64,000 nt of DNA from Sarcocystis neurona. Its lineage: Eukaryota; Apicomplexa; Conoidasida; Eucoccidiorida; Sarcocystidae. The notes under the pieces are model-generated. The model was not told the DNA's origin, made no database searches, and saw only the letters and a list, made by a program, of their open reading frames with translations. Position numbers and translations under genes: made by a program. This document shows, piece after piece, positions 1 through 64,000 of this stretch. The stretch's first letter is position 1; every line of letters starts with the position of its first letter. The stretch spans positions 824,117 to 888,116 of the forward strand of contig KL647297.1 in NCBI GenBank assembly GCA_000727475.1, given 5' to 3'.

Positions 1-761
1 AAATGTACATGACTGCTGAACCGGTTCTGCACCAGAGCCTGTCTCTGTCCCTCTCTCTTTTTCATACACATGCCTGTTTCTTCGTTTTGATCCGCAAGAC
101 TCTGTCAGCTTCGTTGGCAAACACTGATGTCCGCTCCATATGTGTGTGTGTGTGTGTACGGTCGCGCTATTCTCTTGAATTTCTCGGAATCATGTGGCTC
201 GTGTCTTCTTCCCTTCACTACACAGAAAACTACAATACTCTGAAAGTACGACGTATCTATTTGTTCTGTGTACCTTCCTGCTAGCTTCTCTATGCCGTGA
301 AAGTGAAGTATTATCAAGCGCTATCTGTTGGTTTCTTTCCTTGCGGTCCCTCGTACATATACCCCCCCTCTGCTATTTGGATCCGCGCGAGGGAACCGCG
401 TCTCTCTGCGTATTGGCGGAGCGAGGCCGTTCAGTCAAATCGGCGTGCTGTCGCCCTTGACGTAGTCATTCCGCTCACAGGGATGTTGGAAGTAGACACG
501 AAGGGCTGCTTGGATGAAGACGCATACATAGGCACGAGGGTGGAAGTGTGTGCAGGTGTACACATCGTTATGTATATGTGTCTAGGTATATGTGAGGAAC
601 CACACGGACGCGCGTGAGTACCTACAACCACAGCCGCATTAATATATATATGTATTAATGACAGGTGTGTCAATAAATCTATATCTCGAAACGTAGATGG
701 ATACGCCACCTGCGCGTATCTACATCCACCGATACACCACGAGCTTCCATACGTAGTCGTA

Positions 762-783
762 ATAGTAGTAGTAGTAGTAGTAG
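762..783. repeat. (TAG)n trinucleotide microsatellite
   Basis: About seven consecutive TAG units in the left spacer. The unit contains a stop in one frame, so it is unlikely to be coding on the plus strand. Confidence 0.85.
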
Positions 784-3413
784 TATAGACACCATGCAAC
801 ATGCTGAAGCCTCGCGAACTGCAAAGTACACTGTGACATACATCTTTGCGGCGAAAGAAGGTGTTGTATTCACAAAGTTTCACATTTGGTGTACACGTGT
901 GAACGTGTGGCCGAACAACAGATATCTCCTCTATTTCCAGCTAAGGTTGCAGTTGTGATGAATGGTGGCTGCTCTATTGTTGTCGTCTTCTGGCTCGTGC
1001 TGTGGGGAGAAGATTCTATTCCTTTTTTTTGTGCTGTGCCGAGCAGAATCGAGTTCTTGTGTTTTTCGTTAACCATGCGCCCACTTGCGTATTCTCTCCA
1101 CAAACAAGCGCAGCATGGCCTGAAAAGGAGACACAAAGGCAAACCAGGAAAAAATGTCATTGCAGAGTAGGCCAAATACACGTGCAGGTTGCTGTTGTGA
1201 AACTGTCGAGTGTTCGCTTTCAACGAAGTTGACGTGTCGCATTTGTGTTGGTTGAACAGGTGTTTGATCCGCTGCTGCACACCCGATTCACTCCTAGCGA
1301 CCGCACGAGATAGGCCCTTGCAGCAGAAGCAGCAACGGAATGGACGAGCGCTGAAACCAGTGGGAGACAGCAACATTAGGAGAGGCAACAGCAGCTGCAG
1401 CGAGAACTAGAAGCCGCGCCAAGAAGAGCAGCAGCAACACCCAGAACGTGCGGCAGCAGGAAGGACCACAAGGCAGAACCACGAGGCACCAGCAGCAGCA
1501 GCAGCAGAAGGTAGCTCCAGCTCCCAGAAGCATCGCTTCAAAAGAGCAACAGCTTAAGAGGGCAGCATGCAGAAACAGCTGGGGAATCAGCGGCGACAGG
1601 AAAGAGTGACGGCAGGGTGCAGCAACTGCGGCAGTTAGAGGGGTCAGCACCCCGCGTCGACAGTGACAAGACCCAGCAGCACCAGGACGGCACACCACGA
1701 CAACGCAGCAGCAAGAGGAAGACGCAGAAGCGGATTCCTGGGAAAATTTTCTTCAAACCAAAATTTGATGTCAGCCACTTTTCTTGTAATTATATCCTCC
1801 CATATATGTGGTTTTAGACTTTTCTGCGTGGTACCTGACTTTGCCCGGCATACACACGAGTAGCGGTGCTGGTCAAACAATGTGCAACTGTATTCTTGTC
1901 CCTGGTCACGTCGTTATTTCGTGTCCGTTTCACAGGGCCAGCACACGCTTCTTCTACGTGCATTCTACTCTCGTCCTCGCGACCATTTGTTTCCTCCAGC
2001 TTTTTGAGAAGCGCTTCACAAACGTGGCACTTTGACTTTAGAATTGGACGCTTGAGATAAACAGCCATGAATCCACATGTGACCGAGTTTATTCTCTTTT
2101 TGATCTGTGTGGTGCCGGCACGTGCACGTACAGTAGTGCAGCACTTCCCTGTCTTGAGCACTGAATGACGTGCACATATATGTGCGCGTGGGAGTCGTAA
2201 CAACGCCCCTGTCAGTCAATAATGGAAAAACAACATGCGCACCTGTATGCCTGCCGTTGGACGCTCACTCCTCCAAAATGTGGGCTGCGAGGTTTACTCG
2301 TGGGCGCTTCTTTGGGCAGAGGTTCACTTCTTCTGTGTGACTGTGTGTTGTTCCTTCTTGGGACCCTTTCTCACTGGCACACCGAGCAGGCTTGTGTGAC
2401 TTTTCCTTGAGGAGAAGTTTACTGGACCTGTACTCAGTGCAGGCACACGTTTCCTGAATACTGTGTTAGTTCGACAGCGACGTAGCTTTTTAGGTATTCG
2501 AAACATTGGACGCGACGGTGAGAAGCGCTCAGTTGTTTTTTCGGTATCGAGGCTACGGACGTAATCAAAGAAAAGATAACATGAGAAGCGCTGTCGTGCT
2601 TCTCAAAGCGCGGGATGGCGCACACGGCAGAGGGGAAAAGTGAATTGGAGAGCCACCTGTTTTCCGAAGGGCACCCGGACACGAGTGCGAGAAAAAGCAA
2701 AGCATACTCTTTCTTCAGGTCCAGATGACCTACGCATAATTGCACGTGGCAGCAAGCAGAACACGGGAGTAAACAGTAGTTCCGCAGGAAGAACAGCACT
2801 GTTGGCCGCCAGGGAGTTTTGTAAACACTGTGCACCTACGTAGAATACAAGTTCGCACAAATGTGTGTATGCGTGTATCCACCGTCTTGGAGTGCACGTC
2901 CTACGCTATTGACGTACCATAGCAAGAAGCGACGGCATAACAGAGAAGAGAACTCCCATTCACATCGACCGGAAATTAGGGGCCGGCACAACTGCATCGC
3001 CTAGTTCGGCACCCTCTTGTAAGTGCTATGCGAGTCTCGAGCGGTGCATTTCTACAACAGCTGGGGCTCCCGTATACAGTCCCGCACTTGACTTCGTTCT
3101 TACCCAAGTCCGTAGACGCGCCACATTCTCAGGTGGCCCCCTCATTTGCTGTGGACCAGGATCAGCTGAGTGTGTAGGCAGCCGCAGCGCCGACTGCCGA
3201 CGTATGAAGCCAGCTGATCCTAGTAGTGCAGGCGACCTCGCCAACAAAGAAGCAGCTCCCCGACACAACTTGGAGGATCTCTGCAGGAGTTTGACGCCGC
3301 CGTAACAAGATTTTTTGCTGAGTGCGGGCCGGTGGCATTTTTCTCAATTCGAGGTCAGGCTCAAAAACGACCAGCGCACGGCAACTGGAAGGCACCAAGT
3401 GCCGGTAGTTTAC

Positions 3414-3558
3414 TACCCAAGGAGCCATGTAAAGTAGCGTTGCCTTGGGTGTTCTCCGAGTGCTCGTGAGCAAAAAAAGTGAAGGCTAATACCCAAGGTA
3501 CCATGTGAAGTTGCGCTGCCTTGGGCATACTCCGTGTGCCCGTGAGCAAAAAGAGTGA
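3414..3558. repeat. 76-bp imperfect tandem duplication
   Basis: Two copies begin at 3414 and 3490 with the same opening (tacccaagg) and end in gtgagcaaaaa-agtga. They differ by scattered substitutions over about 70 bp. No gene is recognised around it. Confidence 0.8.
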
Positions 3559-4885
3559 TAGAACTGTTTTTGTGGGGACAACTGTGCTTCACCGGTATCC
3601 GTCGGAGCCTTTAAGGGTACTGTGGATAGAGAAACATGCGGGGAGTCGCAATCTTACACGGAGCTGGCCTCCACGCCTGCTTCAGCAAGAGTCGCCCAGC
3701 AACGCAGGTGAATGGAGACGGTGCGGGCTTTTAGCCTCTGCCTGACGACTTGGACCTCTTGCAGAATAACGTTCCAGGAAAGGACGCGCACACCTGCACC
3801 GCTGGAAGAGTGTTTCGTTATGAGGGGACCCGCACCTCCCCAGGTCTTTTGTCCAGCTCAGTCCCTCGTTTTGTTCTCTACGATGTGCGACGTATCTACG
3901 CGTTTGTGTACACATCTTTTCGTCTACGCCCGCATCCACGTACGCACTCGTGCACCTCTGCCTATGTGCTCCATCGTTGCATATTCGCATTGTGTGTACG
4001 TGCGCATATCTGATGAAGGCGAAAATACGTGTGTGTATAGGTACTTTTGTGAGGTGTTCCCTGGCGTACAGTAATCAGTCGAAGAGCGGCATAAACCCCT
4101 CGCGCATTACTATAACTCCTCGCGCACTACTTGGTGAATGCTGCATACCCTACTCTTAGTGCCTTACGCACACGAGCCTGAATGAATCATGTGTACGTAC
4201 ATAAATACTCCTTCCTTGTGCATACCGCAACATCCCTGTAGTGTGGTAATCACGTATATGCATACTGCGTGGCATGTTACGGATGTATGTGTATACGTGG
4301 GCACTTTGTATTCTCCTGTTTGAACGTTAATAACAGTCTGATATCTTTTACAAGCGTGCGGATACTTCCACGCGTACATCGTCTACTTCTGCCTCCTGTC
4401 TGCATTTTATTTCTTAGAGAAATTGCAGTAGGAAGACTATTTTCCCTGAGCTAAGTGAACCCTCTGCATTCTTGTGCAACCCGGAATGTCCGCAGCTGTG
4501 CCTCTGCAGATATATTTCACAACCTCTAATGTGTACGCGCAAGTGCGCATGCATATGCATCTACGTTGGTGTAAACATACAGCTACGGGTATTCAGATGA
4601 CTACCGAAGAGCTCCACAAGTAAGAAGACACGCGCCCGCATATTTCTGCATCGGCACCTCATCATACACAAATTTCAGAGGTACACATCCACGTGTCTAA
4701 ATCTGGATATACACACACGGCAAGATTGTAGACATTCTGTATGAGTCGTCAACGCCTACACTACTGCCTCGAGAGGCTGTTGCTATTCGTTCGTTTGCCC
4801 CTTCACTTCGTATCGAATAACACTCAGAGAAACTCTTGCTCCTAGCGTGTGAACCAGGACGTCCACAAGGTTGCGTATGCAGATG

Positions 4886-4911
4886 TGTTGTGTGTGTGTG
4901 TGTGTGTGTGT
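4886..4911. repeat. (TG)n microsatellite
   Basis: An uninterrupted TG run of about 26 bp in non-coding DNA. Similar CA/TG runs occur at about 141-158, 9371-9390, 27825-27852 and 28112-28133. Confidence 0.85.
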
Positions 4912-6088
4912 GAGCTCCTTTGACGTGTCCACACCAGTAGGGGAAGAGTTCTGCAGATGCACGTGTACACCTCTGCGAATCGATCTTCCGAGATACTCAA
5001 CTGCAAGACCTTTCACTCTCTGTCGTACTGCTGGGGGTGCCTCCCGCCCACCAGTGCACGCATATATCCGTCCAGCTTAATCATGCGTTCTGCTGTTGAT
5101 TACGCCATTCACAGCCGCTGCAGTGAACCAGTTTCCTGATAGACTTCTCGCCTACGAAAGAGACGTACGAATAGATATCTATACATATATATAGGCACGT
5201 AGGGGCACGTCTGCGAGTAGCGCTACGTTGGTATCGCTTTGGTGTGTGTAGGCGCGCTGCAAAATGTAGATATACGTTTGCATGCAGGCATAGACCAGGA
5301 GCTGACGTCCTTGTAGACACGTCGAACAATAAATAGGCAGACGTATGCCGGTCGCCAGAGGGAAACATGGGTCTGCAGATGACGTGCAACGGCGTCTGCT
5401 GTCTGCGCCCTATGCAACATTCAAACGTGTAAATTTACCCACACCGACACATATACACGTATTCTTTCATCACTTTTGACACTTCAAAAGTAGTGTATCT
5501 TCAGATGCATAGACACATACAGGTATACATATATATGTTGACGGACGTCTGTGTGTATAGACATACACGTACGCCTATGTACGTATGTGTATGTACATAT
5601 ATATAAACGTATATATATATATATATATGTATGTATATAAACATACGCTGTGAGTTCAGTCAGATGAATATATACGCGTTTCAGTATATACACTTACGGG
5701 TACAACTTGTCGGGTACATTGAGGTAGTCATGCCTTCAAGTGTACCCATAACTCTATATGTGCTGTTGGCGCACATACATACACTCACTTACATTATATA
5801 AGCATATATATCTCTGATGGATAGACCGGCGCACGTATAGATATCCGCGCAGTCGACTCATCCATTTCACAGGCACTTTTACCTTGGTATTCCCTCTGAG
5901 CCTGCGTAGTCTTTGTCTCAGCACCTAGAGCTGCGTTTTCGTAACCTTTGCCTTCTCGCCGATCTCTTTAAATTGTGTGACAACCTGTGAGTACTCCCAA
6001 AGATTTTTCCTCAAGAGCGAACCCCACGCCTCCGCCGCCCCTATCGCTCTTCCTCTGCGGCGCCTCCGTCACGCTGCGTCTTCGTCTC

Positions 6089-6316
6089 CTACATAGTGAA
6101 GCCTGTACTGCTATCTCCTCCCCAGCCGGAGCCTCCCCAATTAATTTTGGCTTTTGAGAAATCCATCTCCGGATGTGCTTTCTTGAATTTCTCAAAAAGG
6201 TCCGCCTGCTTCTGCTGATCACTTGTTGGCAATCCTGCTGCTTTCTGCCGCTGATCATACATCATCTTCTCTACGGTGCTGCGCGTCTCCGGGTCGAGGT
6301 CACTCAGTTTGGAGTT
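6089..6316 (-). CDS. NUDC: NudC exon 4 (C-terminal signature)
   Basis: Acceptor gtaccacag|AAC at 6317/6316. It encodes residues 299-373, including [19 protein letters not shown] and [12 protein letters not shown], and ends in a Gly/Trp/Ser-rich tail (WGGSGWGG) before the stop. The tail after the conserved end is about 15 residues long. Confidence 0.94.
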
Positions 6317-9300
6317 CTGTGGTACAAGCAGCACCAGAAGCCACAGCACCAGACGCCGCAGCACCCAAGAAAAAAGGATACACACGTTCAGACGTACGAA
6401 AGTGGACACTTCTGCATACAGAAACACACACACGCGTTTAGGTCTCTTGTCCTATCTCTACCAACGTGGATAGATAAATATATATATATATACAGAAAAA
6501 GAAACAGCGACAGCCCTAAGAGCAACAATGCGTCACTATTGTGGGGAGACGAGTGAGACCGAAGCTCGTCATCAAATGCATACAGGCGGACGTATACACG
6601 TAACACACCTTCCATTCCCAATATACCCCATAGCCGTGCACACAAAACTTTACATGTAACTACCCACATGGACGCAGACCTGTACACACGGTATTTCACC
6701 CGTGTGTGCAAGCCTGCGTGCCGTTCCATCTTTATTCAAGACACGGCTATGGTGGCAGACTGGGGATCAGTTTTTCCCTTCCTGAGAGGCTCTTTATTGT
6801 ACGTTACGTCGAAAAGGACAGGAGCAGCACCTGCAAAGACGCAGCCGTGCAACAGCAGCGGCAGCGGCAGCTCAGCGCAAAAAGATTCGCTGCGAACGAG
6901 GAGGAGAACCGAAGCGAGTTGCAGACAAAAGAAAAAGAAGATCCTTCTAAGGAAGAGGAGCAGATATCTGCAGATACATTCAACGACACATCGTCGCACT
7001 TGCGTCTGAAAAGAAAATTACCTCGCTCGACTTCCTCCTCCTCGTCCACTCACGCACCACCACACACAAGCAGGGCCCCCATATATATATATATGCATGG
7101 TACTACCAGAATTTTCGCATGTCAGAAAAACAAAACCAGCCTCTCCCTTGCCGTGGACGACCACCTCTGCGGCAGCTGTGGCAATGACAAACGACCGCCG
7201 GCAAGAGGCACTTGCGGTACTCTTGGCGCTGCGGCAGAGCTCCCGCAGCAGCGACAAGAACGCAGCGAGAGACTTTAGAACCGCGGCAGCAGAGCAGTAT
7301 CAACAGCAGTAGCATAAAGGCTGGCAACGCGACGAGCAAATCATCAACAGCAGCCACTGGCGCTTTGTCTTGTATAAAAAAGGTGGTGATGCCGGAACGC
7401 AGCAACTCGTAAAACGCACTTTGCTTGGGAAGTTAACTGGGGAAAAATCCGTGAACTTCTTCCCTTTTTCCGCATAGTACAATCCTCTCTGTTTCTGTAA
7501 ATGAGCAGTATATTTCTTTTCCCTCTACGTGGCAGCAAGCAAAACGAGAACACCTCCTACGAAACAGTGGCAGGGAACGGTTAATCCACCCGTCCTCTGC
7601 TTGTAAACTTGCTTGTTCCACGGGACACGAAAAGCGTTTCAACTACAAAGAGCCTTTCACCTATCCGTCTCCACGTTACATATGAAACCACGCGTTTTTT
7701 CTTCTTTCTTTCGTTTTCGTTTGCTTCCCCTTTTCCTTCCTGGTCTCCGACGTGTGCCCACTAGTGAAGAAAGCCCACCGTCGTCCACGACCCACACACT
7801 TCCGTCTGCTCTCCTTACTTCGGGGACGATTTTCTTCGTGTCAATTTCCGGGTCACCAGCGATGACGCAAGACCACCAGCGCATGTTGTCCACTTTGTCA
7901 AAACTCAGGTGAATAAGACTTCCATCTTCCAGCGTCCACATTGAGTCGTCTGGCTTCACGCGCATGTGTAAATTCCCGTCTGCAGGCGGGACAGAGAAAC
8001 AAAAGACTCCGCAGGCGCGTCGCAAATTCTAGCTGTCTCAACGCAACGAGAAAACAACAAGAAGAATATAGAGTTCAATCGCAAAGGCGTATACACTGTC
8101 ATAAATCGCAACCGGAAGCTCAAACAAAGCGCGGCTGTCTTGACCCCACCTAAAAGGTAACCTCAGCATCGACGTCCACAATTTCCGCGCAGTGGCACCA
8201 CACGAGGAGAGATCCACAAAAACCTGGACACGCACGAAAGACGTGGCTCGCTCCTCCAAGAGCAGGAAAAGACACGTGGGATTCTGGCGCGTTAAACGCA
8301 GAAGAAACCTTTTCATTTCCGTCATACTTACGTACCAACATCCTGGGGGAGACACAGACGCAGTTTACATACAACACACCAAGTAGAAAGAAGCTCCTTT
8401 GCCGTCAGCTGCAGCAGCAGGTCCCCACTCCACACCGTCGCGCTCTCTTGGACTCGCTGAACTGCGTGTCCACACGCACACGCTCGTTGACGCACGTCTA
8501 GCTCTACACATATGCATATATTTATGTAGACACACGTGCGGCCTAGACACCGACAGATAAAGAAGCAGCGGAGAGTATAGCTGCGCGGAATTTTGCTGGT
8601 AGGGAGGGCACGTCCGTCATATATTTATGTAGACACACGTGCGGCCTAGACACCGACAGATAAAGAAGCAGCGGAGAGTATAGCTGCGCGGAATTTTGCT
8701 GGTAGGGAGGGCACGTCCCTCTCTTCCGACCCACACACGCGCGACGGCTCTACAGGCACACGGGCGGCGGCGCGTCAACGACGACAAAGCGTTTCATGCA
8801 GATATAGACCTCCGCAGGAAGAATGCGTAGATATCTTCTTCGCACGCGTAAAAAAGTGACTTCAGTGTTGTTTATCGTCGGGACTGCCCTCCCTCCGTAT
8901 ACCTCGTGGTGACCTTCACACACGTGTGAAGAGGCTGCGCCGCGTATAGAGACAGATGGTCGACGGAGAGACAACCCTCCGCACGCCTCACGCGTGGAGT
9001 GCTGTTTTTTCTGGAAAAAAGTTTCACCCACACAGACAGACATCTTCGCGGTGTGGAAGTACGCACGGGACGCGTTTCTCAGACACAGAGCACGTGGAGC
9101 ACACGGCAGAAAACAAATTATTACCGATGATAGGCGGCCGTCCCTTCAGGCCGATCTTCAGCGTCGCAGCTCCGATCTTCACGTCGCACTGCGAGGCCTT
9201 CGTCCCCTTGGGAACGGGGATGTACACGTCGACCGCGCCGAGCGTCTGCGTCCACCAGTACCTGGGCAAGCAGGAAAACAGCCCACGCGCGCCCCGTACA

Positions 9301-11378
9301 ACAGGTGAAGAGTTCTACTCAAAAAAAGCTGCACAGAAAAAAGAGTTCTACTCAAAAGAACGCATAAATGTGCACACACACACACACACACAACCTTCTA
9401 CCAAGAGCCTCTCACGCCTCTTACAAAAATCACGCAGGGCACGCTATATATATACATATACATACATGTACACATATATATGTCGCATACACCTATAAAT
9501 ATATATCTGTGCATGTGTATGCAGATATATATATATATATACGTCGGAGCAAGTACATACGGGGGCGTGCATACGTGCATATATATATATACTTATATAT
9601 GTGTATATCTACTAATATTTACGTCTGTGTATAAAATGTTGTACGTGTGAAGACGCCTGGGAGATCTCTTTTCTTTGGCAGGAGTACTCTGTACGGCAAA
9701 GACACGGGCACACACGGACGCCCACTTCCATACAGGGCTGCCTTTACGAATTCTTCATAGATATGCACGCATACATGTACACATATAGATATGTCTGCAA
9801 GTGTAGAAACTCCCTGTGTGGCACGTAGGCCTGGGGTACGTTTAATTCTCTTTGCTGGCATACATAGATGGGTATGTGTGGATGTGCTTGTGAGCGTGAC
9901 CCGTGCGGACATTCGCGCCACTGTCCTGACACGCATTATCTACATATATAAACAAGTTCTTCGCAGACGCAGGTACTTGCATATATTTCTACCTCGACGG
10001 GCACGTGTATACGAATATACACACATACATACACCTACGTAGAGAAAGCGAGAGACACAGAAACAGTAACGGGTCACCGCGGCGTGTCCTCCTACGGAGC
10101 TGGTGCGTCTGTGTCTACGTCGCGCAGGGCGCGTGAAGAAGGTGTCTACACGTCGCTATACGGAGAGAGTCACGCGAATATATGTACAGCTAATAATGGA
10201 CGCACCTCCATACAGATGGGAAGCCTTTACGTGGAAGATGCTCCTTGTAAGTACGCGCGAGGTGGGAAGGACAGCTGGGCAGCAGCGGACTAAGGCAAAA
10301 ACGGCCCTAGACGCGATAGAATCGGCGAGAAGTTCCACAGTAACAGCGCTGCCTTTCATCTACGGAGGGCTACCTACTTGACCGGCTTGGCCGGCTAATT
10401 ACACGAAAGTGCTTCTACTGTATGCAGCTATACGCACGTGGGTAGGGCCAGCGCCACAAGTGAGAAGAAGTGGACAGACGTGGTCGACATATGGACCAAA
10501 CCTTTCCTTAGACACAAAGGCGCGTGCAAAACTGCGCTGGCGGAGTTCTTAAACATCTCTTCTTCTGCGCGGAGCACCCAGAAAAAATGTGGTCCTTCTC
10601 CACCTTTCCGCCACAGATGTATTTTGTGCCTTTTTTCTTCCCTTACGGGGAGGGCGGGTCACGAGGTGCTCACTTCTGCAGCTGCAACGCTGCACGCTGC
10701 TTCGCTACACGTACGCATTTTTTGGTGTGGAGAGGCTCCGTCACCGGAAGCCGACTGCACGTCGCGGGAATGGGAAACCTACTTATCTGTCTTCCCTCCG
10801 TTTCCTTCGGGAGGAGGACCGCCGTCATCCTCATCGCCGAAAACGGTTTCTTCTGGTTCACTGTCGCTTCCCGCGCTGCCATGTTTTGCTGCTATTTCTT
10901 CTGCATGTGCTGCTTCTGCTGCGTGTGCGACACCTGCTACTGCAGCGGCTCCGCGTCCCGCTCCTGCTGTCGCTTCTTCCTTTTTGTAGTCCGGATTGAA
11001 CATTCGCTCCTCTTCTTCGGTGAGTTCCTCTACTTTGCTACTGCCGTCGGAGGTCGCCTGCTGCTGCTGTTTCTGCTCCTGTTTCTGCTGCTGTTGCTGC
11101 TGCTGAAGTTTCTTTTTCCGTTCTTCTTCTGCCTGGCGCCGCTTCTGCTCTGCAATCTCGCGCTGGTGCTGCGCTCGCTTCCACGCTTCTTCAAACACTT
11201 TCTCCACAACCGTCTGGCAGTGCTTCTTGTCCACGGAGTAGAAGTCTGTTTTTCTTTGCAGAAATCCAAAGAAGTGAGCAAAAAGACTTTCGATGCCGCC
11301 CGCCTGCTGCGCCACTGTCATAAACAGTCCGTCGAAACGCGCATCGTCCATCGCTTCATCCACCGATACAGGCGCCAT
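6089..11378 (-). CDS. NUDC: NudC family protein, four exons, 373 aa
   Basis: NudC is a cytosolic HSP90 co-chaperone of the dynein/LIS1 pathway, needed for nuclear movement and cell division. The model joins exons 11378-10783, 9261-9125, 7979-7819 and 6316-6089 (1122 bp, 374 codons with stop). Residues 1-198 carry the NudC N-terminal block ([32 protein letters not shown]), then a charged helix with a Gln-rich run. A CS (p23-like) domain occupies about residues 199-290 ([40 protein letters not shown]). The family C-terminal signature follows: [40 protein letters not shown]. All three junctions restore conserved text: K199 at junction 1, D245 of IIDG at junction 2, and E-N of PENSK at junction 3. 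The length is close to animal NudC (about 330 aa), with the excess in the Gln/Ala-rich linker. Transcription is divergent from the SulP gene upstream. Confidence 0.94.
6840..7340. repeat. CAG-rich patch in NudC intron 3 (CTG in the sense direction)
   Basis: Clusters of CAG, CGG-CAG and GCA units lie in the 1502-bp intron between NudC exons 3 and 4. Relative to NudC transcription they read CTG/GCTG and lie about 0.5-1 kb upstream of the acceptor at 6317. Plus-strand frames stay open only because CAG units contain no stop, so I do not call a gene here. Confidence 0.7.
7819..7979 (-). CDS. NUDC: NudC exon 3 (second half of CS domain)
   Basis: Acceptor cgcctgcag|AC at 7980/7979, donor CCCGAA|gtaagg at 7819/7818. 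It encodes residues 246-298: [19 protein letters not shown], then a beta strand, then [20 protein letters not shown]. The WW pair and DPEI(D/N)TKKI are family hallmarks, so the domain is complete. Confidence 0.94.
8515..8718. repeat. 103-bp tandem duplication in NudC intron 2
   Basis: Two nearly identical copies, starting at 8515 and 8618 (both begin catatatttatgtagacac), lie inside the 1145-bp intron between NudC exons 2 and 3. They differ only near the 3' end (cgtccgtc versus cgtccctc). This suggests a recent duplication. Confidence 0.92.
9125..9261 (-). CDS. NUDC: NudC exon 2 (first half of CS domain)
   Basis: Acceptor ...ttgcccag|G at 9262/9261, donor TCATCG|gtaata at 9125/9124. It encodes residues 200-244, from [17 protein letters not shown] to [12 protein letters not shown]. 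The split codons AA|G (Lys199) and G|AC (Asp245) both yield the family consensus. Confidence 0.94.
9371..9610. repeat. (CA)n and (TA)n microsatellites in NudC intron 1
   Basis: A CA run at about 9371-9390 is followed by several TATATA blocks up to about 9610, all within the 1521-bp intron between NudC exons 1 and 2. No coding signal is seen. Confidence 0.8.
10783..11378 (-). CDS. NUDC: NudC exon 1 (N-terminal domain and coiled coil)
   Basis: Starts [19 protein letters not shown] and encodes residues 1-198 plus two bases of codon 199. After the family N-terminal block comes a basic Glu/Lys/Arg helix with two Gln runs (about residues 95-110), then an acidic Ala-rich linker ending GGKTDK. The donor is AA|gtaggt at 10783/10782. 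The ATG is chosen because the conserved block starts within 15 residues and the sense strand just upstream (plus 11380-11480) is pyrimidine-rich and non-coding. The linker is longer and more repetitive than in animal NudC, in keeping with coccidian amino-acid repeats. Confidence 0.93.
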
Positions 11379-14300
11379 TCTCGTGAACGAAAGAACGGGA
11401 GGGAACGAGGGCAGAATTAAGAACGGAAGAGATGGCGGGGAACCACCAAATCAAATAGGGGGAGAGAAGGACGAAAAGAGGAAACCCGGAGATGAAGTAA
11501 GTGGGACGCGACCCACGCACTAAGGAGAGGCGAAAATATGCAGTCGAACTGCGTCCGTCAGTCCCCAAAACACCCACGAATTAGTTCTTTTCATAAGTCT
11601 CGTTCAGAAGTGTTTTCTGTACTGCTTGTGTACGGTGGAGTGGTGTAGGAGCAAGACCACACCGCCCGCGCAGTACACCTGCCGAAGAAGGGTACAGATG
11701 TCGGCAACGAAAAAAGTGCTTTTTCCCGCTCGAGGACGACAAATCACGTGACAAACAAAGTACGAGATAAAAACAGAGACCCACAACCCAGCGTGGCTAC
11801 ACTGGTGGTGGTGGTGCGCAAGCACAACATATGCAAGAGTCTTACGCGTGGCTCGATACACGAAAGGACCGTGTGTAGTTGGGGGGAAACGACCCGACTG
11901 AAGGAACTGTTGGAGGACCTTGTAGGTAAAAAGCAGGAGAAGGAGAGACGTAAGGCCTCTGTTCACCAGAGATGGCAACGAAGTGTCGGTTGGAAAAGAC
12001 TCGCAGAAGTGGTGACGTTTGCATTCAATCTCCGGGACAGCTCGGCATGGACAACCACCCAGGCCGCATGAAACAATCGAAAAGTTCGAAAAGCTGTACT
12101 CTGGATGGCAAACCGCGTTGACTGGACGGATCCCGAGATGAGAGTGTCATGGGGAAATGGTGGCTGGGGTCGATTGCTCGCGAGTTGCGGTAAGCCCTCG
12201 GCAGTGGGAGAATCGGCGGGGGGAGAGAAATGAAACACAGACATGCGAGTTCAAAGAGTGAAATTCAGATTCCGGGGGCAAGGAGGTATATTGAGAAAAG
12301 TCGTCCTTAAGGCCTTAGCTTGCGCACTTAATTCAGAGCATTGAGAAAATTCACTTCTGCTGCATGCACAGACCCCGTCGGGTGTCGCTTCGCCGATATA
12401 CTCGTCAGATTAGTGCAACAGAAACGGGCACAGGCAAATGCCTATGTAAAACTATCTTCGAACCATTTGACAGAACTGAATAATTTACGCACGCAGAAAA
12501 GTAACTGAGGTTGACGGAGGAAGAGGACAATTATTCAAGATAGCCACACGTTTGTGGTTTCTCCAGGCCTCTCTGAACGCACACGTATGCGCCCATGCAT
12601 GGGTATTGTACTCCGGGGACACACATAAAGCGACATAATACGTCGCCATATATGTCTCTGCAAAGGAAAGGCGTTGCAATAAAGGCGGAATTCTTCATGT
12701 ATACATTCCTGGTCCGCTATCCTGGCATCGAGTGGGTACCGCTGTCGTGGACGATTTTACGCTGAACCAACGAGGGACGACCTTGACCGCTGTCAAATAT
12801 TGCTTCGGGCAACGTAGCACTATGTGTGTACACGTAATATATTTCCCTTTGTCTATCAATGTGTGTACACGTACCAACTTGCTTTGATAACGACCCCGGT
12901 GACGTCCGTTGTTAGTAGTCCGTGTCCGCTGCCTACGTTTAACAAGGGTGTCTAGCTTTGTTACTGCCTGCAGCGAAGTTGTTCACATTCCGGGGTGTGG
13001 TAGAAGAGATACTGACGTGTGAAAAAATCACCAACGTTGTACAGCGGAGTGCCTTTGTCAAAGCGGACGTGCAAGTCTAGTATAAACAGACCGAGTACTG
13101 CGTGCTTCTCCGGTGTAGCTGCACCTCACGTGCGGAAGTATTCAACCACAGGGAAGTTTTTGCGCGACGACAACAGCTTCAGGATGTCGAATTAGGAGTT
13201 CCAGGGACCTCTATTTTGTGACGAGGTATACCTTCACGAAAGCAAACACTTCAAAAACCCCAAAGGAGTGTAGCTTGAGACAATTCAGTGTACGGCGTGG
13301 CCGGCAAGGCATGAGTGCCGTCACAGAAGCAGATTCGACCTTTCGGTATATATATCTATATGTATACGTACACTCACACACATGTATACAAATACACATA
13401 TACGGATGTATATATATATATATATTTATGTATATCAGGGGCGTGATTCCCTTCGCCTGCGCGTCACAAACACGTGTGTTTCCGTCGAAAATTGCGACGA
13501 AATCCCCTTCTCACACTGTACCTGCCATCGTTAGACGTAGCCTGTAGGCTGCTTGACACTGAACACATTTGTGCTTCATGCGTCAAGCGACATTGGACGA
13601 GTACTATACTTGTTTTGCTATCCTGCTTGTCCCCTACTGTAGGCGGCATACTGCCGCCAGCGCAGTCACCAGCGTTACGGGGCATCTACGGGTCTGTAGT
13701 TTTACCCTCCTCTCTGTTTCTTGTCACCATGTACCACTGTCAGCCGTGTGTACACTGACGTATCTAGACTGCAGCGAATTCACCTCTGTGATGTATAACG
13801 GTAAGATATGTTCACGTCAGTGTCTTCTCTTCTGCAGGACTCCTCTTGCTGCTTGAAAACTGACGTGTCAATAATTTGCACCTACTTGTGTGTCCAGAGA
13901 TCACAGTTGTGCACGTTGAAGTGTGTGGGCGTGGATCTGAGTATAGAGAAAAGTGGATGGACGCTTGACCGGGTAGGAGGAGAAAGTCCGGCCACATAAG
14001 TGCCTGAGCGGATGCGTATGTATGGTAGTGTAGGAAGAGCCCAGCTTTCGAAGATTTGCTTCTAAATCCTTTTTGATTGATACAGGAGCTCTCAAGGTGC
14101 GCATTTCCGTACACCCCGTTTGCAGAACGCTGAAGGTAAGTGGGAGAACGAGTATACATGGGCTTGCGTAGACGTGCGTCCTTTCCTCCAGAGGAGCACA
14201 TTTTTCTCCTGACTAAGCAGGAAGTTAAGCCACGTTCCGAAGCTTTACTTTTTACGAGTTCAGCACTCAGTCACGATCGCTCTTATTGCTGCAGATAGCA

Positions 14301-17300
14301 GTACTATTAGTCTCAAGTAATTTGTGTACAACGAAAAAAATGTCCGCGAGTGTCAGCAGATTAGATACACTCACATGCAGATGTACGGTGAAATAGAACA
14401 GGCTCAGCGCTGGCGTGACGTATTTTGCCGGCCGGTAGAAGTGATCCTCAATGTTTCATAGGTTGACGCCCAGTGATCTCTCACGATTTATCCTCTGAGA
14501 AGCCGAAGACCGACGTATCTGCTATCATGAACATTTCTCGCGTAACGCAACAGAGACTAGTGTGTCTCTCCATCGTAGTGCACACGCCTTTGTGCGTCCT
14601 TAGAAGCTCTACTATTGAAGTTAGGAAAATTTTAACCTGATTTAGTCACTGCACGGTTGGTGTGGCCATAAATCAGTCTCTGGAACATAGGAGGGGTCAG
14701 CTGTGGTTTCTTTCTAATACACAGGGAGCGGAAGCACGCATACAACGGTTGGTTCACGAAACGGCGCTCCAGCATAATTTCAAAGGAGCCCTGGTCTTGT
14801 TCTGTCTGTATATACGTGTATACACACAGAGACACGCATGAGAGAAGGTTGCCGCCCACATCTTCCTACAGAAGGGTAGCAAGTGAGTCCGGCAGTACAG
14901 CGTATCACCTGTAGAAATACATAAAAACCAAGTTGGACACGTAGTTCCCCTAAACAACAGGCCCCTAAACTCCTGAAATAGTGCGAAGCCCGAGAGACAG
15001 AAACACGTCAGCTCCTACCAGTTAATATCCAAATGACATACGTATCCGCCTCTATAAATGCTCGCCTGCACCTTCACGTGTGTACATCAAGAGAAAAATA
15101 TTTCGGCAAGGAACCAGTGCAAGGAAATGGAGACGCGTATCAAGATGTAGATATCAAGCCATCCTGCGTGTCAGCCCGTACCTCTGTGGACAGCCCAGCT
15201 AGCCCATCTTTACCTCCGTGAACACTATACGAGTGTGAGGTGCAGGTGCGTGTCCATGTCTTTTTTCTCGAGACAGAGTTGCTTTTCCATTGTCGCCGAG
15301 CCCCAGTAGCCAACATCGTAAGCGAACCTTTGCACTGAGTTGCAAGCGCTTTTCTCAACGGTCTTCACTTGCGCATGCCCGCGCAAGAAGTTGTTCGCGT
15401 CTGCCGACTACCAGATGCGTTGTCGAAGTAGTAGAGGCGCTATAGTTTAATCGCATTGCACGGAGAACATGTGTCCCATACGCGTTTTCCTCTTACCAGC
15501 CAGCAGCATACTGAGACCATAAGAAGCATCTGCACTGGCGGGCAACTGAAAAACACTCCTGTTCATTGGATGTCCGATTAACGTCATAACACTCTGCCAA
15601 AAGCGACTGCTGAAAGCTCTGCTCGCGCCGGCACTACGGGGAATTCTCTGGGATGCAAATCGCGCTTGGCCTGTGATAAGCAGTAAAAGTTTTCCCCAAA
15701 TGTGGGAGCAGGCTCGTTGTGCAGCGTCGCGTATCACAGTAGTAGAATACCATCTATGACTGGCGTAACCTTGGTCGAGCGTCAGGATGCCAGGTGCACT
15801 ACAGCGTCGTAAGGCAGGGCATGCAAATGTAGAAGTACACACCAGTGCGCGTCTGCGTATTCACTCACTGATCCACACTTGTGGAACAACTTGTATCTCT
15901 GACTATGTCGGACACCGATAGTATTACGTTACCCCTAAGCTGTACGTGCGCAGGCACACGCAGTGCACCCTGTTCCGTCCAGCGCCCTTTCCCCTATGCC
16001 CCCGGTGCGCGTCGTCTGCGTTTATTTTCTGTTCCGGTGACGAGTTCAGAACATCAACCTTCGTTACCTTCCCTTCACCCCCCAGGTGGCCACTTGGTGC
16101 TCCCTTTTACGTACAAGAGTGTTCGAAATTGATATCTTTGCAGGCGACTGCCGACCGTGTTTGGTTATCGAATGTAGAAGGTGTACTTTCTATTTTCGTG
16201 ACATCTGGCTTTCCACACCCGGCCTTTCAGTGCACGGTCCGCAGGGGGACGCTTCCTAATCGAAAGACAAGCACGTAAACAATAAATTGTGAGCAGGTGA
16301 GGAAAGGTGAAGCTATCCTCCGGATCTCAGTCCTTCAGAAATGCGAACTGGGCTACGATACAACGGCCTCTAGGGTGATGTGCAGTTCGGCGGGGCAAAC
16401 ATGCCCGCGCACACAGGCGTTCCCGAACACCACGTGCTCTCCATTGTCCTGGACTGAGAAAAAGACCACCCTACCGTGCAACACTTCCACCGTGATGGCC
16501 CGCAATCCCTGCAGATACCACAGACCTCATTTCTTAGTATGAATTCTGCTATTTATGTCGGCCTTGTGTCGCGATGACGTTCATCTCATTTTACGTGGAG
16601 GCACACACGCTATATTCTGCAACAAAGGGGGTGCCAGAAAACTGGTTACAGCTTGAAGAATCTCATGCTGCGCCCCGATTTCATCCTTGCACAAACCATA
16701 AGGAGGAGCGCAGGTTTCAGCAAACGCTTGCCTGCCTCCCTGGGTCCGGTTTTTACCCATTCAACTGGATTTAACACGTGAATGGAGAGCAGATTGACTC
16801 CGTTGAATTACAGCGTCCAGTTGTCCTGGTGCATCACCGGTGACTCCCCGACCGTCGGCGGCCGGGGCGAAGCCCCCTAAGGAGCAGGTGCCGCAGCCTG
16901 GGCGATGCCTACGAACGCGGATATGGAAGAAAATGCTGAGCTGCAGCCCCAGGCAACTCGTATATGTTGACAGCCTCCTAGCGATGTTTCCTCCCCCAAA
17001 ACGAAGCTGTGTTGCGTGTGGGTGTAAGTCGTCATGGGCAACCACCACCTCAGGTATCGTAGCTTCTAGGTGTGAAAGCTTGTTGATGTGTGTTGTTCTC
17101 ACCGCGCATGCTGCGTCTAGCACCACGCTTGTCTCGGGCGGAGGGCGATGACGACAAGTGAGTGGGTAACAATTTTTGCGGCCGCGACGTCACCATATCG
17201 TCGCCTCCAGTTCCCTAGGTCACTTTTCCGAAAGAAGATGACTTGTCTTCTTTTTGTTTCATCGCCCTTTTTTAACCTCCACAAGTAATGGCTTACGGCG

Positions 17301-18927
17301 TGCGTCACTGTTCTTGCATCCTGGAGTGTGGCTGATATGTAGCCCCCCTCTCGCTGCGCCGGCACGTCGAGAAAGCACACGAAACCCCATTGACTTCTGT
17401 TTTGTCCGTAATTATGGGCTCCAGAGGTCTCAAGCTGCACAACAACAGAAGTTCCCCTTGCCGTCTCTCCGCAAGACTGGTTTCTCCGCCACTTTTGCGG
17501 ATTCGCTCCCTCTCACCAGCTACTACCTGTTCCCGCCTCGGCCCGGGTGTGTTTCACAGAGGCCGCACCGCAGTCCCTGCTACCCGGCGTCTCTGCTGGG
17601 CAAGAGAAGCCTCTGCGAAGATGTGTGGAAGTTGAACGCGTTGACGCAGGGGTCTGCACCCAGGAAGGAGTATTCGCTCTTTGAAGTAGGGCCTTCTGAG
17701 TGCACGCCCCAGAGCAGCCTTTTCTAACAGTCCAGACAAGGAACGATGCCTCTTGTAGCCCTCTTCTTCAATGAGTATTCGTGCTCGGCAGCGCGAGTTG
17801 AGAACACACAATGTCGAAATTTGTATACTAACAGCACACAATAATTCTCAACAACCAACTACTGTGATGTACTTTCTGAATTTCCTCAAGTAGCAAAAAG
17901 CATTTCAATGACGGTCGCCGCACACTACGAGTGAGCTTTCGTCTAGGGTGTTTGTGGATCCAGTAAGACTCGTACCTACAGATGGAACACTTCTTTAGTC
18001 GGCCTTACTTCTCTCGGTAGAGCAGTGGAGGTGGCAGAACGTGGAGTGCCCAGGGAGGCTGCTTTAGTGGGGGGAGCCGCGCCGGTCGAGCTGTAGAACT
18101 TTTCACTCCGCTTCGAGGTGACGTGTATCATCGCGCCCGCCCACGACTCTGTGCTGCATACAGCGGACAGAAGAGGCTACGACTGTAAAGCTCCGAAATG
18201 TTCTCCATATTTGTCTTGTCAATGCCGCTGTTGTGTGTACGCATTCTTCTGTGTCTATTTGTGAGAAAAAAAGTGAGTGGCACGCGCGTGGGTGTGTGTG
18301 TATGCAGTCCAACGCAGGTAGGAAATCTTGGCATTCTACGCGTAGCTAGGGCCAGCCGCAGTTTCGCACAGCTCCTGCTCCATCGTTTTCCTGTTGCTTC
18401 ACAATCAGAACAGTCATTCCCTTTGCTGTCCCGCGCATCGGCCTGCGCACACCAGTCTTGGTGCAGTTTCCTTTGAACCGCCGTTCCTTAGCTCTACCCT
18501 CGCGGATTCGTCTCGCTGAGCGGCCTGATCACTGTGTGCAGATCATGCTCCTGCACTTCAGCCTCCAGGAAACACAAATGGGTTATGCTGGTATGTTTGT
18601 CCCCGAACACTCTTGTCGTCATCTTGCCTTGTGTTTCGCTCTTTGCTTGTGAATTCCCCTTCTCCGAGCAGCCGCTTCTCGCCGGGAGTGGCCTGCTGTG
18701 TCCGTCTTCCCTCCTCCATACATCTGCAGAAAAGCAGCACCACCATGCGCTGCATTTTGGCTGCTGCACTCGTGTAGCACGAGACGTGTCTTCCTAGAGA
18801 CGGCCCCTCTAGAACTTACTTTCACTTACGTTTGGCATTTCCCAGTCCTTCTCCCGTTATCCCTCTGTCACTGTCCTCTTGCTCCATTTTCTCCATATTC
18901 TTCTTCACCTCCCCACAGGCCAGTGTA

Positions 18928-18932
18928 CACCC

Positions 18933-18963
<31 letters not shown>

Positions 18964-19020
18964 TATATATTTGTATGTATATGTGTTCATATCTAGATAT
19001 ACATATATGTGTATATGTAT
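18928..19020. repeat. (TA)n microsatellite cluster
   Basis: An alternating TA run of about 26 bp followed by TATATG/TATGTA repeats in the NudC-SulP spacer. Confidence 0.85.
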
Positions 19021-19239
19021 ATTAATATGTGTGTATTGTGCACGTCGACTGGGGACGTCTGTAGCTAAAGCAGGTGTCGTTTCTGTTATTTCCCCTTCCG
19101 GCGATTCAGAACTCTTTTTCCCTCTTGCGCAGACTCTATACGCACACCAGCAAGCTTAGCAGCGCAGAAAATGGCGACTGGCACAGCAGGCTCTGTGCCT
19201 CTCCATCGCTGCTGCCGCGAGGTTGTCCACACGGCTGCC

Positions 19240-19540
19240 GCAGGGTGTACTTATGGACTGAAGCAGAGGTAGCAGCAGCAGCAGCCGGAATCGTCCGGCA
19301 GGAGCAGCGGCAGCAGCAAGATCAGCCGTAGCAGAGCTGCAACAAAGCTTCCGCACACACAGCAGCAGCAGGGAAAAGTCCGCAACAGCGCCCCTCTCAG
19401 TAGGAGCAGCAGCGTTTTCAGCACTTGCGGCGGGGGCAACCGTTCGAGAAATAGGGCTCACACAACGCCAAGAGCAGCAGCAGCAGGCGCGTCTGCTGCT
19501 GCAGGCTGGGATGAAGGGACGGCAGACCTGCAGCAGCTTC
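19240..19540. repeat. CAG-rich tract upstream of SulP
   Basis: Interrupted CAG/GCA/AGC units. Frames are open on both strands (Ala/Leu/Cys on the minus strand, Ala/Gln/Ser on the plus strand), which for this repeat is not evidence of coding. It could be an upstream exon of the SulP gene or an untranslated repeat. Confidence 0.55.
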
Positions 19541-20236
19541 GTTAGCACCTAGACGCAGACGCACGTACACACATCTATATATTGCGAGAGTCCGTCTTCT
19601 TGCTTTCCTCTTCTTCCGGCTCGTCTGCTCTTGGCACCCTCCTCCCTCTTGGCTCCCTTCTTATCATTTTTCCTGTTCGTGCAGCAGCCACAAAGAAGCT
19701 CCCCCTTAAGAGGAACAGGGACGGCTGCGGAGAGAAGAGGCGAGCCAATTTTTTCTTGCGCACGTCTGTGTCGGCGCAGATGAAGCCCCAGCCAGCAAGC
19801 AACAGGGCTTTCCCGGACGCACGTTGTCTTTGCACTGCAACAAAAGCAGCAGCAGGAGGTTTTACACGTGTTACATACTTTGCTGCTGGACCCGCCCTCT
19901 GTTTCCCTAGCGTCGTATCTCTCTAACTTCCCTTGTACAATGGAACTTACCGTTCTGCTTTCTTTGTTATTGTGTCTCTCTTTACTTCAAGTGCCTGGTT
20001 ATATAGAAGTGCCGCTCTGTTTAGCTTGAGCAAGCTCTTCGTGGTGTGGTCTTTACGCAGCTGCTGAAGCCCTGCGCCGTTGCCGACAGCCCCCTCTCTT
20101 TTCCCTGCTGCTGCAGCTGCTGTTGCTGGTCCGGCTGCAGCTGCTGGTGGCGCGCGCCCTGCAGCGGGTGCAGCAGCAGCTGTTGTTTACACGCGTGAAG
20201 GAGGAGGCCTGCGCTTCTCTGGGTCACTTCGTCGTA

Positions 20237-22284
20237 ATGAACTCCGGCAGCAGTGATGAGGAGGCCGCTCCCGCTCCCGCAGCTTCCCTCCCTGCTGCTA
20301 CCGCCCCTGCTGCTACTGCTGCTGCTGCTCCTGCCGCTGCTGCTACTGCTGGCGCAGGAGACGCAGACGCTGCGTCCACGGCTGGGGAAATCATCGGACG
20401 TCTGCTGCCGCAGCGCCGACAGCAACCGCAGCACGGCGCGCAGCAGCAGCAGCGGCAGCAGCAGGAGCTCCACCATTCGCAGCAACTCCACCACCGGCAA
20501 GACTTCCGGCAGATGCCGGAGCAGCGGCAGCTTCCCTCACAACAGCAACAGCACTTGCCACAGGAACAGCGGCAAGAAGAAAAGCGTCGGCAGGTAGAGC
20601 GCCGGCAGCTACCACAAGGGCAACATACTATGGAGCAGCAGGAGGAGGGGGCGGCCAGCGGTGTCCCCCCTGCTGGTGGCTGTGTGCGCCCTGCGACACC
20701 ATGCGAAAGTCCTGCAAACTCTTCGATTTCTCGCCAGCCGACGTCTGCTGCTGCTTCTCCTGTCGCTGCTGCTGCCACTGCTCCTCCTCTGCCTGTTGGT
20801 GCGTCGTCGCGTCCCCGTGGGAGCCAGTCTTCCTCGACGCGGGGGCCCCAGCAGCCGCAGCAGCAACCCCGGCAGCAGCAGCAGCAGCAACTCCGGCAGG
20901 AGCAGCAGCCGCAACGGCAGCAGCCGCGACAACAGCAGGGAGGGTGGCAACCTCAGCAGCAGCTGTTCGTAGAGGAGCAGCCGATGGGTCTGCTGCTGCT
21001 GCCGGTGCGTCGTGAAGGGTCTGATGCAGCAGACAGTCGTCAGACATCTGGGGGATCCCCTAGCACGCGGAGAAGCGGTAGCAGCGCAGGGCAGACCACT
21101 TTTGCTGGCGGCAGCCGCCACGCGGAAGCGGCAGCAGCACTTGTGTCTGTCTCTGCTGCTGCGGCTGGTGCGTCCGGCGGGAGCAGCAGCACGAGCAGGG
21201 GCAGCGGCAGTGACAGTAGCAGCAGTGGCAGTGGCAGTAGCAGCAGCAGCAGCCACGTTGCGAATAACAGCAGCAGCAGGAACGAGAGCACGAGACTCCG
21301 AGTTAGCGACGATGCCGGCAGGCACGGCGGTGGGCAAGGGGGCGAAGGTGCTCCGCGTCGGCAGCAGCAGCAGCAGCGGGGAGAAGACGCTGGTGGCAGC
21401 AGCGGCGGGGCAGGCGTCGCCGCGCCACAGCAGCAGCAGCAATACAGCAGGGTAACTTCCCGTATTTTGAATGTGTACGAAACGCCTCTCACTCGTCCGC
21501 TGTCTCCCTCTGGAGGCGGGCGTGGTGCTGCCGGGCTCATTGCTACTGCAGGAGTCGCCACACATGCTGGGGCACCAGGAGGAGCGGCAGGAGGAACACC
21601 AGGAGCGAGCGCGGCAGCAGCAGCAGGAGGAGGCGGAGCAGCAACTTGCCGAGGACGCGTCGGCTCCCCGCCGTTCTTCCCAGTGCGCGTGAGGTCTACC
21701 GCTGCAGGAGGAGAAAGAGGAAGAGGCGTAGAAACTGCGTTCCGCGCGAGCACAGCAGCACTAGCTGCTGCCGCAACGTGGCACAGCAGCAACGAGCAAA
21801 TGCGACAAGCAGCGCGAGGAGGAGGCGGAGGCCCGGGGGGAGGAGGCGGCTCTGCGCTGCCAGCAGGACAGTCTCTATTAACAAACACAGCAGGTGGCGC
21901 AGCATCTGTTGCCGCGGCCCCAGAGGTTTTTGAGTTGGTGCCCGTGGTGGGAAGTCTTGACCCCTACGGCGTGCGAAGGCGCCCGCGGCAGCAGCGCAGC
22001 CGGCAGGACCCCCCCAGGCGGGTCGCTGCCGACGACAGCTGGGGCGTACCTACAACACCGCAGGGGACTGCAGGAGGAGAGAAAGCGGCACGCGGAACCA
22101 AGTGCGGGGGCAGCAAAGAAGCAGCAGCAGCAGGAGCGCAGGGGGAGGCGGCGAGACGCGGAGGCAGAGATGGAGAACAGCGGGCCGCGCAGGCGCTGCA
22201 ACAGCCCTGTGGAAGTGCTGAGCCGCCGTCGGCCGCTGCTGCTGAACAGGAAGAGAGCGGCTCGGAAGAAGAGCAAGTCTTGCG
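20237..22284 (+). CDS. Probable SulP exon 1: low-complexity N-terminal region (Ala/Gln/Ser/Gly-rich)
   Basis: Open frame from ATG at 20237 (MNSGSSDEEAAPAPAAS) to a possible donor CTTGCG|gtgagg at 22284/22285. Ignoring that donor, the frame stops at 22288. It encodes long Gln, Ala, Ser and Gly runs, with a few less biased segments such as SRILNVYETPLTRPLSPSGG and FELVPVVGSLDPYGVRRRP. The donor leaves phase 2, which fits the phase-2 acceptor of exon 2. An in-frame ATG at 20123 is an alternative start. It could instead be an independent low-complexity protein of about 680-720 residues. No domain is recognised; inferred to be the cytoplasmic N-terminus. Confidence 0.5.
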
Positions 22285-25200
22285 GTGAGGCAGGGCAGCG
22301 AGAGTGATGACGCCAAGCGAAAGACAAGGAAGACGAAACGACGCCCCGCGCGCAGAAGAGCGGGGGAGGGGGGGGGAGTGCAGGCGTTGGCGCAGCAGCA
22401 CAGAACAACGGCAGGAGCAGAAGCAAGAAAGCAGCAGCAGCGTAGCGGCAGCACAGAGACGCAGGAGCAGCAGAGAGCGGTGCGCGACAGCGGCAGCCGC
22501 AGCAGCAGCCGGAGGGGCAGCTCCACAAAACCTTGCAGCCAGGGCGGCTGCAAAAGCGTCTCCAGCAGCAACAGGAAGCGACAGGGGGGAAATGACACGT
22601 GTTCTATTATACAACAAGCATACACATATAAGTACACGCGTGCAAGAAGCGATATATACATGTGTACGTCTATAGAGGGAGATTCTTAGCAGTTCAAGTC
22701 GCACAGTAGTGTTTTGCTGCGTGATTCCCACACAGACACACCGAGACTGAGGCAGTCGAATTTCTTCGTATCTCTCGCGGCTCTTGAGTGATAAATATGT
22801 ATGTGCTTCTTGATATAGACGAGGTGCTTCGTTCGTGCTGGTGACCAGCACGTAGACGCATGTATGGGTCGCTATCTGCAGAGGCGCGAGCCCGCTTTAT
22901 ACCGCTGTAGGCGGTCGCAGGGATTCGCGAGCGTGCAGGTTTGTGTAGGTGTATATCCAGGCAGAAGCGTGGCGTATACACGTATACGTGGAGACTCTCC
23001 GGCGGGTTGGTGACACAGAGGGAGAGGGACGCGGTCCTCGGCTATTTTTTCCGGCGTCTTTTGTCGGCGTTGCATCTCTCTCTTATATCCCCCATACACC
23101 GGCTTCCCTTCTTTTCTGGCTTCCGATGCGTCTTCTATTTGTCGGTTCTTCACCAGAGAAGTCCGCGGAGAACGTGTGTGGTGCAACACAACAACTGCGT
23201 CGCGTGTCTCCATTTGCTGTTGGTCTCCTTGCTGCTGTCTGCAGACGTCTGTTCTTCGAGAGACGCACACGGCGATGGAGACACGGCCGCGTGCGCCGTC
23301 TGTCTGTGCTCTCGCTTTATCTCGGGCTCAGTATCTGTCCGTCTCCTGCATGCGTCTTCTCATGTTTGTTTTGCTGAATAGGCGTTTTTGGCTCTTTTTA
23401 TTTTTCTCTGCTGTTCTCGCTGCAACTCTCGGTGTGCGTGGTGCTTCGCGTGTCTTGCTGCTGCGTCTTCGTGTGCCTCCTTCGCTGCTGCCTCCGTCCG
23501 TCTTTTCTCTGCGGCCTGGTCTGTTTCTCCGTGTGTGTTCTCGGGTGACGCGTCTTCTCTGCGACTGCTGTTCTTCTCGCAGGATCTCCCGTTGTTGGCT
23601 CCTTGTCATCTTCTTTTTCGACCGTTTGCTGTCCCTGCTGCTTTCCGCCTTTCTATGTCTCACCGGACTTGCGTGCAGCTCCTGCTACGGTGAAGAAGAA
23701 GAGTGGGAGAAGACGAAGGAACGGCAATATCGCTGCCGCAGATTTTGGCAGCGGCGCGTCGAAGTGATGCGCGGATATTCTTGGGGATGGGGATTTACGG
23801 CCACGCCGCGTGAGGGCGCTCAGTATTACTTGAAAGAGTTTTTTGCTGCTCTAGTCATTGCCCTCAGTAAGTATCTTGCACGAATAGCAGCAAAGAAGCT
23901 TGGGGTCTGCACCTGGCAGCGAACGTTTGTCCACGTGTTTCTTATGAGAAGAAGTCCCCCTCCCCTAGACGATCCCCCCGGCTGGCAAACAAACTCCGCT
24001 ACTTTTCTTTTCCTGTTGCTGCTGCTGCTGCTCTTCCTTCAGCTGCTGATATACGCGCGTCTTGCCTCACTATTTGCTGGTGTATATACATATGTTTTAG
24101 TAAGAGTCTCTGCGTTTCCACCTGCCTCCCTGCTGCTTGTCAACACGTCTTCCTTGGGACGACTTTGGCATATAGGTCTATAAATTCATTTGGTGGTAGC
24201 TGCGACTGCTGTTGCTGGTCCCCCGTCTGCTGCTGCTGAAAGCCACGTCCTGCTTCACTAGATGTACTACCTGTTTACGTACAAATATCAATGTAAAGAC
24301 ACGCCTATCTACACACGCATAGACAAACGCGCAAAAGATATATATATATATATATGCATATGCATATGCATATATATATATGGGTATGTATGCGTGTGTG
24401 TATGTGCGTATGTGTATAGACATGGCTGTAGATGGTTGTGTGCGCCCATAGGCATATCTCTGCATATATAAATGATGAGACACACACGTGAGGATTGCTG
24501 TTTTCCTGCATGTGATACGTCTGCTTGGCAGAAGAAATTTCTTTTTTCTCGTCTTTTTTCCATCTGTCCCTCTGTCCCTCCTCTCTCTTCATGCGCAGCG
24601 GTATCTGCGTATACCAGGCGCATATTTATTTGCACGACAGTCCTCCTACGTACTACAGCGCTGCTGCAGTTCCATATAAATGTACGCCCACACGCATATA
24701 TTCACAGTATATGCAGATGCCTATGTATAAGTCTATATGCGCATTGACTTGTGAATATACATACATATAAGAAACATGCAAAATATCGTACACTGTTGGG
24801 CCCACTATCAACAGGAATCTGCACACGTGTATATATATATATGTATATGCTTATGTATACGTGTATATGCATGTTGGCATGTGAATATATACACGTATAT
24901 ATATATATTTGAAGTATGTAACTCTCATACTCTGTTGGGCCGCCTATCAGTGGGAACGTGCATATATATGTATATATGTATGTATGTATATATATATATA
25001 TATGCATGCGTGTAGGTGCATATGCGTATGTGTAGGGGTGTGTGTGTGTAGTTGCGTCTTTTTCCTCGTTTTGTCAGTGTGTGTCTCCCCGTTCGTTTTC
25101 GGTTTGTATCTCGGTGGGCTCGTCTTCAAGCCAGAACACCTTTTTTTCTTCCTCAGTGTATTCAAGCCCTACATATACATATATGGATTTATTTCTATTT

Positions 25201-27820
25201 TGAAGAGGCTCACGTTCGTAGGTATACCCGAGCCCGTACGTATATATATTCAAATAGAGAAAGAACGGGCTTGTGCATGCATCCGTGCGCACCTCTGGCT
25301 ATTCGATATATGGACAACAACAAAAGTAGCCACTACCCATATATGTCAGGTATATAAGTGGGCGTATCTGTCTACGTCTATCCATCTTTCTATATAAATA
25401 TATATATGAGAAACATGAATGTAGGGCGACGAAGTATACGCAGGAGACATACACAGCCGTACACACACCGCACCTACACGTAGGCATCTACATATACATA
25501 TATATGATAATCATACGTTCGTCCTCACTGAAAAGACTGCAAGACTCTTAGATATCTAATATATATATATTCACGCTCGTCTATATATGCATATATGAGT
25601 GCGAGAGCATGTATATAGGACGACGACGTATACGCAGAAAGTGCTGCTCCTCTCCTTCTCTCTGTGTTTCTGTGTGTGCGTTTCGTAGATATCTAATGTA
25701 CGTATATATTCACAGTCACATATGTGTGTATATATATACAGAGAGAGAAATATATGTATCATATATATATATATGTACCGTGGACGCCAAAGTAGACGCA
25801 GGAAGTGCAGTCTCTTTGTCTCAGTGTCTCTGTGTATTCTGTTCGTAGATATCTAATATATATGTATGTATTGACACATACATATACATAGAGAGAGAGA
25901 GAGACAAAGGACACGTATCCTGGAAGACCAAATATACGGAGAAAGTGCTTTTTTCCTCTTTTTTTGTCTCTTTTCTTCTCTGAGTTCTTGTGTGGTTTTG
26001 CGGCTCTTCGTCCGCCGTGAGATGCCCGTTTGCGTGCGCGCAGCAGCTGCTTCCGCTGAAGAGTCATCGGCGGGAGCCACTCGAGCCCCCGTGTTGGCTT
26101 CAAAATTTGTAAACCTCCATAGCGGCGCATTATTACTCCCTTCTTGTTGAATAATATTCGACTACCCAATACAGTAAAAATTTGTGTTTACGCGCAACTT
26201 CCGTGCGGTCCGCGCAGTGTGTGCACATACGAGAAAAGGCCTCCCACTTTCTTCTCCTCCTGCTCCTGTCTAAACTTTTTTGGGGCGGTGCCTCGGCGAT
26301 TTCTCTACTTTTGTGGCACTTTTTTTTTTCTCGTGGAGTCGCTTCTCGGTTGGTAGTAGTATATGTGCTGCGCGCGCAGGTCTTGGCCCTTTTCTTCGTC
26401 TCTTTGGATCTTCCGGGCTTCCTGCTGCGTAGATTCCCTTTCTTCAGTGTCCCTCTCCTCTTTTCGTTGTCCTCCGCAAAAATATTTGCACTGCACGGCT
26501 GTTCATTCGTGGCTCATTTTCGCTTCTTCGTACTCCTCCTCCGCCTCCATCTCCACCCCGACTTTTTTCACCTCCTTTCCGTCTTCGTGTTTCTATCGGT
26601 TGTTTGCTGCTGCCTGGGACGGCTTTCTCTGCAGGAGGGCGTCCTTTCCGGTGTCTCTGCTCTGCGCACACTTTCTCTTCTTTTTTGTGTGTGCCCCCTC
26701 TTTTTTTCGTCCTTCCGTCTTTTCCTTTCGTGCGTGTCTTCACGCTTTCGGTCTATTATTTTCCTCCCCTTTCGTTGCCCACCCCCTGTCTACCTCGTGA
26801 AAGTTTTGCCTTCCCTTCTGTTTTCTCTGTATATACACACATATTAGAGTCTTCTTCACGTTTTGCCTTCCACTTTCCTACGTGCTTTTGTCTCTCCTCT
26901 TTCTTTCCCGGTGTACGTACACCCCATTCTTCACTTCTCGGCGTGCTTTTTTCTCGTTTCTTTTGCCACTCCCCTCTTTCTTTAAGACGCACGTTACCTT
27001 CTTTTTCTTCTCTGTGTGCCCTGCTTTTCCTTTCATTTCTCATTCGTTTCCGCGCTACCTCCTCTTCCCTTCTTTCTGGCCGCTCTTTTCACTTTTCCCC
27101 TCCTCCCTTCCTCCTCTTCGGATTTCCTCGTGCTGTTCTTTCGCCTTCTGTTCTTCTCATTCCCGTTCTCCTTCTGTGGCTTCTCCGCCGCTTCCTGTTT
27201 TTCTCCGTCTTCCTCAACAGCCACCTGAAACTTTTCGTCTGCACTTCTCCTCCGTCGCTGCCTTCTCGTCTTTTTCTTCTTTTCTCGTTCTGCGGTCTTT
27301 ATTCCTCCGCCGGCCGCGTCTTTTTCCGCGATTTCTTCTCCTTCTCTGCTGCGCAGCACAAGTTCCTGAAGCAGCAAGTTTTGCGATAATGGCGCATCTC
27401 CCTCCTGCGCTCGGCGTCCATAGCGCCTGGCTCATCGGCATTTTTGCATGTGCCTTGGGTGGCAGACCCGGGATGATTACCGGAGTTACTGCCTCTTTCG
27501 TAAGAGATGCACTTCCTTGGAAAAGTGTTCGCCTTCCCTCCCACCCCTCCCTCACAAAAGCGAGACTCTCCTCCTTCCCTTGTCCAGCGCGCGTTCCTCT
27601 TCTTTTCCACATACGTACAAACACGCATATATATATATATATATATAATGTATCACATGTGGTATATGTGTAATGCACATATATATACATTTGTACGTAC
27701 AAATGTATATACAAATATGTATACATAGATTTGTACATATGTACATATTGGTGCGCTGTTGGAACCGCTCTTTACTCATAAATATATATATATGTATATA
27801 TATTCGTACCCACGCGTATA

Positions 27821-27854
<34 letters not shown>

Positions 27855-30800
27855 TACGTACCCATATATGTGTATATATATATATACGTACACACACACA
27901 TACATACCCACACTCGTACACATACGCGTACACAGGCGTACGTACATATATATATATATATATACATCCACACATACATCCACACACGCACACACATGCG
28001 TGCATATATGTATATATAAATATATATATATATATATATACACACGTATATAATCGTCCAAACGCATGCACGTACACACACACTTGCAAATATACGTAGA
28101 AGCGCATTCACACAAACACACACACACACACATACACAATACGTATGTCCCGGTGTATCAGATATTTTCATTTGTGCCGGGTCCAGGGGAGCGATTTTTG
28201 ATGGAACCATGGAGAAAAATTGACTGGTGGTAGAAGGAGACCCTCGGGACTTGAACGCAGCGGTGAGAAGAGAGAGCGGTGCGGGGCGTGAAGCCGGAAG
28301 CATCAGGCGCCAAGAAAGGAATTTTTCTGTCTTTGATCACTGCGTTTGTGCGAGGACAGCAACGCGAAGCCTGGCGGTGGTGGACCACTTTTTGTGCTCA
28401 AGTGTTTGTATGTGTGTGAGGAAGAGAGAGGGAGTTAAATTAGACTCCGCTGCTTTCATTTCTTGCCAGCGGTGCTGGACGCCTGCTGCACGCAGAAACG
28501 TAGAAATGAATCCATCAGCGTTCCGCGGTGCTGCAGGAGCAGCAGCAGCGGCAGCAGCAATTTGGTGAAGAGAATTGACAGTCGTAAGAATTGCGCTCAC
28601 GTCTGCCCTACGTGTGCGTCTGTATGCAGGGAATATCGAACAAAAGAATGTACATATCTAGATGTATGTGTTTGTATCTGCTTTAGCCTCGGTTGCCCTC
28701 TTCTTCGTCGTGTCTTCGGCTTCGAGATATATCTGCAGTTCATTTAAAGCTCTATAGAATTCTTCGCGTCTTCTCCCTCCTCCGCGTTGTTCTCCCCTCG
28801 TTGATTTGTCTGGCTCGTTTCTCGTCTGTGCCTCGCGGACGACGGTTACATCGCTGCTGCTCCTGCTGTCGCGGTTGCTGGTGTCTGTCCGCCTCGTGCC
28901 TGCTGCGCTGCTAGTGTTCCTGCTGTGAGAACAGCAGCAGCTGCGGTGACTCCTCCTGCTCCGCGCGGCTCGTGCAGTTGCTGCTGCTGCACTCTCTGCA
29001 GTGGCCGTTGCTACAGCTGCTGCGGGGCCCGTGCTGTTTTTGCTGCTGCGGCTACTGCTGCGGTAGTTCCGTTTGTTCTTGATTTCATCGCTGCTGCTGT
29101 TGCTGCGTGACGGGTGCTGCTGTTGTACGCTGTTGCCGGCACGGGCGGTGTTGTGCGGCTGCCGTTGCTGTCGTGATATCCCCTCGTCGCGCAGGCAGCA
29201 ACTTTGAGTACCTTCAACAACGAAGCCTGCGCGGGTGCGGCGTTTTCTTCGGAAGGTGCAGGTGCAGCTGGCGCCGGCGCGGCTGCCTGTATGAGCAGCC
29301 CTGGGGCTCGCGAGACACTGGTGTTCTCGGTTCTCCTGGCCGGCTTGCTGCTGCTGCTAGCTGCCTACGTCCGTCTTGCCCCGGTGGTCGCGCAGCTCAT
29401 TCCGGCGTCAGTTATTATCGGCTTCTGCAATGGCATCGCCGTCGTCATCTGCGTCGCGCAGCTCAGCGTTTTTACGGAGCCCGACACCGGCGCCTATGTC
29501 CGCGGCGCTGCTGCTATATGGATGGCCGTGGAGTGCTGTCTTGCTGCCTTTCTGGTAGAAGGCTGGCCAGCCATTCCGCTTGTATGTCCGCTCCGCCAAA
29601 CCTCTGCTGCTGTGCTGCTGCCGCGGCTGCTCTTCGGAGGCCCCGCCTCCGTCTGCTCGTCCTGCTGTCGCGTGGGGGCACGTGCTGCTGCTGTTGCTGC
29701 TGCTCCTGGACGGCCCGTCCTGCCTGCGTCTGTTGCCGCTGCTTTGCCCCTCGGGCGCCGCGCCATCTGCTGCTGCTCTTACGCTGGTATGTATGCGGCT
29801 GCTTGCCTCTTCTGTTGCGGATGCGCTTGCTGCTGCTGCGGCAGCGGCACCACTGCGTGTGTCTGAGGGGCCGCCATAGCTGCTGTGTTGCTGCCTGAAT
29901 CTACGCAGCTGCTGCGGTGTTGTTGCGCTTTTTGAAGCTCGCGCTACTGCTGCTGCTGCTGCGTCTGCTGCTCTCTGTGCTGCGCCGGCTGTGTGCGTCC
30001 AGGTGGGGAAGCTCGTTCCTGGGTCCCTAGTGGCGATGCTCGCAGCAGGCGTGCTCGAATTTGCTCTCGTGCGAGCAACTTTCAAAGAGAAAACGCCAAC
30101 TATAGGAGAGATAGCCGAGTCAAATGCTGACACGTCTCTTCCCGTCTTCTTCTTCACCCAGGAAAATATTAGTCTCCCTGCTGTCGAGTGGAAGAAAGTC
30201 TGCGTTCAAGGTAAGAAACGCTCTTCGCTATACTGCCCCCGCTGCTGCTCGCACGCCAGCTGCCACGCATTGCTCCAGCACCTGCTGCAGTCCTGCGTTT
30301 ACTCCGGGTCACCGCGTACCATTGCTGCAGCGATTGCTGCAGCTGCTGCTGCCGTGGTTGCTGCCACTGCTGCTGCGACCGCTCCTGTTGCTCGCACTGC
30401 TGCTGCTGTTGTCGCTGCGACTGCTGCTGCTGTTGCTGGCACGTTCCCGGTAGTGCTGTCCACGCTGACGCTGCTACTGCCCGTTCCTTGCTGCCGTTGC
30501 TTGTGCGTGAAAGGCTGCTGTTACTGCCGCGCTTGCCCTGATTTTGCTTCCTGTACGTCCGGGTTGCTGCTGCTGCTGCTCGACTGGCGAACGGTGATAG
30601 CGCGTCCACTTGTCTTGCTGCTGCCCGTTCAGTTGCTTCATCACTCTTCGTTGTGCTGCAGCTGCTGGTGCTGCTGTGAGTAGCTCTGTGTGTGTCACTC
30701 CTTTGCTGCTGCTTTGCTGCTGCTGCGGTTTTGCTGCCTGAGGGCACCTGTCCCTGCTGCTGTCGTTGCAGTTGGACCAGCTCCTGAGCCTGCTGCACTT

Positions 30801-33800
30801 GCCGTTTCTTCTGCCACGCTCCTGCTGTTGCCGCCTCTTCTGCCACGCTCCTGCTGTTGCCGCTGCTTCTGTCGCGCTCCTGCTGTTGCCGTAGCTTCTG
30901 CCACGCTCCTGCTGTTACCGCCCCTTCTGCCGCGCTCGTGCTGTTGCCGTGGCCTCTGCTGCGGTCCTGCTGCTTGTTAAACTGCCGTTTTCTTAATGCG
31001 CCGCTCCTGCTGCTGCTCGAGCCACTTCTCTCCTGCTGCGGCGTCCTCTCTGCTGCTGCTGCCGCTTCTTCCCTCATGCCACACTGCTGCCGGCTGTCTG
31101 CTGCTGCGGCTGCTGCAGCCGCTTCTTCTTTCCTGCTGCCCTTTTTCGTCGTTGCTGCTACTGCTGTCGCACCGTTGCTGCAGCTCCTTCTTCTGTGTGT
31201 CCTGCACGCCAGGGCTTGTCTTGAGCGTAGTAGCGGTGCTCGAGACTCTCATGACAATAGAAATGATGGACTACTTCTCTGCGCAAGAAGCTCTGCCGCC
31301 GGAAGGAGACGCAGCAGCAGCAGGGAGTGGCAGCAGCGGCAGCGATGAGGAGGCGAAGGAGGCGGCCGCAGCAGCAGCAGCGGCCCCGAGCGTGTGGCGG
31401 CGATGGTGGCGCTGCTTCGTTGGCAAGAAAGCAGCCGGCGACGCGAAGAAGAGGAAGACGGAGGGAGAGAAGAACGAGAAGGAGGCAAAGGAGAGGCAGG
31501 GACAGCAGCAGGGAAAGCAGCAGGTGCAGCAGAAACTCATGCAGCGGTCCGTTCAAGACAAGACGGGAAGAAATTTGCAGCAGCAGCAGCAACAGCGTGA
31601 GGAAGAAGGAGCCACTCTGAGTGAAAAGAGGATGCCGTTTCTTCCTTCCTGTCTTTTGCGCGTGTGGGGGTGGAAGCCTCGCCGGACGAATGCCAAGAAA
31701 AATACTGCTGCTGCTGCACGTGCTGCTGCTGCTGCTTCTCTCTCCTCTTCCCTACGGGCGGATTGCGCCGCTTTCTTCAAAGATCACTTCTCTGCTCACC
31801 AGAGAACAGCACAGGCCGTGCGTTGTCGCTGCTGTGCTGCAGCAGCTGCTCATCCGGTCTTTGTCCTTCAGCATCAGCAGGAGGACGCCGCGGAGCAGCA
31901 GGACGAGGACGACAGCAGGAAGGCTGCAGCAGCAATGACAGTAGCAGCCACCGATGCCACAGAAGCGACAGCAACAGCAAAACAGCGAGAAGAACGAGCT
32001 GGGGAAGCGGCGCGTGGACAGCCTTTAGCAGCAGCAGCATCTTCAACAGCAGCTCGAGGAGGCAGCGGCTCCTGCTGCTGCAGCACCGGCGGTGGGGCTT
32101 GTGCCCCAACGGAGACACGCGAGCCACAACAAATCCGGTGTGGAGACACCCCGCAGCTGCAGCAACAGCAGCAGAACACAAGAGACAGCAGCAAACGGCG
32201 TGGGCAGGCTGCAGAAGACGAGAAAGCAGCTGCTGCTGCTGGTACTTCGGGAGAGAAGCCTACGACTGCTACTGCTGGTGTCGCAGGGGATGCAGAAGAA
32301 GAAGCTTTGCTTGTTTCCCGTAGCGTAGACGCACTGCCGAGGTGCTGGCGAGAGCAAGAGCAGCCGCGCTACTGCGGCGAGGAGGCTGGGGCAGAGTCCA
32401 GGGACAACGGCGTGGGGTGTCGCAGGGACGGGAGGAGGCAAAGCAGCAGCAACACAAGAAAGAATAGAGGCCGCTGCACTTGGCGCGTTATAAAGCGGAG
32501 AAGAAGCGGCAGAGGATTGAGCAGCAGCGGAAGCAGCCGGAAGAAAAGTAGCGTGATATCCGTCTGTCTCCCCTCCCTGCAGCAACTCATGCTGGGGAAA
32601 GCTAATCCTCGCAGCAGCAGCGGCAGTCCTCCGCTGTCTCGTCTTGTGACTACTACAGCAGGAGGCGAGGAAGTAGCAGAGGTCCTACCACGCCTTCAAA
32701 GCAGCTGCATTACTGACGAGGGGAAGAAGGAAGTTCCGCGGGGACGCTGCTCCTGCTGCTGCGGGGGAGTCGGCAGCAGCAACTGCTGTGTATCGTCCTC
32801 CTCCACGTCGTCATTTTGCTGCTGCAGCAACGCCGCTGGCGCCGACAGCGTGCGCAGCCCGTCCACGCGCTGTTGCTGCTGCTGCCGGTGTCCTTCAGCG
32901 CAACAACGAGTGACGCCGGCCAGCAGCAACTCCGCCGGCTGCAACAGCTACACCGAAGGAGACGGCCGCAGCAGCGGTGGCTGCTGCTGCTCGTCCGCGT
33001 CCTGCTGCTGCTGCCGCTGCTGCAGGCGCATCGAAGGAGACGAGACAAGAAGAAGAAGCAGCAGCATAGGGATGACGCGATGCGGCTGCAGGAGAAGCAG
33101 CAGCAGCAGCGTCACGGAGGAGAAGAAGAAGAGCAGCAGCTGGGGAAGAAAAAAGTGCGGGTGCGACAGCAGTTGCAGCACTACAGCAGTGCCGCTATGC
33201 GAACAACAGCAGGTTGGGGCATGGATGCAGCCGCAGACCACAGAGGGAGCTCGTGCTGCTGGTTTATTATTTGCAGGAGGAGGAGAAACAGCAGGGAAAC
33301 AAACTTCAAGCTCTTCTGCTTCGTTATTTCTCGGACCCGCTGCTGCTGCTGCAGCATCTTTTCCGGATCTCAACGCGTCGAGCTGCTCCACCGTGCTGCC
33401 GACTCCCTCAGGCCGACAGCACCGGCCTGCAGAGAGCTGCTGCAGCAGCTACGCCCTGCTGCAGCGCGAAGAGGAAGGAAGAAGAGCAGCAGCAGCAGCC
33501 GTGGGAGAGACTGCGGAGGGGGGGACGTTCGGACGCTGCCGCTGCTGCTGCTGCGGCGGCGGACCGGCAAGCCAGCGGTCCCGAGTCGCCCGCCTACCGC
33601 AGCAGCAGCAGCAGCAGGCGAGGGAAGAGCATGGGGATGAGAGGCAGCCACGACGACGTTGGGACGCGCAGGCGTTTGCCCGTGGACAGCGGCTGCAGCA
33701 ACCCGGCGAGCAGCAGAAGGAAGGGAAGGAGAAGAAAGCGCAGCAGCAGGCAGAGGAAGTCGCGCAGCAGCAGGCAGAGGAAGTCGCGCAGCAGCAGGCA

Positions 33801-36800
33801 GAGGAAGTCGCGCAGCAGCAGGCAGAGGAAGTCGCGCAGCAGCAGGCAGAGGACGTCGCGCAGCAGCAGGCAGAGGAAGTCGCGCAGCAGCAGGCAGAGG
33901 AAGACGCGCAGCAGATGGCAGCGGCCGGCGCTTTCCTTGAAGGGGAGAGCAACATGGGAGAGACACTCTTGGAAGAGACAACAAAGCTGCAGCAGCAGGA
34001 AGAGGAAGACCACAGAAACGAAGAAGAAGACGAAGACGAAGAAGGAAGAAGGCGTTTCCAAGGGAAGAAAGCAGTTCTGGGCAACGGAAGTCAGCAGCTA
34101 TGGGCGACGGGCGTGGCGAATATTATCTGCGGACTCTTCGGTGGCATGGGCGGTGGGGCGATGATTGGCTTGTCAGTCATGAACCGCCGTAGCGGAGGAG
34201 AAGGAAAAGAATCGGGTATGTTCCCCTTTTCTCTCACATCTTCATTTAATGAACTCCCGTGCAAAAGGATACGAAGAAGAGGATTCTCGTGCGTTTGCTT
34301 CCTGTCCCACCTCTTCGTTTAATGAAGAAAAGGAGTCGGACGTGTTCCCTTCGTCACTTTTTCAACGATTTTCCGTGATTTGTCCACGTCCCTTCACAGG
34401 TGTACATACACGCAGACGCAGAGCTTCGAACGTGCCGCGCACCAGCAGCTCCCCGCCTGTGTCTGCGAGGAGAATTATTTTTTCTTTTAACGGCGGGAGA
34501 ACATCTCGCCGGCCGTGAGTACGCCGTGCCCCCCCCCCCACAGCAGACGAAGAGAGACGTTTTCGTCGCTATTCTTCGCGAGATACATACACATATATAT
34601 GTGCTACTTAACATGCACGGCGGTCTACGGCGTCTGCAGCAGCACTGCCAAAGAAAGTGGTCTGCTCTTCTTCGGAGACAACTCATAATGGGGACGGAGG
34701 CGGTTTTTTGCTTATCGAACAGAAATAAGTCCTGCTGCACGGGGTTGCTTTCCTCTCCCTCTGTGTACGGGCTTCCTTTTGTGGGGGCTTGCTGCTGCAG
34801 TGAGAATGACCGAAGTAATACTGCCCGCCTTTTGTCAAACAGAAATGGCTCGCTGCGCCTGCCTGCGTCTCTCTTTGCAGGGTCTCGCTTCTCTCTATTT
34901 TTCTGCAGGGGCCCGCTTCTGCATCTGCAGGCCTCTAGCTTCAGTTATATACACATCTGTCTGTGTGTACGTGAAAGGACGCATCTTGCTGCGGACAGCA
35001 ACATTCGCCATTTTCTATCGCAGTGTGTACGTCCGCACGGGGGTAGAAGACCACCCAGGTATTCGCACAGGATACCTAGCTGTCCACTGAATTTCTTCTC
35101 TCGAGGTGGCGAGTTTCTCTTCTCCACAAAAAAGAGGACCCAAGTGAGGGAACTGCAGGAAGATACGGCGACCCGCATCATGCAAGAGATCGCAGCAGCA
35201 CCTGCCCGTCTCTGTACGGCCGTGTGCAGCTGCGTAGACGTATGCACACACATATCCACACAAGTAGACCTGTGTCGACCTCTATCACATTCTCCCTCTA
35301 TATATAGGTGGATATTTGTCTATCGACGAGGTCCTATTATTCTTTTCCTCTATATATGCATGTATATATTTATGTGGATTTCGTCGGCGTGTCTCGTGCT
35401 GTCGCCCTCTGTGTCTCCGTCTCCCAATGTGACCTTTTTCCCGACTATGTGTGGCTTCCTTTCTCTATATACGTATATCTTGAATGTGTGTGTGTATATG
35501 CATTTTTACCGATCCTCGTCGTCCTCTCTCTCTTTGAAGATGTCCACGTATATATGTGTGTGTGTGTATTTGTCGACCTGTCACATGTTTTCTTTTTGTT
35601 ACACTTACTGATGAATTTCGGGGACCTGTCTCATCTGTCTTCCTCTCCGTCTCTTCATAAATGAATTCCCGCTTGTGGCTGTGTTAGCTACGGAGGAGCA
35701 CGTGCTGCAGAGACGGACGTGTGCGTCCTGTTGCTGCTGTCAACGAGAGACGCACAGGAGGACCCCCTCTGGCGCAGCTGCTGCTGCTGCTTCTGCTTCT
35801 CGGACCCGGTCTCGGCTTATATGCGGAGACCTCGGGCTAGACTGATAGACTTCTTGTCTCTTTGCCCATCTGCTGCTGTGTGCCAATATAAAAAGTGTCG
35901 ATGCCCAAGACAGAGAAGGACTTGCCCCCTCACAAACACCGGTCTGTGTGTGTATGTGTATGTATGTGTATGTGTGTATGTGTGTGTCCCTCTCTATATT
36001 AATATGCATGTGTCTATATGTATACCTTTCTGTCTTTCTATCTATCGTCCTCTCCACGGCCACCGGTCTGTGTATGTGCATATATATGTGTGTATGTGTG
36101 TGTCTTGCTCGCTGTGTATATATATATATCTTCCGGTCTTTGTCTGTGCACCTCCGTTTTCCTTCCTAAAAAGTGTGGGGAACTCTCGATGAACTCGGCG
36201 TTGCTCTGCAAATTTCTACTCTCTAGAAACAGAGTAGGGGATATGTTCCTCCTCTTCCCTACGCGCACATGCACCTATATATATGGGTATATATATCTAT
36301 ATGTTTCTATATCTATATGTGTACAGAGAGATAGATAGCTACGTGAGTGTGTATATGTATCTTGAAAGAGTGTAGTGACCCCAAGACGCCTGAATATGTA
36401 GGTCGACGTATATAGGTGTGCTTGTGTTTATACGTATATTTGTATATATCTGTGCGTGTATCTCTCTCTACATACATATGTATATATCTACACGTGTGTA
36501 TTTACATATATGTATATGTGGGCGTAAGTATGAATATATATATGTATATCTGTATGTGTGCGTATGTATATATATTGACGTGTGTGTACTCATCGAGTGT
36601 AATCACATGTATAAGTTGTCCTTTTCAGCAAGTGTGTCCGTCACACGTTTCTGTTGGGGCTACGAGTGGACGCAGGGGAGTGCCGGCGGCGTCTTCGTGA
36701 TGTTGCTGGTGCAGACGCTGCAGCTGCACCGAACAAAACTCCTCCCCTCCCTTCCCTTGTCCTTTTCTGGCCCGACGAAGTCTCTGTGTCTTCCTTCATA

Positions 36801-39800
36801 CACACATCCACGTGCGTTTCTCGGCGCCTGCGTTCCTCGCTTTCCGCTGCGCGCGTCCGCTGCTGTTGGCTCCTGCTGCTGCTGCTGCTGACCCGGGCCT
36901 CAACGCCGCACGCATGTGTGTGGGTGTGCGTGCTGCCGCTTTATTACTTGCTGGCGTCTCTGTATGTTGTGGGGTCGGCAGGCGTGCTGCAGGCGCTGCT
37001 GGTGCTGCTGCTGATTGCCGCGGCGTCCCGGGTGCTGAATTTTCTCCCCATCGCCTCCCTCGCAGGCATCATGTTCTGCGTCGCCTTCCACACTTTCAAG
37101 TGGTTTTCCGTCCCCGTGGTCATTGCCACATTTCTGCCGGAGTCTGTGCGGCAGCTCCACCCACGTCTCGGCCAAAAAATCGCCCGTTCGGACGCGCTCA
37201 TCGTCGTCCTCGTCACCCTCGCATGCGTATGTTGTCAAGAAAAGAAGAAGGGGCTTCTCACCTGGCAGAGCGAAGAATTTGCAGAAAAGCCGCCCCCCCC
37301 CCCCCCCGCCACCGCCAGGGGAAGCGGAAGGGAACGGACGAGGGGGCTCTCTCTGCAGAAAAAGGACTCTGCGCATACACACACATATATATACGTACAC
37401 ATGCAGAGACACGTAGGTGGTATGTATATATACAGACGTGCTGCTCTACAGAGACATATAGATCACATGGACGAGCAGCAGGTGTACGTAGACACTACTG
37501 TTATGTAGGAGATCCACACAGACGTACGTATATGTGTGTGTGTAGCTGTACGTATACGTAGGTGTCATATATAAAGAAATACATGTATACAAACACTTAT
37601 ATATGTACATATATATGTACCTATAAAAAAATATATACAAACACTTATATATGTACATATATATGTACCTGTGCATATACGTATGTGTCATATGTACATG
37701 TGTACGCTTGTATGTATGTGTGTATGGATGGATGTATATATACATACGTAACAAATATACGAATATAGACACCACGACCTTCGTAGAATTGTGGAGCTGT
37801 CTATATAGAGTATGGATACGCACACACACTCGTTTATATATGTGGAACTGTATGCATGTATATAAATATATGTATATGCATGCGTGTAGCTGTACGTACA
37901 TATATATATATATATATATGTATACACGTGCGCGTGTTGTAGACGCGCGACGAGGTTTACGTCTGCAGGGGCAGTGCTCGGATACGTGCGTCGAACTTCT
38001 CTTCCCCACGCCCGGGCATACACATGAGGAAATGGTTGTATATGCGAATAAATGAAGTATCTGTGTTTTTCTCGGAGGAAAAGTCCGGCAGATGTGTCTG
38101 CAGAGCTTCTATTCGAACGGGCAGCAAAAGCAGCAGCAGCAGAAGAGCGGGGAGGACCTGCTACGGTGTCGCGACCCTCGCGTGTGGGGACTTCACACCG
38201 ACGTCTGCTGCTGCTGCTGCGTCTGCGCGCGTTACCTCGGTTCTGCTGCTGCTGCAAGGCGACCTCGGGCTGCTGCACGCTCCCAGGTGGTTTTCCTCCT
38301 CCTGCTGCTCCTCTCTCCCGTGTGCCCCTTCATTCTCTGCTGCTGCTCCTGCTGCTCCTGTCTCCCGTGTGCCCCTTCATTCTCTGCTGCTGCTCCTGCT
38401 GCTGCAGGGCCGAGTCTCTCCTGCTGCGCGCGGCTGCTGTCGTCACCTCGTGTCGCCGCCACGTGTGCGTCCGTCCCTCGTGCTGCTGGTGCTGCACGCG
38501 TTGCTGCTCACTCCCGCGCTGACGGCTGTCCGTTCCTCCCCCTCCTTCTCCTGCCGTGTGTGGGACTGCCATGTGTGGGACTGCGGCATGTGTGTGGCTG
38601 CTGGTGCTGTCCAGAAATTTTTCAACTTGGCGTTGGCTGCCGGTCTGGGAGTCTTCGTTGCCGCTCTCGTGTTTGCTTGGGAAGCGAACCGCCGCTTCTG
38701 CGTCGAGGCAGCCGAGGACGTGAAACGCGGCGTGAAGGTGATTTTCTCCTTTAGATTCTCCCCCCTCTGATCATCTTTTTTCCGCATATGTCGTCATTTG
38801 TCGTTTTGTCGTCGGAGGCTCTTCTCTTTTCCCCCCAAAACTTGTCGCTGTGCTCCCCGTGTCTCCGTGTCTCCATCTGCTGCCTCGTCTCCTCCCCCTC
38901 TTCTGCCCCGCCCTTCCCGTCCTCTGCGTGTCTCTCGCTTTGGCAACTGCCGCGTTGTATCCCTCTGTCTCGGTGTCTCCGTCTTTTCTCTCATTTAGTG
39001 ACTGTCTTTGTGTCTGCTGTTCTTCTCCTTTCCTTTCCCCTTTCTGGCGCCTTGGCTTCCGTAGAGGAGCGCGCTGTTGTTGTGGCCCGGGCCTGACGAG
39101 AACTTCTTTGTTCTTCGCTGTTGATGCGCCGGACAACAACTTTTCATGCTGCTGGGGGACGACCTCTTCTTTTTTTTGTGTTGTTCACTCTGGTCGTAGT
39201 AGTCGGTCTTTTTCCACGCAGGCAGCTCTCTTCAGCCATCCCCGCCTTTTTTGCTTCTCGAGAGTCCCCTTTTTTCTGTTCTATACGAGAGTCACTTCTG
39301 CCAGAAACAGGCCTTTGTTCTTCACTTTGTCTTTCTCTTGATGTCTTTCGCCTCTGTCCGATTTCCTCCTTCAGTAGCAATTTTCTACTCCCAGCAAAAC
39401 TTTTCTTTTGACCCTGGCCATCTCTTTCCGCACACCGCGTGTCTCTTCTCGCCCAACTTCTTCGCCGCCTTTACATCTGTTCCATCTTGCTCCTGCTTCT
39501 CCTGCTCCTGGCTGCTGCTGCGACATCTGGTGGGGTGCCCGTTGCTACTGCTGCTCTTGCGCCTGCTGCCCCTGCGCCCGCTGCTCCTGCGCCCGCTGCT
39601 CCTGCGTTTGCTGCACCTGCGCGTGCTGCTCCTGCGTTTGCTGCTCCTGCGTTTGCTGCTCCTGCGTTTGCTGCTCCTGCGTTTGCTGCTCCTGCGTTTG
39701 CTGCTCCTGCGTTTGCTGCTACGATTACGTCTATGGCGCGGCCCCCGTCACTGCTGCTGCCGCTGGCGCTGGTCCGCTGTTGCGACTTGTCTTTCTCCTC

Positions 39801-42800
39801 TTCCTCTCCTTTTCCTTCCTTTTTTTCTCGTAATTGCTGTCCTCGCTTCGTTGTCGTTGGTGAACCTACTCACGTGTCTCCGGCTCTCCTGCTGCTGCTG
39901 TACTGCTGCTGCTCCTCCTGCTCCTTGTCGTGCACGTGTTTCTGCTGCTGGCACGTGCCTGCTGTCACCGGTCACTCCTCCACTTCCACGTCTCCGACGA
40001 GACGCTGCCGCTGGTGCTGTTGCTGCTGCAGTGCTGTTGCCGTTGTGAAGATGCGGCTCGCACCGATGCTGTCCCTCGGTCATTGACGCTGCTTTACATG
40101 TACGCGCGCGCGTCCTGCTGTTACTGCAGCTGCGGCCTTTGTTGTTGCTGCTCTTGCTGCTGCTGTTCCTGCTGCTGCTTCTGCAGTTGTTGCTGCTGGG
40201 CCCGTTACTGCTGCTGTTGCCGTTGCTACTGCCGTCTTGCTGCTCTTGCAACTGTTCCTGTTGCTGTTGGTCCGGCTGCGACTCCCGCTCTTGCTGTTGC
40301 CGCTGCTCTCTTGCTGTTAACAGCAGCCTCTTTGCAGCTGCCATCTTCCTGCTGCCATCTTGCTGCTGCGGTCCGCGCTGCAACTCCTGCTGTTGCTGCT
40401 GCTCTTGCCGAACTTTTTCTTCTTTTCTATTGCTGCTGCTCCTCTGTTGCTACATCGCTGTTTCTGTGGCTGCTGTCTGTGTGTATGTTTGCAGTATTAT
40501 GAGGTGCACGGGCCGCTATGTTTTAGCACGGCCGCTAAATTTGAAAGTGCGTTCTCCTACGACGAGGATCCTCCAACAGTTATCTGCGTCTTGAGCGGCA
40601 GTACGCGCTTATTTGATTACAGCGCGATGGCAACGATGGACACGGTTAGCAGGAATTACAAGAGAAGAAGAAAAGTCTTGCATTTCAAGGTACGCTTCTC
40701 TCTCTGTGTTGGCTACCTGCATCTCTTCTAACAATAACAAGAAGAAAGTCCCTGCAGAAAAGAATTCTACGCCACGGCCTCTCTGTCTCTAGGTTCTGAC
40801 TGCCGCGACCCGCTGCACCACCGTTCAACAGCACCTCGGCAGCGCAACCCCCACCCCGCCACCCACCCATACATATATATATGTGGACATACATGTATAT
40901 ATATATGTATATATACATGTGAGCAGTGTGTGGAGCCATCATCTCACGAGGCTGGACATATTTTGGGAGAGGAAGAAGGAGGTGGACCTGGGCCGAGGAT
41001 ATGAGAAGAGGCGCACGTTCGTTTTTTCTGCGAGGCGCGCCGTCGTCCTGCAGCGCTTTCCAGCAGCGACAGCAGCAGGAAAGAAGCCGCAACGTCAGCA
41101 CGTGTATACACACCTGAGCGTGCCGCGGTATATAGAGTGCAAAAGGAAGCGTTTGGCGAGACGACAGCGATTAAATCCGCGTGTGTGTTCTGCTGCGTGT
41201 ATGCCGAAGCAAAAAACGGCCCTGCGGCTGGTCGTAGAGCAACGGGAGAAGCCTCTTCCTGAAGGTGGTTTCTTGAGTAGACGTCGCAGGAAGGGGGGAG
41301 TCCCAGCAGCCGCAGAAGCAAACAGAGACACACAGCAGCAGCAGCAGCAGAGGCAGAAGAAGCGGCGGAAGAGTGGGGGGAAAAAGAGCAGGAAGTGCTG
41401 CTGTTGAAAGACGTGCGCGCAGTGAAAAGTGCTGTCGAAGCAGCAACGACAGCAGCAGAAACAAAAGCCGGAGAAGACGAAGACGCAGCCGCAGCAGTCG
41501 CAGCAGTAGACTTCGAGCATCATAGAAAGGAGCGTATACGCTCTGCAGGGGGACATCGCAAGACAAGTGGTACACGCTCAGCCACTCGACAGACGCTGCA
41601 GCAGGAACTGGCGACGTTTTCTTCTTTTTAAAGAGAAGAACTCGGGCGGGCAGCAGCTGCCTCCAAATCCTCTCTGTGTAGAAGCTATACCGGTGGAGAA
41701 CACGCGTCTCTGCCGTGTATATCTGTACCCGTGTCTGTCTTCGTGTCGGCGTCTTCCTCTGCAGTTGCTGCCAACAAATGGGTTGTTGACACGTTTCTCT
41801 AGATTCTCTCCATGTATACATATGTATATATATATATATGTTGTTGACACGTTTCTGTAGATTCTCTCCATATATACATATACGTATATATATATATATA
41901 TGTTGTTGACACGTTTCTCTAGATTCTCTCCATATACATATATATATATGTCCACAAGGGAGGTTTACATGTATATTTGTTTGTCTGTGTTAATGTTTGT
42001 ATTGAGGCAGATGGTGGGCATGCGCAGGGACGGTAAATTATATTTTCGCATGCATCTGTGCCTGTCATTGCGTCCCGGCCTCCTTTGCCAGTATACGGGC
42101 ATAGATATGTAGGGGCATAGAGAATATCTATGGCGAACTCCATCTGTCTACCTCCATGTATATAGACACGCCCGCATGCAGTAAACATGTATATTTAGAT
42201 AAGACGTATTTTTTCTATTGTATCTATGAGGCGCACAAACACCACGGGCGTATCTATACACATATATTTATATTTATATTGCACACCATATGATTATTTG
42301 TCTTTATGCAATGTGCATATGTAAAAGTACCATCTACACATATATATATAAGCGGTGTGTGTATGTGTAGATAGAATACGTGTTTGTACCTCATGACTGT
42401 GTCGACCTATATATATACATACACACGCGGTATACTTGTATGTATATACATATATATGCATGTACATGTATGACTCTGAACAGTGTCCACTGAAAAAATT
42501 AGAACCATATACATAAACCTTTCATATTATTGACTTTGTATATGCGTTGTGTGTATATATATATATCGTATATGTGTATGTATATGTACATCACGTGTAT
42601 ATACATGTATCAACGTATATGTGAAGGCAACCAACATCATCACACAGACAAGTTTGCGCTTTTCTACAGAAGAGAAACACTTTAAAATGAAGAAGGGGTT
42701 CATCCTTTCTCTTCCTTTGCAGTGCGCGGGAAATTCTGGCACACAGACACACACTTCCACATCAGCATTTCGTACATACATGTATATATATATACCTCCA

Positions 42801-44615
42801 CATCATCATTTTACATATATATATATATATATGTTATACTCGTATTATATATAGCTGCACTGTATATATATATACATACAATTTATATATGTATTATACC
42901 CGTGTTATACAGAGATGCACTGTATACACATATATTTCCACGGCTTATGTATATATATATATATTATACACGTTTGATATACAGATGCGTTGTATACTTA
43001 TATGTGTATATATATATGTTATCCTCTTGTTATATATAAATGCAATGTGTGTAAATATATATATATAAATAGTTTATGTATGTATTATGTACGTGTTATG
43101 TATAGATGCATTGTATACACATATATTTCCACGACTGTTATTTACATACATATATATAATATATTATACACGTCATATATATAGATGCATTGTATACTTA
43201 TATGTGTATATATATATGTATAATATATATATATGGTTACATTCTCAGTAAAATTGCCTTTGTCTACAGAAATATCTCTGTCTAACTTAATTATACAAGT
43301 TTGTAGATGCCTCGTATACAGGTGTATTTCCCCGACTTGACGTTTTCGCTTCAATTTCACTCGTCTGTGTGCGAGCTGCTGCGGGTCTTTCTTTGTCTTT
43401 TGGCCAGTTGAATTTCTCTTGTCTCGTCTCTGTCTCCGAAGTGCCGCTCGGGTTCGCCGGAGGACATTTTTTGCTCGCCGCTTTATTGCTTCTCTTTTTT
43501 CTCCACTGCTGCTTCTTGCGTCTCTTTTTGCGCCGCGCGCGGTCTTCTCCGGCCCCACCGCGCGGGGTGCGCCTCAGGGAGTGAGCCACGGCTGCATGAA
43601 TATGATGGCCAAGGCGAACCACCTGCTGCAGCACGTGGACTACGAGTTGATCGAGCTGCAGGTTCCACCTATTCATCACTTGGTCGAAGTGGGGCCGCAA
43701 AGTGTCGAGGAGGGGAGCGCGGCTTCTCAGGTTTTGTCGGAGGGCAGAGAAGAGCAGCAGGCGGAGAAGCAGAGACGAGAAGGAGGCGGCGGTGACAGCC
43801 AAGAAGAAGAAGGTGAAGCAGCAGAAGTGAAAGCAGCGGAAAACGCTGCAGAAGAATCCCACGCCAAACACAAAACAGGCCGACGACGGAAAGCAGGAAG
43901 TGGCCTTCGATTAGCAGCACCCGGAGCCTCTTCCACTTTTGCCTCTTCCTTTTCTTCTTCTTCCTCCTCCTCACGTCACCACAACCACCTCAATTTTCTG
44001 CTGCCCGGACGCCTCACCAAAAGTTCCGTACACCTCCCTGCGCCCGCTTCTTCGGCAGAATCGACGCCGCTTCCCTCCTCACGACCGTCGACACTTCCGC
44101 CAAAACGAGAATCGGGTTCCAGCAGAGCTCGCCCTTCTGTTGCTGACGCTTGCGCTGCTGCTGGCACTTATGCCGTTGCCGGCACTTCTGCTGCTGCTGC
44201 TGACACTTCTGCTGCTGCTGGCCATTACGGCGACCACACGACTGATACTGTGAAGAGTGCTGTTGTCAAGACTGCTGCTGCCGGTGTCACTGCTGACGTG
44301 TCTGCGGATGCTGCTGGTGCTGGTAGTGCTGCTGCTGCTGAGGAGAAGGAGGAGGAGACGGAGGAGGAGGTGGTCTCGGCTGTCGAGAAGAGGGAAGCGA
44401 ATGCAGAAAAGGCTGTTACTGTCGCGCTGTTGGCGTCTCCTGGTGGTGACACTCGTTCGGCTGTTGGTGCACGTGGCACGGAGGGCTCGCACGCACCACT
44501 TCCTCCCGCTCCTGCTGCTACTCCGACACGTGCTGCTGCAGGAGTCTCTGCAGTTGTTGAAACTTCTCCGTCTTGTGATGCGACGGAAGCAAACGAAACC
44601 GTGCAAAAGAAATGA
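20237..44615 (+). CDS. SulP-family anion transporter with STAS domain, giant low-complexity insertions (10 exons, ~2525 aa)
   Basis: SulP proteins move sulfate or other anions (chloride, bicarbonate, oxalate) across membranes through a 14-segment core with a cytoplasmic STAS domain; the substrate here is unknown. Exons: 20237-22284, 23679-23866, 27357-27499, 29195-29581, 30003-30210, 31213-34215, 36982-37226, 38615-38737, 40495-40689, 43578-44615. The total is 7578 bp, exactly 2526 codons, all GT-AG. Core signatures appear in family order: ALTQVPEAASFA and GGRPGMITGVT; IPASVIIGFCNGIAVVI; VGKLVPGSLVAML; VLETLMT; ANIICGLFGGMGGGAMIG; NRRSGG; LPIASLAGIMFCVAFHTF; NLALAAGLGVFVAALVFAWE; then STAS (YEVHGPLCFSTAAKF, LFDYSAM). 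Usual SulP length is 550-750 residues. The excess is a ~680-residue N-terminus, ~930 residues inside the membrane domain and a ~300-residue tail. Exons 2-10 are well supported; exon 1 is inferred. Confidence 0.88.
22285..23678 (+). other. SulP intron 1 (inferred)
   Basis: 1394 bp from gtgagg to cag. It contains a CAG/AGC-rich patch at about 22380-22570, TA/TG tracts and a pyrimidine-rich 3' third. The CAG patch directly after the donor leaves open the possibility that exon 1 ends later or that another coding exon is present. Confidence 0.5.
23679..23866 (+). CDS. SulP exon 2: start of the membrane core (TM1)
   Basis: Acceptor cttgcgtgcag|C, donor GCCCTCA|gtaagt. It encodes an acidic/basic stretch (YGEEEEWEKTKERQYRC), an amphipathic segment (GYSWGWGFTATPREGAQYY), then the start of TM1 (LKEFFAALVIAL). 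The last base joins exon 3 to give ALTQVPEA, the SulP TM1 signature. The acceptor is less certain than the donor because the upstream frame is also open. Confidence 0.8.
24330..25960. repeat. Core-plus-microsatellite minisatellites in SulP intron 2
   Basis: Dense TA/TATG/TGTA tracts interrupted by repeated cores. The core ctgttgggcc..ctatca..gga.c.tgcac occurs at about 24790 and 24930. A second core (agatatctaat ... acgcag/gaaagtgc ... tctctgtg) starts at 25548, 25685 and 25845. No coding signal. The tract lies wholly within the 3490-bp intron between SulP exons 2 and 3. Confidence 0.8.
26180..27340 (+). other. 1.2-kb polypyrimidine tract before SulP exon 3
   Basis: The plus strand is strikingly rich in T and C (runs such as cttctttttc, ctcttttcg) for about 1.2 kb, ending at the exon 3 acceptor. 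It acts at least as an extended polypyrimidine tract. Its open frames (Ser/Phe/Leu/Pro-rich) are an effect of base composition. Confidence 0.7.
27357..27499 (+). CDS. SulP exon 3: TM1-TM2 signature
   Basis: Acceptor ctgctgcgcag|CA, donor GCCTCTTTC|gtaaga. Residues 747-793: QVPEAASFAIMAHLPPALGV, then HSAWLIGIFACALGGRPGMI and TGVTASF. This is the classic VPEA(I)xFA...LPPxxGLY...GGRPGMIxG(A)T block of SulP permeases. Gln replaces the usual hydrophobic residue before VPEA. Confidence 0.92.
27600..28140. repeat. TA, CA and TATG microsatellite block in SulP intron 3
   Basis: Includes a (CA)n run at about 27825-27852, several (TA)n runs (27630-27650, 27945-27965, 28018-28041) and a second CA run at about 28112-28133. 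It lies within the 1695-bp intron between SulP exons 3 and 4. Confidence 0.88.
28850..29190 (+). repeat. CTG/GCT triplet tract ending at SulP exon 4
   Basis: Interrupted GCT/CTG units run up to the exon 4 acceptor at 29194. The frame is open but the phase-0 join of exon 3 to 29195 explains the protein without it, so I treat it as intronic. Confidence 0.7.
29195..29581 (+). CDS. SulP exon 4: TM3-TM5 with Ala/Gly-rich loop
   Basis: Acceptor tcgtcgcgcag|GCA, donor ATTCCGCTT|gtatgt. It starts with a roughly 38-residue Ala/Gly/Ser linker (STFNNEACAGAAFSSEGAGA...) where SulP proteins normally have a short loop. Then come TM segments: ETLVFSVLLAGLLLLLAAYV, IPASVIIGFCNGIAVVICVA (the family's IPxxVxxGFxNG motif) and AAAIWMAVECCLAAFLVEGW. 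Confidence 0.92.
30003..30210 (+). CDS. SulP exon 5: TM6 and following loop
   Basis: Acceptor gtgtgcgtccag|GTG, donor GTTCAAG|gtaaga. Residues 923-991: VGKLVPGSLVAMLAAGVLEF, then TPTIGEIAESNADTSLP. This is the SulP (I/V)P(G/S)SLVA(I/M)L...E...TVGDIA...LP block. It ends one base into codon 992 and joins exon 6 in phase. Confidence 0.92.
30230..31205 (+). repeat. CTG/GCT triplet tract filling SulP intron 5
   Basis: Almost the whole 1002-bp intron consists of interrupted GCT/CTG units (Ala/Leu/Cys in the three frames). It includes a repeated segment of about 36 bp at 30805-30915 (cttctgccacgctcctgctgttgccg-type units). The join of exon 5 to exon 6 restores family sequence without it. Confidence 0.75.
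31213..34215 (+). CDS. SulP exon 6: split membrane segment with ~930-residue low-complexity insertion
   Basis: Acceptor gcacgccag|GG, donor GAATCGG|gtatgt. Its first 23 codons (LVLSVVAVLETLMTIEMMDYF) and its last 45 codons (GNGSQQLWATGVANIICGLF, GGMGGGAMIG, NRRSGGEGKES) are adjacent in ordinary SulP proteins (ESLLT...D..T...GNQELxxQGxANI). Between them about 930 codons stay open in the same frame. They are rich in Ala, Gln, Ser, Glu, Lys and Arg, with several Cys runs in the middle (about 32740-33060), and end in a seven-copy 8-residue repeat. The core ends are certain. The insertion may hide one or more introns, since Cys runs from TGC units are unusual for coding repeats. Confidence 0.8.
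33738..33914 (+). repeat. 24-bp tandem repeat encoding (QQQAEEVA)7
   Basis: Seven copies of a 24-bp unit at the 3' end of the low-complexity insertion in SulP exon 6. The unit is in frame with the conserved C-terminal block of the exon. Copies five and seven carry E-to-D or V-to-D variants. The repeat predicts a charged helical heptad/octad-like rod shortly before the membrane segment resumes. Confidence 0.92.
34216..36981 (+). other. SulP intron 6
   Basis: 2766 bp between exons 6 and 7. It contains TG/TATG runs at about 35940-36130 and 36280-36560 and a short GCTGCT patch near 35775-35800. A second AG at 36628 would open a frame with a hydrophobic segment, but joining exon 6 directly to 36982 recreates the SulP consensus (RSGG...SGVLQALL) exactly, so no extra exon is needed. 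Confidence 0.75.
36982..37226 (+). CDS. SulP exon 7: late membrane segments
   Basis: Acceptor ggggtcggcag|GC, donor CTCGCATGC|gtatgt. With the last base of exon 6 it reads ESGVLQALLVLLLIAAASRV, then LNFLPIASLAGIMFCVAFHT, VVIATFLPESVRQLHP and ARSDALIVVLVTLAC. The LP(L/I)A(A/S)LAGI motif and the R.DA....V.T segment are typical of SulP TM10-12. Confidence 0.93.
37227..38614 (+). other. SulP intron 7
   Basis: 1388 bp. It has a C homopolymer of about 16 bp at about 37291-37306, TA/TG tracts at 37500-37920 (with a short duplicated segment, cacttatatatgtacat, at about 37590 and 37641) and CTG/GCT tracts at 38200-38530, including two copies of a roughly 50-bp unit ending ctctgctgctgctcctgct. No coding function is needed for the transporter. 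Confidence 0.7.
38615..38737 (+). CDS. SulP exon 8: last membrane segment
   Basis: Acceptor gctgtccag|AAA, donor GTGAAG|gtgatt. 41 codons: KFFNLALAAGLGVFVAALVF then AWEANRRF...VKRGVK. This is the SulP (D/N)LxxA(V)xxGVxxAxxxF block that precedes the STAS domain. Confidence 0.93.
39553..39720 (+). repeat. 15-bp tandem repeat (GCTCCTGCGTTTGCT)n in SulP intron 8
   Basis: Eleven units of 15 bp; the last six are identical. In one plus frame it reads APAFA repeatedly. It lies inside the 1757-bp intron between exons 8 and 9, whose join (GVK|YYEVHGPL) is perfect for SulP-STAS, so it is most likely not translated in this protein. Confidence 0.85.
39820..40480 (+). repeat. CTG/GCT triplet tract before SulP exon 9
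   Basis: Interrupted CTG, GCTGTTGCTG and TTGCTG units occupy the 3' part of intron 8 up to the acceptor at 40494. No conserved protein text in any frame. Confidence 0.75.
40495..40689 (+). CDS. SulP exon 9: STAS domain core
   Basis: Acceptor tatgtttgcag|TAT, donor TTCAAG|gtacgc. 65 codons: YYEVHGPLCFSTAAKFESAF, PPTVICVLSGSTRLFDYSAM, TMDTVSRNYKRRRKVLHF. The GPL(F/C)F..A.KF strand-helix and the FDYSA loop are STAS landmarks. STAS domains regulate SulP transport and trafficking from the cytoplasmic side. Confidence 0.93.
41782..41950. repeat. Three-copy ~60-bp minisatellite in SulP intron 9
   Basis: A 35-bp core beginning gttgttgacacgtttct and followed by a TA-rich tail starts at 41782, 41840 and 41902. 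The core is nearly invariant (one ctct to ctgt change); the TA tail varies in length. Confidence 0.9.
42830..43205. repeat. Degenerate TA-rich minisatellite in SulP intron 9
   Basis: About six diverged units built on ttata..cgt.ttatatatagatgca.tgtatac separated by TATATA spacers, inside the 2888-bp intron before exon 10. Non-coding. Confidence 0.75.
43578..44615 (+). CDS. SulP exon 10: end of STAS domain and long Ala/Ser/Glu-rich tail
   Basis: Acceptor gcgcctcag|GGA. It begins GVSHGCMNMMAKANHLLQHV, matching the last helix of STAS (GLSxxCxxLLxxA). After VPPIHHLVEVGPQ comes a roughly 310-residue tail: an acidic Gln/Glu/Lys stretch, Ser runs, then Ala repeats from GCT units, ending NETVQKK. The tail has no known domain and is probably disordered. 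Confidence 0.85.
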   Translation, partial: GVSHGCMNMMAKANHLLQHVDYELIELQVPPIHHLVEVGPQSVEEGSAASQVLSEGREEQQAEKQRREGGGGDSQEEEGEAAEVKAAENAAEESHAKHKTGRRRKAGSGLRLAAPGASSTFASSFSSSSSSSRHHNHLNFLLPGRLTKSSVHLPAPASSAESTPLPSSRPSTLPPKRESGSSRARPSVADACAAAGTYAVAGTSAAAADTSAAAGHYGDHTTDTVKSAVVKTAAAGVTADVSADAAGAGSAAAAEEKEEETEEEVVSAVEKREANAEKAVTVALLASPGGDTRSAVGARGTEGSHAPLPPAPAATPTRAAAGVSAVVETSPSCDATEANETVQKK

Positions 44616-47600
44616 TAATAACAAAAGGCACACACTGCTGTCACGTTGAAGGAGTGTGAAGCAGGAAGCTGGGACCGAGACAGCAGGCAGTTCGTACGCT
44701 CATAAGTAGACTGTATCCCGTTTATACAGACACAGGCAGGCAGTCTGTAAAAGCAGGAGGACGCGCATTAGAGGCGAAAGGAGAGAAGAGAACAGCAACG
44801 TGAGCAGCTGTTACCAGCACTGCTGGGAGCTTGAAGACGCAGAGTTAAAATGAGACCTATACAAAAGCCTCGTCACCCTCGCGTGAATAGGGTGAGCATA
44901 TTTAAAATATATGTCGGCACCTATATCAAAAATAGATGTACGTATTCTTCATATAGACGTGTGAATATCATACGTTTATATATATGTATATGCATGCAGG
45001 CACCTTTATTATGCATGGTCGTATTTCTCAAGATACACAAATTGGAAGTATGCACACAGGTGTAGATCTTTGTATCGGTTAGACTATATAACAGCTACCC
45101 CTGCCTGCGTGGGTTGCAATGCGGTAGAACGGTGCAGCGGTGGGGCGAGACCAGTGTCCGACTTGCGCCACTGGCTTGCTACACCAGCAACAGGCCAGAA
45201 ACAGCAGCAGCCGGTGCAGGCAAAAAGCAGGAAGCCCCGAAGCACAGTAGTAGCACCCGGGCGTTGTCTCTGGTGGACATCAGGGTAGCAAGAATACAAG
45301 CGCGGTAGCAACGAACACGAATGCAGCTGCAGCAAAGCGCAGCTCTGTTGGAATTTATGTGTGAGATCCGTCCTGTCCCATTATCCAAGATAATGTGGGC
45401 ACACAAGAGATTAGCAGAGAGAATGTCGACCGTTGAGATTACGCGGACGTTCCTCTCTGTCACGTGCACAGCTTGTTTCTCCCTCTGCGTTTCCTAACAT
45501 GTAAGAAGAAATGTATGCACATTCGTATGTGCGGGCAGCAATTTGTGCGTGTATGGTAAAAAGTTTGCATATTGGAATGTATGTGCTTGCAGCAAACTGT
45601 ATTTCTTACCCTACAACTGATTAAGCGGGGTAGAGTTTTTCAGTAGTCGTGAACGTAGGCTGTATGTGCCTTGCGTACAGACATGCGTGTGCGTTGTTTC
45701 AGCAGCATGTTGGCGGACTCGTCGTAGAGCACTATCTTCCACACGTGTAATGGACGTTGACCAAGGACGAAACGAGCTGCAGCGGAAGTCTGCGGCTCGA
45801 ATCCTGTCAAACAAACCCTCACATTCTTCATGACCAGATACCTGAGCGGCGCTACGTGAGCCGGCGAGGGTTATTTGAAGGCGCGTCACACACACTCTGT
45901 AAGAGGCTTATGTTTTAAATGCTTCCATGCTGGAAAAGCGAGTACGGCACTAGGAGCGTCGTAATATGCGGCAGGTCAGCGATGGCACACGCGAAGAGAG
46001 TAACGGTGTTTTTTCTCCAGTTGTGCGTAAAGACCAGAAAAGAGTGACTCTCAGACACGACTTACGTCCAAACGCAGGTCCCTTTTCCCGATGTATTCTG
46101 ATCAGCTTCTTTCGCACACAGGTGCATATTCACGCTGACGCATATTTCTCAGGTAATATTCGCACGCAATGTATGTATGGCACATACGTTCCCTTGGAGC
46201 GCATGCACAGCTGCGGTTGCGAGTGCCCTGATGTTAGCAGATGTCTGCAGCGTACACAACGGTGTCTTCCTTCTCCACTGGCCCCCCCGATGGTCCACTA
46301 TTTTAGCCTCATGATTAATCAGTGGCAAATGTAGGCGCACACGCTTTGTGTGGCCATTGGGGATCGTCTAGCCCGGATGAGAACACGTGTCCGCCGTGGG
46401 GCAGTTCTGCATTGTGGAAACGCAGGCACGTGGTGGTGAGTAGTTGTTGGAGGCTTCTATGTCCCTGAATATGAGCAGAGCTACAGCTGCGACAGTGCGC
46501 GCGTGAAAGCGTCTGAAACTCATCTCGTTGACGCGTCTGTGTCCACAAGTAGACAAGCTGCGACTTCAACGCCTTTTGTTGAGTTCGTTGTGCTTCCCTT
46601 ATCTCCGGGGCAGGGTCAGATCACGGCAGTCAAGCATGCGAACCCACGTAGATCTTCATAGAAATTATGTCTATATATATGTACAAAGGTGCGGGCAAGG
46701 ACACATACTGCGGACCCAAGAAGGCACAAACGACCACTGAAGAAAAGCAACAAAAGTTTACAAAAGACGCGAGCAACGTACGCAAAGGAGCAGGAACCAC
46801 ACACACGGACATACACACACACACACACACAAACGGACTACTCCAAGAAGCTGAGAAGCAGTGTAAAACGGCAGAACAGCCAGTGGGTGACAAGAAAAGC
46901 ACCGGTGCACGAGTGTACGCACGTTCTGGAAGGACTAAAGAGCAGAAATGCATTTAAAACAAAAAGTAAAGTAGCTACAGTTTTCGTCGCCGCGAGTGAT
47001 AGCTTCGTTCGCCAAAGTAGGTCTGCTGTAATCACGGTCTATTGTATACACAGCCGTACGGCGGATTTCACCTAGCTTAGGACAGTCGTCTGCTTACGTA
47101 CAGCCCCACGCAGAGCCACACGATATGGACACTTCGACTCGCGTGCACAAGGCAAACAACACGTGTGGGCACCTACACGCGTACGCCTGCGCTTCTACTC
47201 ATATGTATATATATATATATATTTTATGTGTACATTGGATTGAACGAAGATGCCAATGTGGGAGCGAAATATCGGTACAACAGTGCACGCATCCCTTTTC
47301 TTTGCAGAAACACCTACGCGTCATTCGCGTCAACGTCCGTGTGTACAAGCAGCAACTCCTCTACGCAGAAAATCGTTAAGCGTGATATTCCCCAGAAAGT
47401 ACGCTTCTAGTAAACTGAACGTTGTACTAGTCTTTGTTACAGCTGTTCTATGTATGCGTGAAGATTGTAGTCGAATACACCGTAGCTGTAGGCAAGGTTG
47501 TCACACCCTTTTGTGTAGACTTTTTCCAGGGTGGTAATTTCCGTACCGTGGCAAGTCAGCACCTGCACGTTGTCAGGTGAAATTTGCCTGACTATGCAAC

Positions 47601-50600
47601 CTCCTGTGTGTGTGGCATCGACCAGAAACGTTTGAAGCTGATGGCGGAAAATTTGGAGGACACGTTAGTGTCCGCGTGCATCAAGACAACTCTGTGACGA
47701 TATGGTAATTGTTGACGCGGGCTGTGTTCATAACGCGTACACCGACGTGTGTGCGGAAGATACTCATTGAGGAAGAAAGGGAGAGAAAGAGCAAAAAAGT
47801 CGCCTGAGTGAGATCGTGTACGAGATCCGACATGTATATTATCTTTTCACACATAGTACACCTGTGTACGGGTACGGATGGTTTTCTTCGTAACAACTGT
47901 GGAAAAGCTGCTCGAGTCTCTGGCGGAACGACAGGTACGGCGACTGACGGAAGTTTACTCTTCATCAACACCATCTTTGCGTTCCGCTCGCTGGAAAAGC
48001 TACATTTTGACTCTGCCACTCGTAAGAAGTGTCACTGCCGCAGCCAGGAAAAATACGGCTTGCCCTACTCTCTCCGTAACTTCATTTTTTTGTACGTTAA
48101 TTTGTTTTGTCTAATAGATCACAAGGAGTGTACAGTAATGACCACCGTCGCGCACCGTGGGAAGTCTGGGGACGGGCTTTGCCGAAACAGTCCCTTACGG
48201 AGGACCTTTCGATTTGGCAACTTCTTCACGTCCCTACGAGTTTATATACCACAATTAAGGGCAAGTGCGAACCGTTTTACGCTTGACTAACCTTCCACTA
48301 GCAGAATCCCACATGCGCTTGTGTGTACGAAACGCGCATGCGCCACGCACGGTGTTGCCTACAGTTTAACACAAAGCAGTCACACAGCTACTGCCCTACG
48401 GAAACGCATCTATTGTGTACAAAGCATACAAAGACGCATGAACCCGTTCTACTTCCGTGCGAAGGCTCTGCGCGATTGGTGGTGTTTCTCGGTCTTTCAT
48501 TCTACCATACGCTTGGGCGTCGTCAAATTTCCCAATTGCATGCTGAGAGCAGAATTCACACATGCATGGCTCTGGAAGGAGTACGAACGTAAGACCGGGT
48601 GTTGTCGTGAAAAAAAAAAGTATGTTCTCTCACTAAAGTGGAACGTCTGTGCGTTTTTGGACCAAAACTTGCTGCTTCGGTCACCTTCCGTCTCAGCCGT
48701 GGCGCTCATGGGCCGCGATTCAAATTTTCGCCTTCCCAGAAGATACACAATTCCACGCGTTCCTCCAGGCGGGATGTCCTTCACATTATTGAAGGCAGCT
48801 CAAATAACAAGGTCAGAAGCAGGCATCGACCTGGTTCTCTACTACTTAGCCGGAAGGACAGGGAAGAAACGTGTAAGCTGCCGCGCGCCGTTCTTCACCG
48901 ACTTCTCCAGCAAGCCGCCCTTTACATATTCAAACAGCAGCTCAGACGCACGATACGAACTTCCTTTCCCGTGCAGGACTGAACTAGAACGGGCAACTTG
49001 TGCAGGTTCGTGAAGATTTGCAGAAATTTTCGAACAAAACCCTCTTTCCACGTGCCCCCGCCGCGTGGCCGCAATTCGGGTTTCCTCAAAAACACGATTG
49101 TCCCAAACTTCTCCCAGTGCGTTGCTCCGTTCACTCAATACTACGCACTGCAACAACGGGGGAAGTAGCCTCCTTGACAAAGAAGTCTGTGTGGACTACA
49201 TAACTAGCCTTTGACGCCGAGGAGCGTTGTCGCGGTGGTGAGAAAGTTTGCGTGTAATTTCTTTCTTCCGTCCCTCGGCTCTGCCTGTTTATACCGTGCC
49301 TTTTTCGTCAGGTGTTTCCCACTTCTCCCTCCGTGTACATCTGCTCGTCTGCCTTTTCCGACTTCGTCGACGCAGAGACCCCTTTTTCGACTTTGGGCTG
49401 CAGTTACGACGCCGTGAGTGACTTTCTGTTACATCCCTTGGCCAGTCGATCTGTACAGCGGCCTCGATCCCAGCGCGAAATTTCTCGGCCTGCGCGTGTG
49501 TATGCGTTTCCTTGAATATCGATAGATATGAAAGACGCAACCACGTCTCACAGCTCGGCGCTTCATTTCCTCTCGACGTCTGTTTTCGAGCGGGAGATTC
49601 TCTCGCATTTTCTTCTCCGTTCTCGCCCCCCCGCGCCTCTTCTTAAAACAACGGTCGAGAACCGTTTCGTCGCTTCCTGTCGACGACTGCTGCGGTCTCT
49701 TTTCTCTCGACAACTCCACACGAAGGGGGACTCCACGCACACGTGGCCGACACGTATTTATGTCGCGTAGCGGGACGCGGACTCGAAGACTTTTTTTTTG
49801 TCGGACGCTTCCGCCACGTTTCCGCGTCTTTCTCTCTCTCTCGCTTCGGCGAAGTGGATCTTTTGCACAGAGGGGCGAGTGTCTTTCGAACGTCAAAACT
49901 CGCCTGCACCGAACACATCTACATCCACACGCATAAAAACGAAAAGTTGGTCTACGCAGATACACACACGTGTGCCGGCGGCCATCCGTCTCTCTGTCCC
50001 CCTCTTTCTCTTTTATTCTCCACGTGTGTTTTAGACATGCAGGAGACGATGAAGACGCATTCCCCTTCCTTTGCTGGACGGTATTCCATTTTCTCTTGAC
50101 CTCTGTCGAGCGGAACTCTCTTACGTTTTCCCCGCTTCCCCCCCCCTTCCAGAATTTCACTTCTTTAACTCTGCCTAAATATGTAATTCCTGGTCATATC
50201 TGGTGCACTTCCGCGTGTCCAGCTGCTCCTCCAGCTGCTGGTTTCCGTTTTCTCGGGTCCTCTTTTCTCCTCTTTTTGCCTCCCCTTGGGGACGCCTCTT
50301 CTTTTGCGTCTTCTTTTTCTTTTTTCTCTTCTTCTTCTTTTACCTCGTCTTCTTTTAGCTGCTCTTCTTTTACTTGTTCTTCGTCATCGTCTCCCACTTC
50401 TCCCCGTCCTCCGTCGCGTTTCTGTCAATTTCTTCGGGGTTGCTGTTTTCTTCTTCAGACATTCCGCCTCCCGTCTTTCTTGACCGCGTCGCCTACTACT
50501 GTGCCTCTGCAGCTCTCTGTCTGTCTGTCTTTCGGTCTGTGTGTGCGTGTCTCCGTCTCTGTCCCCGTTTTTTTTTCTCTTCGGTTAATTTCTTGGGCTG

Positions 50601-50605
50601 CAGCA
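44616..50605. other. Spacer between SulP and RPB8, no supported gene
   Basis: Less repetitive than the introns but without recognisable protein blocks. It contains a CA run near 46814-46830, a TA run near 47204-47222 and, from about 49200 to 50605, a pyrimidine-rich plus strand leading into the RPB8 start. That last part probably carries the RPB8 promoter and 5' UTR. Unbiased open frames at 47.7-49.2 kb on both strands overlap one another and match no family known to me. Confidence 0.5.
49200..50605 (+). promoter_or_regulatory. Pyrimidine-rich upstream region of RPB8
   Basis: The plus strand is T/C-rich (cttcttttt-type runs, strongest at 50240-50480) up to the RPB8 ATG. By position it must contain the 5' UTR and promoter, or an intron of the 5' UTR given the ttgggctgcag just before the start codon. 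No specific transcription-factor motif is claimed. Confidence 0.35.
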
Positions 50606-50764
50606 ATGTCGGTCGCGTGTTTGTTCGAAGACCGGTTCGAAGTGCGGTCGGTAGACAATTCGAAATTTGAAAGAGTTTCTCGAATAAAGGGGAAAAGCTC
50701 CGGTTTTGACGCCGATATTCAACTCGATATTAATTCCGATCTCTTCCCCGTTCGAGAAAAGCAG
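50606..50764 (+). CDS. RPB8: RPB8 exon 1
   Basis: ATG at 50606 starts at the family N-terminus (M-x4-LFEDRF), so the longer in-frame upstream pyrimidine-derived reading is not used. 53 codons, ending REKQ at donor AAGCAG|gtgcgc, phase 0. Confidence 0.96.
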
Positions 50765-53700
50765 GTGCGCGAGCGACTCAAAAAGGAAAACCACCAGCTC
50801 CATCACGCAGGGTAAAGCAGCAGCTCTACAAACAAAACCGCGCCGTCCGGTGTACGTACACCACCAGGTCGTCCACGCAGGATGAGGCAGCTGTCCTACA
50901 AACAACAGCACAACACGCTCTCCGGTGTACATACACCAGGAAGCTGGCCGGACACTCGCACACTTTGTGTCTGTCTCTCTGTCTGTGTATATGTGTATGA
51001 AGACGTATTTACTGCAAGAGAAAGGAGACGCAAGTGGAAAAGAAATACATTTTACTACGTACAGATACTTCTCGATATTCATCTGGTACACATCTCTACA
51101 AGCAAGTCTAACTACGTGTATATATATAAATGAACACACACCATACGAATATTTGTATGGGTATGGATATATGCAGCTGTACATGTATACATATATATGT
51201 GTATATATATATATATAAGTACGTGTATGTAAGAGTAAAGACGTAAGCTCTATGCGTTCTGTGTATGATTTTATCTTCTTCTCTCCCCACGTGTATATAT
51301 ATGTGTGTGAATATATAAGCATATGGATGTGCATGCAGGTGTGTGTTCCAGTGCATATATATATATATATATAAGTGTCTGCCTATATAATCATATATAT
51401 GTGAATACACACTATAGGAATATTTGTGTGGGTATCGATATATATGAGTATACATACGTATAACGTATACGCGTATTTACAGATATGTAAAACTACGTGT
51501 GTACCTGTGTATGTAAACACGTAAATTTATACGTACTTGTGTATGGGATTTTCTTCTCTCCCTCTCTACATATATACGCATCTGAATATGTGTATATATA
51601 CGTATATTCATACAGGTGTGTGCTCCACTGCACATATATAGATAGGTACGTATCTGTACATATAGTCTCATACATACATATTAATATATATGTAGATGAG
51701 TGTATACATGTGATGCAGACACCCAGGTTGGACGCATATTTGTGTATTCCTTTTTCTTCTCTTCTCTGTCTATATACATATCTCTATATATACATACAGC
51801 GGTCTGTGCCAGTACATACATCTCTCTGTATAAATATATGTATGTGTGTCTGTATATATAGGTGTATTTGTCTGGGTGATAGTGTAGCTGTGGGTATAGG
51901 TTAGCGCAGGGTTGGTAAGAAAAGAGAAAATTGAGACGCGGAGGAGAGGTGGAGGAACCACTTCTTACATGACGTATGCAAAATATCTACGAGCTTTTCT
52001 TCGTCTCTCTTCCGAAGAGTTTTTGTGCTTGGCATTTGTGTTGCTGCGACTGCTGCTGCTGCTTCTTCATTTCCTGCCGTTGCTGCTCCGGCTGCCCTGC
52101 TGCCGGGTTAGCAGCGGGACCCCTGCTGCCACTGTCCCTTTGCTCTCGTCTTTTTCGTCGTCCGGCTGCTGTGGTGGTGCTGCCGCCGCCGACCTTGCTG
52201 CTGCGCCGGCTCTTCACGCCGCTGCCTTGCTGTTCTCTGCTGTTGCTGGTGCTGCTGCCTGTGTTTCACACGGCCGCAGCAGCAGGTCTGTCGCTTCTGT
52301 TCTGCTGCTGCTGCTGTTGTTGCTGTTGCGCACGGCGTTGAGTGTCTTCGCTTGGCCAGTGCTGGCTAATCGACATTTATATGTTCTGCCCAGTTTTCTG
52401 TGCAGCACGCCTTTCTCCTGCTGCGGACGCCGCTTCTTTTCTTCGTCTCCGTCTCGTTTTCCCTCTTTTCCTGCCTTGCCCTGCGCACAGGTGCGCGGCG
52501 TCTCGTCTCCTCTGCTGCTGCTATCCTGCTGCTGCTTCTTCGCCACGGCTGCTGCTGCATCTTCTCTTTCTCGGTGTTCTCCGTCTCTTCCTTTCCTCCT
52601 TCGTCTCTTGCTGCGGTTCCTGCTCTTCTTTCTTGTTCTCTTCTTGCTGTCCCCTCCTTTCCTTTTCTTCTTACCTCCTTTCCATCTTCCTCTCCTGCGT
52701 CTCCTTTTTGGTTTTTTTTTCTTCTTCAAAATGGCGAAAGTGTGCCGGGTGCGTGTGGCTGGGTGACGCAGCGTCTGTACATCGGGCTGACGAACCAGCT
52801 GCGGCAGGGCAGTCGCAAAGATGACGCTGCGGCCTGGGCAGCGTCGTTGCCATTTCTGCAGGAATATGATTACGTAATGTACGGGAAAATCTTCAGGCTC
52901 GAGGAATCTTCTTCAGAAAGGCGGTACGCGCTTCAAATAAGGGGAAAATGCCTTCTACATATATACGTGTATATACTTGTATGCAACTAACAGGCATGTG
53001 TGAATATGTGTATTCACCTCAAATAATGTATTTCCGAACTCGAAGAGAACTTACTCGAAGTACAAGCTTATTTTTATCACATATATGGATAGCTTCTAAG
53101 ATATATGTATACACATACACAAAGAGAGAAAGAGACAGATGCGCGGGTCCACAGAGATTGTGTCTACGTGTGCGCAGGATTGTTCACATACGTGGAAACT
53201 ACATACACATTTATATACTTGCATATATATATATATTTCTTACAGATTTCGGCGCCTTGTTGGAAATATATACATCTGTGTGTACATACAGATAAATCCT
53301 CATATATGTATATGTGTCTACCAACGTACGTACGTGTGCGCGAGGGTGTGTGGCTAGATACGTGAGTGGTGCATGCGACGCAGTGGGAAAGGCGTGGCAC
53401 ACACAGGGGGAACCTGCTGACACATCTATTTTCTGACGGAGAATTCTTATGTAGAAACCTGGTGGAAATCCGCAGAGTATTTGTATATGTGTGTGTGTGT
53501 GTGCCTACGGAAGAGTGTGAAGTTACTTGAACAAATAGGAATTCCAGATCTTTTTTAACTTTTCGTACGCAGACGATGAATGTGGAAATGTTACTCACAG
53601 AAGCCACCGCACGGGAAAAGTAAATCATAACGGGGGCCTGCTTCATGCAACAACGTATGCGTTATCCATATACATACATGAATATATATATATATATAGG

Positions 53701-54510
53701 TATATATATGCTTTGGTATGTGCACACGTAATGCACTTATAGATATGTGCGTGTGTGTATATATATATATAGATATATATATTTTTGTATATATGTAGCC
53801 ATATATCTATATATATATTTGTCGACCTATGTGTTTATCTCTGTAAGTCATCGGGTCGTCGTTTCGTTTGGGCAGCACTTTTCTTAAGGAGGGAGGCGAA
53901 CAAGGGCGAGTGTTGCTGCATCAGAGCCTGTGGTATATACACAGGAGAAGACACGTCTGTGTGTTTCATTGTATCTTGGGAGAGACAGACACATCCATGG
54001 GTGTCTGATTATCTGTATATGGAGAAAAATAGACACATACGTGTACTTGATTATTTGTAGAGACACGTAGACACGTGTGTCGTCGACTCTAGAGAGAGAA
54101 ACCGACACACACGTGTACGTGGTAATCCATAAAAAGTCAAGCAGACGCGTGAGTCGTTGATTACGTATTTGGTTATCTGTAGAGAGTTAGTTGACACGTC
54201 TGTCTTTGATTATCTATGCAGGGATAGAGACATGTGTACTGGAGGAACAGACACGTGTGTATATTTGTCAGTGCCTCGGAATGTACGTTTTTTACATTGC
54301 AGCTCTGTCGCGGCGGGGGGGAGGATGATATTCAAAATGTTGACTTCTTGGTGCAGTTATTTGTTGTTGCGCAGGACACTGTACGCTTCTTTCGGAGGGC
54401 TACTGCTGGCGCTCACGGCCGACAAGCACGTTATTGGCGACCTTGAGTTGGACATGCGAATTTACATTTTAATTCGAAGGAGTGACGACGTTAATCCTGT
54501 TCTCTCCTGA
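50606..54510 (+). CDS. RPB8: RNA polymerase subunit RPB8 (RPABC3), three exons, 148 aa
   Basis: RPB8 is a small OB-fold-type subunit common to nuclear RNA polymerases I, II and III. The model joins 50606-50764, 52772-52923 and 54375-54510 (447 bp, 149 codons with stop). The product starts MSVACLFEDRFEVRSVDNSK and continues FERVSRIKGKSSGFDADIQL and DINSDLFPV. The middle carries YDYVMYGKIFRLEE and the end YASFGGLLLALTADK...MRIYILIRR. These match the RPB8 blocks FEDxFxVxxVD, F(D/N)(R/K)VSRI, LD(V/I)N..L(F/Y)PV, (F/Y)(D/E)YVMYGK, SxGGLLM(R)L and the C-terminal Y(L/I)L(I/M)(R/K)(R/K). Human RPB8 is 150 residues, so the protein is complete. It ends with a short SDDVNPVLS tail. Confidence 0.96.
50803..50945. 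repeat. ~70-bp tandem duplication in RPB8 intron 1
   Basis: Two diverged copies starting at about 50803 and 50873 share cacgcagg.t.a.gcagc, ctacaaacaa and tccggtgtac.tacacca. The first lies just after the exon 1 donor. Confidence 0.75.
51125..51850. repeat. Higher-order repeat (~205-280 bp) in RPB8 intron 1
   Basis: A core gtgtat..gatttt.tcttctctcc followed by TA/TG tracts and a second core caggtgtgtg.tcca.tgca occurs at about 51265, 51541 and 51745. A companion segment (acacactata.gaatatttgt.tgggtat) occurs at about 51125 and 51405. Non-coding, inside the 2007-bp intron. Confidence 0.7.
52025..52345 (+). repeat. CTG/GCT triplet tract upstream of RPB8 exon 2
   Basis: Interrupted CTG/GCT units followed by a T/C-rich stretch up to about 52730, just before the exon 2 acceptor at 52771. 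Its open frames have no conserved text. Confidence 0.75.
52772..52923 (+). CDS. RPB8: RPB8 exon 2
   Basis: Acceptor gggtgacgcag|CGT, donor GAAAGGCG|gtacgc. It encodes RLYIGLTNQL, a variable Gln/Ser/Asp loop, then EYDYVMYGKIFRLEESSSER. The DYVMYGK motif is the strongest RPB8 signature. Phase 0 in, phase 2 out. Confidence 0.96.
53960..54260. repeat. Degenerate minisatellite in RPB8 intron 2
   Basis: About five diverged units of 40-50 bp built on agacac.tgtgt followed by ttgattatctgtagaga, within the 1451-bp intron before exon 3. Confidence 0.7.
54375..54510 (+). CDS. RPB8: RPB8 exon 3
   Basis: Acceptor gttgttgcgcag|G; the split codon CG|G gives Arg. It encodes TLYASFGGLLLALTADKHVI, then LELDMRIYILIRR and a 9-residue tail before the stop. 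The Met usual in GGLLM is Leu here. Confidence 0.96.
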
Positions 54511-56879
54511 TTTCACTTCGTTCTAGGCGCTCAGAGTCTCCTATTTTTTTTCTCCTTGTCTCCCTGTAGATATACATGTGTTTGTATGTGATAGATACAG
54601 CAGTAGTGCTGGCGAGCTAATAATCACAGTGCCCGTCTCTCTCTCCTTATATATATGTATATGTATTTACCGAATTCCGCTTTTGGTCTGTCTCGGTCTC
54701 CTGGAGAGTACTGGCCAGTCAGTCAGAGTTGCTACTGCCGCTTCTACCCGTATGTATATTTGTATACGGTATACACACGTATTTGTAGACCGGCCATTCA
54801 ATTTTATTTCTTTTTCTCCCTCTTCGTTTATATCTGCATGTCTCCCTGTGTCTGCGAATCAGTGTAAGGCCGAGGACAGAGTGGAAGCAGGAGGTGAGAG
54901 TGCTTGTTTAGAAAACCAAGAGGTAATGGTACTTTTTCGCTCAACCCGACTACCCCTCTACATGAAGCATACGCGTGCAACTGTATTCGCGATTATATAA
55001 ATACATGTGCGTGTGTGCATGCGTGTATTCTTCCAGCGGGACACCGCGAGTAAGTTTTGAAGTTGGCTGCGAACGAAGACAGACGACGTGCAACCCGCAC
55101 ACCTGTATCCTGGGCTTCTGTGCGCATACGTTAATCTCTGCGTAAAGATTTTTATATGTGCACACACGTGGATAAAAAAGTCTCATCAGTAATTGCTTCA
55201 GCGTGTGTCCCGGCGGCACGGGCTGCGCTTTCTGGCGTTGAAAAGCCGACAGTGTCCACGTTGCTACCTCCCTCTGTGGAGCATTATACGTGCCATGTGC
55301 AACGTATAAATTCCGCATATGTGTGTAGGGGCACGATGGCTTCAGGTGCTGTACATGTATCTATTTGCTTCGGGCCTGTATGCTGGTGTGGACAGCGGGC
55401 AGAAATACAGACATGTACATCTCTGGCCGTGTTCAAGTGAATTACGCCTGCAGAGCGCACGCACACACCTGCCACGTACGAATGGAAAAGTGCGGCTGCG
55501 TCTGCTTCTCTGCGCTTCAGCCAGCCGTTTACGTACAGACATCGACGCGTGCAGTCCTACAGAAACGTTTATATGTACACGGGCGTACTGTAGAACATGC
55601 GTGGATAGAGACAGACATACGGTGGAGCGACTAGCGTTTCTGTAGCGCCGCGTGGTTCCTCGTTGCCCACGTTCTTTTATCGTTCAGTGTATAGACGTCT
55701 ACACGTGCAGGCGGCACCCACCGTGGGGTACACAGACACAAATATATATGCGGTGTTGGTGTTGCTGTGTAGACCGCTTCTGTAGTGCGATCTCCGCGCT
55801 TGGCTTCACTTTTAGCTGGGTTCTCTCTTCCTCAACCAAGCAGCGTCTCTTCTGCTGCCCCCGCGTGCCTTTGAGGACGCAGCGCGTCTTCACCTTCGCT
55901 TCTCGTCAATGGATTCGTTTCCACGCGGACTCTGGCAGGTCGTGTAAACTTTATTCGCCACTCCTGATGTTACTTCGAGCTTAGCAACGTCCCTCCGTTC
56001 TAATACGTACATGTGTACATACGTGCATTAAGATGTAGACACGTTTGTCTACATCCGTACGCCTCAATACTTGCATCTGTGGCGAGCAAGCAAAGTCTTT
56101 TCGGCGCTGGTGAGGCGCAACGTGGACGTCTTTAACTGCTCCACGTAGAAGTGAAATGTTGTTGAAGCCCGGAATCCGAAAGCGTGACTCTCATCCATTC
56201 TTTCGACCATCACTTCGCATGCCTATCATAGCCTCCACATCCGTCTGTATACGCAGACGGTAAGCCTGTACGATAGGTGTATATATATGTATGTATACAC
56301 GTATATATAAACACACGTACATGTAGATAGGTAGACGCTCAAAAACTACACACGCGTATACGCTTCCACGCATCTTGATACACATACGTGGCCGCAGATT
56401 ATTGAACAACACCGCTGACCGACTTGCATACTTGCAGACGTACGGCGTCTATCATCTTCGTGCATAAGTACATGCTTGGACTTCAAAGAGGTCAGCTTCA
56501 AAGCAAGCTCGAAGTCCAGCTTGTACCATCCTGCCTTAATAGACGGCAGAAGTGTAGCAGCCCATACACCAAAGACGCCTGCATATATACCGTGATGAGA
56601 CAAATACATGCAGGCGCTCGTATGCCACATATGTGTACATGCGCAGTTACACATACACAGTCATCGCCGGGGACACAAAAATATTTCTGCAAAAGCCAGA
56701 GATACATATATTTATGTAAATGTGTGTACATGTTTCATTACATTATATAACGTCTCTGACGTAAAAATGTATTCACACTTTTGAAGACTCTTCGTATGTG
56801 AATGTTTTCCGCCCTACGCACGCACTCCTCCACGTAAGACGGGTGTGTTACTGTGCAACCGTGGCATCCACAAACACGT

Positions 56880-57260
56880 CCCTATTAGGAGGAAATTTTT
56901 GCTCCCCCGCTACCTATATGCCCAGTGCATACACATATGTGTATATATATATATATATGTATGCGAAACGTGTATTCCCCCAGTACGTATGTATGCCTTT
57001 CTATATGCCCAGTGTGTATATATATATATATATGTGAAAATTTTACTCCCCCCATCAGGTATGCATGCCTATCACGTATGTATATATATTTTATGCGTGT
57101 ATTCTCCCACTAGCTATTATATGGGTGTCCCCCCACTACGTATGCGTTATGCACATATTTATATAATATGCGTGTTCCTCCCCTACACATGCCTACCACA
57201 CATACGTGTGTTATTGTTGTATGTATTTCCCCGCTACGTTTGCGTATCACGTGACGGTGC
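56880..57260. repeat. Degenerate minisatellite with C-run core
   Basis: Diverged units built on ccccc.actacgtatgc.t followed by TA/TG tracts; tatatgcccagtg occurs near 56917 and 57003. No coding signal. Confidence 0.65.
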
Positions 57261-57652
57261 AAGACACGCATGTTCCCAGAGTGCATATGCCTGTCATACG
57301 TGTGTCTACATACGAGCTTTCTGCGCACAAAAGTACGTACACATCTGCGTGTTTCTGTTACGTTAGGTTTACACAGACGTTCTACGTAGACCTGCAGGAA
57401 CCCGTACCTAGCTGCGCTGTCTTCCGAGGTGCCTCTGCGGCTCTGCGTACAGGTTGACAGGTTGAGACACGTCCGTACAAATGCAGCCATACTCACTTGC
57501 CAGTTGCATACACATTACATACACATACGCGCGTAAAGCTTCACACTACCAAATGTTCGTTCACGTCTTAGATTCACTGTGGAGTTAAACGCCCCCCTGT
57601 TGGTGCTCTGGAACTCGGCCCTCCGAGCGAAAATCCCCCTCGGCAGACATAC

Positions 57653-57732
57653 GATTGTGTAAGTGTAGCAAAGAAAGTCAGTCAGAACAAAATACGGGAA
57701 GTTCTTGAAGATCACCACATTGCACAATCCTG
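57653..57732 (-). CDS. Candidate internal exon of an unidentified membrane protein
   Basis: An 80-bp minus-strand segment with a strong acceptor (cgccttttccctcag|CA) and a strong donor (ACAATC|gtatgt). In one phase it reads GLCNVVIFKNFPYFVLTDFL followed by CYTYTI, a plausible membrane segment. A second hydrophobic minus-strand reading at about 59530-59660 (WKLYEFFCDPAFFVGVLCRG) has a loosely similar K-x-F-x-P-x-F pattern, so both could belong to one transporter. The family is not identified and the linking exons were not found. Confidence 0.28.
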
Positions 57733-58424
57733 CTGAGGGAAAAGGCGTCGTTGCAACAGGCTGCCTGGCACCGATTAGCCGCTCCACCAACACTAGCAAC
57801 TGCATACGACAGATCGCCTGCCGTCAACAGCAGCAGCGGCACAGACAAACGTGAGTCTGTGTGTGCTCCGGCAGCACCAGAAACATACGGCGACGCACCT
57901 CCAACAGCCGCAGTACAGGTAGTAAAAAAATTCTGCCCATCAACAGCAGCAACAGAAATGGTGACTCCTCTCACCAACAGCAACAAACGAAGAAAGATAC
58001 ATCTCCACGGCAACCGGAGCAACAAAAGACATTTCCTACAAGAGCTCCACAGTAAAAAGAAACGGTAGTTCCTACAGAGAGAGCACCGAATATCTATCGA
58101 TGCAGCAGCAGCAGGAGTGGAACATACAAAAGAAGCGCTCGACAGAACTACTTCTGTATTACAACGGTAGCAAGAGCAAGGCGAGCATGACAAAAACAGG
58201 AAGAACTCAGCAGCAATAACTGCAGGACACACGACAGCGGTTCCGTCCCTTCTCAAATTTTCATTTCCTGCCCCCACTCGGCTGTAACTGCTTGCTCCTC
58301 GCGTTGCTACTGTGATGCTGCCCTACTGGTGCGTTGATCGCTGCGCTCTGCGACTCCTCCTGCGTTTCTGGGCCATTCGGATCGCTGTCTTTTAAACCAG
58401 GCGCCGTGCCCCCTGCTGCCCCTG

Positions 58425-58592
58425 CCTACTAGAAAGCGGAGGATCTCCCGCTTCCCTTATACAAAGGCATGGGTCGTTGTGTAGAGGTGGCTGTGTAACA
58501 CAGTCAAGCCTACTAGAAAGGGGAGGATCTCCCGCTTCCCTTATACAAAGGCGCGGGTCGTTGTGTAGAGGTGGCTGTGTAACACAGTCAAG
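58425..58592. repeat. 84-bp tandem duplication, in frame on the minus strand
   Basis: Copies at 58425-58508 and 58509-58592 differ at only about three positions. The minus-strand frame at 58392-58667 stays open and carries a duplicated 28-residue unit (LDCVTQPPLHNDP-[RC]-LCIREAGD...). The length is a multiple of three, but coding is unproven. Confidence 0.92.
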
Positions 58593-61480
58593 CCCTTTTT
58601 CTTGAAGAAGGAAAGACTGATCTTCCCACGATATGTCAGAGCGACTGCGCGGCTGAAAAGGACGCAAAACGGCGGAAGCCGCTGTGGGCGTTTCTCAGGA
58701 CATATGCCCACACACGTGGTGTGAGCAGGAGATTGGTGATCCTGCGTGCTTATGATTCACGTGCCACGGAATAAAAGAAAGAAAGCGACACTTTCCCTCG
58801 TCCTGCTAGAGAGAGACGGGTCTCCTAAGGCACATGCCTTGCGTATCGGCACGATACCCCGCTCGGTCCGCAGGACGGCTTAGAGTAGAGAGAGTCGCTG
58901 CAAAGTTCCAGAACGTCGTCACATTCACGTGCGTGTGTTTGTTCGTGTTTTTATTACTTACACCTGCCCTGCAGCTGCGAAGAGAGACGCGATCCTCTCT
59001 TACACGCTCGAGCTCCAGATTACCCTACGGGCCAGGCAGCAGCGCCGCCACATCCCGCCTACGGTTTAGCTCGTTTAGTTTTTGTGGAAAGCTGCAGCTT
59101 TTAGAAATCAAACGCGATGTGTGCACACCGTTTCACCATCCGTGTTCGTCTTTCTTCAGCACCGGCACCCCCCCAGAGGGGAATGTCTCTCTGCGCGTCT
59201 TGGGTTTTGGCAGCACCTGCCGTCGCGTTGTTGGTGGAAATTTCGTGAATATTCTGAGTGTGAATAATTGTCCGTCACAACTGCCGATACTAATTGCCGC
59301 CGAGAAGACGCCACTGAGAGGAGTGGCGCTCCTGCAGCACGTATCTGTGTCTGTCGGCGTGCACACGCGTGTACTTGTAGTTTCAAAACAAAGTGACGAA
59401 TATCTTAAGAGAGAGAGAGAAAGAGAGATAAAGACAGCTTTCTGCGTGTGAATTTGTTGAACTTGCTCTCAAAGGTCGATATAGGGATGAGCATCGCTGC
59501 CAGCTTTCTCTGCTGACGCAAGCCCAAACCTGCTGTCAGGCCCAGTGCGGTGCGACACGCGGAAGAGAACTGCAGCACCACCGCGGCACAGAACACCCAC
59601 AAAAAACGCAGGATCACAGAAAAACTCATACAACTTCCACAAACTTGTCCTCCCCGCCTGACAGCCGAATCCACCCACACGTGCCGAGTTCTTCCTTTCT
59701 AAACCGTGGAAAAGTCGCCCCAAAACTCAAGGTGCCGCAGCAGTACGTACATACGTATACGTGCTCACGTCGTCTTGTGCCATCTGCGCGTACTTGTCCA
59801 GGGATGCACCTATGGATACTCACGCTCGTCAAAACTTTCACAGCGATCTGCATCTCTCTCCATATTCGATAATATAGACTAAAAAATAGATAATCAATAC
59901 ATAATAAAGCTCTACGCAATACGCATGCTACACGAGCATACATACGTGTGTGTACATGCGTATATCCATTCGCACACATACGCATACATTTATATATATA
60001 TATATATACGTATATACGTATATATATGTATGTACACTCATATACATATATATATATGTACATAGACTCGTGCTAATATATACATGTGAACAGATAAGAA
60101 ACACGCACCAAATCTGCACACAACACACACTGTACACGTATAAGCATACGTATGTGTATTCATATACACAGATATCTATCTACGTACACATACTCATACA
60201 CATACCCGTGTAGTCTTACCTAAACTCGAGCATACATGTATATATATATATATATGCACACGTGTATATCTATAAATGTACATACACTCAAACGTACACT
60301 CATTCGCATAAACACGTACATGTGCAATGACATATGTGCACGTATGATACACAAACAAACATATATACATAGGGACCGACTTGTACAAAAACTACTCACA
60401 CATATATATGTATACAAATACAATTATACGCATAAGAGGCGTGTGGTGGGCAGAGTTCGTCTCTTGCTGCAGTATGGACAAGAGCAAAATTATAGAGCAG
60501 AGACTTGCTGCCGCGGGCTGCAGCCTGCGCCCACACGCAGGCCTCCAAATCAAATTAAAAAAGAGAGGAGTGCTGTGGACTTCCGTCTAGAGGAAACTTT
60601 GTTTTGCATGTGCGAGAGTGGGCCGCTATATCTGTGTGATGCACACCTATATACAGAAGAGTATATGTAGTTAACTATGTGTAGAGAATACATGTATGTG
60701 GATAGAATTATACAGTCCTATATTTTCTCATCCATATATATATACATATCTCCCCCCGTATAGCATATGCTTCAATATAATATACATGTATATATATACA
60801 TATATATATATACGTTTCGATATATACATGTATAGATACTCATATACGTACATATATATATATATATATCCGTATATCGTATACTTCAATATAATATATA
60901 TATATATACATATATATCTGTGCAGATACTTATATATATACGTATACCATAAACTTAAAAAAAAAATATGTATACAAATAGGTGGTGTAGCTTTCCAAAA
61001 GCTGCAGTACGCTAGATATGTATATATGTATAGATATATATACATACATATCAGGACACAGACACATATGGATGTGTATGTCTATCTATCTATCTGTTTA
61101 GACGCATACGTGTATATATACATGTATATTGTATATTTCAACAGACATATACGTACGAGTAATGTAGCCTTCCAAGAGCTGCAGTAGCAGCAGATGGCCA
61201 CCAGAGGGAAGAAGAAATGGTGAGACAAATAAATGTTTTTGCCTCCTGCTGCTGCTGCTTCTAATTTCTGTAGACGGTGCTGCTCCAAGTAAACTCCTGC
61301 GGCTTCCCCACAAGCGCTGGCGTTGCTGCACGGCTGCCGCTGCTGCAGCACCTCCCCGTCCTTCTTCTCTGCACGCTGCTGCGTCATCGCCTGGTGCTGC
61401 GCTTGCTGCAGCAGGTTTTGATATGGGCAGCAGCCGCTCATGTCGCTCACAACTGCTGCTGCTGCTGTTCTCCGCTCCTT

Positions 61481-61762
61481 TTACGCTTCTCCTACTCCTG
61501 CGCTGCTGCTGCGGCTATCTTCTTGCTGCAGCTTCTCTGCTGCTGCTCTAATTTTCTTGCTGGGGTTCTCCTGCTGGTGCAACTCTCTCCTGTCTCTGCT
61601 GAGAAAAAGGTGAACAGCAAGACACACACGAAGAAGAAAAAGAAGACGGGCAGAGAAGACAAAAAAAGGCAGTCTTACTTGTTGCTGCTGTAAATTCGCT
61701 TGCGAGGAGGACGAAGGAGTCTCTGACTCTGCAACACCACCACCGCGCAGCACACCGGCCAT
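61481..61762 (-). CDS. Tentative small spliced Q-rich protein (58 aa model)
   Basis: The ATG at 61762 (gaagtgATGGCC) has an in-frame stop four codons upstream, itself downstream of a good acceptor (ctattttacag at about 61800), so this looks like a spliced 5' UTR followed by a true start. Exon 1 (61762-61679) encodes MAGVLRGGGVAESETPSSSS then QANLQQQQ and ends CAA|gtaaga. Splicing to 61573 (gttgcaccag|CAG) gives QENPSKKIRAAAEKLQQEDS and a stop at 61481. The alternative acceptor at 61599 (tttttctcag) is stronger but stops after 16 codons. No family is recognised. Confidence 0.3.
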   Translation of the reverse strand: MAGVLRGGGVAESETPSSSSQANLQQQQVRLPFFVFSARLLFLLRVCLAVHLFLSRDRRELHQQENPSKKIRAAAEKLQQEDSRSSSAGVGEA

Positions 61763-61919
61763 CACTTCGTGTCAGCGGCCGGCTTTCAACTCTTCACCTG
61801 TAAAATAGATTATATTCAAGTTACCTGCGATTATATGCAACTAGCGCGAGATAATACATATGAACATATACACGAATACATATACATATAGATATACGTA
61901 TGGAGATATATACATATAT

Positions 61920-62180
61920 ATAATAAGATTCGTCTTACAAGAGAATACATATGTATATATACATACACATATATGTATACAGAAGCATGCAAAGATTCGT
62001 CATATAGGAAAACACACACAAATGTATATGCATGTATATATATGTATACGTATAATGAAACAGAACAGATTCGTCCTATAGGAAAACACGTATATATATG
62101 TGTATATATGGAGAAACACAGAGAAGTTTATTGCTGTACGAAAATAGATATACGTATGTATTTGCGTATATAGAGGCATA
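61920..62180. repeat. Degenerate ~65-70-bp minisatellite
   Basis: The core agattcgtc.tataggaaaacac recurs at about 61927, 61996 and 62067 with TA/TATG spacers. More diverged relatives appear to continue to about 62600. Confidence 0.7.
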
Positions 62181-63041
62181 GACGAGATTAGCTTCCACTG
62201 ATACCTCCGCAGACATCCATACATACAAGCACGCACTAGAGAATACACATACATACTTAGATGTACGTATACCTATGGGAAGATAGATAGAGAGGTAAAT
62301 ATATGAACATAATAAGAAAATGCATGCAAATACGTATGTTTATAAGAGTATGGAAAAAGTTAACTTTCTTTGGTATCTCTGGAAACATTCCTCTATACAT
62401 CCAAATACATATATTTATACATTTGCAGGTGCTACGAGAATATACACATACATGCATAGGGGTACATACATCTACATAAATGTATAGAGAAAGACGTGAA
62501 TTTTTTCAAACAAATATGTGTGTGTTGATTTATGTGTATATCCGTCTCCACACACATATGTGAAAATAGACGTCCCCCTGTGATACTCCCCGAACATCTA
62601 CGTTGTAAATATGTAGTTTCCTTCGACACAGAGACACAGACAGTGCCCGGACTGTTTCACTGCTGAAGACGCATGCAGACACATGCATCCAAGTACTAAA
62701 CGTTCTGAGCTCTTCTACAAGTATATCGTGTATAACGTCCTCTTGTACACGAAATATAGAAAAGAAAAGAACGACGAAACGTCAGTTTCCAGCCCAGTAC
62801 TGGGCTGTGATTCTCCAACTTCTCGTGGAGAGCAGGACGCGCAAGACAAGCGGAAGCACAACGCAGTCACTTTTTCTGGCAGAAGAAAAGCGAAAACCCG
62901 TCTGTTCTCGGTGAGGAGTGATATGATACACTTTCTTCGTTTATCCACACGGCTGCTGCTATCCGGCTGCTCAACCTGCTGCTGCTCCTGCTGCGTGCAC
63001 TGCGCGTGTGCTCCTTCGACTGCTACTGGTGCTGCTGCTCA

Positions 63042-63305
63042 CGTTACTGCTGCGGCTCAACCTGCTGCTGCCGCTGAAGCTGCTGCTCAGGCCGCTGCTG
63101 CTGCTGTGCGCGGACTGTTTGTGTGTGCTGCTTCGACTGCTGCTGCTGCTGGCGCTGCTGCTCAGGCTGCTGCTGCTGCTGGTGCTCTTCAGGGTGCTCC
63201 TGCTGGTGGTGGTGCTCAGATTGCTGCTGCTGTGGGTGGTGGTGCGCTGCCCAAGCTGCCGCTGCTGCTGCTCTTACTGCTGCCGTGTTCTTGCTGACGA
63301 GGGCT
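63042..63305. repeat. CTG/CAG triplet tract, open on both strands
   Basis: On the plus strand the frames read Ala, Leu or Cys runs. On the minus strand one frame reads a Gln/His/Glu-rich segment (WAAHHHPQQQQSEHHHQQEH...) that stops at 63044. Either strand could be coding or neither; nothing conserved decides. Confidence 0.5.
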
Positions 63306-63761
63306 TACTGCGACGGAGGAGAAAAAAGAAGCAGCAGCAGCGGCACCAGGAAATACAAGGTGGTGCTGCAAAAAGAGACACACACGAGAAAGGAAAGCCA
63401 AGAAATGGGCGAAACTCACCAGACGGATCGCCACCCCACTATCAAATGCGTGTGCCTCACTCTGTGTACTACACAGACAGCTACCACGTATTTACCCGCC
63501 CTCACGCATATTCACGTATTTGTCTATACATACAAAATATACATATACACAGATATATATAAAGACATACGCAAGGAGTTCTGATATCTGCGCATGCGCT
63601 TATGTGTGTGTGGGGTGGGTGTCTTTATTATCCTTCTTTCTCTTCAAACAGCGCCACACAGGTCAATAAAAAAGAAACGAGTGTACACATAGACGTAGAG
63701 ACAGATATGCGTGGATTTTAAGGACGACGTGCTAGCATAGATATATATATATATGTAGTCC

Positions 63762-64000
63762 TTACACAGCGAAAGTGTGCAACGGCTGCTGTTGCGTAGC
63801 TCGTGACCTGCTGCTGCCGTGCTGCTGCAATCCCCTGCCCCGCTTCCTCCCCCACCGGCTGCTCTCCAGCAGCGGGACTGCTGCTGCCGTTTCACGACGA
63901 TTCATCAGTTCTGCTGCTGCCGCTTCTGCTGCTGCTGCCGCTTCTGCTGCTGCTGCTGCCGCTTCTGCTGCTGCTGCTGCCGCTTCTGCTGCTGCTGCTG
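63762..64000 (-). CDS. Possible partial exon, Ala/Gln-rich, running off the right end
   Basis: The minus strand is open from the window edge to a TAA at 63762. It starts with (AEAAAA)n from 21-bp units, then ELMNRRETAAAVPLLESSRW and QQHGSSRSRATQQQPLHTFAV. The TAA overlaps a good donor (GCTGT|gtaagg), so it may be an internal exon. No family is recognised, and the frame in the repeat is open in every register. Confidence 0.25.
   Translation of the reverse strand, partial: AAAAEAAAAAAEAAAAAAEAAAAAEAAAAELMNRRETAAAVPLLESSRWGRKRGRGLQQHGSSRSRATQQQPLHTFAV
63912..64000. repeat. 21-bp CTG-type repeat truncated by the window edge
   Basis: Units of gcttctgctgctgctgctgcc repeated to the end of the window, each with one CTT/CGC interruption. 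Confidence 0.88.

Follow-up and report, generated by a model that had tools for sequence, protein, structure and literature searches.

In a window of 64,000 nucleotides of Sarcocystis neurona DNA (the whole stretch that was analyzed), a gene encoding a putative SulP/SLC26-type anion transporter, assigned from its sequence, contains 923 low-complexity codons in the turn between the membrane spans TM8 and TM9. The frame of these codons is open, the gene around them is in phase, and the insert site is common to coccidian orthologues. We consider it likely that the insert represents a disordered cytosolic loop which coccidian SulP transporters inherited from an ancestor and which, in this gene, has grown from CAG-type repeats to about three times its length in the orthologues. 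The data suggest that the loop is an old family feature that has become extreme in this gene rather than the product of a misread gene.

Structure of the SulP gene and its insert

All exons lie on the plus strand, and those spanning 23.7-44.6 kb are in phase with one another and give a frame uninterrupted by stop codons; from exon 3 onwards, TM numbers were assigned by eye from an AlphaFold2 model of the outgroup orthologue P0006. The N-terminal exon (20237..22285; at most 683 codons, rich in Ala, Gln, Ser and Gly; start codon and 3' end provisional) is located within a 752-aa open frame (20030-22285), to which the Toxoplasma orthologue gives a tblastn match in the same frame; its islands SRVTSRI and PEVFELVPVVG were matched by eye to SRVSPRI and PETFQLMPVVG. 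Exon 2 (23731..23866, 5' boundary provisional) encodes the start of TM1, is 59-61% identical to Besnoitia and Toxoplasma, has the donor A/GTAAGT and forms a junction with exon 3 that reads ALTQVPE. Exon 3 (27357..27499; end of TM1, TM2 and start of TM3) was placed by orthologue comparison, exon 4 (29195..29581; TM3 to TM6) is phase-consistent and matches Pfam PF00916 (E 4.1e-7), and exon 5 (30003..30210; TM7 and the TM7-TM8 linker) was placed by phase and orthologue match. Exon 6 (31213..34215) has 3003 bp and encodes TM8, the insert and TM9-TM10; its acceptor AG ends at 31212, its donor GTATGT starts at 34216, and both junctions are of phase 1, compatible with the exons on either side. Downstream follow exon 7 (36982..37226; TM11 to TM13; 69-71% identity to Toxoplasma and Besnoitia), exon 8 (38615..38737; TM13-TM14 and linker; 80% identity to Toxoplasma) and exon 9 (40495..40689; part of the predicted STAS domain; 79% identity to Toxoplasma and Besnoitia over 40489-40689). 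The last exon (43578..44615) contains the end of the STAS domain, a low-complexity C-terminal tail and the stop codon, and its sequence GVSHGCMNMMAKANHLLQHVDYELIEL matches GMSHGCLNMMAKANHLMQHMDYELIEL.

With the insert removed, the core is a member of PF00916 (Sulfate_transp; E 2.1e-24, 86.4 bits, cut-off 23.2). On exon 6 Pfam detects only the second flank, and this weakly (18.8 bits, cut-off 23.2); the sequences on either side of the insert, GLVLSVVAVLETLMTIEMMDYFSAQEALPPE and VLGNGSQQLWATGVANIICGLFGGMGGGAMIGLSVMN, align with TM8 and with TM9-TM10, respectively, of the SulP orthologues. The STAS family PF01740 reaches E 0.02 and 15.1 bits (cut-off 22.6) on this protein and stays below the cut-off in P0006 as well (17.4 bits), where the model consists of alternating strands and helices, matching SLC26Dg. 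The SulP/SLC26 fold, for which SLC26Dg (5da0), prestin and AtSULTR4;1 are solved structures, comprises two inverted halves with 14 membrane spans in total, TM3 and TM10 being half-helices. In the AlphaFold2 model of P0006, 14 spans were counted, with short helices at 127-134 and 394-402, and Foldseek finds the same core fold in SLC26Dg (E 1.9e-22), whose TM8-TM9 turn is short in the alignment compared with the 923 residues here.

The insert itself (31305..34073) is delimited by orthologue-conserved flanking motifs, ALPPE and V(K/L)G(D/N)G, in an alignment of five sequences, this gene and those of four coccidian genera. A sequence-only reading had described a single uninterrupted frame at 31213-34215 with SulP flanks and about 930 residues rich in Ala, Gln, Ser, Glu and Cys, larger than the transporter core. 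Coordinates and frame were right, and the 923 residues measured here (A 14.7, S 10.6, Q 9.9, R 9.4, E 9.1, G 8.8 and C 6.1%) do outnumber the 510 residues of the aligned core (exon 3 through the STAS exon). CAG-type tracts of at least 8 bases encode Gln (15), Ser (12) and Ala (6). The segment is mostly non-homopolymeric, with 11 runs of at least 5 identical residues and one of at least 7 (8 Ala); it is through this single run that the insert fits the definition of an Eimeria-type HAAR, which we take to be a run of at least 7 identical residues from a CAG-type tract. A tandem array at 33738..33921 (24-bp unit, 7.7 copies) encodes (AQQQAEEV)n. The Cys runs noted earlier at 32740..33060 are present: this Cys/Ser-rich stretch consists of TGC and AGC tracts, has the most intron-like composition of the insert and contains six CTG-type tracts of at least 8 bases, every one in Cys phase.

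Coding status of the insert

The frame of exon 6 contains no stop codon; the other two plus-strand frames contain 21 and 11, and Markov sequences of the same composition have a mean of 10.6 stops per frame. Any stop-free frame was present in 1 of 2000 simulations of order 2 and in none of 2000 each of orders 3 and 5. Stop codons are absent from CAG/CTG tracts in every frame, and almost the entire insert could accordingly be an intron or non-coding DNA that is open merely through such repeats. Open frames of 359-410 aa are indeed found in introns or antisense within the window, and two introns of the gene (421 and 1002 nt) are stop-free in one minus-strand frame, the longer one showing that repeat-rich DNA can stay open for more than 300 codons. 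A stop-free run of 923 codons by chance has, however, a Poisson estimate of about 6e-5 (simulation rate) or 4e-7 (rate of the other two frames), and the seven introns scanned have stops in all plus-strand frames. A six-frame reading of 144 kb of the genome, all near SulP loci, gives three stop-free frames of at least 1000 aa, all of them SulP, whereas the longest unassigned open frames beyond the window, with 730 and 570 aa, are shorter than the insert frame. Furthermore, the orthologue inserts at the same site are also open, and the purine fraction flips at the ends of exon 6, from 0.32 to 0.69 and then from 0.62 to 0.46. On the frame statistics and the orthologues the whole insert as an intron was rejected; we regard it as very improbable.

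The phase of the CTG-type tracts of at least 8 bases also differs between the insert (Leu 0, Ala 5, Cys 9) and the gene's seven introns (21, 21 and 21). This phase test is only moderate, since 2 of 24 tracts in the insert are in Leu phase at a 6-base cut-off, neighbouring tracts are not independent, and 6 of 28 are in Leu phase in the SulP gene of a paralogue (C3). Poly-Cys is unusual: 9 of 14 CTG-type tracts in the insert encode it versus 1 of 28 in C3.

A real but shorter loop, from which one or more unrecognised introns are spliced out in frame, perhaps starting with the GT at 32242 or lying in the Cys-rich stretch (32.74-33.06 kb), is the strongest competitor, although we consider it rather unlikely. 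The purine fraction over 250 bases from 32750 is 0.46, the lowest of the insert (other 250-base windows 0.50-0.69) and inside the range of the gene's introns. With a splice model built on eight introns, in which internal pairs were scored without leave-one-out, the top frame-keeping GT-AG pair (32242-32898, 657 nt) scores 14.5 compared with a leave-one-out range of 4.2-15.0 for the eight known introns; in a seven-exon model with one misplaced acceptor, the top internal pair (32242-32769, 528 nt) scores 14.6, above all six real pairs (1.0-13.6). An equal or better frame-keeping pair is nevertheless found in 154 of 200 order-1 simulations of the insert, the best pair within 32700-33080 scores only 8.3, and a stop-free intron of more than about 190-280 codons is expected in less than 5% of cases at background stop rates. 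Of the intron removal that the sequence-only reading had set against its own proposal, a mostly intronic insert is unlikely on frame statistics and orthologues; for a short intron, splice-site scoring on eight introns does not discriminate. We infer that all 923 residues are translated.

The insert site in coccidian orthologues

The orthologues of Toxoplasma, Hammondia, Besnoitia and Neospora share the core, the insert site and, as here, low-complexity N- and C-terminal tails; their TM8-TM9 inserts have 333, 312, 322 and 383 low-complexity residues, respectively, about one third of the length found here. Alignment with SulP orthologues had been proposed as a check, and with Toxoplasma and its relatives it revealed a common site, so that the insert is not peculiar to this gene copy; no Eimeria or Cyclospora orthologue was among the matches listed in the protein searches (best ~8000 word-sharing candidates in the length range), one of which listed the best 120 of 3499. 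In a partial Cystoisospora protein, the TM9 motif is preceded by 271 residues. The core of the SulP-family inorganic anion transporter of Toxoplasma gondii (P0002, 1497 aa) is 61% identical before and 77% identical after the insert. Among the matches listed, 125 SulP proteins were collected, and the TM8-TM9 spacing is an identical 39 residues in 104 of the 110 that were measurable; the six with longer spacing are all coccidian, from four genera, three of them from Toxoplasma. In a 27-protein alignment, the TM8-TM9 segment has 43 residues in 18 outgroup proteins, 372-433 in five coccidian proteins and 973 in this gene. With 312-383 residues at this position in four further coccidian genera, the insert seems to be an old feature that has been driven to an extreme here.

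The position of the insert is conserved and its sequence is not. Toxoplasma-group inserts are rich in Ser, Gly, Arg, Glu and Ala with a common SSENTS motif (by eye), whereas the insert of this gene has Ala, Gln, Ser and Cys tracts. Similarity to the other coccidian inserts did not rise above shuffles, Neospora being borderline: of 100 shuffles, the real insert-insert score was reached by 61 for Toxoplasma, 25 for Besnoitia, 13 for Cystoisospora and 5 for Neospora. Homology of the inserts rests on position, so one permissive site may have received insertions more than once. Partial Toxoplasma models cover residues 635-1115 (P0031) and 1117-1497 (P0010), and the match of P0012 runs from 635 to 1197, with additional sequence between 705 and 706. 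These breaks coincide with exon borders in the window, so the insert apparently lies within one exon there too, the shared borders resting on partial gene models. The Neospora gene model lacks one exon, a warning that gene prediction may truncate genes of this kind or break them up.

A mobile element or foreign domain that landed in the gene could explain why the conserved core changes abruptly to unrelated sequence. Yet 922 of the insert's codons match no Pfam family with an E of 1 or lower, other genera carry inserts at the same site, and the insert is present at full length once in its own genome; of 53 matches there, the other 52 span 32-239 query bases, 39 overlapping the 24-bp array (40 of 106 candidates scored with simple repeats skipped, hence a lower bound). 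With a single full-length match among the candidates scored and no Pfam family, a mobile element or duplicated segment was rejected, and this origin is very improbable. The paralogue C3 of the same genome, a SulP protein in a 1755-aa single open frame, also has a large Ala/Ser-rich stretch inside the core; this stretch lies upstream of the TM8 equivalent, and its own TM8-TM9 turn is short (by eye).

Topology and possible role of the loop

In the AlphaFold2 model of P0006 (pTM 0.72), the insert site falls in the turn that follows span 8 of the 14 and the STAS domain comes after the last span, which would place the N-terminus, the loop and the STAS domain on one side of the membrane. Of the cytosolic or lumenal loop envisaged earlier, this model favours the cytosolic, STAS side. 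No 19-residue window of the insert exceeds a hydropathy of 1.06 (core 2.53). Since the ends of the insert emerge at one membrane face and nothing inside resembles a membrane helix, fold and topology of the transporter should stay unchanged. AlphaFold2 of the Toxoplasma segment, a poor model overall (mean pLDDT 44), gives an insert without helix or strand (pLDDT about 30-53), consistent with a loop that is probably disordered in vivo.

For the preferred reading, an ancestral loop that was lengthened, we propose that an intrinsically disordered segment took the place of the short cytosolic turn between TM8 and TM9, probably in an ancestor of the coccidia, and that expansion and decay of CAG-type triplet tracts may have extended it to about 920 residues here. 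It would extend close to the STAS domain as a long flexible chain, attached where the transport domain ends on the cytosolic side. Most likely it would act not in catalysis but as a tolerated, fast-evolving spacer or as a regulatory tether with signals for phosphorylation, partners or trafficking, any regulatory function being hypothetical. A bolder and doubtful idea, drawn by analogy to the R region of CFTR, is a coccidia-specific built-in regulatory domain, in which a disordered, phosphorylatable chain on the moving transport domain would face the STAS domain and gate anion flux; selection would keep presence, location and avoidance of hydrophobic runs and leave the sequence free.

Among the openly licensed papers listed in our searches, we found no description of this SulP TM8-TM9 insert, and the excerpt of PMC12849547 had no bearing on it. 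A table in the excerpt of PMC3879359 names a Toxoplasma inorganic anion transporter gene, which may or may not be this orthologue. The excerpts of PMC9131526 and PMC7564333 report that conserved genes contain CAG-type tracts encoding Ala, Ser or Gln, as in the present gene, and according to that of PMC7564333 the repeat tracts of Eimeria do not seem to affect how proteins fold or function. Compared with the cases in these excerpts, the insert is one 923-residue segment at a single structural site, mostly degenerate and with Cys tracts. Among the matches listed, the same site is expanded in every coccidian orthologue found spanning it (six proteins, four genera) and in none of 104 others, making it a good test of whether disorder is tolerated at a permissive hinge or put to use.

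Structure of the gene and its open frame

A PF00916 search returned four SulP loci in the genome: C3, C7, C26 and the gene studied here. The paralogue C26 was used as first and the Toxoplasma orthologue as second guide in the exon search, which placed exons at 23731-23866 (5' edge provisional), 27357-27499, 29195-29581, 30003-30210, 36982-37226, 38615-38737, 40495-40689 and 43578-44615. The 3003-bp exon at 31213-34215 (plus strand) completes a set of nine exons between 23731 and 44615 that gives 1825 stop-free codons in phase. An N-terminal exon of at most 683 codons (20.24-22.28 kb) was assigned by conserved islands, with provisional positions for its start and 3' junction.

The sequence-only reading had described a SulP core split within one open exon, and its coordinates for this exon proved exact. 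It is flanked by a CAG acceptor and a GTATGT donor, and both of its junctions are in phase 1. The SulP flanks were recovered as well: the orthologue alignment puts membrane helix TM8 (VLETLMT) at the exon start and TM9-TM10 (WATGVANIICGLFGGMGGGAMIGLSVMN) at its end, with helices numbered by eye from the AlphaFold2 model of the outgroup orthologue P0006. The insert comprises 923 codons (31305-34073), bounded by ALPPE and VLGNG.

The coding frame of the exon contains no stops, the other two plus frames 21 and 11. Composition-matched Markov sequences had a mean of 10.6 stops per frame, and any stop-free frame occurred in 1/2000 simulations at order 2 and in 0/2000 each at orders 3 and 5. As background, six frames of 144 kb of the same genome, all around SulP loci, were scanned. 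Three stop-free frames reached at least 1000 aa: this exon and the SulP genes of C26 and C3. The next longest (752 aa) is the N-terminal exon of the present gene; frames of 730 aa (C3 region) and 570 aa (C7 region) are tied to no gene. Stops were present in all plus frames of the seven introns scanned. Two of these introns (421 and 1002 nt) each have one minus-strand frame without stops, showing that repeat-rich DNA can stay open for about 300 codons. Strand composition flips at both exon borders, the purine fraction (250-base windows) changing from 0.32 to 0.69 at the start and from 0.62 to 0.46 at the end. The insert is a real and striking feature of the gene.

Introns, repeats and reading phase

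A short intron may hide within the insert. With a splice scoring built from eight introns of the gene, the best internal pair that preserves the frame reaches 14.5, within the range that the real introns give in leave-one-out scoring (4.2-15.0); however, 154 of 200 simulations match or beat this pair. In a gene version with one misplaced acceptor the best internal pair reached 14.6 versus 1.0-13.6 for real pairs. Given how often stops occur in the background, it is unlikely (5% level) that one intron of more than about 190-280 codons would be free of them. The sequence-only reading had taken Cys runs as a hint of an intron. In composition, the most suspicious part of the insert is indeed the region rich in Cys and Ser (32.74-33.06 kb), but its best internal splice pair scores only 8.3.

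CTG-type tracts of at least 8 bases are read as Leu, Ala and Cys 21 times each in the seven introns and 0, 5 and 9 times in the insert (2, 8 and 14 at a minimum of 6 bases). The binomial p of 0.007 for the insert assumes independent tracts, which they are not, and the phase is a further, moderate sign of protein-level constraint. The Cys excess is unlike the C3 SulP gene (Leu 6, Ala 21, Cys 1). CAG-type tracts of at least 8 bases in the insert encode Gln in 15 cases, Ser in 12 and Ala in 6, which fits the habit described in passages on Eimeria genomes, where CAG repeats code for Ala, Ser or Gln runs, also in well-conserved genes (PMC9131526, PMC7564333). A 24-bp tandem array in the insert (7.7 copies) encodes AQQQAEEV. 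The insert was found once in its own genome; at least 52 other matches span 32-239 query bases, and at least 39 of them overlap this array.

Between 27500 and 43574, intron CTG tracts are spread evenly across the three phases, and CTG exceeds CAG on the coding strand in six of seven introns; the 3003-bp exon has 182 CAG and 92 CTG. One intron carries a 15-bp tandem array of 11.5 copies (39549-39720; TGCTGCTCCTGCGTT). Outside the gene, a perfect 103-bp tandem duplication lies at 8515-8718 and an 84-bp one (96%) at 58424-58594.

The insert site in coccidian orthologues and outgroups

A protein search with the core upstream of the insert identified orthologues in Toxoplasma gondii, Hammondia, Besnoitia and Neospora. 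The sequence-only reading had proposed such a comparison, and all four genera have an insert at the same TM8-TM9 site (333, 312, 322 and 383 residues, respectively). In a partial Cystoisospora suis protein, 271 residues precede the TM9 motif; TM8 is absent from the fragment. Two partial Toxoplasma models extend over residues 635-1115 and 1117-1497; a third matches from 635 to 1197, with additional sequence inserted between 705 and 706. Because these breaks coincide with exon borders of the present gene, the Toxoplasma insert also appears to lie within a single exon. The Neospora model P0005 lacks a 41-residue stretch (KFLN...QIK) corresponding to one exon here, apparently a gene-model error.

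In an alignment of 27 sequences, the TM8-TM9 segment has 43 residues in 18 outgroup proteins, 46 in C26, 372-433 in five coccidian proteins (three from Toxoplasma) and 973 in the present gene; of the remaining two, the partial Toxoplasma model P0010 does not reach across the site and P0035 is incomplete. A motif-match survey covered 125 proteins, from listings including the best 120 of 3499, of which 110 were measurable and 15 gave no motif match. Among these listed matches, spacing was exactly 39 residues in 104 of the 110; the six longer ones are all coccidian. The four closest listed outgroup proteins, named as transcript accessions, we take from their prefixes to be gregarine.

Toxoplasma/Hammondia identity is 95% before, 85% inside and 100% after the insert; for Toxoplasma/Neospora the values are 87%, 40% and 92%, and for Toxoplasma against the present protein 61%, 31% (forced global alignment) and 77%. 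In local alignments of the present insert, the real score was reached by 61/100 shuffles for Toxoplasma, 25/100 for Besnoitia and 13/100 for Cystoisospora (no similarity above shuffles in these three) and by 5/100 for Neospora, which is borderline. As judged from these alignments, the site is conserved among coccidian orthologues and the insert sequence is not. The case for a common origin of the insert is therefore built on its site, its exon context and its absence from other proteins; insertion may instead have happened repeatedly at one permissive site.

Membrane topology and other SulP genes

The P0006 model (mean pLDDT 76, pTM 0.72) has 14 membrane spans, counted by eye, followed by a STAS-like C-terminal domain. 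SLC26/SulP structures head its Foldseek matches, with SLC26Dg the best. Because the insert site is the turn following the eighth span in this outgroup model, the loop is predicted to share the membrane side of the N-terminus and STAS. In SLC26 proteins this side is the cytosol, and TM8 is part of the moving transport domain. Hydropathy revealed no membrane helix in the insert (maximum 1.06 versus 2.53 in the core); 26% of its residues are charged, and entropy is below 3.0 bits in 51% of 25-residue windows. The AlphaFold2 model of TM7-TM10 from Toxoplasma is of low overall quality (mean pLDDT 44, pTM 0.26), with the insert at pLDDT of about 30-53 and without secondary structure, and agrees weakly with a disordered insert. 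The best explanation of the insert is a disordered cytosolic loop that is ancestral in the SulP transporters of coccidia and about threefold larger in this lineage. A putative regulatory role of the loop is attractive.

At C26 (1003279-1006896), a single open frame of 1206 aa encodes a SulP paralogue whose N-terminus is long and rich in Ser and Ala and whose TM8-TM9 turn is short. The SulP/SLC26-type gene of C7 has several exons and lies on the minus strand, with its matches located between 963884 and 974592. The C3 gene (1043411-1048675), a single 1755-aa open frame, has a large Ala/Ser-rich stretch upstream of the TM8 equivalent (by eye), a different place from the insert described here.
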